The notes under the pieces were generated by a model that was not told the DNA's origin, did not search any database, and worked only from the letters and a program-made list of their open reading frames with translations. 48,682 bases of DNA, taken from NCBI GenBank assembly GCA_029100605.1, contig JAQXPK010000090.1, forward strand, positions 1 through 48,682, written 5' to 3'. The stretch is from Bacillota bacterium. GTDB lineage: Bacteria > Bacillota > Clostridia > Oscillospirales > Oscillospiraceae. The position numbers and the translations under genes are program-made. Shown piece by piece: positions 1 through 48,682 of this stretch (the first letter of the stretch is position 1; every line of letters starts with the position of its first letter).

Positions 1-717
1 GTTCTTCTGCTGGATGTTGACCCGCAGGGGGACTTATCCAAAATGCTGGGACTGCGAAAACCGAATGATTTGCCGCTGACACTGGGCAATGCCATGAACG
101 ACATCGTGGCGGGTGTCAGCGGCAACGAGCATCCCGAAATCTGCCACCATCATGAGGGCTTTGATTTCGTCCCCGGCAACCGCACCCTGTCCGCCGTTGA
201 GGTGGGTCTGGTAAATGTCATGAGTCGGGAGACGGTGCTGCGGCAATATGTGGATCAGATCAAAAAGAACTATGACTATGTGCTGCTGGATTGCCGCCCG
301 TCTCTCGGTATGCTGGTCATCAATGCTCTGTCTGCATCGGATTATGTTCTGATTCCGGTTCAGGCAGAGTATTTTGCTGCCGAAAACATGACGGAGCTGG
401 TGGGCACCGTGCAGAGCATCAAGCGGCAGATCAATCCCAAGCTGAAAATCGGCGGCGTGTTTATGACGATGGCGAATGAGACGAACTTCCGCAAGGATAT
501 TGTGGCATCCGTCAAAGCCGCCTATGGAAAGCATCTTCCCATTATGCAGACGGTGATTCCGGCAACGGTCCGGCTGGCGGAAATCAGCACCGCAGACCAC
601 AGCATTTTCAAGCATGAGCCGAAAGGCCGTGCAGCGGAAGCCTACCGCACTCTGGTGAAGGAGGTAATGGACATTGGAGAAAAACAGCGTAGCAAGCCTT
701 CTGACATCAGTCGATAG
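1..717 (+). CDS. parA: ParA-family partition ATPase, 5' end cut by window edge
   Basis: The frame is open from base 1 and reads LLLDVDPQGDLSKML, the DxDPQG segment that follows the Walker A lysine motif in ParA/Soj ATPases. The Walker A motif itself is lost beyond the edge. Further ParA features are YDYVLLDCRPSLGML (Walker B region) and DYVLIPVQAEYFAAENM. The protein would bind ATP and DNA and, with ParB, help maintain the excised circular or replicating form of the ICE. Its last 44 bases overlap the start of parB, which indicates translational coupling. About 15 to 30 N-terminal residues are probably missing. Family assignment is firm; the exact role in this ICE is inference. Confidence 0.9.
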   Translation, partial: VLLLDVDPQGDLSKMLGLRKPNDLPLTLGNAMNDIVAGVSGNEHPEICHHHEGFDFVPGNRTLSAVEVGLVNVMSRETVLRQYVDQIKKNYDYVLLDCRPSLGMLVINALSASDYVLIPVQAEYFAAENMTELVGTVQSIKRQINPKLKIGGVFMTMANETNFRKDIVASVKAAYGKHLPIMQTVIPATVRLAEISTADHSIFKHEPKGRAAEAYRTLVKEVMDIGEKQRSKPSDISR

Positions 718-1633
718 CCTGTTCACCACTCAGGAGGAGCGGGACATTGCAACCCAGCCCAGAGTGCAGGAAATCCCCATTGACCAGATCGACGATTTCC
801 CCAATCACCCTTTCAAAGTCCGAATGGATGACAACATGATCGAGATGGCGGAGAGTGTGAAACAGCACGGCATTCTGGTTCCTGCCATCGTGCGTCCCAA
901 GGAGAACGGGCATTATGAAATGGTTGCCGGTCACCGCCGCAAGCTGGCGTGTACCCTGATTGCGAAGCTGCAACTGCCCTGCATTGTTCGGGAGCTGACA
1001 GACGAGGAAGCGACCATTATTATGGTGGATTCCAATTTGCAGCGGGAGCAGCTTCTGCCGTCGGAGAAAGCCTTTGCCTATAAGATGAAGCTGGATGCCA
1101 TGCGTAGGCAGGCGGGTCGGCCAAGCCGAGATAATTCTGCAACACTGTTGCAGAATTTCGGTGGTAAAACTTCCCGTGAACTTCTGGCAGATCAGGCGGG
1201 TGAAAGCCATGAGCAAATTCGCAAGTACATCCGCCTAACCGAGCTGATTCCCGAAGTTCTGGATTTGGTAGACAATTCTGTTCTGAAAGAAAAGGACAAA
1301 CTGCAAATCGCTTTGCGCCCCGCCGTGGAACTGTCCTACCTGACCCAGCAGGAGCAGCATGATCTGTATGAAACCATGATAACGGAGGATTGCACCCCAT
1401 CTCATGTACAGGCGATGAAAATGCGGAAATTTTCAGAAGAAGGCAGGCTGAACATGGATGTGATTTTCTCCATCATGCAGGAGGAAAAGCCCAATCAGAA
1501 GGAGCAGTTCAAGATTCCAAAAGATCGTATCAGCAAATACTTCGCGCCGGGGACGCCTGCGCAGAAGATTGAGGATACCATTGTAAAGGCATTGGAGTTT
1601 TACCGAAAACGCCAGCGGGAACAGGAACGATGA
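674..1633 (+). CDS. parB: ParB/Spo0J-family partition protein
   Basis: A 319-residue protein. It begins at a TTG codon at 674 inside the 3' end of parA; no better start keeps the N-terminal part of the domain. The ParB N-terminal domain is visible around residues 30-130, with IPIDQIDDFPNHPF, then GILVPAIVRP and the box-II-like MVAGHRRKLA, where the GHRR-type motif serves nucleotide and DNA contacts in the family. A helix-turn-helix region follows (GESHEQIRKYIRLTELIPE). The C-terminal third is charged. It should bind parS-like sites and act with ParA to stabilise the element. No parS site was recognised. Overlap with parA indicates one operon. Confidence 0.92.
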   Translation: MEKNSVASLLTSVDSLFTTQEERDIATQPRVQEIPIDQIDDFPNHPFKVRMDDNMIEMAESVKQHGILVPAIVRPKENGHYEMVAGHRRKLACTLIAKLQLPCIVRELTDEEATIIMVDSNLQREQLLPSEKAFAYKMKLDAMRRQAGRPSRDNSATLLQNFGGKTSRELLADQAGESHEQIRKYIRLTELIPEVLDLVDNSVLKEKDKLQIALRPAVELSYLTQQEQHDLYETMITEDCTPSHVQAMKMRKFSEEGRLNMDVIFSIMQEEKPNQKEQFKIPKDRISKYFAPGTPAQKIEDTIVKALEFYRKRQREQER

Positions 1634-1788
1634 CCACTCACAAGGGGGCAGTCTGCCCATCTCACAGGACTGGAGGCAGGGGAGTTGCACGGTTCCCCCT
1701 CTCCACACCTCACCCTCTCCAGACTACCTGTACACTCCGAAAAGGAGAACCAGGTTTGTACCGGTTTTAACAACAAACCAACAATCGC

Positions 1789-1821
1789 AGTCCTTGCTGT
1801 ACTTCGGCAAGGGCTATTTTT
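1789..1821 (+). terminator. Stem-loop with T-run in the leader of the adhesin gene
   Basis: AGTCCTTGC (1789-1797) pairs with GCAAGGGCT (1807-1815) over a 9-nt loop and is followed by ATTTTTG. It lies just before the ribosome-binding site GAAAGGA of the gene at 1835. It can act as a terminator for parAB or as an attenuator that limits pilus expression. The remaining 1634-1788 holds no gene that I can support. Confidence 0.6.
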
Positions 1822-1834
1822 GAAAGGAAAAATC

Positions 1835-4657
1835 ATGCCAACTGTAATCAAACGATGTATTTCACTTCTTTTGATTCTGATGCTGGTGGTTAGTCTGATT
1901 CCCAGCGTATATGCTGCGGAAACAGCCGATGAAGCTGATCCTGCTGCTTCCACAGAGACAACGGAAGAAACCACGAACACAGAACCGGAAGAAAACATGA
2001 TCCCACCGCCCGATGAAACAGAACCGCCTGTTACGGAGGAATCCGGTACTGAACCATCAGAACTTGACATTATCGATGATTCTGAGCCGCCTGTCATGCT
2101 TCTGATTGACGGAGAAGTTGCTCTTGCATCCATTTCCAACTGTCAGGCAACCACATGGGCTACCATCTGGGTCAACACAGATGAATACAGTCCCATTGCC
2201 GGAAAGACCAACCGATTTATCTACTACGAATTTGCGGGCAAGTCAAGAAATCGAAACAATGTCGGTCTGAAAGCCATTAAGGTCAATGGCACATGGCAAG
2301 CAGCTTACTGCCTGGAACCCGGCATTGCGGAGGGCTCCACTTATACGGAAGAAGATCTGACAATGGATGAATTTGTCAGCAGTTCAGCAGCCCCGTCCAC
2401 CCTGACTGTACAGCAAATGAAAGCTATGTGCGTTGCGGTTATGTATGGACAGAGGACGCTTCCGCAATCCGCCAGCTATGAGCTGCTGTCCAATATGGTG
2501 GCAACGCAGATCATTGTCTGGGAAATCGCCATTGGCTGGCGAAATGCCACACCGCCGTATGCACAGACCAATGATGCGTTCATTCGCCGTTTCGAGAATG
2601 CCTACGGAAAAGGGCCTGAAGCTACTTCCATGTATATCTCCATCGGAGGTCGCTTGAAGAATGTCATTTCGGCATACAACCAGATTTCTGCAAACATGGC
2701 GGCGCACAGCGATGCCATCCCCAGCTTTACCAGCGCGGCCCAAAATGCTGCCCCGACCATAGATTTGAAACCGAATGGCAACGGTCAGTATAGTGCAGCC
2801 GTAACGGACAATAATCGGGTAATATCTGGGTATTCCTTTCCGAGGATGGATGGACTGACCTTTACCACGAACGGGAATGTGCTGACGATTACCTCTGACC
2901 GCCCACTGGACAATGTGCTGGTAGCACCCACACGAAACCGGGTGAACACCCAGGGGCATCCCTTCATCGTGTGGTATAACGGCAGTTATCAGGTGATGCT
3001 GGGCAGCCAGGCAGACCCATCTTATGAGGATTTGCCGGTATACTTTCGGGTAAGGGCCGTCAATCCCACAGGCTCCATGAAATTGGTCAAGACCACAGAG
3101 GACGGAAAAAACCTGTCCGGCTGGAAGTTTGGCATTTATTCGGATTCAGCCTGCACCAACCTGGTTTCCGGTCCGCATATTACAGATTCCACAGGTGCGC
3201 TCTCCGTCTCCAATTTGACCGCAGGAACCGTGTATGTAAAAGAATTAGGCCACACGGACGCGAGTGTTGCTACTCTGTATACCTGCGACAGCGCCAATCC
3301 TCAGAAAGTAACCATCACCGCAGGAGCTACTGCAACGGTTAATTTCCACAACAGGCTTAACACCGGCGGCGTTAAGCTGGTCAAGGAAACAAACACAGGC
3401 AAGAATTTGGATGGTTGGCAGATCGGTCTTTACACCGATGCCGCCTGCACAAAGCCTATTTCCGGTTCTCCCTTTACCACCGGAGCCGACGGAAGCGTAA
3501 CGGTTTCCGATTTGTCTGTTGGGACGCTGTATGCAAAGGAAATTGAAGTGGATGACCCTTGCTGGGTCTGTGACACCTCTGTGAAAACGGTCAATATCAC
3601 GGCGGGACAGACTGCAACTGTGACCTTTCGCAATACCCATTACGGAGATCTGCGTATCCGAAAAAATGCGGTAAACGGTTCTGCTGAAGGATGGAGCTTC
3701 CAGATTTTGGATTCTGAGAGAAATCTGGTTGCGACTATCAAGACAGGGGCAGACGGCTATGCTCACTCCGGGCGTCTCCTCCCCGGACAGTATTTCATTC
3801 TTGAAGTGCATGACCGTGACGACACTTATTGGGAGTATGATCCCGTCGTGGAAAAACAGTTGACGATAACAGCCGGTTCTCAGGCGGAGGTAGCCTATAC
3901 CAATACGCAGTATGGCAAAATCCAAATTCAGAAAGCCATGGAAACGGAGGGAAGTCTGACAGGCTGGCAGTTCCGCATCACAGATTCTTCTGGCACGGAA
4001 ATCCCCGGTTCTCCCTTTGCCACGGATGAAACAGGCTTGATTCTCGCAGGAAAGCTACAGCCCGGAGAATACAAGATTGAGGAGCTGATTCCGGAGAACA
4101 GCCTGTATTCCTGCACCAGTGAGAATCCACAGACTGTGACCGTGAAAGCCGGAGAAACAGCCGGGGTTTCTTTCACCAACGCTCTGCGCCCTGGCAGGAT
4201 TCTCATTGAGAAAGTGGACATCCGTGGAGAACCCTTGGCAGATGCGAAGTTCCTGTTGGAATGGAGCATAGATGGTTCTCTTTGGTGGCCGGTGGAATAC
4301 ACCGATACAGGAACGGTCAGAGAGGGATTCTGTTTCAATGCCAAATGCGTAAATGGTACTTTGACTTCCGGAAAGGATGGGCTTTTGGAATGGACTGGAT
4401 TGCATCCGGGACTGATGTATCGTGTAACAGAACTGGAAGCACCCAAAGGATATTCGCTTTTGACGGAACCTGCTTTTGAGGGAACACTTCCGGCGGATAA
4501 TCTGACGGTTTCTTTTCGTGTAGTGAATTGCGAAATATTTAAGCTGCCTGATACCGGTATGACCTCCGGGGCATGGCTTCGGGTATCTCAATTCGCGTGT
4601 ATATTCCTCTGTACTGCACTTCTCGTCTACTCCTATCGTAAAGAACGGAGACAATAA
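1835..4657 (+). CDS. Thioester-domain, multi-CnaB surface adhesin with LPXTG-like anchor
   Basis: A 940-residue exported protein. The start at 1835 was chosen because it follows GAAAGGA and gives a clean signal peptide (MPTVIKRC, hydrophobic core, SVYA-A cleavage near residue 27). An acidic Thr/Glu/Pro stretch follows (30-85). Residues about 105-300 match a thioester domain: Cys159 in AAYCLEPG and Gln225 in ATQIIVWEI are the residues expected to form the internal Cys-Gln thioester that binds host surfaces covalently. Five CnaB/SpaA-like beta domains start near residues 413, 511, 604, 693 and 787. A sorting signal LPDTG (904-908), a hydrophobic helix and RKERRQ end the protein. With the pilin and sortases downstream it is probably the pilus tip adhesin. 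The function is inferred from family knowledge. Confidence 0.9.
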   Translation: MPTVIKRCISLLLILMLVVSLIPSVYAAETADEADPAASTETTEETTNTEPEENMIPPPDETEPPVTEESGTEPSELDIIDDSEPPVMLLIDGEVALASISNCQATTWATIWVNTDEYSPIAGKTNRFIYYEFAGKSRNRNNVGLKAIKVNGTWQAAYCLEPGIAEGSTYTEEDLTMDEFVSSSAAPSTLTVQQMKAMCVAVMYGQRTLPQSASYELLSNMVATQIIVWEIAIGWRNATPPYAQTNDAFIRRFENAYGKGPEATSMYISIGGRLKNVISAYNQISANMAAHSDAIPSFTSAAQNAAPTIDLKPNGNGQYSAAVTDNNRVISGYSFPRMDGLTFTTNGNVLTITSDRPLDNVLVAPTRNRVNTQGHPFIVWYNGSYQVMLGSQADPSYEDLPVYFRVRAVNPTGSMKLVKTTEDGKNLSGWKFGIYSDSACTNLVSGPHITDSTGALSVSNLTAGTVYVKELGHTDASVATLYTCDSANPQKVTITAGATATVNFHNRLNTGGVKLVKETNTGKNLDGWQIGLYTDAACTKPISGSPFTTGADGSVTVSDLSVGTLYAKEIEVDDPCWVCDTSVKTVNITAGQTATVTFRNTHYGDLRIRKNAVNGSAEGWSFQILDSERNLVATIKTGADGYAHSGRLLPGQYFILEVHDRDDTYWEYDPVVEKQLTITAGSQAEVAYTNTQYGKIQIQKAMETEGSLTGWQFRITDSSGTEIPGSPFATDETGLILAGKLQPGEYKIEELIPENSLYSCTSENPQTVTVKAGETAGVSFTNALRPGRILIEKVDIRGEPLADAKFLLEWSIDGSLWWPVEYTDTGTVREGFCFNAKCVNGTLTSGKDGLLEWTGLHPGLMYRVTELEAPKGYSLLTEPAFEGTLPADNLTVSFRVVNCEIFKLPDTGMTSGAWLRVSQFACIFLCTALLVYSYRKERRQ

Positions 4658-4676
4658 AATGACTGCCTACTACTGT

Positions 4677-4700
4677 GCCAGGGATCAGCCCTGGCTTTTC
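4677..4700 (+). terminator. Terminator after the adhesin gene
   Basis: GCCAGGG (4677-4683) and CCCTGGC (4689-4695) form a perfect 7-bp stem with a 5-nt loop followed by TTTTCTGCTTTT. It sits in the 112-nt gap between adhesin and pilin, so read-through may set their ratio. Confidence 0.75.
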
Positions 4701-4769
4701 TGCTTTTCGGTGCTTTCGCAAAGTTATGTAAACAAATATCATCATTTATCTATGAAAGGAAAAATCAAT

Positions 4770-6848
4770 ATGAAAAAACTGACGAAGATTCTCTCCCTGA
4801 TGCTGGCCCTGACTATGCTCTTGAGTTTCCCTGTTGCTGTTTCCGCCGCCGAACTGGAGGATGCTCCCATCGATGAATCCAAAACCGGCTCCCTGACCAT
4901 CTACAAATACGATCTCACCAACGCCGAAAAGGACGGTGTGTGGGATTCCTCCTATGTATCCACCGGCGTGTTTGACCAGTCCGGCGTCAACGATGTTCTG
5001 GGCGGCGGTAACTCCACCCTGGGCAACGGTGAAACCGGCTACGGCTATGCCATCAAGGGCGTGGAGTTCAGCTATGTCCTGGTTGCGGATATTGTCCAGT
5101 TCTCCGAGTCCGAAAATGACAGCCGCACCGACAGTCATGTGGAAGTGCTGTACGCCATCGACAAGACCAAGGGCGAAGACTTCCTGAAGGCGCTGAATCT
5201 GGCAGACGGTAAGAACCGCTATACCAATGCGGATGCCCTGGATTCCACCAAATATTACTATCAGTCCGATGTGCTGATCGATGCTCTGGCTGCGGCTCTG
5301 GAATCCAATTCCACCGTAGTGAAAAACGCTCTGGAAGCCTACATTGCTGCGAACGGTGGCGCTGCCATGCCCCTGACCGATGCCTACGGGAAGACCAAGG
5401 CAGAAAACCTGAATTTGGGCCTGTATCTGGTTGTAGAAACCAAGGTCCCCGAAATGGTCGTGTCCACCACCGATCCCTTCCTTGTATCCGTCCCCATGAC
5501 CTCCGTGAACGGCACTAACGCTACCGACGGCGGCACCCGCTGGATTTATGACATTACCCTGTACCCCAAGAACCTGACCGGCATTCCCTCTCTGGAAAAG
5601 ACCCTGCGTGAGAACAAGAACGACACCGGCAAGAATAATGGTACTGCTACTATCACGGATGGTTTCGCCCACACCGGCACCGCTTCCGCTGGAGATACCA
5701 TCGACTACCAGATCATTTCCACGCTGCCCTCCATCACCTCCGAAAGCACCTACCTGTCCTGCTACACCTTTGTGGATACCCTGTCCAAGGGCCTGACCTA
5801 CAACAAGGGCGATGTGGTTCTGGAGTTCTTCACCGACGCTGCCTGCACCGATTCCGTTGCCATGTGGACGGAAGCTGACGGTAAGTTCACCGTTGCCTAC
5901 AACACCACCGATGCCGGGGAATCCGTTATGACCATTGAAATGACTGCTGACGGTCTGAAGGAAATCAACACCTCCAAGGCTGTGTACTCCGGCGCATCCA
6001 TGGTCAACTCCGGCTACTCCGACTGCACCGTGAGAATCACCTACGCCGCCAAGATGGACAGCAGCAATGATCTTGTGTTCGGTGACAAGGGAAACGATAA
6101 CAAGGTTGTTCTGACCTGGAAGCGCAGCTCCCAGAACTACTACGATACTCTGGTGGACGACTGCCATGTGTTCAGCTACGGCATTGATCTGACCAAGCTG
6201 TTCTCTGATGGCAAGGGTGACTTCTCCAAGGTGGAGTTCCTGATCCAGAACAAGACTGACAACTACTTTGTGAAAGCGGAACTGAACAAAGACGAGGGCA
6301 TTTACTATGTGGTTGACCATGTAACCGATAAGGCAGATGCCACCCACTTTGTTCCCGTCAAGACCGCCGATGCCCAGGGCAGAATCATTGTCAAGGGTCT
6401 GGAGGATGATACCTACACCCTGACCGAGGTTCGCACCGACAGCGGCTATGTGATGCTGAAACAGGGCATCGATGTGGCCATTTCCCGGAAGGATACCGAT
6501 GCTTCCTGTGGCATCTATGGTGCGGATGTTCTGGGCCTGATTCAGAACGACCCCCGATATGCCAGCATCATCAAGGACAACGGCGACCTGCACAATATGC
6601 CCCAGAAACATCTGGAACACAAGCTGCTGACCGCTTCCGCTACCGTGGATGGCAAGAAGGTCAACATGGTGGAAGATAATGGCAGCATCAATGCAGAAGC
6701 ACCTCTGACTGTTGTGAACACCAGCGGTTTTGATCTTCCCCAGACAGGCGATCATGGCACTTGGATGTTCACCGTGGGTGGTATTGTCCTGATGGCCAGT
6801 GCCATGGTGATGATCTTCATTGCCTGCCGCAAGAAGTCTAATCGGTAA
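4770..6848 (+). CDS. Isopeptide-forming pilin, major pilus backbone (SpaA/FimA-like)
   Basis: A 692-residue protein. The start at 4770 follows GAAAGGA and opens a signal peptide (MKKLTKILSL, hydrophobic core, AVSAAE near residue 27). The pilin motif WIYDITLYPKN carries Lys267, the residue that sortase joins to the next subunit in this family. An E-box YTLTEVRTDSGY with Glu553 fits internal isopeptide bonding. The sorting signal LPQTG (656-660) is followed by a hydrophobic helix and a basic tail CRKKSNR. Codon use is strongly biased toward C/G-ending codons compared with the adhesin, as expected for an abundant structural protein. It should polymerise through the sortases encoded downstream. 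Substrate specificity of each sortase cannot be read from sequence. Confidence 0.93.
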   Translation: MKKLTKILSLMLALTMLLSFPVAVSAAELEDAPIDESKTGSLTIYKYDLTNAEKDGVWDSSYVSTGVFDQSGVNDVLGGGNSTLGNGETGYGYAIKGVEFSYVLVADIVQFSESENDSRTDSHVEVLYAIDKTKGEDFLKALNLADGKNRYTNADALDSTKYYYQSDVLIDALAAALESNSTVVKNALEAYIAANGGAAMPLTDAYGKTKAENLNLGLYLVVETKVPEMVVSTTDPFLVSVPMTSVNGTNATDGGTRWIYDITLYPKNLTGIPSLEKTLRENKNDTGKNNGTATITDGFAHTGTASAGDTIDYQIISTLPSITSESTYLSCYTFVDTLSKGLTYNKGDVVLEFFTDAACTDSVAMWTEADGKFTVAYNTTDAGESVMTIEMTADGLKEINTSKAVYSGASMVNSGYSDCTVRITYAAKMDSSNDLVFGDKGNDNKVVLTWKRSSQNYYDTLVDDCHVFSYGIDLTKLFSDGKGDFSKVEFLIQNKTDNYFVKAELNKDEGIYYVVDHVTDKADATHFVPVKTADAQGRIIVKGLEDDTYTLTEVRTDSGYVMLKQGIDVAISRKDTDASCGIYGADVLGLIQNDPRYASIIKDNGDLHNMPQKHLEHKLLTASATVDGKKVNMVEDNGSINAEAPLTVVNTSGFDLPQTGDHGTWMFTVGGIVLMASAMVMIFIACRKKSNR

Positions 6849-6854
6849 CAAAAT

Positions 6855-6888
6855 GCAGCCCCGGAGGAAAGAAAACCTCTGGGGCTGC
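6855..6888 (+). other. Strong intercistronic stem-loop between pilin and sortase
   Basis: GCAGCCCCGGAGG (6855-6867) pairs with CCTCTGGGGCTGC (6876-6888) over an A-rich 8-nt loop. There is no real T-run, so it is more likely an mRNA-stabilising or partial terminator structure that gives more pilin than sortase. The sortase ribosome-binding site AAGGAGG follows directly. Confidence 0.7.
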
Positions 6889-6906
6889 TTCAGCAAGGAG
6901 GGCATT

Positions 6907-7761
6907 ATGAGTACAAAAGCAATGACCATTTCTGCGGCTGTATTGGTTTTCTTGTTGGCCTTGGGCCTGACATTGTATCCTCTGATTTCCAATCAATACA
7001 ACCAACAACACCAATCCCAGATTCATACCGCCTATCAGGAACAGGTAGAGCAAATGGAAGATGCGGATATTCTCATTGCCAGAACGATGGCAGTTGCCTA
7101 CAACGAAGTCCTAAAGCCGGGAGTACAGGATAGAGATGCGTATAGTAGGGATGCACTTCTGGTAGCAGCGCAGGACTACGACAGTCAGCTTGATATTACC
7201 GGAAGCGGCATCATGGGCTATGTGGATATTCCCAAAATATCCGTAACGCTGCCTATCTATCATGGTACAGATTCCAATACACTTTCAGCCGGGATCGGGC
7301 ACCTGTTGGGCAGTTCCCTCCCAATTGGTGGGGAAAGCACGCACACGATTCTGACTGCCCATTCCGGCATGGCAAGTCAGAAAATGTTTTCTGACTTGGA
7401 TCAACTGGGGGAGGGGGATGTTTTCTATCTGGAGGTGCTGGACGAAGTCCTTGCCTATCAGGTGGATGCCATCAATACCGTGCTGCCCCATGATACAACC
7501 TATCTGGGCATCACCACGGGAGAGGATTACTGTACCCTGGTCACCTGCACACCCTTTGGCGTAAATACCCATCGGCTGCTTGTCCGTGGGAGCCGCATCC
7601 CATATGAAGAAGCGGAAGAGATTGTTTCTTCGGTTTCTTCTGAGGAGGGAGCAGCTTCTACTTGGGAGGAGAAGTATGTGAATGGTATTCTGACAGGGCT
7701 GTGCAGCGTGGGGGTCATCTGCATTATCGCCGTTACTGTATGGTATATCAGGAGGCGGTAG
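6907..7761 (+). CDS. Class C (pilus) sortase
   Basis: A 284-residue transpeptidase. The start follows AAGGAGG. It has an N-terminal membrane helix (residues 5-26), the sortase barrel (about 105-235) and a C-terminal membrane helix (about 258-280), the two-anchor layout of pilin-polymerising sortases. Catalytic His152 lies in LTAHSGM, Cys214 in TLVTCTPFG and Arg223 in NTHRLLVRG, so the triad is complete. GYVDIPKISVTLPIYHG is the usual barrel entry. It should cleave LPXTG between Thr and Gly and link pilins through the YPK lysine. The stop lies 1 nt before the next gene, whose ribosome-binding site is inside this gene. Confidence 0.93.
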   Translation: MSTKAMTISAAVLVFLLALGLTLYPLISNQYNQQHQSQIHTAYQEQVEQMEDADILIARTMAVAYNEVLKPGVQDRDAYSRDALLVAAQDYDSQLDITGSGIMGYVDIPKISVTLPIYHGTDSNTLSAGIGHLLGSSLPIGGESTHTILTAHSGMASQKMFSDLDQLGEGDVFYLEVLDEVLAYQVDAINTVLPHDTTYLGITTGEDYCTLVTCTPFGVNTHRLLVRGSRIPYEEAEEIVSSVSSEEGAASTWEEKYVNGILTGLCSVGVICIIAVTVWYIRRR

Positions 7762-7762
7762 G

Positions 7763-8509
7763 ATGGTCAAGAAGGTCATCCTTGTGGTAATGCTCTGTGT
7801 GTTCCAGATTGGGCTGAGTTTATTTTTGTTTCCTGTGTGGAATCGGCTTTTTACAGAAAAAGAAGTGATGCATTCAGCGGAGCAGTTCCTTTCCGAGGTG
7901 GCTGCTCCCGTCCCAAAACCAGAAACAGAAAGTACCGATCCAACGGAACCGCAGAGGCCCTATGCAGAACTTTGGGAAGAAATGTGTGCCTACAACGATA
8001 ATCTTTATGCGCAAAAACAGGCTGATTTGAACAGTACGGATGACTTCAAGGAATCCAGCTTCCAGCTTCGGGACTATGGGCGAAAGGATGAAGTGTTTGC
8101 CGTGCTTACCATTCCGAAAATCAATTTGGATATGCCGGTTTATCTTGGTGCCACGGATCTGAACTTAGCAAGCGGAGCGGCTCATCTTTCCCAAACCAGC
8201 CTGCCTATTGGTGGGGGGAATACCAACTGCGTCATTGCCGGTCATAGGGGATGGAATGGGGCACTGTATTTTCGCTATGTCCCGGATTTGGTGAAAGGCG
8301 ATATTGTCACCATACGAAATATTTGGGAGACGCTGACTTATCAGGTGGTGGAAACGAAGATCATTGCTCCCAATGATGTGGATGCCATTCACATTCAGGA
8401 AGGGCGGGAGTTGCTGACCTTGCTGACCTGTCACCCCTATGCCAGCGGCGGAAAGCAGCGGTATTTGGTAATCTGTGAACGAGTATATCAGGAGGACAAT
8501 TATGGATAA
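7763..8509 (+). CDS. Second sortase of the pilus locus
   Basis: A 248-residue sortase with one N-terminal membrane helix (residues 4-25) and no C-terminal helix, unlike its upstream neighbour. His161 in IAGHRGW, Cys223 in TLLTCHPY and Arg233 in GGKQRYLV complete the catalytic set. Residues 50-65 (PETESTDPTEPQRP) are a Pro/Glu linker with a DP pair that could serve as a lid, though this is uncertain. Different membrane topology suggests a separate job, such as adding the tip adhesin or anchoring the pilus to the wall. It is translationally coupled on both sides: 1 nt after the first sortase, and 8 nt overlap with the next gene. Confidence 0.9.
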   Translation: MVKKVILVVMLCVFQIGLSLFLFPVWNRLFTEKEVMHSAEQFLSEVAAPVPKPETESTDPTEPQRPYAELWEEMCAYNDNLYAQKQADLNSTDDFKESSFQLRDYGRKDEVFAVLTIPKINLDMPVYLGATDLNLASGAAHLSQTSLPIGGGNTNCVIAGHRGWNGALYFRYVPDLVKGDIVTIRNIWETLTYQVVETKIIAPNDVDAIHIQEGRELLTLLTCHPYASGGKQRYLVICERVYQEDNYG

Positions 8510-9110
8510 ACGCATGGCGGGTGATTATGAGATCATCCAGTCTTTTCATATTGGCGATCAGGAGGTGGTACTCGGAGAGAATCCAATCGCACCCCCGGAG
8601 GAGCGTTATATGTGCGCCTACTGCCAGCAGAATGAAATCATGGCACTGTATAACGATGTTCTCGTCAGCGATGATTTCTGCGAAATCGCAAAGCTGTATG
8701 GGGAGCGGCTGGCTCAGCAGGCGGAGAAAACCCGTGTGGCATTGTTCAAGCCCAAATTTCAGGGTATCGACACAACCGCGCTGACCAAAACCGACTGTAC
8801 ACCCCTTTCCCACGAGGATGACCTGAACGGAAAAGTGGTTGTGGTCAGGTCGGAGGTACTGCGGCGGGAGTACCAGATGGCAACCAACCAGATCAAGCTC
8901 TGCACTGGCGGTTTTGGGGCATCTCCCCACAGCCGTGGCTCAGCCTGTTTTTGTGTAGATCTTTATTCTGGCAAGACAAATCGCTTTGAGCGCAGGGATA
9001 TTCTTGGTACGCTGCAACCGGCGCAGCTCCCCCAATGGGCAGCACTCGGTCTTGACCAATACAGAACTGAACACAGCCAGAAAACCCATAAGGACAGGGA
9101 GGAGCGATGA
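8502..9110 (+). CDS. ICE-associated protein of unknown function
   Basis: A 202-residue protein with no function that I recognise. The start at 8502 follows AGGAGG and overlaps the sortase stop. The first 60 residues resemble the 90-residue protein encoded next (shared pattern IIQSFHIGDQEVVLGENP against IITQSIKVKDSEFVLGEHP), so the two are paralogues. A CAYC pair at residues 39-42 could bind metal. The C-terminal part reads CTGGFGASPHSRGSACFCVD and NRFERRDILGTL, a pattern I associate with accessory proteins of Clostridial conjugative elements. It has no signal peptide or membrane helix, so it is probably cytoplasmic. It ends 3 nt before the next gene. Confidence 0.75.
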   Translation: MDKRMAGDYEIIQSFHIGDQEVVLGENPIAPPEERYMCAYCQQNEIMALYNDVLVSDDFCEIAKLYGERLAQQAEKTRVALFKPKFQGIDTTALTKTDCTPLSHEDDLNGKVVVVRSEVLRREYQMATNQIKLCTGGFGASPHSRGSACFCVDLYSGKTNRFERRDILGTLQPAQLPQWAALGLDQYRTEHSQKTHKDREER

Positions 9111-9113
9111 ATT

Positions 9114-9386
9114 ATGGAGCAACGGGAATGTGCAGGCTACATTATTACCCAGAGCATCAAGGTCAAAGATTCGGAGTTCGTACTGGGGGAACATCCCAAG
9201 AAGGATATGTATGTCACCTGGCGCTGCAAGGACGGGGACAACTATTTCTGGGGTCATTATACCAGCAATCGGTACGACGCCCTGAAAGACCTCTGCCAAA
9301 GAGCAGAGCGGGAGATTGATTACCTGGCCTCCATCGGAGAGATCCCGCCGATAACATCCCAAAAAGAACAGGAGCGTGAGCGATAA
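9114..9386 (+). CDS. Small ICE-associated protein, paralogue of the upstream N-terminal domain
   Basis: A 90-residue soluble protein starting 3 nt after its upstream neighbour and ending directly before the ATG of the next gene. GGGAGG lies 13 nt upstream of the start. It corresponds to a single copy of the domain at the N-terminus of the preceding protein, with aromatic-rich YVTWRCKDGDNYFWGHY in the middle and an acidic, Gln-rich tail. Its function is unknown. Tight packing places it in one operon with the sortases and the DNA methylase. Confidence 0.75.
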   Translation: MEQRECAGYIITQSIKVKDSEFVLGEHPKKDMYVTWRCKDGDNYFWGHYTSNRYDALKDLCQRAEREIDYLASIGEIPPITSQKEQERER

Positions 9387-10337
9387 ATGGAAGCAGAAAT
9401 GACTTTGCGCCCCATGACGGCAGCGGAGCAAATGTACAGCTATTCCCAGTCTCAGCAGCTTATGTCCCAGACTGGCTGTATTGGGCACCTTCGTGGAGAT
9501 TTCGGCAGCAGCGGCGAGAAGTTTTTCTCAAGCTGGGATGACCACCGGGGAGATTTGAAGTCCGAAGATTTCAAGCATGAGTTCGATGAAGTCATCAACG
9601 CATTGCGGGAGAATGCACAGTACGGGGGTATTCTGAAAAATCGGAGCAGCCTGTCTGCCTACTGCTGGATGCACCGGGACAGCAGCTTCGGCAATGATCG
9701 GAACGAATATGGCTTCCGGGCGGATACCCCGCATTATTCCTATTTGCTGCGGCTGAATCCCAACAGGGGCGAGTACAACATCTACTGCCATTGCTACATC
9801 CGGCAATGGCTGGACCGGCACATGCGGCAGGCAGAAAAAGGAATCCGTTTCATTACGCCGGACTATAAGGAGATATTTCGGATTCCGGACGGCGACAGAA
9901 TCCGCATGACGCTTCCCTCCGGTGAAACCCTGGAGCAGACCTGCCGCTATATTGATGAAACCCATCTGGAGGTTGGAAACAATCTCTATCACATTTGTGA
10001 GTTTGCCGAGCGGATGCAGCACAATGGTGTTAAGACCATCCCTCTGCGTTCTTCCCTCCCGGAGAAGTGTTTCAGCACTTTGGAATCCACAGGGGAAATG
10101 ATCGTCATTACCAAGGGCGAAAAGGGATATACCCCCACGGGAATTTTCCCGCAGGATGCTTCTCCGAGGGAGGGGGTAACCGCCGCCAATGCTGCCAATG
10201 GTGTCACCAAAGCGCAGGAGGCCGCTATGGTAGCCGGTTCCATGTTCGGTTGGGATACCCCTGCCGCCGATCCCAAGAATTACGATGCGGAGGGTATTCC
10301 CATCCGCCCCAGAGCCAAAGACCGCAGCGAGCGATAA
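9387..10337 (+). CDS. ICE-associated protein of unknown function
   Basis: A 316-residue soluble protein. Its ATG directly abuts the stop of the preceding gene. The middle (YNIYCHCYIRQWLDRHMRQAEKGI, here residues about 130-153, quoted in part only as a Cys/His-rich helix region) is followed by a basic-acidic beta-rich part and a low-complexity Ala/Gly tail ending in RPRAKDRSER. I recognise it as a type of protein that precedes the giant methylase in Clostridial ICEs but cannot assign a function. No catalytic motif, signal peptide or membrane helix is visible. Confidence 0.72.
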   Translation: MEAEMTLRPMTAAEQMYSYSQSQQLMSQTGCIGHLRGDFGSSGEKFFSSWDDHRGDLKSEDFKHEFDEVINALRENAQYGGILKNRSSLSAYCWMHRDSSFGNDRNEYGFRADTPHYSYLLRLNPNRGEYNIYCHCYIRQWLDRHMRQAEKGIRFITPDYKEIFRIPDGDRIRMTLPSGETLEQTCRYIDETHLEVGNNLYHICEFAERMQHNGVKTIPLRSSLPEKCFSTLESTGEMIVITKGEKGYTPTGIFPQDASPREGVTAANAANGVTKAQEAAMVAGSMFGWDTPAADPKNYDAEGIPIRPRAKDRSER

Positions 10338-10355
10338 ACGCCGGGAGGGGAACCG

Positions 10356-13300
10356 ATGGCATCAAAATATGAACGGATTACGGATTTATACTTGCAGACC
10401 GCAGGCGAAGTGGCAACGCCGGAGGTGTGGCCCCGGTTTCTGACCACAGCCTGCTATAACTTCCGTCTTTCCTTTGACAAGCAGATTCTTTTGTATGCCC
10501 AGCGCCCGGATGCCACCGCAGTTCTTCCCATAGAAGGGCGGCAAGGCTGGAACCAGCGGTTTGGGCGGTGGGTCAATCGCGGCTCCAAGGGTATTGCCAT
10601 TCTGGACAGCGACAGCAATGGTCAAGCGAGAATCAAATACTACTTCGACATTGCAGATACCCATGAGGGGCGGCATCCCCGCCCGGTTCCTATCTGGACA
10701 GTATCACCAGAGAGTGAAGCAGCAATCATGGAAACGCTGGAAAACAGCTTTGGCGCACTGGGTAATAAGGAAAATCTGGGTGCTGCCCTCCTTTCGGCAG
10801 CATCCAATGTCATGGAGGACAACTTCCAGGACTATCTGGCGCAGCTCATTTATTATAAGGAAGGCAGCTTTTTAGAACCGCTGGACGAGGAATCGCTGGA
10901 AGCCATCTTCAAGCCAATGCTCCAAAACAGCATCGGCTATATGCTGCTGGTGCGCTGCGGTATTGATCCTGCCGACCATTTTAAGCCGGAGCATTTCAGC
11001 TACATCAGTGGCTTTAATACCTTGCAGACCATCAACGCCCTGGGCACGGCTACCAGCGACATCTCCCAGATGTGTCTGTCCGAAATTGCCCGTACCACGC
11101 TGTCACTACAGCGGCAGTCCGAAAAGCAAAATCGCACATTTGAAGAACCTGACGAAAAAGAGTATGCTGTAGTTGAAAACCAACCGGAAAGGAGCATGAA
11201 CCATGACACAGATCACCTACACGAAGCAGGGGGATTATCTGCTTCCCAACCTTCTCCCGCCCCAGGAACCCCAGATTCCCCTTGGGAAGTACGCATCGAT
11301 GCGCCGCAGATTCCTGCAGCAGAACCGGAAAGTGACTTACACGAACCTTCTGACCACGGGGCAGCTCCACGCGCATCTGATGGAGATCGAGGAGACAGCT
11401 CGGAGCCGGGTGGAGAACATCGTCAGCCAGATGGCGAAGGCAGCAGGGGTGACGGAGGAACTGAAATCCACCGACCAGATGAAATGGGTGGGGCTGATGA
11501 ACAACTTCCGCTCAGCAGCGGAGGAGCAGATTCTGCAGGAACTGATTTACGCATAGATGGTATTATCCCGCCGCCCAGTTTTGAGGAGCAAATCTCCTTT
11601 TTGGGCGGCGGTTATCTTGCGCCGGAACAGGAAGATGAACAGCAAACCTTCTTCTCCCAGCCGCAGCTTCCCCAGCAGGTCATTGATGAAGCCCTGTGTA
11701 TCGGTTTCAATGACCAAAACAGCCGCCTGATTATCTGCGCCTATTTCATGAAAGACAAGCCGCTGGAAGACAATGCCGCTTTCCTGCAAAAGCGCTACGG
11801 CACTAACGGTGCGGGGCTTTTCATCCATGATCGGGAATACGCCATCTGGTATGATGCCGATGGCATCCGAATTGCCACCGGGCGCACCGTCCAAAAGCGG
11901 TATACCACCCTCGTCACATGGGAGCAGGCAGAAAAACGCATCCGGGAATTGCTGGGCATGGGGCGATATATGCCCCAGAACGAGCTTGACCGGGTGCAGG
12001 ACTTCGAGCGAATGGAGCTGGCAAAGTCCCTGATTTATGCCAGACGGGAATTCAGCGATGAAGCCAGGGAAGCCGGGTATCTCCCCTTGACTACGCTGAC
12101 CTATTCTGCTAAGGGCGGCTTCCCGGAAATTGAAGCACAGATGCAGCGCCTTCTGGAAGATCGTGACACACTCAGTCAGCTTGTAGATGAATGGACTTTG
12201 TTCGCCGCTGTCTATGAAAAAGACCGCAGTTTGCTCAGAAGTCGATGGTATGACCCTGTAGCATTGCTGCACAGATTGGAAGATTTACAACGGGAACCCC
12301 TTGTTTTCACCGCCGCCGATGGGTATGACCCTCAGCGGCGGTTTTTCATTTCCGACGATGAAATAGACCGTATTCTGCGTGGCTCCGAGAGGAGCTATGA
12401 ATCCCGACTGGACACTTTCTCTTTTTTCAGCCGGAACACCGATGCCAAAGAGCGGGAGCGTTTTCTGAAACAGCAGCATGGTGAGTACAGCGGCTATCAT
12501 GGTGGGAACGACAACCAGACCTATACCTCTGCCGGACTGTCATTCAGCCACGGCAGTTTGGGTGCCCCCTATGCGCAGGTGGAACTGAAATGGCCTGCCA
12601 TTACAAAACGGGTTTCCGATATGATTTCCCTTGGCAGATTTCTGTACCCCAGCGATGCTGAGAGGATGGCTGATTACGAGGTCAAGCAGCTTGCGAAGCT
12701 GGTTATAAACTTCTTCCGGGATGCCCCTAATGAATATGCCAGACCCACCGAAAAGAATATCTTTGACTACTGGGATGGGGTGGCAGATATTCAGGGGCAG
12801 CTTTCTGATCCGGAGCGGGTAAGGGAGATCTATGAAACCATGATGCTGCCTCTGTGGAATGCAACCCTGCCGGGTGACCGTTTCTATCCGGAGCGGGAGC
12901 GTGGTATGGAGGCAATGCAGGCATATCGGGCAGGCACCTTCTCCGTTTTCGGCAGGGATCATACCTTACGTCCTTTGACGGGACTTTCTCAGCCGGAAGA
13001 ACAGCAGAAGATGGCATCCAATGATGATCTGGATGCTGCCAAAGAGTTGATCAATCAATTCTGTTCTCAGGAATACGGCAGCGAAGCTGGCTTCTCAGAT
13101 CTTCAGAAAGTGAGTGTTGCCTACACCACCATTACGGACGATGAAATTCCCGTCGTAGTCTATGTGAATCTGATTAGCTTCAGGCTGGATCGTTATATCG
13201 AAGGCATTATCGTTGATTCCAGGAAATACAACTCTTTGAAAGAGCTGACAGAACAGGAACTGGTTCATCTGGATTTTGACGAACTGGTTTCCTTTTCAAA

Positions 13301-15896
13301 GGAGCAACTCGCAAAGGTAGCGATTCACGAAGTCGAAATACTGCTGCAATGGGATTCGGAAGGTGAGCTAATCCAGACATGGCAGTATTCCAATGGCTGG
13401 TTCTATAATCACTATGGCATTGAGGATGGGGTTGCAAGCTCTGTTGCAGGTCCCTTCGATACTCTTGAAGATGCAAAGGCAGCAGTTCTTGTCCACCGCC
13501 CTTTGGCGGTGGAAGTATCTGATCCTCGTGATGCAGAAGATACTTTTGATGATATCGACCCGGAACAGATTCGGCAGAATCTGGCACATCGGGGTATTAT
13601 CAACGGCGAAGTGGTTGACCCGGAGGCACTGAACAACGATCCCTTTATCCAGCAGGTGGTAGCAGATGCCGAAGCAGCGCAGGAGCAGCCTGCCGTTCCC
13701 ATTCTTCCCCAGCTGAAACAAAAACGGGAGCGCATCACTTTTGAGCCGCTGCACCCGGAGATTCCCAGGGAACAGCGCACCAATTACCGCATCACCGACC
13801 CGGAGCTGGGCTACGGCACCGCCAGCGAAAAGTACGCTGCCAATGTTGCCGCCATCCGAATGCTGAAACGCATTGAGGATGAGGGCAGGCTGGCAACCCC
13901 GGTGGAGCAGGAAATCCTCTCCCGGTATGTGGGCTGGGGCGGTTTGGCGGACTGTTTTGACGAAAAGCACAGCAAATATCAGGAGCTGAAAGCCCTACTT
14001 TCCGAAGAAGAATACGCAGCCGCCAGAGCCAGCTCCCTGACTGCGTTCTACACCTCGCCGGTCATCATCCAGTCCATGTATCAGGCTTTGGAGCAGATGG
14101 GCTTCCGGGAAGGTAACATCTTGGAACCCTCCTGCGGCGTGGGCAACTTCATCGGCATGATTCCGGGCTCCATGGCGGGCAGTCACGCCTACGGTGTGGA
14201 ACTGGATTCCATCTCCGGGCGCATTGCCCAGCAGCTCTATCAGAACAGCTCCATCGCCGTCTCCGGCTTTGAAAAGGTGCAGATGCCGGACAGCTTCTTT
14301 GATGTGGCCATCGGCAATGTACCCTTTGGGGATTTCAAGGTGCTGGACAAGCGGTACGATAAGCACCATTGGCTGATTCATGATTACTTTTTCGGTAAGA
14401 CGCTGGATAAGGTCAGACCCGGCGGCATCGTTGCGTTCATCACCTCCAAGGGAACGATGGACAAAGAAAACTCCGCCGTGAGGAAATACCTTGCACAGCG
14501 GGCGGACCTCATTGGTGCCATCCGTCTGCCCAACACCGCTTTCAAGCGCAATGCCGGTACGGAGGTCACCAGCGATATTCTGTTCCTGCAAAAGCGGGAC
14601 AGCATGACGGATATCGAGCCGGACTGGGTGCATCTGGACACCGATACCAACGGTATCCGCATGAACAGCTATTTCGTTCAGAATCCCGATATGATTCTGG
14701 GCGAGATGGTCATGGAATCCACCCGGTTCGGCATGGACAGCGTGTGCCGTGGGGATGACAATGCCGACCTGTCTGAGTTGCTGCAGGGAGCCATCAAAAA
14801 TCTTCATGCAGAAATCACCGAATACCAGCAGGAGGAATTGGAGGAGGAAGATAACTCCATCCCCGCTGACCCCAATGTACGCAATTTCAGTTACACCATT
14901 GTTGACGGCAAGGTGTATTTCCGTGAGAACAGCCGCATGAATCCTGTGGAAGTTTCCGTTACGGCGGAGAACCGCATCCGGGGTATGATTTCCCTCCGGG
15001 ATTGTGTGCGCAGGCTCATTGACTATCAGACGGAAGGGTATCCCGACGAGGACATTCAGAGGGAGCAGGCGCAGCTAAATACCCTCTACGATGATTACAC
15101 AAAGAAATATGGTCTGCTTTCCAGCCGGGGCAACAGTTTGGCCTTCGGTGAGGATTCCAGCTACTTCCTGCTGTGTTCTCTGGAAGTGCTGGACGAGGAG
15201 GGGAACTTCAAGCGCAAGGCGGATATGTTCACCAAGCGCACAATTCGCCCCCATGTAGCAGTTACCTCTGTGGACACCGCCAGCGAAGCCCTTGCTGTGT
15301 CCATTGCTGAAAAAGCGCGGGTGGATATGCCTTTTATGGCAGAGCTGTCCGGCAAGACCGAGGCAGAACTGGAAACAGAGCTGGCAGGTGTTATCTTCCG
15401 GGATGTGAACTGCGCCGAGCGAAAAGAGGAAATCCCGGTTGCCTTTGTGGATTTGGAACGGTATCATTTTGTCACAGCGGACGAATATCTGTCCGGCAAT
15501 GTGCGCCGGAAGCTGCGTATGGTGAAGGCCCTGCAGGAGGTATTACCTCCCGAAAAGAAAGAACTGCTTTCCCGTAACATCGAAGCACTAACCGCTGTCC
15601 AGCCTGTGGATTTGACTGCCGGTGAAATCGGAGTCCGCATTGGTGTCAACTGGGTGCCAAAGGAAATCTATGAGCAGTTCCTGTATGAGGTTATCGGCAC
15701 CAGCGCCTACGCACGGGACAAAATCCATGTGCTGTATTCACCCCATTCCGGCGAGTGGAATGTGACCAACAAATCCTTTGACGGCAGCAACATCAAGGCA
15801 GTCACCACCTACGGCACCAAGCGCATCAATGCCTATCACATTTTTGAGCAGACCCTGAATCAGAAGGATGTCCGCATTTATGATAACGCAGTGTAA
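10356..15896 (+). CDS. Giant ICE DNA methylase, C-terminal helicase half missing
   Basis: 1846 residues, starting after GGGAGGGG. Intact relatives in ICEs are, as I recall, roughly 2,500 to 3,000 residues and add a SNF2/DEAD-like helicase after the methylase. Here the frame stops right after LNQKDVRIYDNAV, the point where relatives pass into the helicase part, so no Walker A or DEAD-type box exists. The N6-adenine methylase core is at about residues 1130-1420: motif I LEPSCGVGNFIG, motif IV-like GNVPFGDF and TPF-like LTAFYTSP. Residues about 285-400 are a Ser/Pro/Gly/Asp-rich linker read from DNA that also encodes tnpV. Probable role in relatives: protecting or processing element DNA during transfer. 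The truncated protein may keep DNA binding or methylation only. Confidence 0.85.
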   Translation: MASKYERITDLYLQTAGEVATPEVWPRFLTTACYNFRLSFDKQILLYAQRPDATAVLPIEGRQGWNQRFGRWVNRGSKGIAILDSDSNGQARIKYYFDIADTHEGRHPRPVPIWTVSPESEAAIMETLENSFGALGNKENLGAALLSAASNVMEDNFQDYLAQLIYYKEGSFLEPLDEESLEAIFKPMLQNSIGYMLLVRCGIDPADHFKPEHFSYISGFNTLQTINALGTATSDISQMCLSEIARTTLSLQRQSEKQNRTFEEPDEKEYAVVENQPERSMNHDTDHLHEAGGLSASQPSPAPGTPDSPWEVRIDAPQIPAAEPESDLHEPSDHGAAPRASDGDRGDSSEPGGEHRQPDGEGSRGDGGTEIHRPDEMGGADEQLPLSSGGADSAGTDLRIDGIIPPPSFEEQISFLGGGYLAPEQEDEQQTFFSQPQLPQQVIDEALCIGFNDQNSRLIICAYFMKDKPLEDNAAFLQKRYGTNGAGLFIHDREYAIWYDADGIRIATGRTVQKRYTTLVTWEQAEKRIRELLGMGRYMPQNELDRVQDFERMELAKSLIYARREFSDEAREAGYLPLTTLTYSAKGGFPEIEAQMQRLLEDRDTLSQLVDEWTLFAAVYEKDRSLLRSRWYDPVALLHRLEDLQREPLVFTAADGYDPQRRFFISDDEIDRILRGSERSYESRLDTFSFFSRNTDAKERERFLKQQHGEYSGYHGGNDNQTYTSAGLSFSHGSLGAPYAQVELKWPAITKRVSDMISLGRFLYPSDAERMADYEVKQLAKLVINFFRDAPNEYARPTEKNIFDYWDGVADIQGQLSDPERVREIYETMMLPLWNATLPGDRFYPERERGMEAMQAYRAGTFSVFGRDHTLRPLTGLSQPEEQQKMASNDDLDAAKELINQFCSQEYGSEAGFSDLQKVSVAYTTITDDEIPVVVYVNLISFRLDRYIEGIIVDSRKYNSLKELTEQELVHLDFDELVSFSKEQLAKVAIHEVEILLQWDSEGELIQTWQYSNGWFYNHYGIEDGVASSVAGPFDTLEDAKAAVLVHRPLAVEVSDPRDAEDTFDDIDPEQIRQNLAHRGIINGEVVDPEALNNDPFIQQVVADAEAAQEQPAVPILPQLKQKRERITFEPLHPEIPREQRTNYRITDPELGYGTASEKYAANVAAIRMLKRIEDEGRLATPVEQEILSRYVGWGGLADCFDEKHSKYQELKALLSEEEYAAARASSLTAFYTSPVIIQSMYQALEQMGFREGNILEPSCGVGNFIGMIPGSMAGSHAYGVELDSISGRIAQQLYQNSSIAVSGFEKVQMPDSFFDVAIGNVPFGDFKVLDKRYDKHHWLIHDYFFGKTLDKVRPGGIVAFITSKGTMDKENSAVRKYLAQRADLIGAIRLPNTAFKRNAGTEVTSDILFLQKRDSMTDIEPDWVHLDTDTNGIRMNSYFVQNPDMILGEMVMESTRFGMDSVCRGDDNADLSELLQGAIKNLHAEITEYQQEELEEEDNSIPADPNVRNFSYTIVDGKVYFRENSRMNPVEVSVTAENRIRGMISLRDCVRRLIDYQTEGYPDEDIQREQAQLNTLYDDYTKKYGLLSSRGNSLAFGEDSSYFLLCSLEVLDEEGNFKRKADMFTKRTIRPHVAVTSVDTASEALAVSIAEKARVDMPFMAELSGKTEAELETELAGVIFRDVNCAERKEEIPVAFVDLERYHFVTADEYLSGNVRRKLRMVKALQEVLPPEKKELLSRNIEALTAVQPVDLTAGEIGVRIGVNWVPKEIYEQFLYEVIGTSAYARDKIHVLYSPHSGEWNVTNKSFDGSNIKAVTTYGTKRINAYHIFEQTLNQKDVRIYDNAV
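11203..11556 (+). CDS. tnpV: TnpV-family transposon-encoded protein, inside the methylase gene
   Basis: A 117-residue protein in a different forward frame within the methylase gene. It matches my memory of TnpV proteins of Clostridial transposons: MTQITYTKQGDYLLPNL at the start, RFLQQNRKVTYTNLLTTG, and QMKWVGLMNNFRSAAEEQIL near the end. AAAGGAG lies 9 nt upstream of the ATG. The methylase frame over the same bases is low-complexity linker, as expected where a second frame is under selection. The function of TnpV is unknown; it is small, basic and soluble. The overlap with the methylase seems to be a feature of this ICE group rather than an accident. Confidence 0.75.
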   Translation: MTQITYTKQGDYLLPNLLPPQEPQIPLGKYASMRRRFLQQNRKVTYTNLLTTGQLHAHLMEIEETARSRVENIVSQMAKAAGVTEELKSTDQMKWVGLMNNFRSAAEEQILQELIYA

Positions 15897-15911
15897 GAAG
15901 CCAGACAGTTT

Positions 15912-15951
15912 ATGCAGAGCAATTTACAGACATGGAGAAATGACGGTGAAT
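15912..15951 (+). repeat. Imperfect 40-bp direct repeat, copy 1
   Basis: ATGCAGAGCAATTTACAGAC and the following 20 bases match 16412-16451 at 36 of 40 positions. The copy begins 16 nt after the premature stop of the methylase and runs into the start of the sigma-factor remnant. Confidence 0.85.
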
Positions 15952-16443
15952 AATCTAAAGGCATGGAATACGATTCCTCCCCAGAGGCCTCAGTATTTCT
16001 TTGCATACCTGGCTAAAGACTTCCGGAATTTTGCACTAAAAAAGCTGGATTGGAAAAATGCAGCCAAACAGAATGCGGAAGTTGTCAGCCTGACTGAGAA
16101 AATGGAGATGTGTGTTCCAGACCAATCCCGGGACAGGGAGATAGAAGCCAAGGAATTGGGGATGATTCTGGATCGTTTCCTTCGCACACTAACACCGGAA
16201 GATCAGATGGTTTTTCTGCGTCGATACTGGTATGTGGACACCATTGCAGAAATCGCCACTCGGTATGGTATCAGTGAAAGAGCCGTACAGATGCGGTTGA
16301 ATCGAACCAGAGCGAAGCTATGTACGTGCCTGAAAAAGGGGAGCCATCAACTTATGAACGGGAAAGGTATTCTCTTAGGACTGAAATATGTGGGTGATGA
16401 TCTGATTGAGAATGCAGAGCCATTTGCAGACATAGAGAAATGA
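15940..16443 (+). pseudogene. Sigma-70 family factor remnant fused to the start of an anti-sigma-like gene
   Basis: The ORF from ATG 15940 gives 167 residues. It starts in the middle of a sigma factor: LKAWNTIPPQRPQYFFAYLA follows what is normally the region-2 'DAEECVNDTYL' part, which is missing. Region 4 is intact (LTPEDQMVFLRRYWYVDTIA then an HTH, ISERAVQMRLNRTRAKL). After CLKKGS the frame enters MNGKGILLGLKYVGDDLIENAE, which looks like the beginning of the anti-sigma gene that normally overlaps the sigma stop. The alternative frame reads GAINL followed by TGA overlapping that ATG, so a one-base slip in the AAAAAGGGG run probably fused them. Both proteins are incomplete. A complete sigma function is therefore unlikely. 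Confidence 0.75.
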
Positions 16444-16451
16444 TGGTGAAT
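16412..16451 (+). repeat. Imperfect 40-bp direct repeat, copy 2
   Basis: ATGCAGAGCCATTTGCAGAC and the next 20 bases repeat 15912-15951 with four mismatches. The copy contains the stop of the fused sigma/anti-sigma ORF, so the remnant is bounded by the two copies. Confidence 0.85.
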
Positions 16452-16628
16452 CATGCTGAATTGTGCCATAAACATTGACAATATCCAGTTTGTGAAAGTA
16501 GTTGGCAGACTGGTCAGCGCAACTATGAAATCCGATACAGAATAGTTGACAAGGTTTATTCCCAAACCTCGACGAGATATGTGAGCCAGACGATCAACGC
16601 TGAGCCTATTTTATGTGAGGAATCGCGC

Positions 16629-16802
16629 ATGGATGAGATAAAAGAGGATTCTCTATGGATTTATTGCCCGGTTTGCGGAGGTAAAACGCGAACTAAGGTG
16701 TACAAAGAGACAGTACTGATAAAATTCCCGCTCTACTGTCCAAAGTGCAAAAAGGAAATCAAAATTGATGTTGTACAACTGAAAATCGTAGTGAGCGAAT
16801 GA
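16629..16802 (+). CDS. Cysteine-rich KTR domain protein
   Basis: A 57-residue zinc-ribbon-like protein. ATG 16629 follows GTGAGG; the frame is open further upstream to 16581 but without a better site. WIYCPVCGGKTRTKV gives the first CxxC with the KTR signature, and LYCPKCKKEI the second. Four cysteines in two CxxC pairs fit one structural zinc. Such proteins are frequent next to the sigma/XRE genes of Clostridial conjugative elements; their function is not known to me. Relatives often continue with a tail (EPDAKTQSR-like). The bases just after this stop, GCCAGACGAAAGAACGCAGA, look like that tail out of frame, so the C-terminus may have been cut by a point change. Confidence 0.8.
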   Translation: MDEIKEDSLWIYCPVCGGKTRTKVYKETVLIKFPLYCPKCKKEIKIDVVQLKIVVSE

Positions 16803-16820
16803 GCCAGACGAAAGAACGCA

Positions 16821-16863
16821 GAGCCTGCTTCCCCTTATCAAAGGGGAGACAGGCTCTTTTTTT
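16821..16863 (+). terminator. Rho-independent terminator after the KTR gene
   Basis: GAGCCTG (16821-16827) pairs with CAGGCTC (16850-16856), with inner TCCCCTT/AAGGGGA, and is followed by seven T. It overlaps the 3' end of the opposing XRE gene, so it also separates the converging transcripts. Confidence 0.88.
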
Positions 16864-17212
16864 CTTCAACTCTTCCGGCATTTTGCTTGCGCAAGACTCT
16901 CAGGACTGATTCAGAAGTTGTGAGCAATGCGGCAGCTTCTTCATCGCTGCAGTTTTCAATCAGCGCACGCAGTTGGTGCTTCACAGAGGAATCTGCCACC
17001 GTTTCCGGATAGAAAATCTCATTGGGATCAATGCGTAAGACGCGAACAAGAGGGTAGAGGATGTTCATTCTTGTGTTGGATTTCCCATTCTCAATAGAAC
17101 TGATTGTTCGCGTATTGGTCTCAACCAGTTCTCCGACTTGTTCCTGTGTCAGATTCATTTTATCCCGGGCGTTCTTTACTGCTCTTGCCAGCGAGCGTGA
17201 AAAAGCATGCAT
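16838..17212 (-). CDS. XRE-family transcriptional regulator
   Basis: A 124-residue DNA-binding protein. An N-terminal HTH_3 domain occupies residues about 10-68: NLTQEQVGELVETNTRTISS with IENGKSN is a textbook XRE helix-turn-helix, followed by the YPLVRVLRIDPNEIFYPE close. The C-terminal half is helical and probably mediates dimerisation. AGAGAGGTG precedes the ATG. It is transcribed against the rest of the ICE end and has a 14-bp palindrome 18 bp upstream of its start, so it is a likely autorepressor that controls recombinase or transfer genes. That role is inferred from position. Confidence 0.88.
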   Translation of the reverse strand: MHAFSRSLARAVKNARDKMNLTQEQVGELVETNTRTISSIENGKSNTRMNILYPLVRVLRIDPNEIFYPETVADSSVKHQLRALIENCSDEEAAALLTTSESVLRVLRKQNAGRVEEKKSLSPL

Positions 17213-17230
17213 TATACTTCACCTCTCTTT

Positions 17231-17244
17231 GTATTGTACAATAC
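17231..17244. promoter_or_regulatory. Palindromic operator candidate upstream of the XRE gene
   Basis: GTATTGTACAATAC is a perfect 14-bp palindrome, 18 bp upstream of the XRE start codon. Its size and place fit an XRE dimer site. No binding data exist here. Confidence 0.6.
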
Positions 17245-17285
17245 TCCAATTTTGTTTTTAATGTTTTATAAATCATATAAAACAG

Positions 17286-17413
17286 GAAATATACTTCTGT
17301 AAAATGAGATGACAAGAAATGAACATCAAATTACTGTCCAAACAAACAAGATATAAATCGCATTTCATTTTGAACCACAGAATAGGAATGCCAGAGAACT
17401 AGAAGTATATTTC
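17286..17413. repeat. Spaced 13-bp inverted repeat in the XRE upstream region
   Basis: GAAATATACTTCT (17286-17298) is matched exactly in inverse by AGAAGTATATTTC (17401-17413), 102 bp apart. The interval has no gene. It could be a pair of regulator sites allowing DNA looping, or the ends of a tiny insertion. The 17213-17558 stretch otherwise holds only the operator above and the hairpins listed next. Confidence 0.55.
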
Positions 17414-17435
17414 TGGTTATATAGAGAAAGCAATC

Positions 17436-17542
17436 ACGCACGGACTACTTATGTAAGTATCCGTGCGTTCTTGTTACGGATGCGTGTTTTCTGCCATTGC
17501 CGGTCACCTCCGGGCAATCTGAATTTTTCAAATTTCAGATTG
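17436..17542 (+). other. Hairpins in the leader of the sigma-like gene
   Basis: ACGCACGGA (17436-17444) pairs with TCCGTGCGT (17460-17468), with an inner ACTTA/TAAGT. CAATCTGAA (17515-17523) pairs with TTCAGATTG (17534-17542) immediately before the GGAGG of the gene at 17559. The first may be a terminator-like element; the second may limit access to the ribosome-binding site. Confidence 0.55.
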
Positions 17543-17558
17543 ATTGGAGGAAATAGCA

Positions 17559-18077
17559 ATGGATGGATACCATCCGAAAAACAAAGATCCCCGTCCTAAG
17601 CGGAGGAAAGACAGAGGTAACCCCTATACGATATTTACAACCGGCATCCAGTCTAATTCACCGCATTATTGGTTGTCCTTTACGGACAATCAGGGGAAGC
17701 GGCATAGTTTGGAGATTGGCAGAGAGCTGTTTGATGCTCTGGACCAGTTTGAACTGGATGATTTGTCTGTGATGAATGAGATAGACAATCATTATGAGCA
17801 TTCAGATCTTACAGAGGAATCCCTGAACACACGGGCAGCAAATCCGCAAAAATCTCTGGAAGATACCGTGTTCACTAGGCTGCAATACGAGCGGTTACAT
17901 AGTGCAGTTTCAGAATTACCGGAAATCCAGCGTAGAAGGGTAAATCTATATTATTTCGGAGGATATACCTTTGAGCAGATTGCGTTGTTAGAGAACTGTA
18001 CCAAACGGGCAGTAAAAAGGAGCGTAGACCTCGCTGTCGATACGCTTAGAGAAAATTTGAAAAATTTTTCTGATTAG
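17559..18077 (+). CDS. Sigma-70 region-4-like regulatory protein of the ICE
   Basis: 172 residues; ATG 17559 chosen because TTGGAGGAAA sits at the right distance (a TTG at 17544 is inside that site). The N-terminal half (PYTIFTTGIQSNSPHYWLSF, then KRHSLEIGRELFDALDQFEL) is a conserved ICE-specific part. The C-terminal half is a sigma region 4: LQYERLHSAVSELPEIQRRR, VNLYYFGGYTFEQIALLEN, then the recognition helix CTKRAVKRSVDLAVDTL. Region 2 is absent, so it cannot bind a -10 element alone. Such proteins probably assist transcription of recombination genes, comparable with Orf7-like proteins of Tn916 in position only. A terminator follows. Confidence 0.82.
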   Translation: MDGYHPKNKDPRPKRRKDRGNPYTIFTTGIQSNSPHYWLSFTDNQGKRHSLEIGRELFDALDQFELDDLSVMNEIDNHYEHSDLTEESLNTRAANPQKSLEDTVFTRLQYERLHSAVSELPEIQRRRVNLYYFGGYTFEQIALLENCTKRAVKRSVDLAVDTLRENLKNFSD

Positions 18078-18102
18078 GGTACACTTTTGGCGTTTTAGTT
18101 AG

Positions 18103-18145
18103 GAAACAGGTGAAGGGGTTAATCTCCTCCACCTGTTTCTCTTTT
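18103..18145 (+). terminator. Terminator after the sigma-like gene
   Basis: GAAACAGGTG (18103-18112) pairs perfectly with CACCTGTTTC (18130-18139), followed by TCTTTT. Confidence 0.8.
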
Positions 18146-18624
18146 GGGGGATGGGTTCGTACCTTAAAAACTGCATACCCATTCGTCAAACACATTCCCA
18201 TTGCTATTGTGATGAGCATAAGCCGCTTTAGAAGCTGCGCCGGGATGTGTCGGGGAGAAGCATCAGGACATCACTTTCCTTTTTCGGTCTGCTAGGCTTT
18301 TCTCCCCGGCACGGAGCGAGAAACAGCTTTTCTAAGACTTCTGGGCAGCACCCAGAAGGGCGATGACAGGCAGTGGGGACAATGATACTCCCGTCCAGTC
18401 ACAGCTAGGAACGCAATGAGGGCGGTCACATGAGAACCATGCGAGGGCGCAGAATGACCCGTGGAGCTGGTACGCTGCCAGCCGTTTGACGACTTCCCAT
18501 CATAGCCGGGGTGTCGAGGACAAATAGGCTTCTTCAAAAAACAAATCCGCCAGCAACCAGAAATGGGCGCTGGCGGTGTTTACATAGGCATTCTGCCTAT
18601 ATCTTTTGAGGAGGTCAAACACAT
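18146..18624 (+). other. 479-bp structured non-coding region, possible oriT remnant or regulatory RNA
   Basis: No supported gene lies here. The stretch contains several clean hairpins: CTTCTGGG/CCCAGAAG (18338-18358, 5-nt loop), GCTGG/CCAGC (18466-18482), CCGCCAGC/GCTGGCGG (18547-18576) and ATAGGCA/TGCCTAT (18584-18600). The last lies directly before the TGAGGAGG of the MazF-type gene. The first resembles inverted repeats that I associate with mobilisation regions of Clostridial elements, but I cannot verify this and no relaxase gene is adjacent. The alternative is a structured leader RNA controlling the toxin. Both are inference. Confidence 0.45.
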
Positions 18625-19161
18625 ATGAAAAACACATATCTCAGAGGAGAACTGTACTACGCAGACCTTTGCACAGGGGTTGGTTCCGAGCAGAACGGGT
18701 ATCGTCCGGTGGTGATTATCCAGAACGATGTCGGAAACCGGCATAGCCCTACAACCATCGTGGCAGCGATTTCTACGCAGATTAAAACCAAGGCAAATCT
18801 GCCCACCCACTACCATCTGAAGCCGGGATGTGGGCTTGTGCAGCCCTCTATGGTCATGCTGGAACAAATCAGAACTGTGGACAAGACCCGGCTGGTTCAG
18901 TACATTGGAAAGCTGTCTGACGGGGAAATCAAGGGGTTGAATCATGCGCTGGCAATCAGCATTGGCCTGATTTCTACCACGCCCGGAAAACTGACCTTGT
19001 GCCTGTGCAGCACCTGCGCCGAGAATTTCTACGGCTCAGGTGCTTATTATTTGCGGCGGGTGAATCCTATCGAAGTTGAAAAGGAGCTGTGTACCTACTG
19101 TAATCAGAGATCCGGATTCACATATGAAGTTTCTCCCCGCAATAATCAAAGAGGGAAATGA
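18625..19161 (+). CDS. MazF/PemK-like endoribonuclease toxin with C-terminal zinc-ribbon extension
   Basis: A 178-residue protein behind TGAGGAGG. The N-terminal 110 residues are a MazF/PemK fold: LRGELYYADLCTGVGSEQNG, YRPVVIIQNDVGN and the TTIVAAIST strand, with QPSMVMLEQIRTVDKTRL. These contain the usual RNA-cleavage residues (the Arg of YRPVVI and the Thr/Ser of AAIST). The rest is an extension with CLCSTC and CTYC, giving CxxC pairs likely to bind zinc. No antitoxin gene of the usual small size precedes it; the upstream 480 bp are non-coding. The extension, a partner elsewhere in the ICE or an RNA could neutralise it. Role: ICE maintenance or stress response, inferred. Confidence 0.85.
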   Translation: MKNTYLRGELYYADLCTGVGSEQNGYRPVVIIQNDVGNRHSPTTIVAAISTQIKTKANLPTHYHLKPGCGLVQPSMVMLEQIRTVDKTRLVQYIGKLSDGEIKGLNHALAISIGLISTTPGKLTLCLCSTCAENFYGSGAYYLRRVNPIEVEKELCTYCNQRSGFTYEVSPRNNQRGK

Positions 19162-19261
19162 CTTGAATTTTGTGATATACAAGGACTTTTCAAAATTTTT
19201 TTCGATACAGAGAAACAGACAAGTTCTTGAATCATAGAGTAAGTATCATGCGCAGCCGGGA

Positions 19262-19444
19262 GTGATGTTTGTGAACGGTACTGCTTCGTATCAGGCAGAA
19301 ACACATACGGCCTATATCGGATCAAAGGCAATTACAGTCATTGGATTGACGCCTGTTTTCTCCGACGAACTGGAAAAGCGAAAAAACAAAGAAAAGATCG
19401 AATACGGACTATTCAGCATTTTTGAGAAGTATTCGCACATTTGA
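19262..19444 (+). CDS. Small ICE protein of unknown function
   Basis: 60 residues from GTG 19262 (an ATG follows as codon 2). The pattern SYQAETHTAYIGSKAITVIG then LTPVFSDELEKRKNKEKIEY, with a helical end, resembles small proteins that I have seen just upstream of serine recombinases in conjugative transposons. I cannot name a function. The ribosome-binding site is weak (CCGGGAG). It ends 65 nt before the recombinase, with a degenerate stem-loop between them. Confidence 0.55.
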   Translation: MMFVNGTASYQAETHTAYIGSKAITVIGLTPVFSDELEKRKNKEKIEYGLFSIFEKYSHI

Positions 19445-19509
19445 GCATATGGAGCTGCCACAGTATAATCATGCTGTTGGTGGCTCTTTCTACATAGAGG
19501 GGAGAGCTT

Positions 19510-21027
19510 ATGTTAAAATATGATGCGATATACGCGCGACAGTCTGTTGATCGAATGGACAGCATTTCCATTGAAAGCCAAATTGATTTTTGCAAATACG
19601 AAGCCAGGGGAGGGGAGTACCGAGTATTCCAGGATAAAGGTTACAGTGGTAAAAATACAGATCGGCCAAATTTCCAGATCATGCTGGAGGCCATCCGCAG
19701 GGGAGAAGTAAAGCGTGTCATCGTGTACAAACTCGACAGAATCAGTCGCTCCATTCTGGACTTTGCCACTATGATGGCCGAGTTTCAGGATAATGGTGTT
19801 GAGTTTGTATCCTGCACAGAAAAGTTTGATACTTCTACCCCTATGGGGCGGGCAATGTTCAATATTTGTATTGTGTTCGCACAGCTTGAACGGGAAACAA
19901 TACAGCAGCGTGTGACGGATGCTTATATATCAAGAAGCAGAAAGGGCTTCTATATGGGTGGCAGAGTTCCATATGGATACCAACTGGAAACCTATACGAT
20001 TGACGGTAAAAAAACATCTCGATATACCATCGTTCCAGAAGAAGCCAAAATCGTGAAGGTTATTTTCTCAATGTATGCCGTGCCTCAGACCTCCTTTGGC
20101 GATATTGTTCACTATCTGGTGGATAATGGCATTCCAAACGCAAGAGGGAAGGGGCAGGTTTGGGATCGCGCTAGAATCTCTGATATGATAAAGAACCCGA
20201 TTTATGTCAAAGCGGACCTTGATATTTACCAGTTTTATAAGGATCAAGGCTCCATTGTACATGACGATCCTTGCTTGTTTATCGGTACAAACGGATGCTA
20301 TCTCTATTCAGAGAAGGGTGCTGGGAGAAAAACCATCCATTTGGAAGGGCAGCATGTGGTTCTGGCCCCCCACGAAGGAATCGTCCCTTCTGACATCTGG
20401 TTAAAAGCACGCCGCAAATGCCTGAATAACAAGCAGGTTGCAAAGCCTTTGAAAGCCAAAAATACATGGCTGGCAGGAAAAATCAAGTGCGGCAAATGCG
20501 GCTATGCGCTGACCATCCGAAAATCCAATACTCAGATCGGGCGCTATTTTATCTGCAGCAGAAGAATGCAGACAAATTTCTGCGAAGGTGTCGGCGGCAT
20601 TGACGCAACCGCGTTTGAAAACCTCATTCTGTCCGAAATGAAAAAGAAGGTAGAGCAGTTTGATGTGCTCAATGCCCCGCCTCAAATGCAGAATAACCCA
20701 CGGATTCTAGAATTAGGTGCCCAAATCGAACAAATTGAGGCGGAAATCGAAAAGCTTCTGGATCGTGTGTCAGAAGCGGATTCCGTTCTGATGGGATACA
20801 TCAACAAAAAAGTGTCTGAGCTGCACAATCAGTTATCAGAACTGAAGCGCGAGATGAACGAACTGGAACAAGCAATCATTCAGCCGAAGCTGAATGTCAA
20901 GCAAATCCGAAACTGTATGCAGCATTGGGAAAAACTTGAGTTTGACGATAAAAGAGCAGTCGTGGATCAGCTCATTGCCGTCATAAAAGCTACGGAAAAC
21001 ACCTGTGAAATTACATGGAAGGTCTGA
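19510..21027 (+). CDS. Large serine recombinase of the ICE
   Basis: 505 residues, starting after GGGGAGAG. The resolvase catalytic domain (1-150) has the nucleophile Ser in YARQSVDRMDSISIESQ, the YKLDRISRS active-site arginine block and ERETIQQRVTDAY at the start of the E helix. The recombinase domain (about 160-270) includes GRVPYGYQLE. A zinc-ribbon CGKCGYALTIRK (325-370) and a coiled-coil (395-470, rich in E/L/K: QIEQIEAEIEKLLDRVSEAD) follow, the layout of TnpX/TndX-type integrases. It should excise and insert the ICE by recombination at a 2-bp core without target duplication. The host gene fragment begins about 20 bp past its stop, which fits a recombinase at the element end. Confidence 0.95.
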   Translation: MLKYDAIYARQSVDRMDSISIESQIDFCKYEARGGEYRVFQDKGYSGKNTDRPNFQIMLEAIRRGEVKRVIVYKLDRISRSILDFATMMAEFQDNGVEFVSCTEKFDTSTPMGRAMFNICIVFAQLERETIQQRVTDAYISRSRKGFYMGGRVPYGYQLETYTIDGKKTSRYTIVPEEAKIVKVIFSMYAVPQTSFGDIVHYLVDNGIPNARGKGQVWDRARISDMIKNPIYVKADLDIYQFYKDQGSIVHDDPCLFIGTNGCYLYSEKGAGRKTIHLEGQHVVLAPHEGIVPSDIWLKARRKCLNNKQVAKPLKAKNTWLAGKIKCGKCGYALTIRKSNTQIGRYFICSRRMQTNFCEGVGGIDATAFENLILSEMKKKVEQFDVLNAPPQMQNNPRILELGAQIEQIEAEIEKLLDRVSEADSVLMGYINKKVSELHNQLSELKREMNELEQAIIQPKLNVKQIRNCMQHWEKLEFDDKRAVVDQLIAVIKATENTCEITWKV

Positions 21028-21044
21028 TTTTTTATACTTCATCT

Positions 21045-21053
21045 TGATTGCAG
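21045..21053. other. Right junction of the ICE with cotJC
   Basis: CotJC similarity on the minus strand reads QRFGEAL and then departs to QSR-stop between 21053 and 21045. This is the inferred attachment region. The core dinucleotide cannot be fixed without the left end. Confidence 0.6.
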
Positions 21054-21388
21054 TGCTTCACCAAACCGCTGGAAATGCACGACCTCCCGCTCCCGGAGGA
21101 ATTTGATGACATCGTTCACATCCGGGTCGTCGGAAAGCCGCAGAATGTTGTCATAGGTCACCCGGGCCTTCTGCTCCGCAGCAAGATCTTCCACCAGATC
21201 CGCCATAGGATCGCCCTTGACCTCCATGGAAGCGGCACTCCAGGGGAATCCAGAGGCAGCTGTGGGGTAGACACCGGCTGTGTGATCCACAAAATAGGGC
21301 GCGAAAGCGGAGTCCTTCATCTGGGAATCCTTCAGATTCCGGGTCAGCTGGTGAACAATCGCCCCAATCATCTCCAGGTGCCCCAGCT

Positions 21389-21398
21389 CTTCGGTTCC
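21389..21398. other. Left attachment-site candidate of the cotJC-splitting segment
   Basis: The plus strand reads CTCTTCGGTTCC (21387-21398); cotJC sequence lies to its left and element sequence to its right. The shared pattern with 33072-33081 is CTTCnGTnCC, GT at 21394-21395. Confidence 0.55.
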
Positions 21399-21434
21399 TG
21401 CTTCGTGTTCATTCTGCGGCGCGGCAAGAAATTC

Positions 21435-21603
21435 TTAAGGCAATACCGCATAATGGGGCAAGGAGATTCGGCAAGAGATTTTGACACAAGCGAAAGTATG
21501 AAAAACGGGGGAATACTGGATGTATTTCCCATTTTTCATACTGCACGATTGGGGCAAAAGATCTGCCGAAGCCCGCAGTCCCCATTGTGTGGTGTTGCCT
21601 TAA
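21435..21603. repeat. 169-bp palindromic miniature element, copy 1
   Basis: Begins TTAAGGCAATACCGCATAAT and ends with a near-inverse (GTGTTGCCTTAA), so TTAA is present at both outer edges. Inside, AGTATGAAAAA... and ...TTTTTCATACT pair around TGGAT, so nearly the whole unit can fold on itself. There is no ORF. It is 169 bp like copy 2 at 23944-24112 and highly similar to it. It behaves like a MITE, and could also act as a two-way terminator. Confidence 0.85.
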
Positions 21604-21615
21604 AAGAAATAACAG

Positions 21616-21644
21616 GTGACAAATCCGGGGAAATATGGTATATT
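21616..21644 (+). promoter_or_regulatory. Sigma-A-type promoter of the glf-remnant/glycosyltransferase unit
   Basis: GTGACA (21616-21621), 17 bp, TATATT (21639-21644), 33 bp before the first start codon. Confidence 0.6.
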
Positions 21645-21676
21645 CTCTGTGACAAACGAAGCGAAGGAGCTTTTTC

Positions 21677-21871
21677 ATGAAGCACAATTATCTGGTCGTG
21701 GGGGCGGGGTTGTTTGGCACCGCTTTCGCGAAATACCGCGCCCTGGCGGAAAAAGAGCCCAAAACCATCTTCGGCGGCAGGCTGGGGGAGTACCGCTACT
21801 GCGACATGGACGCGGTGCTGCTCCGGGCGCTGACCCTTGTCAAAGCGGAAATCGAAGGAGAAAGACAATGA
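21677..21871 (+). pseudogene. glf: UDP-galactopyranose mutase remnant with large in-frame deletion
   Basis: Sixty-four codons. The first 15 residues, MKHNYLVVGAGLFGTAFA, are the FAD-binding GxGxxG start of UDP-galactopyranose mutase. The rest, KYRALAEKEPKTIFGGRLGE followed by YRYCDMDAVLLRAL, is its extreme C-terminus. About 300 residues between them are gone, but the frame is kept. A complete enzyme (about 370 residues) converts UDP-galactopyranose to UDP-galactofuranose. This product cannot. The ribosome-binding site GAAGGAG and the ATGA overlap with the next gene are intact, so the short frame may now serve only to couple translation of the glycosyltransferase. Confidence 0.85.
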
Positions 21872-22878
21872 AACTTCTGACGGTAACTGTTCCCTGCTAC
21901 AATTCCCAGGATTATATGGAAAACTGTATTCAGAGCCTGCTGCCCGGTGGAGACCGGGTGGAAATCATCATCATTGACGACGGCTCCACGGATAACACCG
22001 GAAGAATCGCCGACTCCTACGCCGAGAAATTCCCCGACATCGTTCGGGTGATTCATCAGGAAAACGGCGGTCACGGTGAGGGCATCAACCAGGGCCTGAA
22101 GCACGCCACGGGCACCTACTTCAAGGTGGTGGACAGCGACGATACCCTGAGTCCCGACTTTCCCAAGCTGCTGGATACCTTGGAGGAATGCGAGCGCCAG
22201 GGCGGCGTGGATCTGGCGGTGACCAATTACTACTACGTCCATGCCGACGGCGACGGCGACCGTTCCATCGACTATTCTTCCGTCCTGCCGGAGAACCGGA
22301 TTTTCACCTGGGAGGAGACCAAGCCCTTCCGGATCTATCAGCTGCTCACCATTCATTCCTGTACCTTCCGCACCGAGGCCATGCGCCAGTGGGGAGAGGA
22401 GCTTCCCAAGCACGTCTTCTACGAGGACAACCTGATGATTTACAGAACCCTGCCCCACGTCCGGAAGCTTTACTATCTCAATTCCGACCTCTACCGCTAC
22501 TGGATCGGACGACCGGATCAGTCGGTGCAGTCCAGCATTCTGGCAAAGCGGTACAGCCACCAGATTCTGGTGACGGAAAAGTGCTTCACGACCTGTCACC
22601 TGGACGACATCGCCCAGCCTCGGCTGAAGCGGTACATGAAGCACGAACTGTTCATGATGTTTGGCATCGCGATTCTGGCAACCCGGCAGAACAAGTCCGC
22701 CGAGACCGACGCGGCGCTGGGGAAGATGTGGGAAACCTGCATGGCCTTTGACCCAAAGTGGGCCAAGTACTTCCGAAAGCACACTCCGCTGCTATTCATC
22801 AGCGTTCCCGGCAAGGCCGGGCGGAAGTTCGCCAGCGGCGTATACCACTTTGCCAACAGTGTGGTGCGATTCAATTGA
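21868..22878 (+). CDS. Family 2 glycosyltransferase
   Basis: 336 residues, overlapping the upstream stop by ATGA and preceded by GAAGGAG. GT-A fold signatures: VTVPCYNSQDYMENCIQSLL at the start, the nucleotide-binding IIIIDDGSTDNT, and VVDSDDTLSPDF, whose DSDD is the DxD metal-binding motif. EDNLMIYRTL is the usual catalytic-base region. It transfers a sugar from a nucleotide sugar to a cell-surface glycan or lipid; the acceptor is unknown. Association with a glf remnant suggests a former galactofuranose-containing polymer. No membrane helix is obvious, so it is probably a cytoplasmic or peripheral membrane enzyme. A terminator follows. Confidence 0.9.
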   Translation: MKLLTVTVPCYNSQDYMENCIQSLLPGGDRVEIIIIDDGSTDNTGRIADSYAEKFPDIVRVIHQENGGHGEGINQGLKHATGTYFKVVDSDDTLSPDFPKLLDTLEECERQGGVDLAVTNYYYVHADGDGDRSIDYSSVLPENRIFTWEETKPFRIYQLLTIHSCTFRTEAMRQWGEELPKHVFYEDNLMIYRTLPHVRKLYYLNSDLYRYWIGRPDQSVQSSILAKRYSHQILVTEKCFTTCHLDDIAQPRLKRYMKHELFMMFGIAILATRQNKSAETDAALGKMWETCMAFDPKWAKYFRKHTPLLFISVPGKAGRKFASGVYHFANSVVRFN

Positions 22879-22884
22879 CAGCGA

Positions 22885-22914
22885 ACCGGACAGCCATTGG
22901 GCTGTCCGGTTTTT
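22885..22914 (+). terminator. Terminator after the glycosyltransferase
   Basis: ACCGGACAGCC (22885-22895) and GGCTGTCCGGT (22900-22910), ATTG loop, then TTTT. Confidence 0.9.
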
Positions 22915-22990
22915 GTCAGAATTTGGCGTATTCCAAAATGATTACAAATGTGTTACAATCACCGGGCATATATGCAGACTTTTTCGTGAG

Positions 22991-23947
22991 GTGATTGTCA
23001 TTCGACGGATCGTAATCTGTGTTTTGATGCTTTTTCTCTGTCTGAGCCTGCCGGTTCAGGCAGATGCCGCCGGAATGGATTCCCGGGCGGGCGCCGTTAC
23101 CACAACCGGCGGAAATCTGAATGTGCGCAGCAGCCCATCCACGGACGCGGCCAAGGTGGCTTCCCTGAAAAAGGGCAGCTACATCACCCTGATCTCCAAG
23201 TCCGGCAGCTGGTGGAGGGTGGAATACGCCAAGGGAAAGTTCGGCTATTGCCATGCTGACTACATTACCGTGGTAGAAGGGGCACCGGCGACGGTGGCTG
23301 TGAACTCCGGTTCCCTGAACGTCCGCAGCGGGGCGGGAACAACCCATTCAAAAGTCGCGTCTCTTTCCAAGGGGGAGGCGGTGATTCGGCTGTCCACGGC
23401 GAACGGTTGGAGCCGGGTGCTGTATCACGGCACGAAAACCGGCTACGTCAGCGCCCAGTACATGTCCGGGTATTACGCCCCGGTGTCGCTGAATGTCCTG
23501 AATTTCAAGCAGACAGATGAACGCTGGGCAAACACGCTGATCGGCGATTCCGGCAAACCCTTCTCTCAGATCGGCTGCGCCACCACCGCTGTGGCGATGA
23601 TGGAGTCCTGCCGCACCGGCAGAACCATCTACCCGGACGCCATGGCAAAGCAGCTCCGATACACCCCCTCGGGAAGCCTGTACTGGCCCAGCCATTACAC
23701 GGCGGTGACCGACGGAAGCGGGTATCTTGCCGGGATTTACGACAAGCTGAAGCAGGGAAAGCCGGTGCTTTTTGGCGCGCGGAATGCTTCCGGTACCCAG
23801 CATTGGGTGGTCGTCACCGGCTACACCGGGGGCAGCAGCCTGACGGCTTCCGGGTTTACCATCCACGACCCCGGAACCCATTCCCGGACGAATTTGCAGC
23901 AGCTGCTGAACGGGTATCCGACCTTTTATAAATACTTCCATTATTAA
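22991..23947 (+). CDS. Exported protein with two SH3b domains and a C39-like peptidase domain
   Basis: 318 residues from GTG 22991, chosen because it gives a complete signal peptide (VIVIRRIVICVLMLFLCLSL, then VQADA-A); ATG 23027 would cut it. Two bacterial SH3 domains follow: GGNLNVRSSPSTDAAKVASL and SGSLNVRSGAGTTHSKVASL mark their starts near residues 35 and 105. The C-terminal half is a papain-like C39_2 domain: Cys in IGCATTAVAMM, His in QHWVVVTGY and Asp in IHDPG make a complete catalytic set. It probably binds the cell wall and cleaves a peptide or wall crosslink outside the cell. Its stop codon TAA is formed by the first bases of a miniature element, so the original C-terminus may have been slightly different. 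Confidence 0.85.
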   Translation: MIVIRRIVICVLMLFLCLSLPVQADAAGMDSRAGAVTTTGGNLNVRSSPSTDAAKVASLKKGSYITLISKSGSWWRVEYAKGKFGYCHADYITVVEGAPATVAVNSGSLNVRSGAGTTHSKVASLSKGEAVIRLSTANGWSRVLYHGTKTGYVSAQYMSGYYAPVSLNVLNFKQTDERWANTLIGDSGKPFSQIGCATTAVAMMESCRTGRTIYPDAMAKQLRYTPSGSLYWPSHYTAVTDGSGYLAGIYDKLKQGKPVLFGARNASGTQHWVVVTGYTGGSSLTASGFTIHDPGTHSRTNLQQLLNGYPTFYKYFHY

Positions 23948-24112
23948 GGCAATACCGCATAATGGGTCAAGGAGATTCGGCGAGAGATTTTGACCCAAGC
24001 GAAAGTAGGAAAAATGCGGGAATACTGGATGTATTTCCCATTTTTTACACTGCGCGATTGGGGAAAAAGATCTGTCGAAGCCCCCAGTTCCCATTGTGCG
24101 GTGTTTCCTTAA
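23944..24112. repeat. 169-bp palindromic miniature element, copy 2
   Basis: TTAAGGCAATACCGCATAAT at the left, GTGTTTCCTTAA at the right. Same length, orientation and internal palindrome as copy 1 with scattered substitutions. Its left TTAA supplies the stop codon of the C39 gene. Confidence 0.85.
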
Positions 24113-24203
24113 ATCTCGGGCAAGAATCGACTTGAGCAGGGATCGTAGGGGACGACATCCTTGACGCTCCCTGCCGTAAGGCTGCTTTCGCCGGAATCAT
24201 ACA

Positions 24204-24228
24204 GGGGTTGGCGAACATCGCCAACCCC
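24204..24228. terminator. Hairpin downstream of asnA
   Basis: GGGGTTGGCGA (24204-24214) pairs exactly with TCGCCAACCCC (24218-24228). It lies 20 bp beyond the asnA stop. No good T-run is present, so termination is likely but not certain. Confidence 0.6.
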
Positions 24229-24248
24229 ATTCTTGCGCTCTATGCGGG

Positions 24249-25259
24249 TTACAGCAGTGGGATTCCGGCCTTTGCGCAGGCTTCTACCGTTGCTTCATCC
24301 CAGACGCTGGACTGCACCTCGCCAATGTGGGCGCTGCCCAGCATCAGCATGGCAAGCCGGCTTTGACCGATGCCGCCGCCGATGGTCAGGGGCAGCTCGT
24401 TGTTCAGGAGCATCTTGTGGAAGGGCAGTTCCCGGCGGTCGTCGCAGCCGGCTAAGGTCAGCTGGCGATCCAGAGATTCCGCGTCCACCCGGATGCCCAT
24501 GGAGGAGACCTCCAGCGCCCGGTTCAGGGTCTCATCCCAGAAGAAAATGTCGCAGTTCAGGTTCCAGTCATCGTAGTCGGGAGCCCGTCCGTCGTGGGGC
24601 TTGCCGGAGCGGAGCGCGCCGCCGATTTGCATGACGCAGGCGGTTTTATGCTCCCGGACGTAGGCGTTTTCCCGCTCCGAACCGGTTTTCAGATCCGGGT
24701 ATTTGTCCTCCAGCTCCTGGGCGGTGATGAAGCTGACCTCCCGGCTCAGTTCGGTGCGCAGCTGGGGGTAACGGACGTGGAGCCTGTCGTTGGTATTGCA
24801 AACCGCGCCTACAATGGCCTTGACGATGAGCTTCAGAAAGTCCAGATTCCGGTTTTCCCGGGTAATGATCTTCTCCCAGTCCCACTGATCCACGTAGACG
24901 GAGTGGATATTGTCCAGCGTTTCGTCCCGGCGGATGGCGTTCATGTCCGTATACAGGCCGTTGCCCACAGTGAAGTGGTATCGCTTGAGCGCCAGACGCT
25001 TCCATTTGGCCAGAGAGTGCACCACCTGAGCATCCTTGCCCACGGCGGGAATATCAAAGGACACGGGGCGCTCATAGCCGTTGAGGTTGTCGTTAAGGCC
25101 GGAGCTTTCGGTGACAAACAGGGGAGCGGAGACCCGCTTCAGGTTCAGCGCCTTGGAAAATTCCTCCTGAAACGTCTCCTTGATAAAGGCAATGGCTCGC
25201 TGGGTGTCGTAGGCGTCCAGCGCCGGCTGGTAGTGCTCGGGTATGTAAATCTGGTTCAT
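24249..25259 (-). CDS. asnA: Aspartate-ammonia ligase (asparagine synthetase A)
   Basis: 336 residues, the usual length of AsnA. The start at 25259 (MNQIYIPEHYQ) follows GAAAGGG and matches the family N-terminus. It makes asparagine from aspartate, ammonia and ATP in the cytoplasm. Class-II aminoacyl-tRNA-synthetase-like fold signatures: RVSAPLFVTESSGLNDNLNG, PVSFDIPAVGKDAQVVHSLA, GLYTDMNAIRRDE, SVYVDQWDWEK and the C-terminal ATP site LTIGGGIGQSRLAMLML. All expected core motifs are present. It stands alone between terminators. No T-box was found upstream. Confidence 0.97.
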   Translation of the reverse strand: MNQIYIPEHYQPALDAYDTQRAIAFIKETFQEEFSKALNLKRVSAPLFVTESSGLNDNLNGYERPVSFDIPAVGKDAQVVHSLAKWKRLALKRYHFTVGNGLYTDMNAIRRDETLDNIHSVYVDQWDWEKIITRENRNLDFLKLIVKAIVGAVCNTNDRLHVRYPQLRTELSREVSFITAQELEDKYPDLKTGSERENAYVREHKTACVMQIGGALRSGKPHDGRAPDYDDWNLNCDIFFWDETLNRALEVSSMGIRVDAESLDRQLTLAGCDDRRELPFHKMLLNNELPLTIGGGIGQSRLAMLMLGSAHIGEVQSSVWDEATVEACAKAGIPLL

Positions 25260-25340
25260 AAGAAAACCCTTTCCGATGAAATATGGTTCCATTGTATTCC
25301 ATTTTCCGGAAAAATCAAGTGCGTTTCGCAGATTGAACAC

Positions 25341-25363
25341 AAAACCCGCCGGAATCCGGCGGG
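25341..25363 (-). terminator. Terminator after the hydrolase operon
   Basis: CCCGCCGG (25345-25352), AAT, CCGGCGGG (25356-25363). On the minus strand it is followed by TTTTGTGTT. Confidence 0.85.
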
Positions 25364-25445
25364 CGCAGGGAAGCATCAACAGAGCATTCTCCGTTGGAAA
25401 GGTGGCAGCCCAAGGGGCTGACGGATGCCCCTGATCAGTCAAAAA

Positions 25446-26405
25446 TCAAAGATTTTTGCCAGCTTCTCCGGAGGGGAAGCCTTTTGGCGTCAGCGCCTTC
25501 TCCACAAACTCCGTGACGATTTTCCGATACCTCGGCGTATCCACCAGATAGCTGAAGCCGTGGTCGGCGTTGGGGAAGGTGCAGCGGGTGACGAGGGCGG
25601 GGTTCTCTGACACAATGTCGCTCATTTCGCATGGAACAAAGCTGTCATTTTCCCCATGGATAATGAGAATCGGCACCCTGGTGCGTCTAACTGCCCGGGC
25701 GGCGTCGGTTTCGTCAATGTCAAAGCCGCCGTAGACCTTGGCGCCCACCTTGACAAAGGGCCAGGCCAGCCAGTCAGGCAAATGCATATCTCTTGCCACC
25801 TTGCGGATGATGGCCTTGGGGGAGGAATAGGGGCAGTCGGCGATGATGCCTTTGACGTTTTTCGGCAGGTTCAGCTCCGACGCCATCAGCACCGTAGCCG
25901 CGCCCATGGAGACGCCATAGAGCAGAATATCCGCGTTTTCCCAGCGCTTTGCCGCGTAATTCGCCCAGCTGACCACGTCCCACCGCTCCTGGATGCCAAA
26001 GGCAATGGTACGGCCTTCGCTTTTTCCGTGAGCACGCTGGTCTACCAAAAGTAGATTGTGTCCCATGGAAAAGCTCAGCTCGCTGCCCCCGGCAAAATCC
26101 GTCAGGGCGCTGCTGCGGTAGCCATGAAAGCCGATGTCCAGGGGCGCGCCCTCCCTGACCTGGTAGTACCGCCCGTACAGCTTCAGGCCGTCGTAGGATT
26201 CAATAGTCACGTCCTCGCAGACCCGGGCGGAGAGTTGGCAATAGACCCGGTTGATCTCTTTGCGGTAGGGGTCATACTTGTGGCTTGAAAAGGCGGAAAT
26301 CTTGTCCCGGCCTTTTTTCGGGGAGAAGAACGCTACCCGGTAGACATAATATCCGCCGCTCAGCAGCAGTAGAATCAGGAAGCAAAGGATCAGAATGAGT
26401 ACCAT
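25446..26405 (-). CDS. Membrane-anchored alpha/beta hydrolase
   Basis: 319 residues. The start at 26405 lies 1 nt after the stop of the HAD gene, so the two are coupled. Residues 1-22 (MVLILILCFLILLLLSGGYY) form a membrane anchor. The hydrolase fold shows IGFHGYRSS (oxyanion strand), LLVDQRAHGKSEG, the nucleophile elbow YGVSMGAAT (Ser in GxSxG), the acid in IIHGENDSFVP and the His in NADHGFSYL. The triad is complete, and the protein resembles Bacillus YkfA/YqkD-like hydrolases. Substrate is unknown. The enzyme may face either side of the membrane. Confidence 0.9.
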   Translation of the reverse strand: MVLILILCFLILLLLSGGYYVYRVAFFSPKKGRDKISAFSSHKYDPYRKEINRVYCQLSARVCEDVTIESYDGLKLYGRYYQVREGAPLDIGFHGYRSSALTDFAGGSELSFSMGHNLLLVDQRAHGKSEGRTIAFGIQERWDVVSWANYAAKRWENADILLYGVSMGAATVLMASELNLPKNVKGIIADCPYSSPKAIIRKVARDMHLPDWLAWPFVKVGAKVYGGFDIDETDAARAVRRTRVPILIIHGENDSFVPCEMSDIVSENPALVTRCTFPNADHGFSYLVDTPRYRKIVTEFVEKALTPKGFPSGEAGKNL

Positions 26406-26406
26406 A

Positions 26407-27111
26407 TCAAAGACTCCGAATGTAGGACAGAAGTTCTGGGAAGCTGCCATGGGGATACTGAGAAATGTCGCCACCGTCCCGGTTGATGAGGCAGTCTGTG
26501 AGCAGAAACACCCGCATTCCCAGAGTTTTGGCAATCATGTCCTCACCCACATCATTGCCCACCATGAGACATTCCCCGGCGTTCAGATGGAGTTTACCCA
26601 GAATTTCCCGGTAATAGTCAGGGTTGGGCTTACAGAAGGAGGAATTGTCATAGGTGGTGATGAAAGCGAAATCCTCCGGTTCCAGTCCTGCCCACCGGAT
26701 GCGGCTTTGAGTGGCCACCGGCGGAAAAAGGGGATTGGTGGCAAGCGCGGTTGTATAGCCCATATCATGGAGCGTCCGGACGGTTTCGGCCGCGGCAGGA
26801 TTGAAGCCGCAGCTGTGTTGGGCTTCCTGGAATTCCGTCTCGTAGAATTCCTCAAGCAGGGGCAGATCCGACATGGCCTTCTCACCGAAGATGCCAGTGA
26901 ACACCTGCCAGAAAACGGCTTCGTTGGACTGCCGTCCGTCGTTTTTCACCATGGCGCCGGTGCCTTTCCACACCGCTTTCACCAGCAGCTGGGGATCGTA
27001 GCCGTGGGGCACCATCTTTTGGGCAAGACGACCCAGGTAGTCCTTGACGAACACCTCCTGATCCATGGGCAGCAGAGTGCCGTCCAGGTCGAATAAAATT
27101 GTGGTTAGCAT
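26407..27111 (-). CDS. HAD-superfamily hydrolase
   Basis: 234 residues from ATG 27111, preferred over ATG 27123 because AGGTG lies 4 nt before it. Motif I FDLDGTLLPMD holds the nucleophile Asp and the acid Asp; motif II is in TTALATNPLF (Thr/Asn); motif III Lys in NSSFCKPNPDYY; motif IV Asp in MVGNDVGEDM. A helical cap lies between motifs I and II. It probably dephosphorylates a small phosphorylated metabolite; the substrate is not predictable. It forms an operon with the hydrolase downstream. Confidence 0.92.
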   Translation of the reverse strand: MLTTILFDLDGTLLPMDQEVFVKDYLGRLAQKMVPHGYDPQLLVKAVWKGTGAMVKNDGRQSNEAVFWQVFTGIFGEKAMSDLPLLEEFYETEFQEAQHSCGFNPAAAETVRTLHDMGYTTALATNPLFPPVATQSRIRWAGLEPEDFAFITTYDNSSFCKPNPDYYREILGKLHLNAGECLMVGNDVGEDMIAKTLGMRVFLLTDCLINRDGGDISQYPHGSFPELLSYIRSL

Positions 27112-27127
27112 ATTGCACCTCAATCGA

Positions 27128-27161
27128 AACCCGCCGTCCTTTGGATACGGAACGGCGGGTT
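27128..27161 (-). terminator. Stem-loop between the nudix and HAD genes
   Basis: AACCCGCCGT (27128-27137) pairs with AACGGCGGGTT (27151-27161). The minus-strand tail TTTCGATTG is only weakly T-rich. Confidence 0.65.
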
Positions 27162-27168
27162 GTGTGGT

Positions 27169-27627
27169 TCACCGTTTTTTCTGTTCTACCCACCGGGTCA
27201 GGGGAATGCGGTTGGGCGGGGAGATGGGTTGCGGCAGGCTGTCCGTCGGGAAGAAGCCCAGCTGCTCCACTTCGCTGTCCTGCTTTCGGAGCGTCCCATC
27301 GTATTGCCGGCATAAAAAGACAATATCCACATTGGATACCTCGTCGCCGTTAGGATACACATAGTGCATTCCCTCTCCGGAGAATACCCCGAAGAGCGTC
27401 AATTCCCGGGCGATCAGGCCGGTTTCCTCGTACAGCTCCCGCTTTGCCGCGTCCTCCACGGCCTCGTCCAGCTCCACGCTGCCGCCGGCATAGCCCCAGC
27501 AGTGGTTGTCCGCCCGCTTTTCCAGCAGAATTTCTCCTCGGCTGTTTTCCACAATGACGCTGGCTCCCACCTGCAGCAGGGGTCGGTGCCCCACGAGCTT
27601 CCGCAGCTCCAGAATATAACCCGACAT
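27169..27627 (-). CDS. Nudix hydrolase
   Basis: 152 residues. The start at 27627 follows GAGGTAAC and lies 4 nt after the metA stop, so it is co-transcribed with metA. The nudix box is exact: GSVELDEAVEDAAKRELYEE followed by TGL satisfies Gx5Ex7REUxEExGU at about residues 54-76. Metal ligands are the glutamates of RELYEE. It hydrolyses a nucleoside diphosphate linked to another moiety; WGYAGGS and the following EVSNVDIVFLCRQYDG suggest an MutT/ADP-sugar type but do not fix the substrate. Confidence 0.93.
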   Translation of the reverse strand: MSGYILELRKLVGHRPLLQVGASVIVENSRGEILLEKRADNHCWGYAGGSVELDEAVEDAAKRELYEETGLIARELTLFGVFSGEGMHYVYPNGDEVSNVDIVFLCRQYDGTLRKQDSEVEQLGFFPTDSLPQPISPPNRIPLTRWVEQKKR

Positions 27628-27631
27628 ACCG

Positions 27632-28567
27632 TTACCTCGGGGTGGATTCCCGACCAACCGCCATAATGTCATAGGGCGTGGTCTGATAGACGAAGTAGTT
27701 CAGCCAGTTGCTGAACAGCAGATGGGCGTGTCCCCGCCACCGGACGATGGGCTTCCGGGTATCGTCGTCGTTGGGATAGTAGTTGGCGGGGACGTGAATC
27801 GGCAGTCCAAGAGCCTTGTCCCGGAGGTACTCTTTTTCCAGGGTATCCGCGTCGTATTCCGCGTGACCGGTGACGAAGATCTGGCGGCCTTCCTTGTTCA
27901 TGACGGCGTAAACTCCGGCGTCAGGGGAGGAGGCCAGGATTTTCAGGCCCGGCACCGCCTCAATGTCAGCGCGCGCCACCGTGGTGTGGCGGGAATGGGG
28001 AATCCAGAATTCATCGTCAAAGCCCCGGAGAAGAATGGCTCGTTTGTAGTCCGCATGGTGGGGATAGACACCGAAGAGCTTCTCGGGAAGCGGCCTCTTC
28101 TGAATACCATAGTGATAATATAGCCCCGCCTGAGCGCCCCAGCAGATGTGGAAGGTGGAGTGAACGTGGGTTTTGCTCCACTCCATGATCTGGCACAGCT
28201 CGTCCCAGTAGTCCACCTCTTCAAAGGGCATCTGCTCCACCGGCGCGCCGGTGATTACCATGCCGTCGAATTTCCGATCCTTTAACTCGTCAAAGGTCTT
28301 GTAGAAATTCAGCAGATGCTCCTCCGGGGTATTCTTGGAGCGGTGGGAGGAAACCATCATCAGCTCCAGGCGCACCTGCAGCGGAGTGTTGCCCAACAGA
28401 CGGCTGAGCTGGGTTTCCGTGACGATTTTTGTGGGCATGAGATTCAGCAGAACGATTTCCAGAGGGCGGATATGCTGGGTCTCCGCCCGGGTCTGGTTCA
28501 TGACAAAGATGTTTTCCTGCTGCAGAATGCCCGATGCCGGCAGGTCGTTGGGTATCTGAATGGGCAT
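27632..28567 (-). CDS. metA: Homoserine O-acetyltransferase (MetA family)
   Basis: 311 residues, complete. It activates homoserine for methionine synthesis in the cytoplasm. Cys142 ([10 protein letters not shown]) is the acyl nucleophile; His235 and Glu237 (VTGHAEYD) complete the active site. Residue 111 is Glu in [16 protein letters not shown]. In MetA proteins Glu here is known to favour acetyl-CoA, and Gly succinyl-CoA, so this is predicted to be an acetyltransferase. That fits its partner MetY, which uses O-acetylhomoserine. GGAGGGA precedes the start. It lies 163 bp downstream of metY on the same strand. Confidence 0.95.
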
Positions 28568-28730
28568 ATGCGTCCCTCCTGACGGTGATAGTAGCGTGGA
28601 AACGGAAAATGCAGAATGATGGTATTTCCTTCGGAAGCATTGTCCGATCTTCCGAGAAGCGGACGCCTTTCTTCAGTATCTTGCATTCAGCATTCCGCAT
28701 TTCACAAGAGCGCAGTGTTTCGCAGCACCC
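28568..28730 (-). other. metY-metA intergenic region with short repeats
   Basis: It contains GAAATGCGGAATGCTGAATG and, further on, an inverted echo (CATTCTGCATTTTCCG). I looked for a SAM riboswitch and saw none. The repeated AATGC units look like a small dispersed repeat; the region holds no gene. Confidence 0.4.
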
Positions 28731-30017
28731 TTACACCTCGTCCAGCGCTTGGGCAATGTCCGCGATGAGATCCTGGGCGTTTTCCAGGCCGCAGCTCAGG
28801 CGGATGAGATCCGCGCCCACGCCGGCGGCATCCAGCTCCGCGTCGGTCATCTGCCGATGGGTGGAGGAGGCGGGGTGCAGGCAGCAGGTGTGGGAATCGG
28901 CGACATGGGTCTCGATAGAGCCCAGCTTCAGGTGCTTCATGAAGGTCTCTGCCGCTTTCCGTCCGCCGTAAAGGCCGAAGGAAATGACGCCGCAGGTGCC
29001 GTTCGGCATGTATTTTTGGGCCAAATCATAGTATTTGTCACCCTTCAGCCCCGCGAACTTGACCCACTTGACCTTCTCGTGACTCTGCAGGAACTCGGCA
29101 ACGGCCTGGGCGTTGGCGCAGTGCTGCTTCATCCGGAAGGGCAGGCTTTCCAAGCCCAGATTCAGCAGATACGCGCTCTGGGGGGACTGGATGCAGCCAA
29201 AGTCCCGCATAAGCTGGGCGGTACACTTGGTGATAAACGCCCCAGCAAGACCGAACCGCTCGGTATAAGTCACGCCGTGGTAGCTGTCGTCGGGGGTGCA
29301 CAGGCCGGGGAATTTGTCCGGATACGCCGTCCAGTCAAAGCTGCCGCTGTCCACGATGGCGCCGCCCACAGCGGAAGCGTGACCGTCCATGTACTTGGTT
29401 GTGGAGTGGGTGACGATGTCCGCGCCCCACTGGAAGGGACGGCAGTTGATGGGGGTGGCGAAGGTATTGTCCACGATCAGGGGCACGCCGTGGGCATGGG
29501 CGGCTCTGGCGAACTTCTCAATGTCCAGAACCGTCAGGGCGGGATTGGCGATGGTCTCACCGAACACGGCCTTGGTATTGGGGCGGAAAGCGGCGTTCAG
29601 CTCCTCTTCCGTGCAGTCGGGGTCGATGAACGTGGTTTCCAAGCCCATTTTCTTCATGGTCACGGAGAAGAGGTTAAAGCTGCCGCCGTAGATGGCGGAG
29701 CTGGCAATGATATGGTCGCCGCAGCTTGCGATGTTGAATACCGCCAGAAAATTCGCGGCCTGACCGGAGCCGGTGAGCATGGCGGCAGTTCCTCCCTCCA
29801 GAGCGCAGATCTTGGCGGCGACGGCGTCACAGGTGGGGTTAGCCAGACGGGAATAGAAGTAGCCGTCGGCCTCCAGATCAAAGAGCTTGCCCATGTCCTC
29901 GGAGGTATCGTACTTGAAGGTGGTGCTCTGAACAATGGGAATCTGCCGGGGCTCGCCGTTTTTGGGGGAGTAACCGGCCTGAATGCACAGGGTTTCAGGA
30001 TGCAGTTTGGTTTCCAT
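28731..30017 (-). CDS. metY: O-acetylhomoserine sulfhydrylase (aminocarboxypropyltransferase)
   Basis: 428 residues, the usual length. A PLP-dependent Cys/Met-metabolism enzyme making homocysteine from O-acetylhomoserine and sulfide. The N-terminus ETLCIQAGYSPKNGEPRQIP is typical. The cofactor lysine is in HSTTKYMDGHASAVGG; the phosphate-binding part is LTGSGQAANFLAV; VDNTFATPINCRPF gives the PLP-ring Asp. The C-terminus RLSCGLENAQDLIADIAQAL is standard. GAGGTGAATTCC precedes ATG 30017, and a strong promoter lies at 30050-30078. With metA downstream it forms a direct-sulfhydrylation route to homocysteine. Confidence 0.97.
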   Translation of the reverse strand: METKLHPETLCIQAGYSPKNGEPRQIPIVQSTTFKYDTSEDMGKLFDLEADGYFYSRLANPTCDAVAAKICALEGGTAAMLTGSGQAANFLAVFNIASCGDHIIASSAIYGGSFNLFSVTMKKMGLETTFIDPDCTEEELNAAFRPNTKAVFGETIANPALTVLDIEKFARAAHAHGVPLIVDNTFATPINCRPFQWGADIVTHSTTKYMDGHASAVGGAIVDSGSFDWTAYPDKFPGLCTPDDSYHGVTYTERFGLAGAFITKCTAQLMRDFGCIQSPQSAYLLNLGLESLPFRMKQHCANAQAVAEFLQSHEKVKWVKFAGLKGDKYYDLAQKYMPNGTCGVISFGLYGGRKAAETFMKHLKLGSIETHVADSHTCCLHPASSTHRQMTDAELDAAGVGADLIRLSCGLENAQDLIADIAQALDEV

Positions 30018-30049
30018 GGGAATTCACCTCATCGTTTGAATGATTCCTT

Positions 30050-30078
30050 ATTGTAAACGTTTGGCAGACATTTGTCAA
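30050..30078 (-). promoter_or_regulatory. Sigma-A promoter of metY
   Basis: On the minus strand TTGACA (30073-30078), 17 bp, TACAAT (30050-30055). Confidence 0.85.
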
Positions 30079-30087
30079 CGCCTGACG

Positions 30088-30116
30088 AAAAACGGTTGCC
30101 CGGAATGGGGCAACCG
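30088..30116 (-). terminator. Terminator-like hairpin upstream of the metY promoter
   Basis: CGGTTGCCC (30093-30101) pairs with GGGCAACCG (30108-30116); the minus strand continues with TTTTT. It would stop minus-strand transcription coming from the peptidase/tRNA side before metY. Confidence 0.7.
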
Positions 30117-30176
30117 CCGCAGCTTCTCCCCGGATTTATGCAGGGGGAACCTGACAAAAGAATGGGGGAAAGCTGT

Positions 30177-30734
30177 ATGAACAACCGGCAGAAACAGTGT
30201 TTGTTGGCATATTTGGGGTACTACCATGGGAATCCGGACGGAATCTGGGGCGAATTGTCCGTATCTGCGACCAGGGCGTTCCAGCGGGACTACGGACTGA
30301 CAGCTGACGGTATTTTCGGTACCGCCACGGAAAACCGGATCCGAGAGGTGATCGCGTCCGGCTCAGAAACGGTGTCCGCCGGAGGTGATTTCTGGGCCCG
30401 CATCCGGTATTGGCGGCGGGAAGAATTTCGCTGTCCCTGCGGGAAGTGCGGCGGATTTCCGGTGGAACCGGAGCAGACACTGGTGGAGCTGGCGGACGAT
30501 GTCCGCACCCACTTTGGTCGTCCCGGCCACGGTTCCAGCGGTGTCCGCTGTCCCCGCCACAACGCCGAAGTGGGCGGCGTGGCAAACAGCCGCCATCTAT
30601 CAGGCAAGGCTCTGGATTTCTGTATTGAGGGTGTCTCCGGCGAGCAGCTGCTGGCCTATGTGAAACAGGACAAAAGGACAAACTACGCCTATGTGATTTC
30701 CGGTGGGCCGTACGTGCACATGGACGTCCGGTAG
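30177..30734 (+). CDS. Peptidoglycan-binding D,D-peptidase-like protein (M15 type)
   Basis: 185 residues; start at 30177 follows GGGGGAAAG. Residues 5-60 are a peptidoglycan-binding domain (LLAYLGYYHGNPDGIWGELS and FQRDYGLTADGIFGTAT). The C-terminal part resembles M15 D-Ala-D-Ala carboxypeptidases: the zinc ligands are expected in SRHLSGKALDF (His and Asp) and the final YVHMDV (His). CPCGKCGG near residue 85 adds a small Cys cluster. No signal peptide is present in this frame, which is odd for a wall enzyme; phage endolysins share this layout, so it may act as a lysin or be exported another way. Confidence 0.82.
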   Translation: MNNRQKQCLLAYLGYYHGNPDGIWGELSVSATRAFQRDYGLTADGIFGTATENRIREVIASGSETVSAGGDFWARIRYWRREEFRCPCGKCGGFPVEPEQTLVELADDVRTHFGRPGHGSSGVRCPRHNAEVGGVANSRHLSGKALDFCIEGVSGEQLLAYVKQDKRTNYAYVISGGPYVHMDVR

Positions 30735-30803
30735 GCATTTCATCCAATGCGGGAAAAAGGCGCCGGACCGGGTACGAAAAGTACCGGAATCGGCGCCCAA
30801 ATA

Positions 30804-30892
30804 TGGCGGAGAGAGTGGGATTCGAACCCACGGTGGGTTGCCCCATCACCAGTTTTCAAGACTGGCTCCTTAAACCCCTCGGACATCTCTCC
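30804..30892 (-). tRNA. tRNA-Ser (anticodon TGA)
   Basis: Minus strand GGAGAGATGTCCGAG at the 5' end pairs with the 3' TCTCTCC; anticodon loop CTTGAAA flanked by CCAGT/ACTGG; long variable arm; T-arm GGTTCGAATCC; CCA encoded. 89 nt, a class II tRNA. Confidence 0.96.
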
Positions 30893-30903
30893 AAACAGCG
30901 TAG

Positions 30904-30932
30904 AGTATACCATTTCAGTGGGAAAAAGTCAA
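30904..30932 (-). promoter_or_regulatory. Promoter of tRNA-Ser(TGA)
   Basis: Minus strand TTGACT (30927-30932), 17 bp, TATACT (30904-30909), ending 11 bp before the tRNA. Confidence 0.8.
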
Positions 30933-30961
30933 GGCTTTTGCCGCCGGGACGAGAATTGTGC

Positions 30962-30990
30962 TTGACAAACGAAACAGCGTATGCTAGAAT
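30962..30990 (+). promoter_or_regulatory. Promoter of tRNA-Ser(GCT)
   Basis: TTGACA (30962-30967), 17 bp, TAGAAT (30985-30990). It diverges from the other tRNA-Ser promoter. Confidence 0.85.
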
Positions 30991-31026
30991 ACTTTGGCAA
31001 TCAAGTGAACATCTTTTCTTTGATTC

Positions 31027-31118
31027 GGAGTGATACCCAAGAGGCCGAAGGGGCTCCCCTGCTAAGGGAGTAGGCGTCTAAACAGCGCGCGAGGGTTCAA
31101 ATCCCTCTCACTCCGCCA
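31027..31118 (+). tRNA. tRNA-Ser (anticodon GCT)
   Basis: GGAGTGA at the 5' end pairs with TCACTCC; anticodon loop CTGCTAA between CTCCC and GGGAG; long variable arm; GGTTCAAATCC T-arm; CCA encoded. 92 nt. Confidence 0.96.
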
Positions 31119-31126
31119 GGTTGAAA

Positions 31127-31156
31127 CCGTCTGGAATTGTGTCCAGACGGTTTTTT
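31127..31156 (+). terminator. Terminator after tRNA-Ser(GCT)
   Basis: CCGTCTGGA (31127-31135), ATTGTG, TCCAGACGG (31142-31150), then TTTTTT. Confidence 0.93.
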
Positions 31157-31242
31157 CTGTTGGCAAAATGCGGTTTGCGCGCAGACCCCCGGCAGGGAAT
31201 GGAATCACCCCCACTTCCACGGCATATTGTGTGACAGTGGAG

Positions 31243-31431
31243 GTGATCAGACTGGAGAATCAGGCTGTATTTCTGGAAACGTCCGGAGAAATATCGGTTA
31301 CGAAGCAGAGCGCGCCTGAGTTTTGGATGCTGTACCAGCAGTCCGTTCTGCTGGCGCTAAAGCAACAGGGGGCTCTGGATGAGCAGCAGTATGCGCTCTG
31401 TATGGACACTTTGCGCGCTCAAAGGGAATAA
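31243..31431 (+). CDS. Small SHOCT-like protein next to the recombinase
   Basis: 62 residues if started at GTG 31243; the frame is open to 31168 but upstream codons look random. GTGGAGG lies directly at the start, so the true start may be a few codons further on. The end LALKQQGALDEQQYALCMDT resembles the short SHOCT motif, a helical oligomerisation unit. It ends 67 nt before the serine recombinase on the same strand. Small proteins next to serine integrases sometimes set recombination direction; that role here is only a guess. Confidence 0.6.
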   Translation: MIRLENQAVFLETSGEISVTKQSAPEFWMLYQQSVLLALKQQGALDEQQYALCMDTLRAQRE

Positions 31432-31498
31432 TCGATTCGTCAGAAGCGGCATTGCCTCCGGCAGCGCCGCTTTTGCTTAGCCGAATGGGGGAAAGAAA

Positions 31499-33127
31499 AT
31501 GAAAGTTGCCGCCTATTGCCGCGTTTCCACGGATCAGGAGGATCAGGCCAATTCCTTCGAGAGCCAGCGGCGGTATTTCCGTGAATACATTGAGCGTCAG
31601 CCGGATTGGGAGCTTGTGGAAATCTACGCGGACGAAGGAATCACCGGTACCAGCACGGAAAAACGAACCGCGTTCAACCGGATGCTCCGGGACGCCCGGC
31701 TTCACCGGTTTGATCTGATTGTGACCAAGGAAATCTCCCGGTTTGCCCGGAACACGCTGGACAGCATCCGCTATACCCGGGAACTCAAAAAAATGGGAAT
31801 CGGCGTTTTGTTTCTGAACGACGGGATGAACACCCTGCAAGAGAGTTCGGAGTTCATTCTTACAATTAAGGCCTCCCAGGCTCAGGAGGAAAGCCGCGCC
31901 ACCAGTTCCCGGGTCAAGTGGGGGCAGACCCGCCGGATGGAGCAGGGGGTGGTGTTTGGGCGGTCGCTGCTGGGTTACGATGTTAAGGACGGCAAACTGA
32001 CTGTCAATCCGGCAGGGGCGGAAATCGTCCGACTGATTTATCACAAGTATGTCCAGGAGCGAAAAGGCACCACCACCATCGCCCGGGAACTTCGGGAGGC
32101 AGGGTTCAAGACGCTCCGTGGTGGGACGGACTGGCGGGCAACGGTGATATTGAAGATTCTGTGCAATGAGAAATACTGCGGCGATCTGAAGCAAAAGAAA
32201 ACCTATACTCCCGATTACCTGACCCATCAGAAGAAATACAACCACGGGGAAGAACCCTTTGTGTACCTGCGGGATCACCACGAGCCGATCATCGACCGGG
32301 CGCTGTGGGAAGAGGCTCAGCGGGAAATCCGCCGAAGGGATCGGGATGGAAAACTGGCCTCCGGTCATGGAAACCGCTACCCCCTGTCCGGGAAAATCAA
32401 ATGCGCCGCCTGCGGTAAGAGCTTCGTTTCCCGTAGGCGTAAACGCAGAGATGGGACGGTCTACAGAACCTGGCGCTGCGGTACGGCAGTCGCCCAGGGA
32501 AAGCGCCGCGTAAACGCTGCCGGAATTGAATCGGGCTGCGAAGTGGGCTATCAGCTGCGGGACGAGGCGGGTATGGCAATGCTCCGGCAGGCAGTCGGTA
32601 TGCTGAGGATGGACAATGTGGCAATCGTCTCCAATCTCACCGGCTTGGTTTTGAGCGCCCTGCAAGCCTCTGAGGACAACCGGCAAAACTGTCTGGACAC
32701 ATGGGACAAGAAGCTGACAGCCCTCCGGGAAAAGAAGAAACGGGTACTGGACGCCTACTTTGAGAAAGAGATTACTTCCCAGGATATGCATCTGATGAAT
32801 GAGGAATACGACCGGGAAATCGACCGTTTGTCAGAACAAATCAAGCTGGCAGAAGGGGAGAGCCAACCGTCACCGTGGTCAGAAGGTGAAATCCGGGCCA
32901 AAATCTGCGGTATTGTATCCGGCAGGGAAGCCCCGGACGCATTCTACGGCAATCTGCTGGATCACATCACCGCTTACCCGGACAGGAAACTGGAACTTTG
33001 CCTGAAACAGCTGCCCCAAAGCTGGCTGTTCCGGCTGGAACGTCAGGGCGAAATCATGCTCCGGAACGACCCTTCTGTACCGATGTCGGTCAGCAACCCC
33101 TTCAGCTCGTCGAAGGGCATAGAGTAG
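31499..33127 (+). CDS. Large serine recombinase at the cotJC junction
   Basis: 542 residues behind GGGGGAAAG. The resolvase domain has the nucleophile Ser in YCRVSTDQEDQANSFESQ, the arginine block TKEISRFARNT and SQAQEESRATSSRVKWG. The recombinase domain shows GRSLLGYDVKDGKL. A zinc ribbon starts at KIKCAACGKSFVSRR (about residue 300), with its second Cys pair at RCG and GC. A coiled-coil at about 400-450 completes the large-integrase layout. Its last 16 codons (after about 33078) are read from the antisense of cotJC, ending SSSKGIE. The C-terminus is thus supplied by the host gene and would change on excision. Confidence 0.95.
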   Translation: MKVAAYCRVSTDQEDQANSFESQRRYFREYIERQPDWELVEIYADEGITGTSTEKRTAFNRMLRDARLHRFDLIVTKEISRFARNTLDSIRYTRELKKMGIGVLFLNDGMNTLQESSEFILTIKASQAQEESRATSSRVKWGQTRRMEQGVVFGRSLLGYDVKDGKLTVNPAGAEIVRLIYHKYVQERKGTTTIARELREAGFKTLRGGTDWRATVILKILCNEKYCGDLKQKKTYTPDYLTHQKKYNHGEEPFVYLRDHHEPIIDRALWEEAQREIRRRDRDGKLASGHGNRYPLSGKIKCAACGKSFVSRRRKRRDGTVYRTWRCGTAVAQGKRRVNAAGIESGCEVGYQLRDEAGMAMLRQAVGMLRMDNVAIVSNLTGLVLSALQASEDNRQNCLDTWDKKLTALREKKKRVLDAYFEKEITSQDMHLMNEEYDREIDRLSEQIKLAEGESQPSPWSEGEIRAKICGIVSGREAPDAFYGNLLDHITAYPDRKLELCLKQLPQSWLFRLERQGEIMLRNDPSVPMSVSNPFSSSKGIE

Positions 33128-33264
33128 CGCTGGGACAGATAGCGCAGAGACGCGCCCAATTCTCCGTCGGGGCCGCCGTACTGGGAGATGACAATGGCAG
33201 CCAGCCGGGGGTTTGGCTTTTCGATCTTGACGGGGTATTGCAGCTTCTTATCATAGACAAACAT
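33043..33264 (-). pseudogene. cotJC: 5' fragment of cotJC (spore coat / manganese catalase)
   Basis: Starts at ATG 33264 behind AAGGAGG, 2 nt after the cotJA-cotJB stop. Residues 1-63 match CotJC: FVYDKKLQYPVKIEKPNPRL, SQYGGPDGELGASLRYLSQR and KGLLTDIGTE. The Glu of DGEL is an expected metal ligand. After GTE (33073) the frame runs 9 codons into the recombinase region (GSFRSMISP) and stops. The missing continuation, ELGHLEMIG, is found at 21363-21389 in the same orientation. As it stands the fragment cannot form a catalase. Joined to the distant fragment it would give DIGTEELGHLE without frame change. Confidence 0.92.
33072..33081. other. Right attachment-site candidate of the cotJC-splitting segment
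   Basis: The plus strand reads CCTTCTGTACCG (33071-33082); cotJC lies to its right. It matches 21389-21398 as CTTCnGTnCC, with GT at 33077-33078 the best core candidate. Confidence 0.55.
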
Positions 33265-33266
33265 GG

Positions 33267-33713
33267 TTACGCCTCCTTGTTCTTCGTAAATTCCCAGGGC
33301 CAGGGATCATCCAGCCACTGATAGTCCTCCGAGGTCTGGGGCGCAGCGTGGGTCAGCGGGCCGAACCGCTTTTGGTATTCTTCCCGACCCTTCTGAAGCA
33401 GCTGCTGGTAATTGCGGTACAGTTCCAGCGCCTCCCGGTCATCCCGATGGGTGTCCAGATAGAGCGCCAGCTCCTGCACAGCAAAGCCTAGCGCCTGGAG
33501 CTGGGTCAGCGGCGTCACCGGCAATTCATGCAGGTTCACCATGCCCATGAAAGGCAGATCCAGCCCCGGAAACAGCGTGCCCCGTACCAGGCCCTTCTGT
33601 GCCTCGTATTTGGGTGGGTTTTCCAACTGAAAGGGAACGTAGGGATTTGCCAGCGGCGCCATGGCAGGCAGCCGGCCTTCCCGTCCGTTTTCCGCCATTT
33701 TTTGGTTCTCCAA
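33267..33713 (-). CDS. cotJA-cotJB: CotJA-CotJB fusion, spore coat proteins in one polypeptide
   Basis: 148 residues from TTG 33713, 8 nt after AAGGAGG. Residues about 20-57 are CotJA-like (ANPYVPFQLENPPKYEAQKG then LVRGTLFPGLDLPFMG). Residues about 68-145 are CotJB-like (LTQLQALGFAVQELALYLDT, REALELYRNYQQLLQKGREE, YQWLDDPWPWEF). In other spore formers these are two separate small genes cotJA and cotJB in front of cotJC. Here the frame is continuous through a short linker (MVNLHELPVTP). Both act in outer spore coat assembly and are needed with CotJC. The gene is first in the operon with the cotJC fragment. Confidence 0.87.
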   Translation of the reverse strand: MENQKMAENGREGRLPAMAPLANPYVPFQLENPPKYEAQKGLVRGTLFPGLDLPFMGMVNLHELPVTPLTQLQALGFAVQELALYLDTHRDDREALELYRNYQQLLQKGREEYQKRFGPLTHAAPQTSEDYQWLDDPWPWEFTKNKEA

Positions 33714-33748
33714 AGGTCATTCCTCCTTGCATATTGTCGTTCCGGGTC

Positions 33749-33756
33749 ATTCTATG
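33749..33756 (-). promoter_or_regulatory. Possible sigma-E/sigma-K type -10 element of the cotJ operon
   Basis: Minus strand CATAGAAT, close to the CATACAnT/CATAnnnTA class of mother-cell promoters, 36 bp before the TTG start. A matching -35 is weak. Mother-cell control is expected for cotJ genes from other species. Confidence 0.35.
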
Positions 33757-33819
33757 CATAATAAATGAAATGGTTCACAGGGCTTTGCCGGGCGCATAGA
33801 CTGAATTGAGGTGTTGTCC

Positions 33820-34521
33820 ATGAAACGGGGAAAGCTCTGGGTGCTGCTGTATGTGCTGCTGATCGTGGGTACGCTGGCCGCGGCGGAATGGGGAAGCCGG
33901 GCTGTGACGACCATGATAAAAACCGCCCCAATGGAATCGGGAATCTGCATCGTCATCGACCCGGGGCACGGCGGGGAGGATGGCGGTGCCACCTCCTGCA
34001 CCGGGCGGCTGGAGAGTACATACAATCTTGAAATAGCACTTCGATTGAACGATCTGTTCCATCTGCTGGGCTGTAATACCCAGATGATCCGCACAACAGA
34101 TACCTCCGTCTACACAAAAGGGGAGACCATCGCCCAGAAAAAAGTGTCCGATCTGAAAGAGCGGGTGCGGATCGTCAACGAGACGGACAACGCTCTGCTG
34201 CTGAGCATCCACCAGAACAACTTTTCTGACAGCCGCTACAGCGGCGCACAGGTTTTTTACGCCGAAACCCCGGGCAGTGAACAGCTGGCAAAGCTGCTGC
34301 AAGGCCAGCTGGTCTCCGCCCTGAATCCCGGCAGCAATCGAAAGAGCAAAAAAAGCGACGGGTTGTACCTGATGGAGCATATCGACTGCACCGGTGTGCT
34401 TATTGAGTGCGGCTTTCTGTCCAACGCCGCCGAAGAAGCCAGACTGAGAAACGGGGACTATCAGAAAAAGCTGTGCTGTGTCATCGCCGCAACGGTCAGG
34501 GAATATCTGTCGAACGCTTGA
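33820..34521 (+). CDS. cwlD: Germination-specific N-acetylmuramoyl-L-alanine amidase
   Basis: 233 residues; ATG 33820 follows GAGGTG at 7 nt. An N-terminal membrane helix/signal (GKLWVLLYVLLIVGTLAAAE) precedes an Amidase_3 domain. Zinc ligands: His in IDPGHGGEDGG, Glu in ESTYNLEIA and His in SIHQNNF; catalytic Glu in VLIECGFLSN. All present. CwlD removes peptides from cortex muramic acid as the first step to muramic delta-lactam, the mark recognised during germination. Position next to the cot genes supports a sporulation role. The miniature repeat copy 3 separates it from radA. Confidence 0.93.
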   Translation: MKRGKLWVLLYVLLIVGTLAAAEWGSRAVTTMIKTAPMESGICIVIDPGHGGEDGGATSCTGRLESTYNLEIALRLNDLFHLLGCNTQMIRTTDTSVYTKGETIAQKKVSDLKERVRIVNETDNALLLSIHQNNFSDSRYSGAQVFYAETPGSEQLAKLLQGQLVSALNPGSNRKSKKSDGLYLMEHIDCTGVLIECGFLSNAAEEARLRNGDYQKKLCCVIAATVREYLSNA

Positions 34522-34568
34522 CCCGGCTGCTGCCTGCTGATATAATGGGATCGTATCAAGACCCGTGT

Positions 34569-34641
34569 CTAAGGCAACACCGCACAATGGGAACAGCGGG
34601 CTTCGGCGGATCTTTTGCCCCATTATGCGGTATTGCCCTAA
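34569..34641. repeat. Internally deleted palindromic miniature element, copy 3
   Basis: 73 bp: CTAAGGCAACACCGCACAAT at the left and ATTATGCGGTATTGCCCTAA at the right. The left 50 bp match the inverse of copy 1's right end (including GCGGGCTTCGGCGGATCTTT), then it jumps to the other terminus. It is a shortened member in opposite orientation, between cwlD and radA. Confidence 0.82.
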
Positions 34642-34667
34642 TTCCCAAAACAGAAAGAGGTACAACG

Positions 34668-36029
34668 ATGGCGAAAGCAAAATCCGTTTTTTTCTGTACC
34701 AGCTGCGGCTATGAAACACCCAAATGGATGGGGCGGTGCCCCAGCTGCGGCGCATTCAATACCATGGAGGAGCACGTAGAGAAACCGGCTGCCGTGGGCA
34801 AGGCGAAATCCGCTCCGGTGGGGCAGAGCCACAAGCCCCAGCGTATCCGGGATGTATCCAGCGACGGGGAAATCCGCTTTTCCACCGGTATGAAAGAGCT
34901 TGATCGGGTTTTGGGCGGCGGCGCAGTGGCAGGGTCTCTGGTTTTGGTTGGCGGTGCCCCCGGCATTGGAAAATCCACGCTGCTTCTGCAGATTTGCAGC
35001 AGCCTTTGCAACGGTAGGCGGGTTCTGTATGTCTCAGGTGAGGAAAGCGAGCGGCAGCTCAAGCTCCGGGCGGAACGTCTGGGCGTAGTTCCAGAGCAGC
35101 TGTACATCCTCTCGGAAACCCGGTTGTCCGATGTTGTGGAGGCAACATCGGACATGAACCCGGATATTCTGATTGTGGACTCGATTCAAACCCTTTACAA
35201 TGAGGACAACGATTCTTCCCCTGGCAGCGTCTCACAGGTAAAGGACTGCACCATGACCATGATGCAGCTGAGCAAGAGCCAAGGAATCACGATTTTTGTC
35301 GTGGGTCACATCAACAAAGACGGCAATATCGCCGGACCGAAGGTATTAGAGCATATGGTGGACTGCGTGCTCTATTTTGAGGGTGACCCCAACACCTCTT
35401 ACCGGCTGCTTCGGGCTGCAAAGAACCGGTTTGGCTCCACAAACGAAATCGGCGTCTTTGAAATGACGGAAACAGGCTTGGTCGAGGTTCCAAATCCGTC
35501 CAAAATGCTACTGGAAGGACGGCCGGAGGGTGCCAGCGGCACCTGCGTTGCCTGCGTTATGGAAGGAACGAGACCGGTTTTGGCAGAGGTTCAGGCGTTG
35601 GTAACCAAAACCACCTTCAATGTGCCCAGGCGGGCGGCGGACGGCTTTGATTTTAACCGTGCAGTGCTGCTGCTTGCGGTAGCAGAGAAGCGTGCCGGGA
35701 TGAAGCTGACAGCGTTTGACGCCTATATCAATGTCATCGGCGGTCTGAAATTGGATGAGCCAGGCGCGGATCTGCCGGTTGCGCTGGCGGTTGCATCGTC
35801 CTATCGTGACGTACCAATCGCCGATGATCTGGCGGCGATCGGGGAGGTGGGGCTGACCGGAGAGATCCGGGCGGTATCTCACTTAAACCAGCGGCTTTCC
35901 GAGGTTGCGAGGCTGGGCTTTCGCAAGTGCATCATCCCCAAAAACTGTGGAGAGAAACTGGATGTTCCGACCGGTCTGACGGTATACCGGGTGCGGAATC
36001 TGAGAGAGGCCATCGAGACTGCACTATAA
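34668..36029 (+). CDS. radA: DNA repair protein RadA
   Basis: 453 residues, full length; ATG 34668 follows AAAGAGG. The N-terminal zinc finger is complete (FFCTSCGYETPKWMGRCPSC). The RecA-like ATPase core has Walker A GGAPGIGKSTLLLQ and Walker B DILIVDSIQTLY. The RadA-specific KNRFG motif is in AAKNRFGSTNEIGVF. The C-terminal Lon-protease-like domain (from about residue 280) ends in VYRVRNLREAIETAL. RadA is a branch-migration helicase that processes recombination intermediates. Placement after cwlD appears to be simple co-orientation. Confidence 0.97.
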   Translation: MAKAKSVFFCTSCGYETPKWMGRCPSCGAFNTMEEHVEKPAAVGKAKSAPVGQSHKPQRIRDVSSDGEIRFSTGMKELDRVLGGGAVAGSLVLVGGAPGIGKSTLLLQICSSLCNGRRVLYVSGEESERQLKLRAERLGVVPEQLYILSETRLSDVVEATSDMNPDILIVDSIQTLYNEDNDSSPGSVSQVKDCTMTMMQLSKSQGITIFVVGHINKDGNIAGPKVLEHMVDCVLYFEGDPNTSYRLLRAAKNRFGSTNEIGVFEMTETGLVEVPNPSKMLLEGRPEGASGTCVACVMEGTRPVLAEVQALVTKTTFNVPRRAADGFDFNRAVLLLAVAEKRAGMKLTAFDAYINVIGGLKLDEPGADLPVALAVASSYRDVPIADDLAAIGEVGLTGEIRAVSHLNQRLSEVARLGFRKCIIPKNCGEKLDVPTGLTVYRVRNLREAIETAL

Positions 36030-36078
36030 TTGCAATATTCCCTTAATGCAACTAGTAGTTGTCATATAAAATAGCAGA

Positions 36079-36121
36079 AATATTGAAATTGCAGGAGATA
36101 TTCTCCTGCAATTTCAATATT
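36079..36121. terminator. Perfect 19-bp inverted repeat between radA and the XRE gene
   Basis: AATATTGAAATTGCAGGAG (36079-36097), ATATT, and its exact inverse (36103-36121). It lies between convergent genes, so it is likely a two-way terminator although T-runs are poor. Confidence 0.65.
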
Positions 36122-36171
36122 ATATCTGAGGTTTGGACGAATACAGTCAGGGGAAAAGGGGAGTGGAACTA

Positions 36172-36615
36172 CTACAGAAAATGTCCGATCAGCATTCCAA
36201 GCAAAAGACAGACGATGCCAACTATTCCATATTCCAACGGGTTTCTGACGTACCGAGTACGGTAAACCTTTTTAACCACCGGTTTTTCCACATATTGTAC
36301 TTCAGGCGGCTGCTTGACCACCCGTTCTACCACCTTTTCCACTACTTTTTCTACGGGTTTTTCCTCAATTTTGGTTTCCACGGTTTTGATTACCACCGGC
36401 GGGCGGCGGAATACCGTGGCACGTCCGGTCGCCAGGTATTCCACATCAGAGTCCAGAACGTCCGCGAGCTGAATCAGCCGGAGGGTATCCGGGCTTGACT
36501 GGTCGTTTTCCCATTTGCTGACAGCCTGACGAGACACTCCCATGGCCTGAGCCAGCTGCCCCTGCGACATATTCTGTTTTGCCCGCAGTTCTGCAATTCG
36601 TTCGCCAATGGACAT
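36172..36615 (-). CDS. Membrane-anchored XRE-family regulator
   Basis: 147 residues behind AAGGAG. Residues 1-62 are an XRE domain (GERIAELRAKQNMSQGQLAQ, MGVSRQAVSKWENDQSSPD). Residues 75-118 are a linker almost entirely of Val, Glu, Lys and Pro (EKPVEKVVEKVVERVVKQPP). Residues 127-147 are a membrane helix (YGIVGIVCLLLGMLIGHFL) ending the protein. It may link DNA binding to the membrane or sense envelope state; no ligand domain is visible. It lies 33 nt downstream of the tyrosine recombinase gene on the same strand and is probably co-transcribed. Confidence 0.88.
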   Translation of the reverse strand: MSIGERIAELRAKQNMSQGQLAQAMGVSRQAVSKWENDQSSPDTLRLIQLADVLDSDVEYLATGRATVFRRPPVVIKTVETKIEEKPVEKVVEKVVERVVKQPPEVQYVEKPVVKKVYRTRYVRNPLEYGIVGIVCLLLGMLIGHFL

Positions 36616-36648
36616 TTGGAATATTCTCCTTCATTTATTTAGCAACAA

Positions 36649-37674
36649 TTAGTTGTTTTCCTTATTATTATCCATTTCTTCTGAAAAGTCAAGCTTGGAA
36701 AGGGGATTGGCCTCCGCCGCGATTTTCAGCTCCGTGTTTTCTATGTGGGTATAGATCTGGGTTGTGTTCAGATTCTCGTGTCCCAGGACTTCCTGGACAG
36801 TTTTGACATCCACACCGCCCGCAAGCATCATGGTTGCCGCGGTGTGACGCAGCTTATGAGCCGAAAACTGAGTTGAATCCAGTCCGGCCTTCTGAAGAGC
36901 CTTCTTAACCAGGCGATGGACGGCTGTGACACTGATCCTGTTGTTATCCCGGGAACCAAAGAGCGCCCGATTGTCCGTCAGCACTTGTTTGCTCCGCTCC
37001 GGGAGATATGCATCGATGGCTTTTCTGCAGGCAGTGCCAAAATAGACGAAGCGCTCCTTGTTGCCCTTGCCGATCACCCGGATTCTGTCTTCGTAAACAT
37101 CCGTCAGATTCAGGTTCACCAATTCGCTTCTCCGGATCCCGCAGTTTAGAAACAGCATCAAAATGGCATAGTCCCGTTTTTCGTTCGGCCCGGAGACGGA
37201 CTTCAAGAGCGCTGCGGATTGCTCCATTGTCAGATATTTGGGCAGACTCTTCCGAAGTTTCGGGTATTCCAGATCCGCGACAGGATTTTCCTGGAGCTGT
37301 TTTGTTCTCGCCGTGAGATATTTATAAAACGATTTGATAGAGGAGAGCTTTCGCGCTCTGGCTGCCGGGGAAATTCCGTACTCAGGAGCGGCGGAATCCG
37401 GGTTTATTGCCCGGTCGTTGGCAAGATACGACAAAAAATCAAAAATATCCGACGTATCGATCTGACGAATGAAGTCGATGTCCACATCCTGAATGTCAAT
37501 GTCTTCCAGCTTGGTGCTCATGGGCATATCATTGCGCATGAGCTTGATGAACCGGAGAAACATCCTCAGATCCAAGTAGTATTCGGAAATCGTCAGTGGC
37601 GACTGGCCCTTGATGTTTTCGTGATAAATCAGGAACTCCCGCAGAATCTGTGGGCAATCATGATAACGCTGCAT
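36649..37674 (-). CDS. XerC-like tyrosine recombinase
   Basis: 341 residues, somewhat longer than the usual 295-305 because of an Asp/Ile-rich insert (KLEDIDIQDVDIDFIRQIDT) in the N-terminal core-binding domain. Catalytic residues are complete: Arg in GIRRSELVNLN, Lys in IGKGNKERFV, HxxR in AHKLRHTAATMM, His in LGHENLNTT and the nucleophile Tyr in QIYTH. AGGAGGCG precedes the ATG. It may be the partner of XerD (encoded 1.4 kb away) in chromosome dimer resolution; integrase of a small element is less likely because no cargo or att repeats are seen. A 17-bp inverted repeat lies upstream. Confidence 0.9.
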   Translation of the reverse strand: MQRYHDCPQILREFLIYHENIKGQSPLTISEYYLDLRMFLRFIKLMRNDMPMSTKLEDIDIQDVDIDFIRQIDTSDIFDFLSYLANDRAINPDSAAPEYGISPAARARKLSSIKSFYKYLTARTKQLQENPVADLEYPKLRKSLPKYLTMEQSAALLKSVSGPNEKRDYAILMLFLNCGIRRSELVNLNLTDVYEDRIRVIGKGNKERFVYFGTACRKAIDAYLPERSKQVLTDNRALFGSRDNNRISVTAVHRLVKKALQKAGLDSTQFSAHKLRHTAATMMLAGGVDVKTVQEVLGHENLNTTQIYTHIENTELKIAAEANPLSKLDFSEEMDNNKENN

Positions 37675-37753
37675 AAAACGCCTCCTGGAAACGAAATCTC
37701 TTTAAGCCAATCTGAAAAGCTGGCCTGATACGAATATTATAGCACAAGCGCTC

Positions 37754-37791
37754 CTCGAACGCAACAAAATTTTTATTTTGTTGCGTTCGAG
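37754..37791. other. Perfect 17-bp hairpin between xerC-like and pfkA
   Basis: CTCGAACGCAACAAAAT (37754-37770), TTTT, ATTTTGTTGCGTTCGAG (37775-37791). It lies in the divergent promoter region. It could be a regulator site or a terminator-like structure; the rest of 37675-37914 shows nothing further. Confidence 0.6.
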
Positions 37792-37914
37792 ATGTTAGTA
37801 GTTCTAAACAGGTTCTAGGGTCTGTTGACGCCCCCCCTTTTTACCGTCGGTCGTTGGTTCTTCTATAGTTTGGCTTTTCTTACAGGATCCATTGGAAAAA
37901 TCATAAATAGCATC

Positions 37915-37943
37915 TTTACTTTTTTCAAGAATCCCTGTAAAAT
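37915..37943 (+). promoter_or_regulatory. Probable promoter of pfkA
   Basis: TTTACT (37915-37920), 17 bp, TAAAAT (37938-37943), 37 bp before the start codon. Confidence 0.55.
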
Positions 37944-37980
37944 AGACTTAGAAATCATAACCGAACAGGAGGAATTCATT

Positions 37981-38952
37981 ATGAGCGTAAAGAGAATCGG
38001 TGTGCTAACCTCCGGCGGCGACGCCCCGGGCATGAACCCCTGCGTCCGCGCTGTCGTCCGTACCGCGCTGTATCACGGTCTGGAATGCTACGGTATCCGT
38101 CGTGGTTGGAACGGCCTGATTTCCGGTGACATTGTTCGTCTGGACGAAAAGAGCGTATCCCACATCATCAGCCGCGGCGGTACGATCCTGTACACTGCCC
38201 GCAGTCAGGAATTCATGACCGAGGAAGGCCAGCGCAAGGCGGTTTCCACCTGTAAATTCCTGGGGCTGGACAGCATCATCGCCATCGGCGGCGACGGCAC
38301 CTTCCGGGGCGCTCAGGCGCTGAGCAAGTATGGCATCAACGTCATCGGCATCCCCGGCACCATTGACAACGATATTTCCTGCACCAACTACTGCATTGGC
38401 TTCGATACCGCCGCCAATACCGCCATCGAGTGCATCGACAAGCTGCGGGACACCATGCAGTCCCATGAGCGCTGCTCCGTGGTCGAGGTTATGGGCCGCA
38501 ATGCCGGTTACCTCGCCATGTACGTCGGCCTGGCGGTTGGCGCCACTGCCGTCCTGGTTCCCGAGGAACCGATCGACTTTGAGCGGGACGTGATTGAGAA
38601 AATCCGTCAGGCCCGGTTCAACGGCTTTACCCATTACATGATCGTAGTCGCCGAGGGCGCCGGCTCTGCCGCTGACATCGCGGCCAAGATCAAAGACGCC
38701 ATTGATCTCGACCCTCGGGTTACCGTTCTGGGACACATTCAGCGGGGTGGCTCCCCTACCGGTCGTGACCGCGTCAACGCCACCAAGATGGGCTACTTAG
38801 CTGTGGAGCTGCTGCTCCAAGGCAAAACCAACCGCATCGTCTGCACCCATGACGGCAATTACACCGATGTGGACATCAGTGAAGGCCTCGCCATGAAGAA
38901 GGGCATCCAGGACATGGAAGTCAACGTCCTGGCGGCTATGACGGGACTGTAA
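37981..38952 (+). CDS. pfkA: ATP-dependent 6-phosphofructokinase
   Basis: 323 residues; start at 37981 behind CAGGAGGA. Glycolysis: fructose 6-phosphate plus ATP to fructose 1,6-bisphosphate. Family motifs: VLTSGGDAPGMNPCVRAVVR, IGGDGTFRGAQAL, PGTIDNDI (catalytic Asp), EVMGRNAGYLAM and HIQRGGSPTGRDR. GGDG rather than GGDD in the second motif marks ATP, not pyrophosphate, use. Length and motifs match the bacterial allosteric homotetramer. Codon use is strongly biased, as for highly expressed genes. Single-gene unit with its own promoter and terminator. Confidence 0.97.
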   Translation: MSVKRIGVLTSGGDAPGMNPCVRAVVRTALYHGLECYGIRRGWNGLISGDIVRLDEKSVSHIISRGGTILYTARSQEFMTEEGQRKAVSTCKFLGLDSIIAIGGDGTFRGAQALSKYGINVIGIPGTIDNDISCTNYCIGFDTAANTAIECIDKLRDTMQSHERCSVVEVMGRNAGYLAMYVGLAVGATAVLVPEEPIDFERDVIEKIRQARFNGFTHYMIVVAEGAGSAADIAAKIKDAIDLDPRVTVLGHIQRGGSPTGRDRVNATKMGYLAVELLLQGKTNRIVCTHDGNYTDVDISEGLAMKKGIQDMEVNVLAAMTGL

Positions 38953-38983
38953 TTCTATCATAATACACGGAAATACATAGTAA

Positions 38984-39018
38984 GGGTCTGCCTGAGAAAT
39001 TCTGGCAGACCCCTTTTT
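38984..39018 (+). terminator. Terminator after pfkA
   Basis: GGGTCTGCC (38984-38992) pairs with GGCAGACCC (39004-39012), then CTTTTT. Confidence 0.92.
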
Positions 39019-39049
39019 ATCAGCAAATGCCAGCCTTAACGGCTGGCAT

Positions 39050-39937
39050 TTATGCTTTTGGATGACATTTTTCGTAGACGGATTTCAGCTTCTGATTGAC
39101 CATGTGTGTGTACATCTGCGTGGAGGATATGTCGCTGTGACCCATCAGTTCCTGCAGGGAGCCGAGATCCGCGCCGTTTTCCAATAAGTGAACAGCGAAG
39201 CTGTGGCGCAAAGTGTGGGGCGTAATATCCTTTTCGATTCCCGCCTTCTCCTGATAGTGCTTCAGAATCTTCCAGAAGCCCTGACGACTCATCCGGGAGC
39301 CGCCTACGTTGACGAACAGCGCCTTCTCCGTCGGATCGTCCACCATAACCATTCGGACTTCCTTTATGTACACACTCAGCGCCCGCAGCGCTGCAGGATA
39401 CAGCGGAATTGCCCGTGATTTCTTGGGGCCGGTGCACTTGATAATGCCAAGCTCCAGGTTGACGTCCTCCACGTTCAGATCAATCAGCTCCGTGACACGC
39501 ATACCGGTGGCATACATCACCTCCAGCATGGCCTTGTCCCGCAGACCCTTGGCGTCCATCCCGGAAGGCTGGGCCAGCAGCAGCTCCACTTCCTTGCCTG
39601 TGAGGATCTGAGGCAGCTTCTTCTCTCCCCTGTCCACGTGAATGTCGCTGCCCACCGGGGATTCTTCCAGAAAGCCGGTGGAAACCAGGTAGGCATAGAA
39701 GTTCTTCAGACTGGCAAGCACCCGGGATACCGTCGCGCCGGACTTTCCGTCTGAGCGCAGATGGCTCAGGTAGTCGCTGATATTCAGTTGGGTTGCGTCC
39801 TGAAGCTCTGCATTTTCATTGCCGCGAAGCCACTCGGCAAATTGCCGGATGTCCCGCAGGTAAGAGCAGACCGTGTTGGCGGACGCCTGTTTTACCTTGG
39901 TCAGGTAAGTTTCATAGGCATGAATCAAGTCCAGCAT
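39050..39937 (-). CDS. xerD: Tyrosine recombinase XerD
   Basis: 295 residues, normal length for XerD. The catalytic set is intact: Arg in ATGMRVTELIDLN, Lys in CTGPKKSRAIPL, HxxR in TPHTLRHSFAVHL, His in LMGHSDISSTQ and nucleophile Tyr in MYTHM. KLPQILTGKEVELLL begins the catalytic domain as in XerD proteins. It resolves chromosome dimers at dif, usually with XerC and FtsK. It lies downstream of a small membrane protein gene on the same strand, 25 nt apart. Confidence 0.92.
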   Translation of the reverse strand: MLDLIHAYETYLTKVKQASANTVCSYLRDIRQFAEWLRGNENAELQDATQLNISDYLSHLRSDGKSGATVSRVLASLKNFYAYLVSTGFLEESPVGSDIHVDRGEKKLPQILTGKEVELLLAQPSGMDAKGLRDKAMLEVMYATGMRVTELIDLNVEDVNLELGIIKCTGPKKSRAIPLYPAALRALSVYIKEVRMVMVDDPTEKALFVNVGGSRMSRQGFWKILKHYQEKAGIEKDITPHTLRHSFAVHLLENGADLGSLQELMGHSDISSTQMYTHMVNQKLKSVYEKCHPKA

Positions 39938-39962
39938 GAATCAGCGTACCCATTGTTCCTTT

Positions 39963-40481
39963 CTATCCATTTATTAACCTCGCCAGGAAGGGCGAAATCA
40001 AGCAATAATCAATGCTCCCAATCAACAGACACACACTGAGCATTCCCGCCGCCTCCAGGCCGCTGAAGGGTCTCGTCAGATGCCGCTGCCAGTACAGGTA
40101 CAGCACCGGTGCAAATACGCTTCCGCTGAAGCACAGAAGCCATCGGGTGAGCCATCCGGCGGAGCCGGAGCAGCGCAGGATACCCAAAGACACAAACGAG
40201 AACGCAAACGCCTGCACAAAGCTCACTAAAAACAGCAGCACCGGGCGAGAAAGAAAAACCGCGAAAGCGGAAAATAGAAAAGGAAGGATGGTTACGCACA
40301 GCAGGCCAACGATCGACACGGTGCCGGAAAAAGCGCCGCGCATCAGCAAATCCAAGCGCTCGTCCGCAGAGCGGAACACAAACACGCCAAAAAAAAGCCC
40401 CGCAAGGTAACACAATGCAAGAAGTACGGAGCGATACTTGCGCCACCACTCCGGAAAAGACAGATGGAAAAGTCGCGCCAT
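39963..40481 (-). CDS. Multi-helix membrane protein, possibly SpoIIM-like
   Basis: 172 residues; start at 40481 follows AAAGGAGGT. About five hydrophobic helices (SVLLALCYLAGLFFGVFVF, a second around IVGLLCVTILPFLFSAFAVF and three more). In Bacillus the gene spoIIM lies close to xerD, and the length and first-helix GxxxG region resemble SpoIIM. The similarity is weak, so this is a suggestion. If correct it would act in engulfment during sporulation. Confidence 0.6.
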   Translation of the reverse strand: MARLFHLSFPEWWRKYRSVLLALCYLAGLFFGVFVFRSADERLDLLMRGAFSGTVSIVGLLCVTILPFLFSAFAVFLSRPVLLFLVSFVQAFAFSFVSLGILRCSGSAGWLTRWLLCFSGSVFAPVLYLYWQRHLTRPFSGLEAAGMLSVCLLIGSIDYCLISPFLARLING

Positions 40482-40823
40482 GAATCCGTCAGACCTCCTT
40501 TGTTGAAGAAACAGTGAAGGTGTACATGGCACGATTCGATCAGGCATCGATTTGAATACACCCATACTATACTCCAAAACCGATTGAAATTCAAGTAATT
40601 TTGCCTAAAACAGGAAATTTTGTAGATTATGACAAGATTTATGTTAACATTGTTATGTAAACTAAGCGGCATAAGTCTGTTTATGCCTTTATCATTTTCA
40701 ACTATTTGACAATATATTGGGACGTTTCAACATTTCACACACAAAATATTGATTCTGCAAGTTTTCCTGCATTCAATCCATAGTGGGTAAATTTAGTTTA
40801 CCCACTATGGCAATTTGTACACA
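40482..40823. other. Intergenic region with a perfect 14-bp inverted repeat
   Basis: CCATAGTGGGTAAA (40778-40791), TTTAG, TTTACCCACTATGG (40797-40810) lies just past the stop of the TIGR04086-type gene and may be its terminator. The AT-rich remainder (40580-40770) should hold the promoter of the upstream-reading SpoIIM-like gene; no clear consensus was found and no gene. Confidence 0.5.
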
Positions 40824-41252
40824 TTAACTACGGTTCACCTTGATTTTCTTGCGTCTGCCTCCCCCTCCCTGCTTCAAGCCCAGCAGCGCCGCGACCGCGC
40901 TGCCCAACAGGATCAGCAACGCCGTTACGCCAACGGAACTATACTGTCCGCCAAAAAAGAGCGCGGTCATGGACATGAGGATGACGAAATACAGCAGGCC
41001 GGACAGCCCGCAGACCAAAAGCCGCTGGCGTTTGATTCTGCCAAAGGAAACAAGCGCTCCCGTAAAAGCGGACACCGTCAGGATCACCATCACGCCATAG
41101 CCGATGTTTTCCTGCTGCACCGTCTCACCTTCCACCAACTTTGCCAGCACCGCTGTCAAAAGCAATGTCGCTCCAATGCTGAATAGTGCTCCGACCGCCA
41201 AGCCGCCCGGAATGGACATGGCTTTTCCGGTTGGCTTACGATTGACAACCAT
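40824..41252 (-). CDS. TIGR04086-type membrane protein
   Basis: 142 residues; start at 41252 (MVVNRKPTGKAM) follows a GGGGGGAGGGG stretch. Four membrane helices: GLAVGALFSIGATLLLTAVL, GYGVMVILTVSAFTGALVSF, RLLVCGLSGLLYFVILMSMT and SVGVTALLILLGSAVAALLG. A poly-Gly/basic tail (GGGGRRKKIKVNRS) follows. The architecture matches small Clostridial membrane proteins of this family. Function unknown. Confidence 0.78.
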   Translation of the reverse strand: MVVNRKPTGKAMSIPGGLAVGALFSIGATLLLTAVLAKLVEGETVQQENIGYGVMVILTVSAFTGALVSFGRIKRQRLLVCGLSGLLYFVILMSMTALFFGGQYSSVGVTALLILLGSAVAALLGLKQGGGGRRKKIKVNRS

Positions 41253-41310
41253 TCCCCTCCCCCCTTTCACTCAAACCTATTCGTGACCCGATTCAAATAG
41301 AACGGTAAGC

Positions 41311-41347
41311 ACAGAAAGCCCCAGGCCGACGGCCTGGGGCTTTCTGT
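41311..41347. terminator. Perfect 17-bp two-way terminator
   Basis: ACAGAAAGCCCCAGGCC (41311-41327), GAC, and its exact inverse (41331-41347), just past the ybjQ-like stop. Confidence 0.85.
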
Positions 41348-41357
41348 AAGTACCTGC

Positions 41358-41669
41358 TTATTTCAGTTTCACGGCGGTGCCGTAGGCAATGACCTCAGCA
41401 GCGCCTTGCATCACAGCGGAGGAGCCGTAGCGAACGTTCACGACGGCATCCGCGCCCATAGCCGTGGCTTCATCCACCATCCGTTTTGTGGCGATCTGAC
41501 GGGCTTCCACCAGCATTTCCGTGTAGCCGGTAATCTCTCCGCCCACCAGGGTTTTCATCCCCGCCATAAAGTCCTTGCCGAAGTTCTTGGACTGTACCAC
41601 GGTTCCCTTCACCAGTCCCAGCGCTTCGATGTCCCGTCCAGGCACATGGTCGATATTCAGTAATAACAT
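41358..41669 (-). CDS. YbjQ/UPF0145 family protein
   Basis: 103 residues, behind GGGAGGAAAT. It matches the heavy-metal-binding-domain-like YbjQ family: VPGRDIEALGLVKGTVVQSK at the start, TLVGGEITGYTEMLVEAR, then ATAMGADAVVNVRYGSS and EVIAYGTAVKL. Such proteins form pentameric rings of unknown function. It is a single-gene unit or the last gene after the MerR/membrane pair. Confidence 0.9.
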   Translation of the reverse strand: MLLLNIDHVPGRDIEALGLVKGTVVQSKNFGKDFMAGMKTLVGGEITGYTEMLVEARQIATKRMVDEATAMGADAVVNVRYGSSAVMQGAAEVIAYGTAVKLK

Positions 41670-41746
41670 TTCAATTTCCTCCCATTCTTTTCATGAAGCT
41701 CTATCCAGACAGGGGTTCTCCCTGATTCCGGCTGCGTTAACGATGC

Positions 41747-42004
41747 TCAGTATTGTTTTGCGTCTTCCTCTTCCCCGCCGTCGATTTCCTTCAGGCGCTG
41801 GCGCAGGGCAAGAAGCACGCCCACGATCACAGCCAAAACAATCAGGCCGTACACGATCAGAAATACCATTCCAGCGGTATCCCCCATGGCTTCGCCCACC
41901 ACCGGGAATAAAATGACCCCCAGGTAAATGCCCAGAAGCGCAATCATGACCGCAGCGCAGAGAATCGCGCCCCTTTTTTTCTTCCGATTAGTAGTGTTTC
42001 GCAT
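41747..42004 (-). CDS. Small two-helix membrane protein related to the MerR C-terminus
   Basis: 85 residues from ATG 42004, overlapping the end of the MerR gene by 17 bases. A basic start (MRNTTNRKKKRG) and two membrane helices precede VLLALRQRLKEIDGGEEEDAKQY. That ending closely mirrors VLALTQRIREIGRGEIDDAKHY of the MerR protein, so the two share a membrane module, most likely by duplication. It may dimerise with, or compete with, the MerR membrane part. No other function is apparent. Confidence 0.78.
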   Translation of the reverse strand: MRNTTNRKKKRGAILCAAVMIALLGIYLGVILFPVVGEAMGDTAGMVFLIVYGLIVLAVIVGVLLALRQRLKEIDGGEEEDAKQY

Positions 42005-42647
42005 CGTCAATCTCTCCTCTCCCGATTTCCCGGATCCTCTGGGTTAATGCCAGCACCACGCCCGCTCCCAGCAGGGTGCAGATTCCGACTACCAGCCACA
42101 AAAAGCCAATGGGCGGCGCATCTTCCGGCGATGTCCGGTACGCCCACAGAATCAGTGCGCACATGCTAACCATCAGGAAAACCATTCCCACCGTCACAAC
42201 AACAGGGGCTATGTAACGCGCCCGAACATCCTGGGATTGCTGATTCCGGAACGAGGTTCCGTCTTTTTCCAGTTCCTCCATCCGATTGAGGATTTCCCCG
42301 GCATCCAGGGACGATACGGGAATCTGCCGATTCTGCAGCTCCTGACACAGACCAATGGACTGCTCCAGGTTCTGCTTCTCCCGCTCCAGTGTGACGAGAT
42401 GCCGACGCATTCCGTCGCCGAGGGTGTGGGTTCCGCTGAGCATTTGTCGGATTTCTCCAATGGGAACGCCCAGCTTTCGCAGCAGTTTGATCCGGCGGAG
42501 GGTTTCCACCTCCTCTTCTCCGTAGTCCCGGTAGCCGTTTTCCGCGTTCCGCCTGGGAGACAACAAACCCTGCTCCTCATAGAACCGGATATTCTTCTTT
42601 GGAATCCCCGCCAGCGCTTCTACCTCGTTGATTTTCACCGACCTCAC
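41988..42647 (-). CDS. MerR-family regulator with C-terminal membrane domain
   Basis: 219 residues from GTG 42647; GTG 42638 (KINEVEALAG) is an alternative that matches other MerR starts better. The winged-helix domain reads KNIRFYEEQGLLSPRRNAEN, GYRDYGEEEVETLRRIKLLR and GVPIGEIRQML. A coiled-coil (EREKQNLEQSIGLCQELQN) leads to two membrane helices (VVVTVGMVFLMVSMCALILW and FLWLVVGICTLLGAGVVL). Membrane-bound MerR proteins are unusual. No metal-binding Cys pattern is present. Its promoter has the 19-bp spacer typical of MerR control, so autoregulation is likely. It is co-transcribed with the small membrane protein. Confidence 0.88.
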   Translation of the reverse strand: MRSVKINEVEALAGIPKKNIRFYEEQGLLSPRRNAENGYRDYGEEEVETLRRIKLLRKLGVPIGEIRQMLSGTHTLGDGMRRHLVTLEREKQNLEQSIGLCQELQNRQIPVSSLDAGEILNRMEELEKDGTSFRNQQSQDVRARYIAPVVVTVGMVFLMVSMCALILWAYRTSPEDAPPIGFLWLVVGICTLLGAGVVLALTQRIREIGRGEIDDAKHY

Positions 42648-42663
42648 CGCCTTTCCTGAGGTT

Positions 42664-42694
42664 AGTATAAACCATCCACCAGGGGGAAAGTCAA
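42664..42694 (-). promoter_or_regulatory. MerR-type promoter with 19-bp spacer
   Basis: Minus strand TTGACT (42689-42694), 19 bp, TATACT (42664-42669). The over-long spacer is the known hallmark of MerR-activated promoters. Confidence 0.75.
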
Positions 42695-42735
42695 CCCCTT
42701 ATTTACGAAAAGAACACATTTTCTTTCCGGCAGGC

Positions 42736-42795
42736 AAAAAGCATCCGTCCGGCTGTCCGCTTTCCCCGCCAACGGGAAGCGTTCGAGCCGGACGG
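42736..42795 (-). terminator. Terminator after tepA
   Basis: CCGTCCGGCT (42745-42754) pairs with AGCCGGACGG (42786-42795); minus strand then reads ATGCTTTTTG. An inner stem GCTT/AAGC adds stability. Confidence 0.8.
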
Positions 42796-42839
42796 TTGCG
42801 AAGTGAACGGCAGAATTTCGCAGTCCTCATTGCGCCGCC

Positions 42840-43523
42840 CTATTTTTTCTGCTTTTCGATCATCCTGTGCAGGGCTGTCAGCGCGTCGTTAAGACCCCCA
42901 AGCTTATCGATCAGGCCGGAGGCCACCGCCTCCTTGCCGTAGAGAATGGTGCCAACGTCTGTCGCCATTTCTCCTGTCGCCATCATATATCGCTCAAAGT
43001 CCTCCCGGCTGATGCGGGAATTCGCGGTGACAAAGTCCGCGATCTGCTCCTGAATTCGCTGGAAATACCGGAAGGTCTGTGGCGCTCCCACCACCAGTCC
43101 CGTCATTCGCACCGGATGCACCGTCATGCTTGCGGTTGGCGTGATGAAGGACTTTTTCGTACAAACCGCCAGAGGAATCCCGATGGAATGCCCGCCTCCC
43201 AGCACCAGGGACACCGTGGGCTTTTTCATACCGGCGATCATCTCCGCGATGGCAAGCCCCGCCTCAATGTCGCCGCCTACGGTGTTGAGCAGCAGCAAAA
43301 GGCCATCAATGTCGTCACTTTCCTCGATTCCCGCCAGCAGCGGCAGGACGTGTTCATATTTCGTCGTTTTCACCGTCTCCGGGGCGATCATATGCCCCTC
43401 CACCTGACCGATGATGGTCAGAGTGTAAATATTGCCCTTGCTGGATTTGGTCATATCAGAGCCAAGCTCCACGACCTGCTCCCGCTCCTGTTTTTTCATC
43501 TCCGCGTCTTTGTTTTCTGCCAT
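42840..43523 (-). CDS. tepA: ClpP-like translocation-enhancing protease TepA
   Basis: 227 residues, behind GGAGGTAA. It has a ClpP/crotonase fold and closely follows Bacillus TepA/YmfB: QVEGHMIAPETVKTTKYEHV, LLLLNTVGGDIEAGLAIAEM, VLGGGHSIGIPLA with the catalytic Ser, TASMTVHPVRMTGLVVG with the His, and EDFERYMM. A charged N-terminal tail (MAENKDAEMKKQEREQ) has no signal peptide. It is a cytoplasmic serine peptidase; in Bacillus linked to export and spore function. Single-gene unit with terminator. Confidence 0.92.
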   Translation of the reverse strand: MAENKDAEMKKQEREQVVELGSDMTKSSKGNIYTLTIIGQVEGHMIAPETVKTTKYEHVLPLLAGIEESDDIDGLLLLLNTVGGDIEAGLAIAEMIAGMKKPTVSLVLGGGHSIGIPLAVCTKKSFITPTASMTVHPVRMTGLVVGAPQTFRYFQRIQEQIADFVTANSRISREDFERYMMATGEMATDVGTILYGKEAVASGLIDKLGGLNDALTALHRMIEKQKK

Positions 43524-43574
43524 GAATGTTACCTCCTGTTTGTGTTAGGATAACCGTTTTTTCGGAATTCACAC

Positions 43575-43603
43575 TTGAAAGCCGCGCCATTTTGTCGTAT
43601 AAT
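43575..43603 (+). promoter_or_regulatory. Sigma-A promoter of the ybaK-like gene
   Basis: TTGAAA (43575-43580), 17 bp, TATAAT (43598-43603). It predicts a leader of only about 10 nt and excludes starts before about 43610. Confidence 0.85.
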
Positions 43604-43619
43604 AATGATCGGTGATTCT

Positions 43620-44093
43620 ATGGCAACGAAAACAAACGCGGTTCGTCTGGTTCAGCAGGCTGGGATTCCCTGCCGGGAGGCCTTTTATGAATTCGACGAA
43701 ACGGATTTAAGCGGCTCCCACGCCGCCCGGGCCATCGGCCTGCCGGAGGAGCAGGTATTCAAAACCCTTGTCGCCCGGGGCGAGAAAACGGGGATCAACG
43801 TATTCTGCATTCCCGTCTGCTGCGAGCTGGACTTGAAGAAGGCTGCCAAAGCCGCCGGGGACAAGAATATGGAGCTGGTGGCGGTAAAGGAGCTGCTGGG
43901 TCTCACGGGCTATATTCGCGGCGGCTGCAGCCCTGTGGGTATGAAAAAGAAATATCCCACCTTCCTGGACGAAACCTGTCAGTTGTGGGAGGAAATTGCC
44001 GTCTCCGCTGGTGCCAGAGGCCATCAAATGCTCCTCCCGCCCCAGGATCTCGCAGTACTGGTGGGCGCAAAACTGGTAGACTTAACGGTATAG
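43620..44093 (+). CDS. ybaK: Cys-tRNA(Pro)/Cys-tRNA(Cys) deacylase YbaK
   Basis: 157 residues; ATG 43620 is chosen because the promoter -10 lies at 43598-43603. It belongs to the YbaK/EbsC editing family, which removes cysteine from mischarged tRNA-Pro in trans. Features: KTNAVRLVQQAGIPCREAFY, the catalytic-Lys region EEQVFKTLVARG, VFCIPVCCELDLKKAAKAAG and the GYIRGGCSPVGMKKKYP loop. All are present. It is followed 14 nt later by the TSCPD gene, probably co-transcribed. Confidence 0.93.
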   Translation: MATKTNAVRLVQQAGIPCREAFYEFDETDLSGSHAARAIGLPEEQVFKTLVARGEKTGINVFCIPVCCELDLKKAAKAAGDKNMELVAVKELLGLTGYIRGGCSPVGMKKKYPTFLDETCQLWEEIAVSAGARGHQMLLPPQDLAVLVGAKLVDLTV

Positions 44094-44107
44094 AAAGGAA
44101 AATCACA

Positions 44108-44356
44108 ATGTACGAATACAAAACCAAGGGTACCTGCTCTCAGATGATCTATTTTGATATTGAGGACAACAAGGTGAAAAACGTCCAATTTCTGGGAGGC
44201 TGCAACGGCAACCTGAAAGGCATCGGCAAGCTGGTGGAAGGCATGGACGTTGACGAGGTCATCGCCCGCACCGAGGGCATCAAGTGCGGCATGAAGGCCA
44301 CCTCCTGCCCCGACCAGCTGGCCCAAGCGTTGAAGGCCGCCAAGGCGAAGGGCTGA
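44108..44356 (+). CDS. TSCPD-domain protein (TIGR03905 type)
   Basis: 82 residues behind GAAAGGA. A stand-alone TSCPD domain: KTKGTCSQMIYFDIEDNKVK, FLGGCNGNLKGIGKLVEGMD, and the name-giving ATSCPDQLAQAL near the end. Cysteines at the three sites suggest metal binding. The domain otherwise occurs at the end of class II ribonucleotide reductases; the free-standing form has no established function. It is followed by a terminator. Confidence 0.92.
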   Translation: MYEYKTKGTCSQMIYFDIEDNKVKNVQFLGGCNGNLKGIGKLVEGMDVDEVIARTEGIKCGMKATSCPDQLAQALKAAKAKG

Positions 44357-44371
44357 TTCCGACGCAAAAGA

Positions 44372-44404
44372 CACGGACGGAAACAAGCCGCCCGTGCCTT
44401 TTTA
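44372..44404 (+). terminator. Terminator after the TSCPD gene
   Basis: CACGGACGG (44372-44380) pairs with CCGCCCGTG (44388-44396) with one central mismatch, then CCTTTTT. Confidence 0.8.
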
Positions 44405-44420
44405 TGCCCGCTATTCTCCC

Positions 44421-44449
44421 TTGAACCTCGGGAAAAACCGTGCTATCAT
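44421..44449 (+). promoter_or_regulatory. Promoter of the MATE gene
   Basis: TTGAAC (44421-44426), 17 bp, TATCAT (44444-44449), 23 bp before the start codon. Confidence 0.7.
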
Positions 44450-44472
44450 GTAGAAAAAAAGGAAAGAAGGCC

Positions 44473-45819
44473 ATGATTTTGACAAGCGCTGAGGCACACT
44501 ACCGGAAAATGACCGGAACGCCCGTTCCCCGGCTGATTCTGAATCTCGGCATTCCCACCACCATCTCCATGCTGATTACCAGTATCTACAATATGGCGGA
44601 CACCTATTTTGTCGGTACGCTGGGCGAGAGCGCGCAAGCCGCGACGGGTGTTCTGTTCACCGTACAAGCCATCATGCAGGGGCTGGCCTTTATGCTGGGA
44701 CACGGCGGCGGAACCTACGTCTCCCGGGCGCTGGCGGATCAGGATACGAAGGAAGCCACCATGTATATTTCCACATCCTTCTTCACCGGCGCGGGGCTTG
44801 GGCTGGTGATCTGCGTCTTTGGCCTTCTGTTTCTGGAACCGCTGGTGCGTTTTCTGGGCAGTACGGAGACCATCTTGCCACACGCCATGGATTATGGCTT
44901 CTGGATCCTGCTGGCAGCGCCGGTGATTATCTGTTCTTTGATTCTCAACAACGGTCTGCGATACGAGGGCAAAGCCTTTTATGCCATGTTTGGTCTGACC
45001 ACCGGCGGTCTGCTGAACATTCTGGGGGACTACCTTCTCGTGATGAAGCTGCACATGGGCGTCTACGGCGCGGGACTTGCCACCGCCGCTTCCCAGCTGG
45101 TGAGCTTTGCCATCCTTCTGACCATGTATCTCACAAAAGCCCAAAGCACCATATCCATCCGTTCCGTCAGCCGCAGCGCCAAGGTCTATCTCTCAATCTG
45201 CCATGTGGGTTTCCCCTCTCTGATTCGTCAGGGGCTGACTTCCGTCACCATGGGAGTGCTGAATAACCTTACAAAGCCCTTCGGCGACGCCGCCATCGCC
45301 GCCATGAGCGTGGTCAACCGGTACTCCAACTTCCTCATGTGCGTGGGGCTCGGCATGGGTCAGGGATTTCAGCCGGTTGCCTCTTTTAATTACCGGGCAA
45401 AGAAATATGACCGGGTGAAAAAGGGTCTTGTGTTTACAATGTGCTTCGGACTGGTGTTTATCGGCGGATTTTCCCTGCTGAGCATTCTGTTTGCCGAACC
45501 GATCATCGGATTGTTTCAGAAAAGTCCAGAGGTCATCTCCATCGGCTCCACAGCCCTGCGGTTTACTGCCTTCGGTATGATGTTTATGCCCTTCTCTGTG
45601 CCGGTGAATATGCTCTATCAAAGCATTCAGAAACCCACCATATCCTCCATTCTGTCTCTGATCCGCTCCGGAGCAGTCACGATTCCCCTTTTGCTCATCG
45701 GTGTCCCCCTGCTGGGTCTGCGTGGAATCCAGATCGCCCAACCTACGGCAGACGTTCTGGCTGGCCTGCTCAGCATTCCCTTTATCGTCCGTTTCCTGAG
45801 AAGCTCCCCCAGCGACTGA
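44473..45819 (+). CDS. MATE-family multidrug efflux transporter
   Basis: 448 residues, 12 hydrophobic segments. The start at 44473 follows AAAGAAGG. The N-terminus MTGTPVPRLILNLGIPTTIS and YNMADTYFVGTLGESAQAAT is characteristic of MATE transporters; the second half starts at VGFPSLIRQGLTSVTMGVLN and repeats the fold, with GMGQGFQPVASFNYRAKKYD. It exports drugs or metabolites in exchange for Na+ or H+ across the cytoplasmic membrane; the substrate is unknown. Single-gene unit. Confidence 0.94.
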   Translation: MILTSAEAHYRKMTGTPVPRLILNLGIPTTISMLITSIYNMADTYFVGTLGESAQAATGVLFTVQAIMQGLAFMLGHGGGTYVSRALADQDTKEATMYISTSFFTGAGLGLVICVFGLLFLEPLVRFLGSTETILPHAMDYGFWILLAAPVIICSLILNNGLRYEGKAFYAMFGLTTGGLLNILGDYLLVMKLHMGVYGAGLATAASQLVSFAILLTMYLTKAQSTISIRSVSRSAKVYLSICHVGFPSLIRQGLTSVTMGVLNNLTKPFGDAAIAAMSVVNRYSNFLMCVGLGMGQGFQPVASFNYRAKKYDRVKKGLVFTMCFGLVFIGGFSLLSILFAEPIIGLFQKSPEVISIGSTALRFTAFGMMFMPFSVPVNMLYQSIQKPTISSILSLIRSGAVTIPLLLIGVPLLGLRGIQIAQPTADVLAGLLSIPFIVRFLRSSPSD

Positions 45820-45831
45820 CCAGGAAATCCA

Positions 45832-45869
45832 AAACCCCTGGCCTCCCATCTCCGGGAAGCCAGGGGTTT
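45832..45869. terminator. Two-way terminator between the MATE and redox-fusion genes
   Basis: AAACCCCTGGC (45832-45842) pairs exactly with GCCAGGGGTTT (45859-45869); convergent genes share it. Confidence 0.85.
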
Positions 45870-45887
45870 CGTTTGATCCATCGGCTC

Positions 45888-48446
45888 TCAACAGGTCGCG
45901 CCGCCCTTGACGGTCTTATTCAAAATGGTGGTCTTATCCACGCTGCCGCTGATGAGCTTCTCGTTGACGTAATCGAAGCCAAGGCGGGTCACCGTATCGG
46001 CAAACCGCTCACCGGAGAGTCCCTCATCCCGGAACAGCAGAATCGCCTTTTCCACCACATCCAGCACCTCTTCCTCCGAGGTGAACACCTTGGTCAGTGC
46101 TCTGCCGTGGGCTGTCTTCTTGCCCCAGCGACCGCCAATGGTGATCTTGAAGCCCTCCTGATACTCCTCCAAGGCGCCAAAGGGACACTTTCCCTTGCAG
46201 CGTCCGCAGTTGTTACAGGCCTTGGGATCGATGCTGATCTTGCCGTCCACCAGTTTCGCGGTCTTGATGGGACAGGCCTTTTCCACCTGGCAGATCTTGC
46301 AGCCGCGGCACTTTGCAAAATTGACCATGGGTACTCTCTGTCCGATGATGCCCAGATCGTTCAAGTCCGGCTTGACGCAGTTATTGGGGCAACCGCCCAC
46401 GGCGATCTTAAACTTGTGGGGCAGGGTCACACCGTGATAGCCCACATAGAACCGCTCATGAATCTTTTCCGCCAGCGCATAGGTATCAGCCAGACCATAC
46501 TGGCAGGTCGTTCCCTTGCAGCAGACAACGGGGCGTACCAGGCTGCCTGTGCCGCCCGTGGACAGGCCGTGCTCCGCCAAAAAGTCGATCAAGGGCTGAA
46601 TGTTCTCGTGCTTTACGCCCTGAATCTCCAGGGTCAGCCGGGTTGTCATGGCGACCTCGCCGGAGCCGAATTTGTCGGCAGCCTCGGCGATAATCCGCTG
46701 CTCCTCGGCGGTGATCTTGCCGTTTCCGGTAATCACACGGACGTTAAACACGTCGCCGTACCGCTTATCCTGCAGGCAGCCCAGTGCCTTGACCCGCTTG
46801 ATCTCCTCCGGCGGAAGCTTACCGCCCTCAAACTGTACCTTCACGTTGTTCACAAACAGGCCGCCCTCCAGTGCCAGCGTATTGGTGTAGCCAAAGGCCT
46901 TCAGGCGGTTCTGGAGGAAGTAACCGCGTTTACCCTTGGCACAGACCAGCAGCAGCTTCTCGTCCTTCTCCAAGCCGTCGATGGGGCCGTTGACCTTGCT
47001 CAAATCCACCCATTTCGCACCGGGAATGGTGGGAGAAGGCGTGACATCGATGACCTTGTAGCCGCGAGCTTTTCCAGCGGCATACTCAGCCGGGGTCATA
47101 CTCTCATATTCACCGCTGAGCTTATTCTCCAGGATGTAACAAGCCTGCACAAAGGGATGAATCGCCGTAGAGAAAGGCGGTGCGTAGGCGTAATCCAGGG
47201 TGTCGAAGTCCTCAATTTTCGCGCCCAGGGCAATGCCGGTCACCGCAATATCCACCATTTTGTCCACTGCTCCGCCGCCAAGAACCTGGATTCCCAGCAG
47301 CTTATGGCTTTGCTTGTCCGCAATGAGCTTAGTCACAAAGGTGGAAGCATCGGGGTAGTAATGCGCTTTATCGTCGGTAACGCAGGTGGCGGTAATCACG
47401 TCGAAGCCCGCGGCCTTCGCCTGTTCCTCCGTCAGGCCGGTACGACCGGCGTTCAGGTCATCCGCCAGCTTAACGACACCGGTGCCCAGGCAGCCACCGT
47501 AAGGGGCGTCGCCTCCGGTAAGATTCTTCGCCAGAAGCCGACCGGTTATGTTCGCCGTGGAACCCATGGCAGACCATTGTCCCTTGCCAGTGATGCGGTT
47601 ATAGACCTGTGCGCAATCGCCCACCGCGTAAACGTCCTGCACGTTGGTTCTCTGATATGGATCGACGACAATCGCGCCACGGTTCATTTCGATTCCGGAG
47701 CCGCTTAAAAAAGCGGTAGCAGGCCGGACTCCGATGGCAAGCACCACAACATCGCCTTCAAAGCTGCCAACGCCAGTGCGTATTCCGGTGACGGAAGCAT
47801 CGCCCAGAATCTCCTCCAGACCGGCGCCGGTAATCACCCGGATACCCTTAGCCTGGAGCTTGCGCCGGATAAAATCAGCCATTTCAGGATCGAACAGATT
47901 GGGCATAACCTGGGACGCCATATCTACCACTGTGACCTTCAGTCCTTTGGACAACAGGTTTTCCGCGATTTCCAGCCCAATGAAGCCCGCTCCAACTACG
48001 ACAGCACTGCGGCACTTCTTTTCGTCCACATAAGACCGTAAACCAATGGCGTCATCGGGGGTACGCATGGTGAAAACGCCCTCTTTATCGGTACCGGGAA
48101 CGTTAGGGACAAAAGGAACTGCGCCCGTCGCGATAACAAGTTGATCGTATCCAACAACTTCCCCATTGGCAAAGGTCACGGTTTTTGCAGTCGGATCCAC
48201 CGATACGGCTTCCATTTCGGTCTTGACAACCACGCCGGTAAGACCTGTAAACTTTGCCGGCGTGTTGACAATCAGCTCGTCCCGGGTTTCAATGCTACCA
48301 CCTACATAGTAGGGAAGTCCACACCCGGCATAGGAAATGTCTTTCCCCTTGGTGTAGACCGTGACGCTGGCGCTGCGATCCTGTCGCTTCAGCTTTGCCG
48401 CAGTTTTGGTTCCAGCAGCAACGCCGCCAAGTACAACAATATTCAT
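45888..48446 (-). CDS. Fusion: CoA-disulfide-reductase-like, rhodanese-like, sulfite/nitrite-reductase-like, ferredoxin
   Basis: 852 residues behind GGGAGGAAT. Residues 1-450 are an FAD/NAD(P)H disulfide reductase with GGVAAGTKTAAKL at the FAD site and the single redox Cys42 in SYAGCGLPYYVGG, as in CoA-disulfide reductases and Nox. Residues about 455-545 are rhodanese-like with Cys in LLVCAKGKRGYFLQ. Next is a sulfite/nitrite-reductase half: VCCKGTTC (Cx5C) and GGCPNNC (Cx3C) are the siroheme-[4Fe-4S] ligands. Two ferredoxin clusters follow (CRGCKICQVEKACP and CNNCGRCKGKCP). It probably moves electrons from NAD(P)H to a sulfur compound such as sulfite or a persulfide. It lies behind a palindromic operator. 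The substrate is not established. Confidence 0.9.
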   Translation of the reverse strand: MNIVVLGGVAAGTKTAAKLKRQDRSASVTVYTKGKDISYAGCGLPYYVGGSIETRDELIVNTPAKFTGLTGVVVKTEMEAVSVDPTAKTVTFANGEVVGYDQLVIATGAVPFVPNVPGTDKEGVFTMRTPDDAIGLRSYVDEKKCRSAVVVGAGFIGLEIAENLLSKGLKVTVVDMASQVMPNLFDPEMADFIRRKLQAKGIRVITGAGLEEILGDASVTGIRTGVGSFEGDVVVLAIGVRPATAFLSGSGIEMNRGAIVVDPYQRTNVQDVYAVGDCAQVYNRITGKGQWSAMGSTANITGRLLAKNLTGGDAPYGGCLGTGVVKLADDLNAGRTGLTEEQAKAAGFDVITATCVTDDKAHYYPDASTFVTKLIADKQSHKLLGIQVLGGGAVDKMVDIAVTGIALGAKIEDFDTLDYAYAPPFSTAIHPFVQACYILENKLSGEYESMTPAEYAAGKARGYKVIDVTPSPTIPGAKWVDLSKVNGPIDGLEKDEKLLLVCAKGKRGYFLQNRLKAFGYTNTLALEGGLFVNNVKVQFEGGKLPPEEIKRVKALGCLQDKRYGDVFNVRVITGNGKITAEEQRIIAEAADKFGSGEVAMTTRLTLEIQGVKHENIQPLIDFLAEHGLSTGGTGSLVRPVVCCKGTTCQYGLADTYALAEKIHERFYVGYHGVTLPHKFKIAVGGCPNNCVKPDLNDLGIIGQRVPMVNFAKCRGCKICQVEKACPIKTAKLVDGKISIDPKACNNCGRCKGKCPFGALEEYQEGFKITIGGRWGKKTAHGRALTKVFTSEEEVLDVVEKAILLFRDEGLSGERFADTVTRLGFDYVNEKLISGSVDKTTILNKTVKGGATC

Positions 48447-48461
48447 ATTATTCCTCCCTTT

Positions 48462-48511
48462 GCAAGTAATGTTACTTGCTTGATTTTATCACAACAGTAT
48501 GTTCAATGCAA
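48462..48511 (-). promoter_or_regulatory. Promoter and palindromic operator of the redox-fusion gene
   Basis: Minus strand TTGCAT (48506-48511), 17 bp, TAAAAT (48483-48488). Directly downstream, GCAAGTAATGTTACTTGC (48462-48479) is a perfect 8-bp inverted repeat covering the transcription start, ideal for a repressor. Confidence 0.75.
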
Positions 48512-48542
48512 GCGGTCTCAGTGGAAATTTCATTTACAAATA

Positions 48543-48570
48543 AAAAGCCCCATCCTGACGGATGGAGCTT
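48543..48570 (-). terminator. Terminator of the rRNA operon
   Basis: Minus strand AAGCTCCATCC, GTCA, GGATGGGGCTT, then TTTA; directly after the 5S rRNA. Confidence 0.85.
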
Positions 48571-48575
48571 TGAAT

Positions 48576-48682
48576 GTTGGCATTACCTATCTTCCCGGGC
48601 AGTCGCCCGCCAAGTATTGTCGGCGCGTGTGAGCTTAACTTCTGTGTTCGGGATGGGAACAGGTGGACCCTCACAGCAATCA
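48576..48682 (-). rRNA. rrf: 5S ribosomal RNA, 5' end cut by window edge
   Basis: The minus strand contains the hallmark CCTGTTCCCATCCCGAACAC followed by AGAAGTTAAGC and TACTTGGCGGG. The 3' end is near 48576. Probably the last gene of an rRNA operon continuing to the right. Confidence 0.93.

Follow-up and report, generated by a model that had tools for sequence, protein, structure and literature searches.

A spore coat gene that lies in two pieces may have been lost to a mobile element, or it may be a gene that is put together again when it is needed. This question is raised by cotJC, which encodes a coat catalase of the Mn-catalase family, in a Bacillota bacterium (Oscillospiraceae) represented by a MAG of 2.01 Mb (84% complete, 143 contigs; GCA_029100605.1). 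Here, we report the analysis of one contig of this MAG (JAQXPK010000090.1, 48,682 nucleotides; the whole stretch is called the window below) and of related loci. The evidence makes it probable that cotJC is a split gene of bacteria, from which the interrupting DNA would be excised in the mother cell in the manner of the skin and gin elements.

In the window, cotJC consists of two collinear minus-strand parts, one (33264-33073) encoding residues 1 to 64 and the other (21398-21039) running from GTEELGH to GEALQ. The minus strand reads GACATCGGTACAGAAG at 33087-33072, the junction of the 5′ part, and GGAACCGAAGAG at 21398-21387, the start of the second part; CTTCnGTnCC, as listed in the preliminary description of this locus, is present on the plus strand at both junctions. 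The Pfam Mn_catalase profile was matched over positions 1-65 by the 5′ part (E value, 2.2e-21) and over positions 62-192 by the second part (E value, 1.1e-29). The gene was assigned to CotJC from this profile together with cotJA-cotJB upstream, which is a fused CotJA/CotJB ORF (33267-33713, minus strand; Pfam PF11007 and PF12652, both above cut-offs). Joining of both flanks in silico gave one uninterrupted CotJC, running via DIGTEELGH to GEALQ and then SR-stop; the earlier claim that the two collinear parts rejoin exactly in frame is thus confirmed by window sequence, profile matches, and joined translation. The break at the DIGTEE codon is not due to chance, since the same codon is interrupted in many genomes.

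The serine recombinase previously noticed at one junction is a large serine recombinase (LSR A; 31499-33127, plus strand) with Pfam Resolvase, Recombinase, and zinc-ribbon (Zn_ribbon_recom) domains and, by alignment, a YCRVS-type catalytic motif. It falls in the clade belonging to this break site (site 1), and its ORF reaches about 50 nt into cotJC, i.e., ends at attL; to this we add a second recombinase that abuts another break. The element arm of attL (33052-33075, minus strand) had the top score with the site-1 attL profile, which no other of the 97,318 window positions on the two strands attained. The corresponding arm of attR (21399-21418, minus strand) is weak, with 1,238 of 97,326 positions scoring equally well; at register 0, its palindromic match to the attL arm is 7/12, a value attained by 1.5% of window 20-mers. 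The two sites have a common core, across which the gene is rejoined in frame. In relatives, the att arms show palindromic symmetry about GG, which makes the GG of the Gly codon (33081-33080) a more probable crossover dinucleotide than GT; the GT/AC joining first proposed was given up after this arm-symmetry test, with the protein product unchanged. Just upstream of LSR A, a small ORF (31168-31431, plus strand; no Pfam or NCBIfam match) is a candidate directionality factor, with homologues in 17 of 18 complete site-1 elements, the window included, and next to the LSR in 14; no small ORF of this kind was found in L280 and L152.

cotJC is interrupted again after GEALQ (at about 21048), at the start of an ICE-like element (1-21040; its far [left] end is outside the contig) with its own recombinase, LSR B (19510-21027, plus strand; identified by Pfam). 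LSR B falls in a site-3 clade with the recombinases of L287 and L153, which abut the same cotJC codon. The element, described from ORFs (several named by eye), Pfam, and a match to class C sortase, encodes ParA/ParB-like and pilin-like proteins, sortase, a large DNA-methylase-like ORF, sigma factors, and PemK (PemK and a sigma factor by Pfam). Owing to this second break, CotJC would still lack its last ~20 residues if only the 11.7-kb interval were excised, and since the C-terminal tail was not found in the MAG (84% complete), a complete cotJC cannot be shown for this organism.

Broken cotJC was scored in 151 of 456 genomes of the order, at four recurrent sites; at least two pieces lie on one contig in 59 of the 151 (a hand count and the safer figure), and 67 of 71 same-contig pairs are collinear. 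Four pieces were found in two genomes, three in 16, and a single piece in 31 of the 151; some breaks may be assembly ends, because the piece lies at a contig end (e.g., G038, G053, G268, and G308). Named relatives with a split cotJC include Agathobaculum massiliense (L152; three pieces), Flavonifractor sp. An10 (L103), and Pseudoflavonifractor phocaeensis An901 (L133). The census table was compiled by hand, with 122 genomes picked by eye for a weak best E value (weaker than roughly 1e-43), so split copies beside an intact cotJC are under-counted. Three genomes near the threshold (G167, G198, and G229) were not taken, and G331 was added, though an intact copy is also present. Rows resembling other Mn-catalase paralogues or intact copies were omitted, as was all of G168; the second piece of G015 was entered as starting at 60, not at the listed 30, because GTEE is the true start. 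Five genomes with breaks near residue 50 are partly due to alignment overshoot at site 0, the sole checked break there being that of G060. Among the best 80 of 417 LSR A relatives, drawn from a collection of 84,980 genomes, 73 had a cotJC piece broken at this codon in the fetched flanks (two of the 80, L073 and L078, are genomes of two of the six queries). SpoIVA is encoded in 91 of 99 relatives, this MAG (G000) included; no SpoIVA match was found in the split-cotJC genome G083 (86% complete).

Each of the four break sites is mainly served by its own LSR clade. In a tree of 112 recombinases (45 unlabelled recombinases omitted, duplicates merged, and L284 labelled S0b although its break is at site 1), all 18 site-0, all 18 site-2, and 65 of 69 site-1 sequences each fell in one clade, with 5 label changes versus a mean of 40.2 (minimum, 35) for shuffled labels. 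Four of the 69 site-1 and two of the five site-3 recombinases lay outside the main clades, and the support of the large site-1 clade was 0.39.

The cotJ genes form a mother-cell operon, preceded in the window by a sigma-K-like promoter (AACC, 15 nt, CATAGAAT; 33749-33775, minus strand), the sigma factor being assigned from resemblance to the consensus. The box CATANNNT occurs within 140 nt of cotJA at 85 of 97 non-redundant loci (10.8 in shuffled sequences; maximum, 16). It also occurs 235 to 340 nt upstream of 34 of 58 site-1 recombinases (4.3 in shuffled sequences), a count that is uncorrected for relatedness, has six recombinases as its non-cotJC control, and leaves out the site-0 recombinases, which the anchoring motif does not fit. 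A CATAnnnT box tends to be present upstream of cotJ operons and of site-1 LSR genes alike; in the window, CATATTGT precedes the small ORF and LSR A (31223-31230, plus strand). Two-box scoring for sigma-E/sigma-K gave only a small rise at sites 1 and 2 and no signal at site 0, and it was with the single CATANNNT box that the signal was clear. Site-1 LSR genes thus tend to be preceded by a box that resembles a mother-cell promoter.

The developmentally excised element envisaged in the preliminary description is the best reading of these comparative data (the broken codon among LSR A relatives, the SpoIVA content, the promoter box, and the purifying selection given below); set against it are the second break, the weak attR, the housekeeping genes of the interval, and the outcome of the attP searches. 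LSR A would have inserted the element within the conserved DIGTEE codons, at GG, and cotJC would be broken throughout the vegetative line. In sporulating cells, the recombinase and a co-encoded directionality factor (presumably the small ORF) would be produced in the mother cell, attL would be joined to attR at GG, and the intervening DNA would be lost with the doomed mother-cell chromosome, leaving an intact cotJC ready for late transcription. The window's own copy may function in this way, with the second element, which is ICE-like (LSR B), at the gene end also needing removal. Because loss would be confined to the dying cell, the interval could carry ordinary genes and tRNAs harmlessly to the germ line. 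For the order as a whole, we lean towards cotJC being a gene with DNA introns, i.e., as many as three cassettes that excise themselves, every one of them tied to a particular active-site motif and recombinase clade and all removed in the mother cell. Cut only in a dying cell, these could shrink to about the recombinase (in L280, the interval is 2.4 kb, with little besides the LSR) or grow by incorporating ordinary chromosomal DNA (in one single-contig genome, a rearrangement places the pieces about 675 kb apart).

The searches for excision products can be read in favour of another explanation, that cotJC is a mere landing site preferred by selfish recombinase elements, with the occupied gene dead and never rejoined. 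The attP pattern (up to 3 mismatches), which fits only the commonest site-1 sub-family, was found in 0 of 400 genomes of the family; with the pattern of the same sub-family, attP or an excised circle was found in no viral contig, and no genome was seen with the excised state beside the inserted state. LSRs are described as using conserved coding sites within genes as attB (PMC10083194, in the part available), and an ICE-like element occupies the same gene of the window. The median dN/dS of all split pairs with pS under 0.6 was 0.144, versus 0.084 for intact pairs (one 113-residue part, L133, omitted), so that some relaxation is possible in split cotJC. The promoterless 3′ parts argue the opposite: in the six closest split species pairs, their dN/dS was 0.144, 0, 0.012, 0.024, 0.007, and 0.033, and with values of 0 to 0.03 in five pairs and 0.14 in one, the split gene is evidently still in use. 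No stop codon was found in 24 of these 3′ parts, while the recombinases of the close pairs tested were more diverged at silent sites than cotJC. That divergence is expected under co-inheritance, as are the cargo genes common to the elements of L110, L111, and L113 and to those of L115 and L135; the elements of L098 and L112 have only the recombinase in common and no cargo, so separate insertion is possible in this pair. Three interruptions in one gene with pieces that still match the family, and a 2.4-kb interval that is almost solely recombinase, also speak against a dead gene, which we regard as improbable.

It is very improbable that the two parts are separate polypeptides assembling into a split CotJC. 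Split enzymes exist in general, but the break lies beside codons that we take to be those of metal ligands, element sequence reads in frame into the second parts, and break positions vary between species. The parts can hardly be different cotJC paralogues alike at GTE, a caution raised in the preliminary description. GTE is conserved across the family, but the parts are complementary, the same split recurs in relatives, and both parts ranked their nearest relatives much alike (Spearman, 0.81; 24 loci), as would one gene. A profile search of the MAG (2.01 Mb, 84% complete) up to an E value of 10 returned the two part-matches and no third Mn_catalase match, and hence no intact cotJC elsewhere, the finding earlier named as counter-evidence to excision; the paralogue reading was rejected on this search and the shared ranking.

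The contents of the interval bear on its true extent. It holds ordinary chromosomal genes (21856-30734; glycosyltransferase, SH3/C39-like protein, asnA, hydrolase, HAD, Nudix, metA, metY, and M15-type peptidase, named by eye from ORFs) and two tRNA-Ser genes (TGA and GCT; 30804-31118; ARAGORN). A 174-nt MITE-like repeat (21431-21604) is separated from the attR core by 33 nt; another copy lies at 23940-24113 and a partial one at 34570-34622. It is possible, though we doubt it, that the second junction is secondary, with a rearrangement or assembly join at the repeat having put housekeeping DNA between the parts, and that the true interval is not 11.7 kb. The closeness of the repeat to the attR core, the presence of another copy at a distance of 2.5 kb, the weak attR arm, the fragmentation of the MAG into 143 contigs, and the position of metY and tRNA-Ser relatives in G002 (about 95 kb from cotJC) are consistent with such a join. 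Against it, ordinary-looking chromosomal genes are also present in complete site-1 elements elsewhere (a tRNA in two), the window parts are collinear like most same-contig pairs, and the attL and attR arms form a palindrome with each other at the expected register. The native gene order downstream of cotJC is variable among the relatives examined and does not reveal how the housekeeping genes came into the interval. Of the 11.7-kb circle predicted at the outset, the collinear parts and the att core stand, and the exact size is uncertain because of the housekeeping genes, the tRNAs, and the weak attR arm.

Excision of cotJC elements in the mother cell would add to a small set of known systems, and three features of the skin/gin class are observed here: an interrupted sporulation gene, a recombinase at an att site, and an in-frame att core. 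As described in the available parts of PMC5595907 and PMC5025042, skin in sigK (Bacillus subtilis and Clostridioides difficile) is likewise a serine recombinase element in a mother-cell sporulation gene, which is rejoined by excision, with the recombinase (B. subtilis) or the RDF (C. difficile) controlled by sporulation. The cotJC elements differ from skin in that they interrupt a gene for a coat catalase rather than for a sigma factor, several LSR clades belong to four sites, no phage genes were noticed in the compact site-1 elements, and excision is a prediction from sequence. The gin element in gerE (Bacillus cereus ATCC10987) is a non-phage intervening element with serine recombinases, recombinase expression in sporulation, and the accessory factor GirX (PMC5595907, same part). 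A single element of 28.6 kb, gin is described from one strain, whereas cotJC elements occur in many lineages, with intervals down to 2.4 kb and as many as three in a gene. The elements SP-beta in spsM, vfbin in spoVFB, and yin in yabG interrupt sporulation genes and are excised (PMC4191935 and PMC10747680, in excerpt) but are prophages or prophage-like, unlike the cotJC elements. In C. difficile R20291, phi027 is a self-excising element described, in the accessible part of PMC11222575, as adjacent to a CotJC homologue (CDR20291_1465), with no mention of an interruption of that gene; it is a functional phage, and R20291 has other CotJC copies. This was the nearest report in a literature search that found no element inside cotJC and covered subscription titles sparsely; cotJ does not occur as a term in PMC5595907 or PMC10747680, and nothing on such elements was present in the available parts of PMC4028888 and PMC10083194 or, by term, of PMC10294663.

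The printed sporulation intervening elements that we found are few, mostly derived from phages, and known from a small number of species of Bacillus and Clostridium. On the best reading, the cotJC elements resemble skin and gin but differ in their target, which is new, in having dedicated recombinases, in interrupting one gene up to three times, and in enclosing ordinary chromosomal genes. If so, programmed DNA excision would be widespread across a large order of gut bacteria, and a single coat gene would be hit repeatedly at several sites. This would offer a natural experiment on terminal-cell parasites turning into fixtures, as well as a set of recombinases for which the matching att sites are available. 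It would also explain simply the "broken" coat genes of gut MAGs, which might otherwise be counted as losses of function.

In heterocyst differentiation, the fdxN element is excised by XisF, a large serine recombinase. XisF is among the NCBIfam models nearest to LSR A and LSR B, which scored 110.6 and 134.9 bits with the equivalog NF041201, both below its cut-off of 375 and thus not members. Among phage records, a site-2 recombinase had 779 matches, all at less than 60% identity.

The window (contig C90, bases 1-48682, of a MAG of 2.01 Mb in 143 contigs, 84% complete) carries a cotJA/cotJB fusion ORF (33267-33713, minus strand) upstream of the 5' part of cotJC, which encodes the first 64 residues of CotJC and ends in LLTDIGTE (33264-33073, minus). 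The second part, GTEELGHLEM to FQRFGEALQ, lies on the same strand (start 21398, stop ~21048). The parts rejoin in frame, as the preliminary description had noted, and joining the flanks at GG gave one open CotJC to GEALQ, followed by SR-stop; intact relatives extend ~20 residues beyond GEALQ. An intact cotJC elsewhere was looked for as well, and the MAG (84% complete) gave no Mn-catalase match beyond the two parts, nor was the C-terminal tail found in it. The serine recombinase described at one junction is large serine recombinase (LSR) A (31499-33127, plus), which ends at the first junction, and a different one, LSR B (19510-21027, plus), adjoins a second break after GEALQ. The ~20 kb to the left of LSR B are an ICE-like element that runs past the contig end.

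Mn-catalase matches were found in 80 of 99 genomes searched, many of which had them in pieces, and in 342 of 395 in a larger draw from the order (456 distinct genomes together); pieces were listed by re-searching 61 + 61 genomes, mostly those with weak best scores. By a table compiled by hand, cotJC was broken in 151 of the 456, at site 1 (the DIGTEE codon) in 82, at site 2 (AA|EQKAR) in 62, and at site 0 (QYGG|xxGE) in 35. Site 3, after FGEAL, was broken in the window and at loci L098, L121, L140, L153, and L287. Aligned to solved Mn catalases, sites 0 to 2 fall on motifs that we take to be those bearing the metal ligands, with site 3 a few residues past the last. Sixteen genomes had three pieces and two (G416 and G243) had four. 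At least two pieces shared a single contig in 59 genomes. Neighboring pieces on one contig kept the correct order and orientation in 67 of 71 cases. The exceptions were an inverted piece in G442 (contig C1) and G216 (contig C3), where rejoining would need inversion, not excision; a swapped order in G382; and the one-contig genome G157, in which two pieces on one strand (G157:C1 198620 and 873266; L283 and L284) lie ~675 kb apart, so that rejoining would divide the chromosome into two large circles. An extra break near residue 49 was seen in G060 (contigs C7/C16; L050 and L293), with a recombinase ~54% identical to LSR B 20 nt away.

An alignment of six site-1 recombinases, scanned against 84,980 genomes, found 417 relatives (record titles included Pseudoflavonifractor, Flavonifractor, Agathobaculum, Butyricicoccus, Anaeromassilibacillus, and many MAGs). 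Among the best 80, 73 lay near a cotJC piece with the site-1 break; four of the other seven (L089, L090, L106, L123, L130, L132, and L139) sit on contigs of <8 kb. In a tree of 112 recombinases labeled by the break touched, single clades held all 18 site-0 and all 18 site-2 members and 65 of 69 site-1 members (node support only 0.39), the remaining four forming a second clade. The tree required 5 label changes, against a shuffled mean of 40.2 (minimum, 35). LSR B clustered with the recombinases of L287 and L153, both adjoining the same codon, and two other site-3 recombinases fell apart from this group. Each site has largely its own recombinase. On viral contigs, 16 relatives of site-2 recombinases were found, six adjoining a cotJC piece.

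The most frequent sub-family has GAYATnGGnACnGARGGGTC at attL and TTTTGACCCCnnnnnnGGnACnGARGA at attR; at other loci, sequence outside the core varies. The attL and attR arms are reverse complements with their axis on GG, the best register being shift 0 in 13 of 17 complete elements (a tie in L127; the arms of L087, L114, and L117 depart from this symmetry). Because of this, the crossover is probably the GG of the glycine codon rather than the GT/AC first proposed, the in-frame joining being retained. In the window, the attL arm matched the site-1 profile (0 other of 97,318 positions scored as high); the attR arm matched poorly (1,238 of 97,326 positions equally good) and was palindromic with the attL arm in the correct register at 7/12 positions, a score that 1.5% of the window's 20-mers attain.

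None of 24 extracted split second parts contained a stop, a count in which the regular expression could have missed a frameshifted part. Split pairs were ranked by silent divergence, and the six closest, representing four independent groups, gave dN/dS values of 0.144 (L110-L113), 0 (L120-L135), 0.012 (L036-L094), 0.024 (L110-L111), 0.007 (L111-L113), and 0.033 (L098-L112); more distant pairs varied widely (e.g., L115-L120, 0.028; L098-L131, 0.353). Across all pairs with pS of <0.6, the median was 0.144 for split versus 0.084 for intact genes, which we take as an effect of the split set's wider span, mild relaxation of split cotJC being conceivable. In the close pairs tested (L036-L094 left out), recombinases exceeded cotJC in silent difference (pS, 0.26-0.72 versus 0.10-0.53). 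Two cargo genes in conserved order are common to L110, L111, and L113, and three genes to L115 and L135, which supports co-inheritance for these loci but not for L098 and L112, where the recombinase alone is shared. A promoterless cotJC part kept under selection, as these comparisons suggest, would have to be rejoined and put to use at some stage.

The 18 complete site-1 elements, the window's included, span 3.5-11.7 kb, and their only widely common genes are the recombinase (18/18) and a small ORF (17/18; absent from L152). The small ORF immediately precedes the recombinase gene in 14 elements; in L110, L111, and L113, cargo separates the two, and the small ORF sits at the attR end. Other cargo is varied and, by eye, chromosomal looking (DNA polymerase IV, RNase Z, RecQ, MATE, and dehydrogenases), with tRNA-Pro in L115 and L135; the 2.4-kb interval of L280 is essentially recombinase alone. 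The window's interval carries metA, metY, asnA, and two tRNA-Ser genes, similar to tRNA-Ser genes also on contig C61 of this MAG. Since relatives of metY and the tRNAs lie ~95 kb from cotJC in genome G002, this content was either gained by rearrangement or reflects a contig misjoined at a repeat (21431-21604). MITE-like repeats with AGGCAA-type inverted ends occur at 21431-21604, 23940-24113, and 34570-34622. A short ORF at 21677-21871, upstream of a glycosyltransferase, resembles by eye a UDP-galactopyranose mutase that has lost its central part.

These interruptions are probably the same kind of element as skin, SP-beta/spsM, vfbin, gin, and yin, the sporulation intervening elements described in passages of PMC5595907 and PMC10747680; sporulation control acts on some known recombinases and on the directionality factor in others (passages of PMC5595907). 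In Clostridioides difficile R20291, prophage phi027 adjoins CDR20291_1465, a CotJC homologue (a passage of PMC11222575). Our literature search found no publication on an element inside cotJC. What appears new from the comparison is cotJC as the interrupted gene, how widely this occurs, the use of four sites, each largely with a recombinase of its own, multiple interruptions per gene, and non-phage cassettes carrying ordinary genes.

SpoIVA was found in 91 of the 99 genomes, the window's MAG among them. The motif CATANNNT occurred 235-340 nt 5' of the recombinase at 34 of 58 nonredundant site-1 loci (shuffled mean, 4.3; maximum, 10), on the reverse strand in 4/62, 5' of site-2 recombinases at 8 of 16 loci (shuffled mean, 1.8; maximum, 5), and 5' of none of six recombinases from elsewhere. 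Upstream of cotJA it was present in 85 of 97 cases (shuffled mean, 10.8; maximum, 16), preceded by an ACC element, and this pair is presumably sigma-K-like, judged by the consensus. The recombinase box has CAAA in place of ACC, and we therefore guess that an earlier factor such as sigma-E may read it.

Of the site-1 recombinase ORFs, 27 (LSR A among them) have their 3' end within cotJC, overlapping it by at least 36 nt (33073-33127 in the window); excision would thus alter the recombinase C-terminus, possibly a built-in one-way switch. At L080, L068, and L072, one element holds two tandem recombinase genes that belong to a single site family; an att site may have been used for insertion more than once. 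Genomes of the genus carry many more LSR genes elsewhere, at ~32-45% identity to LSR A.
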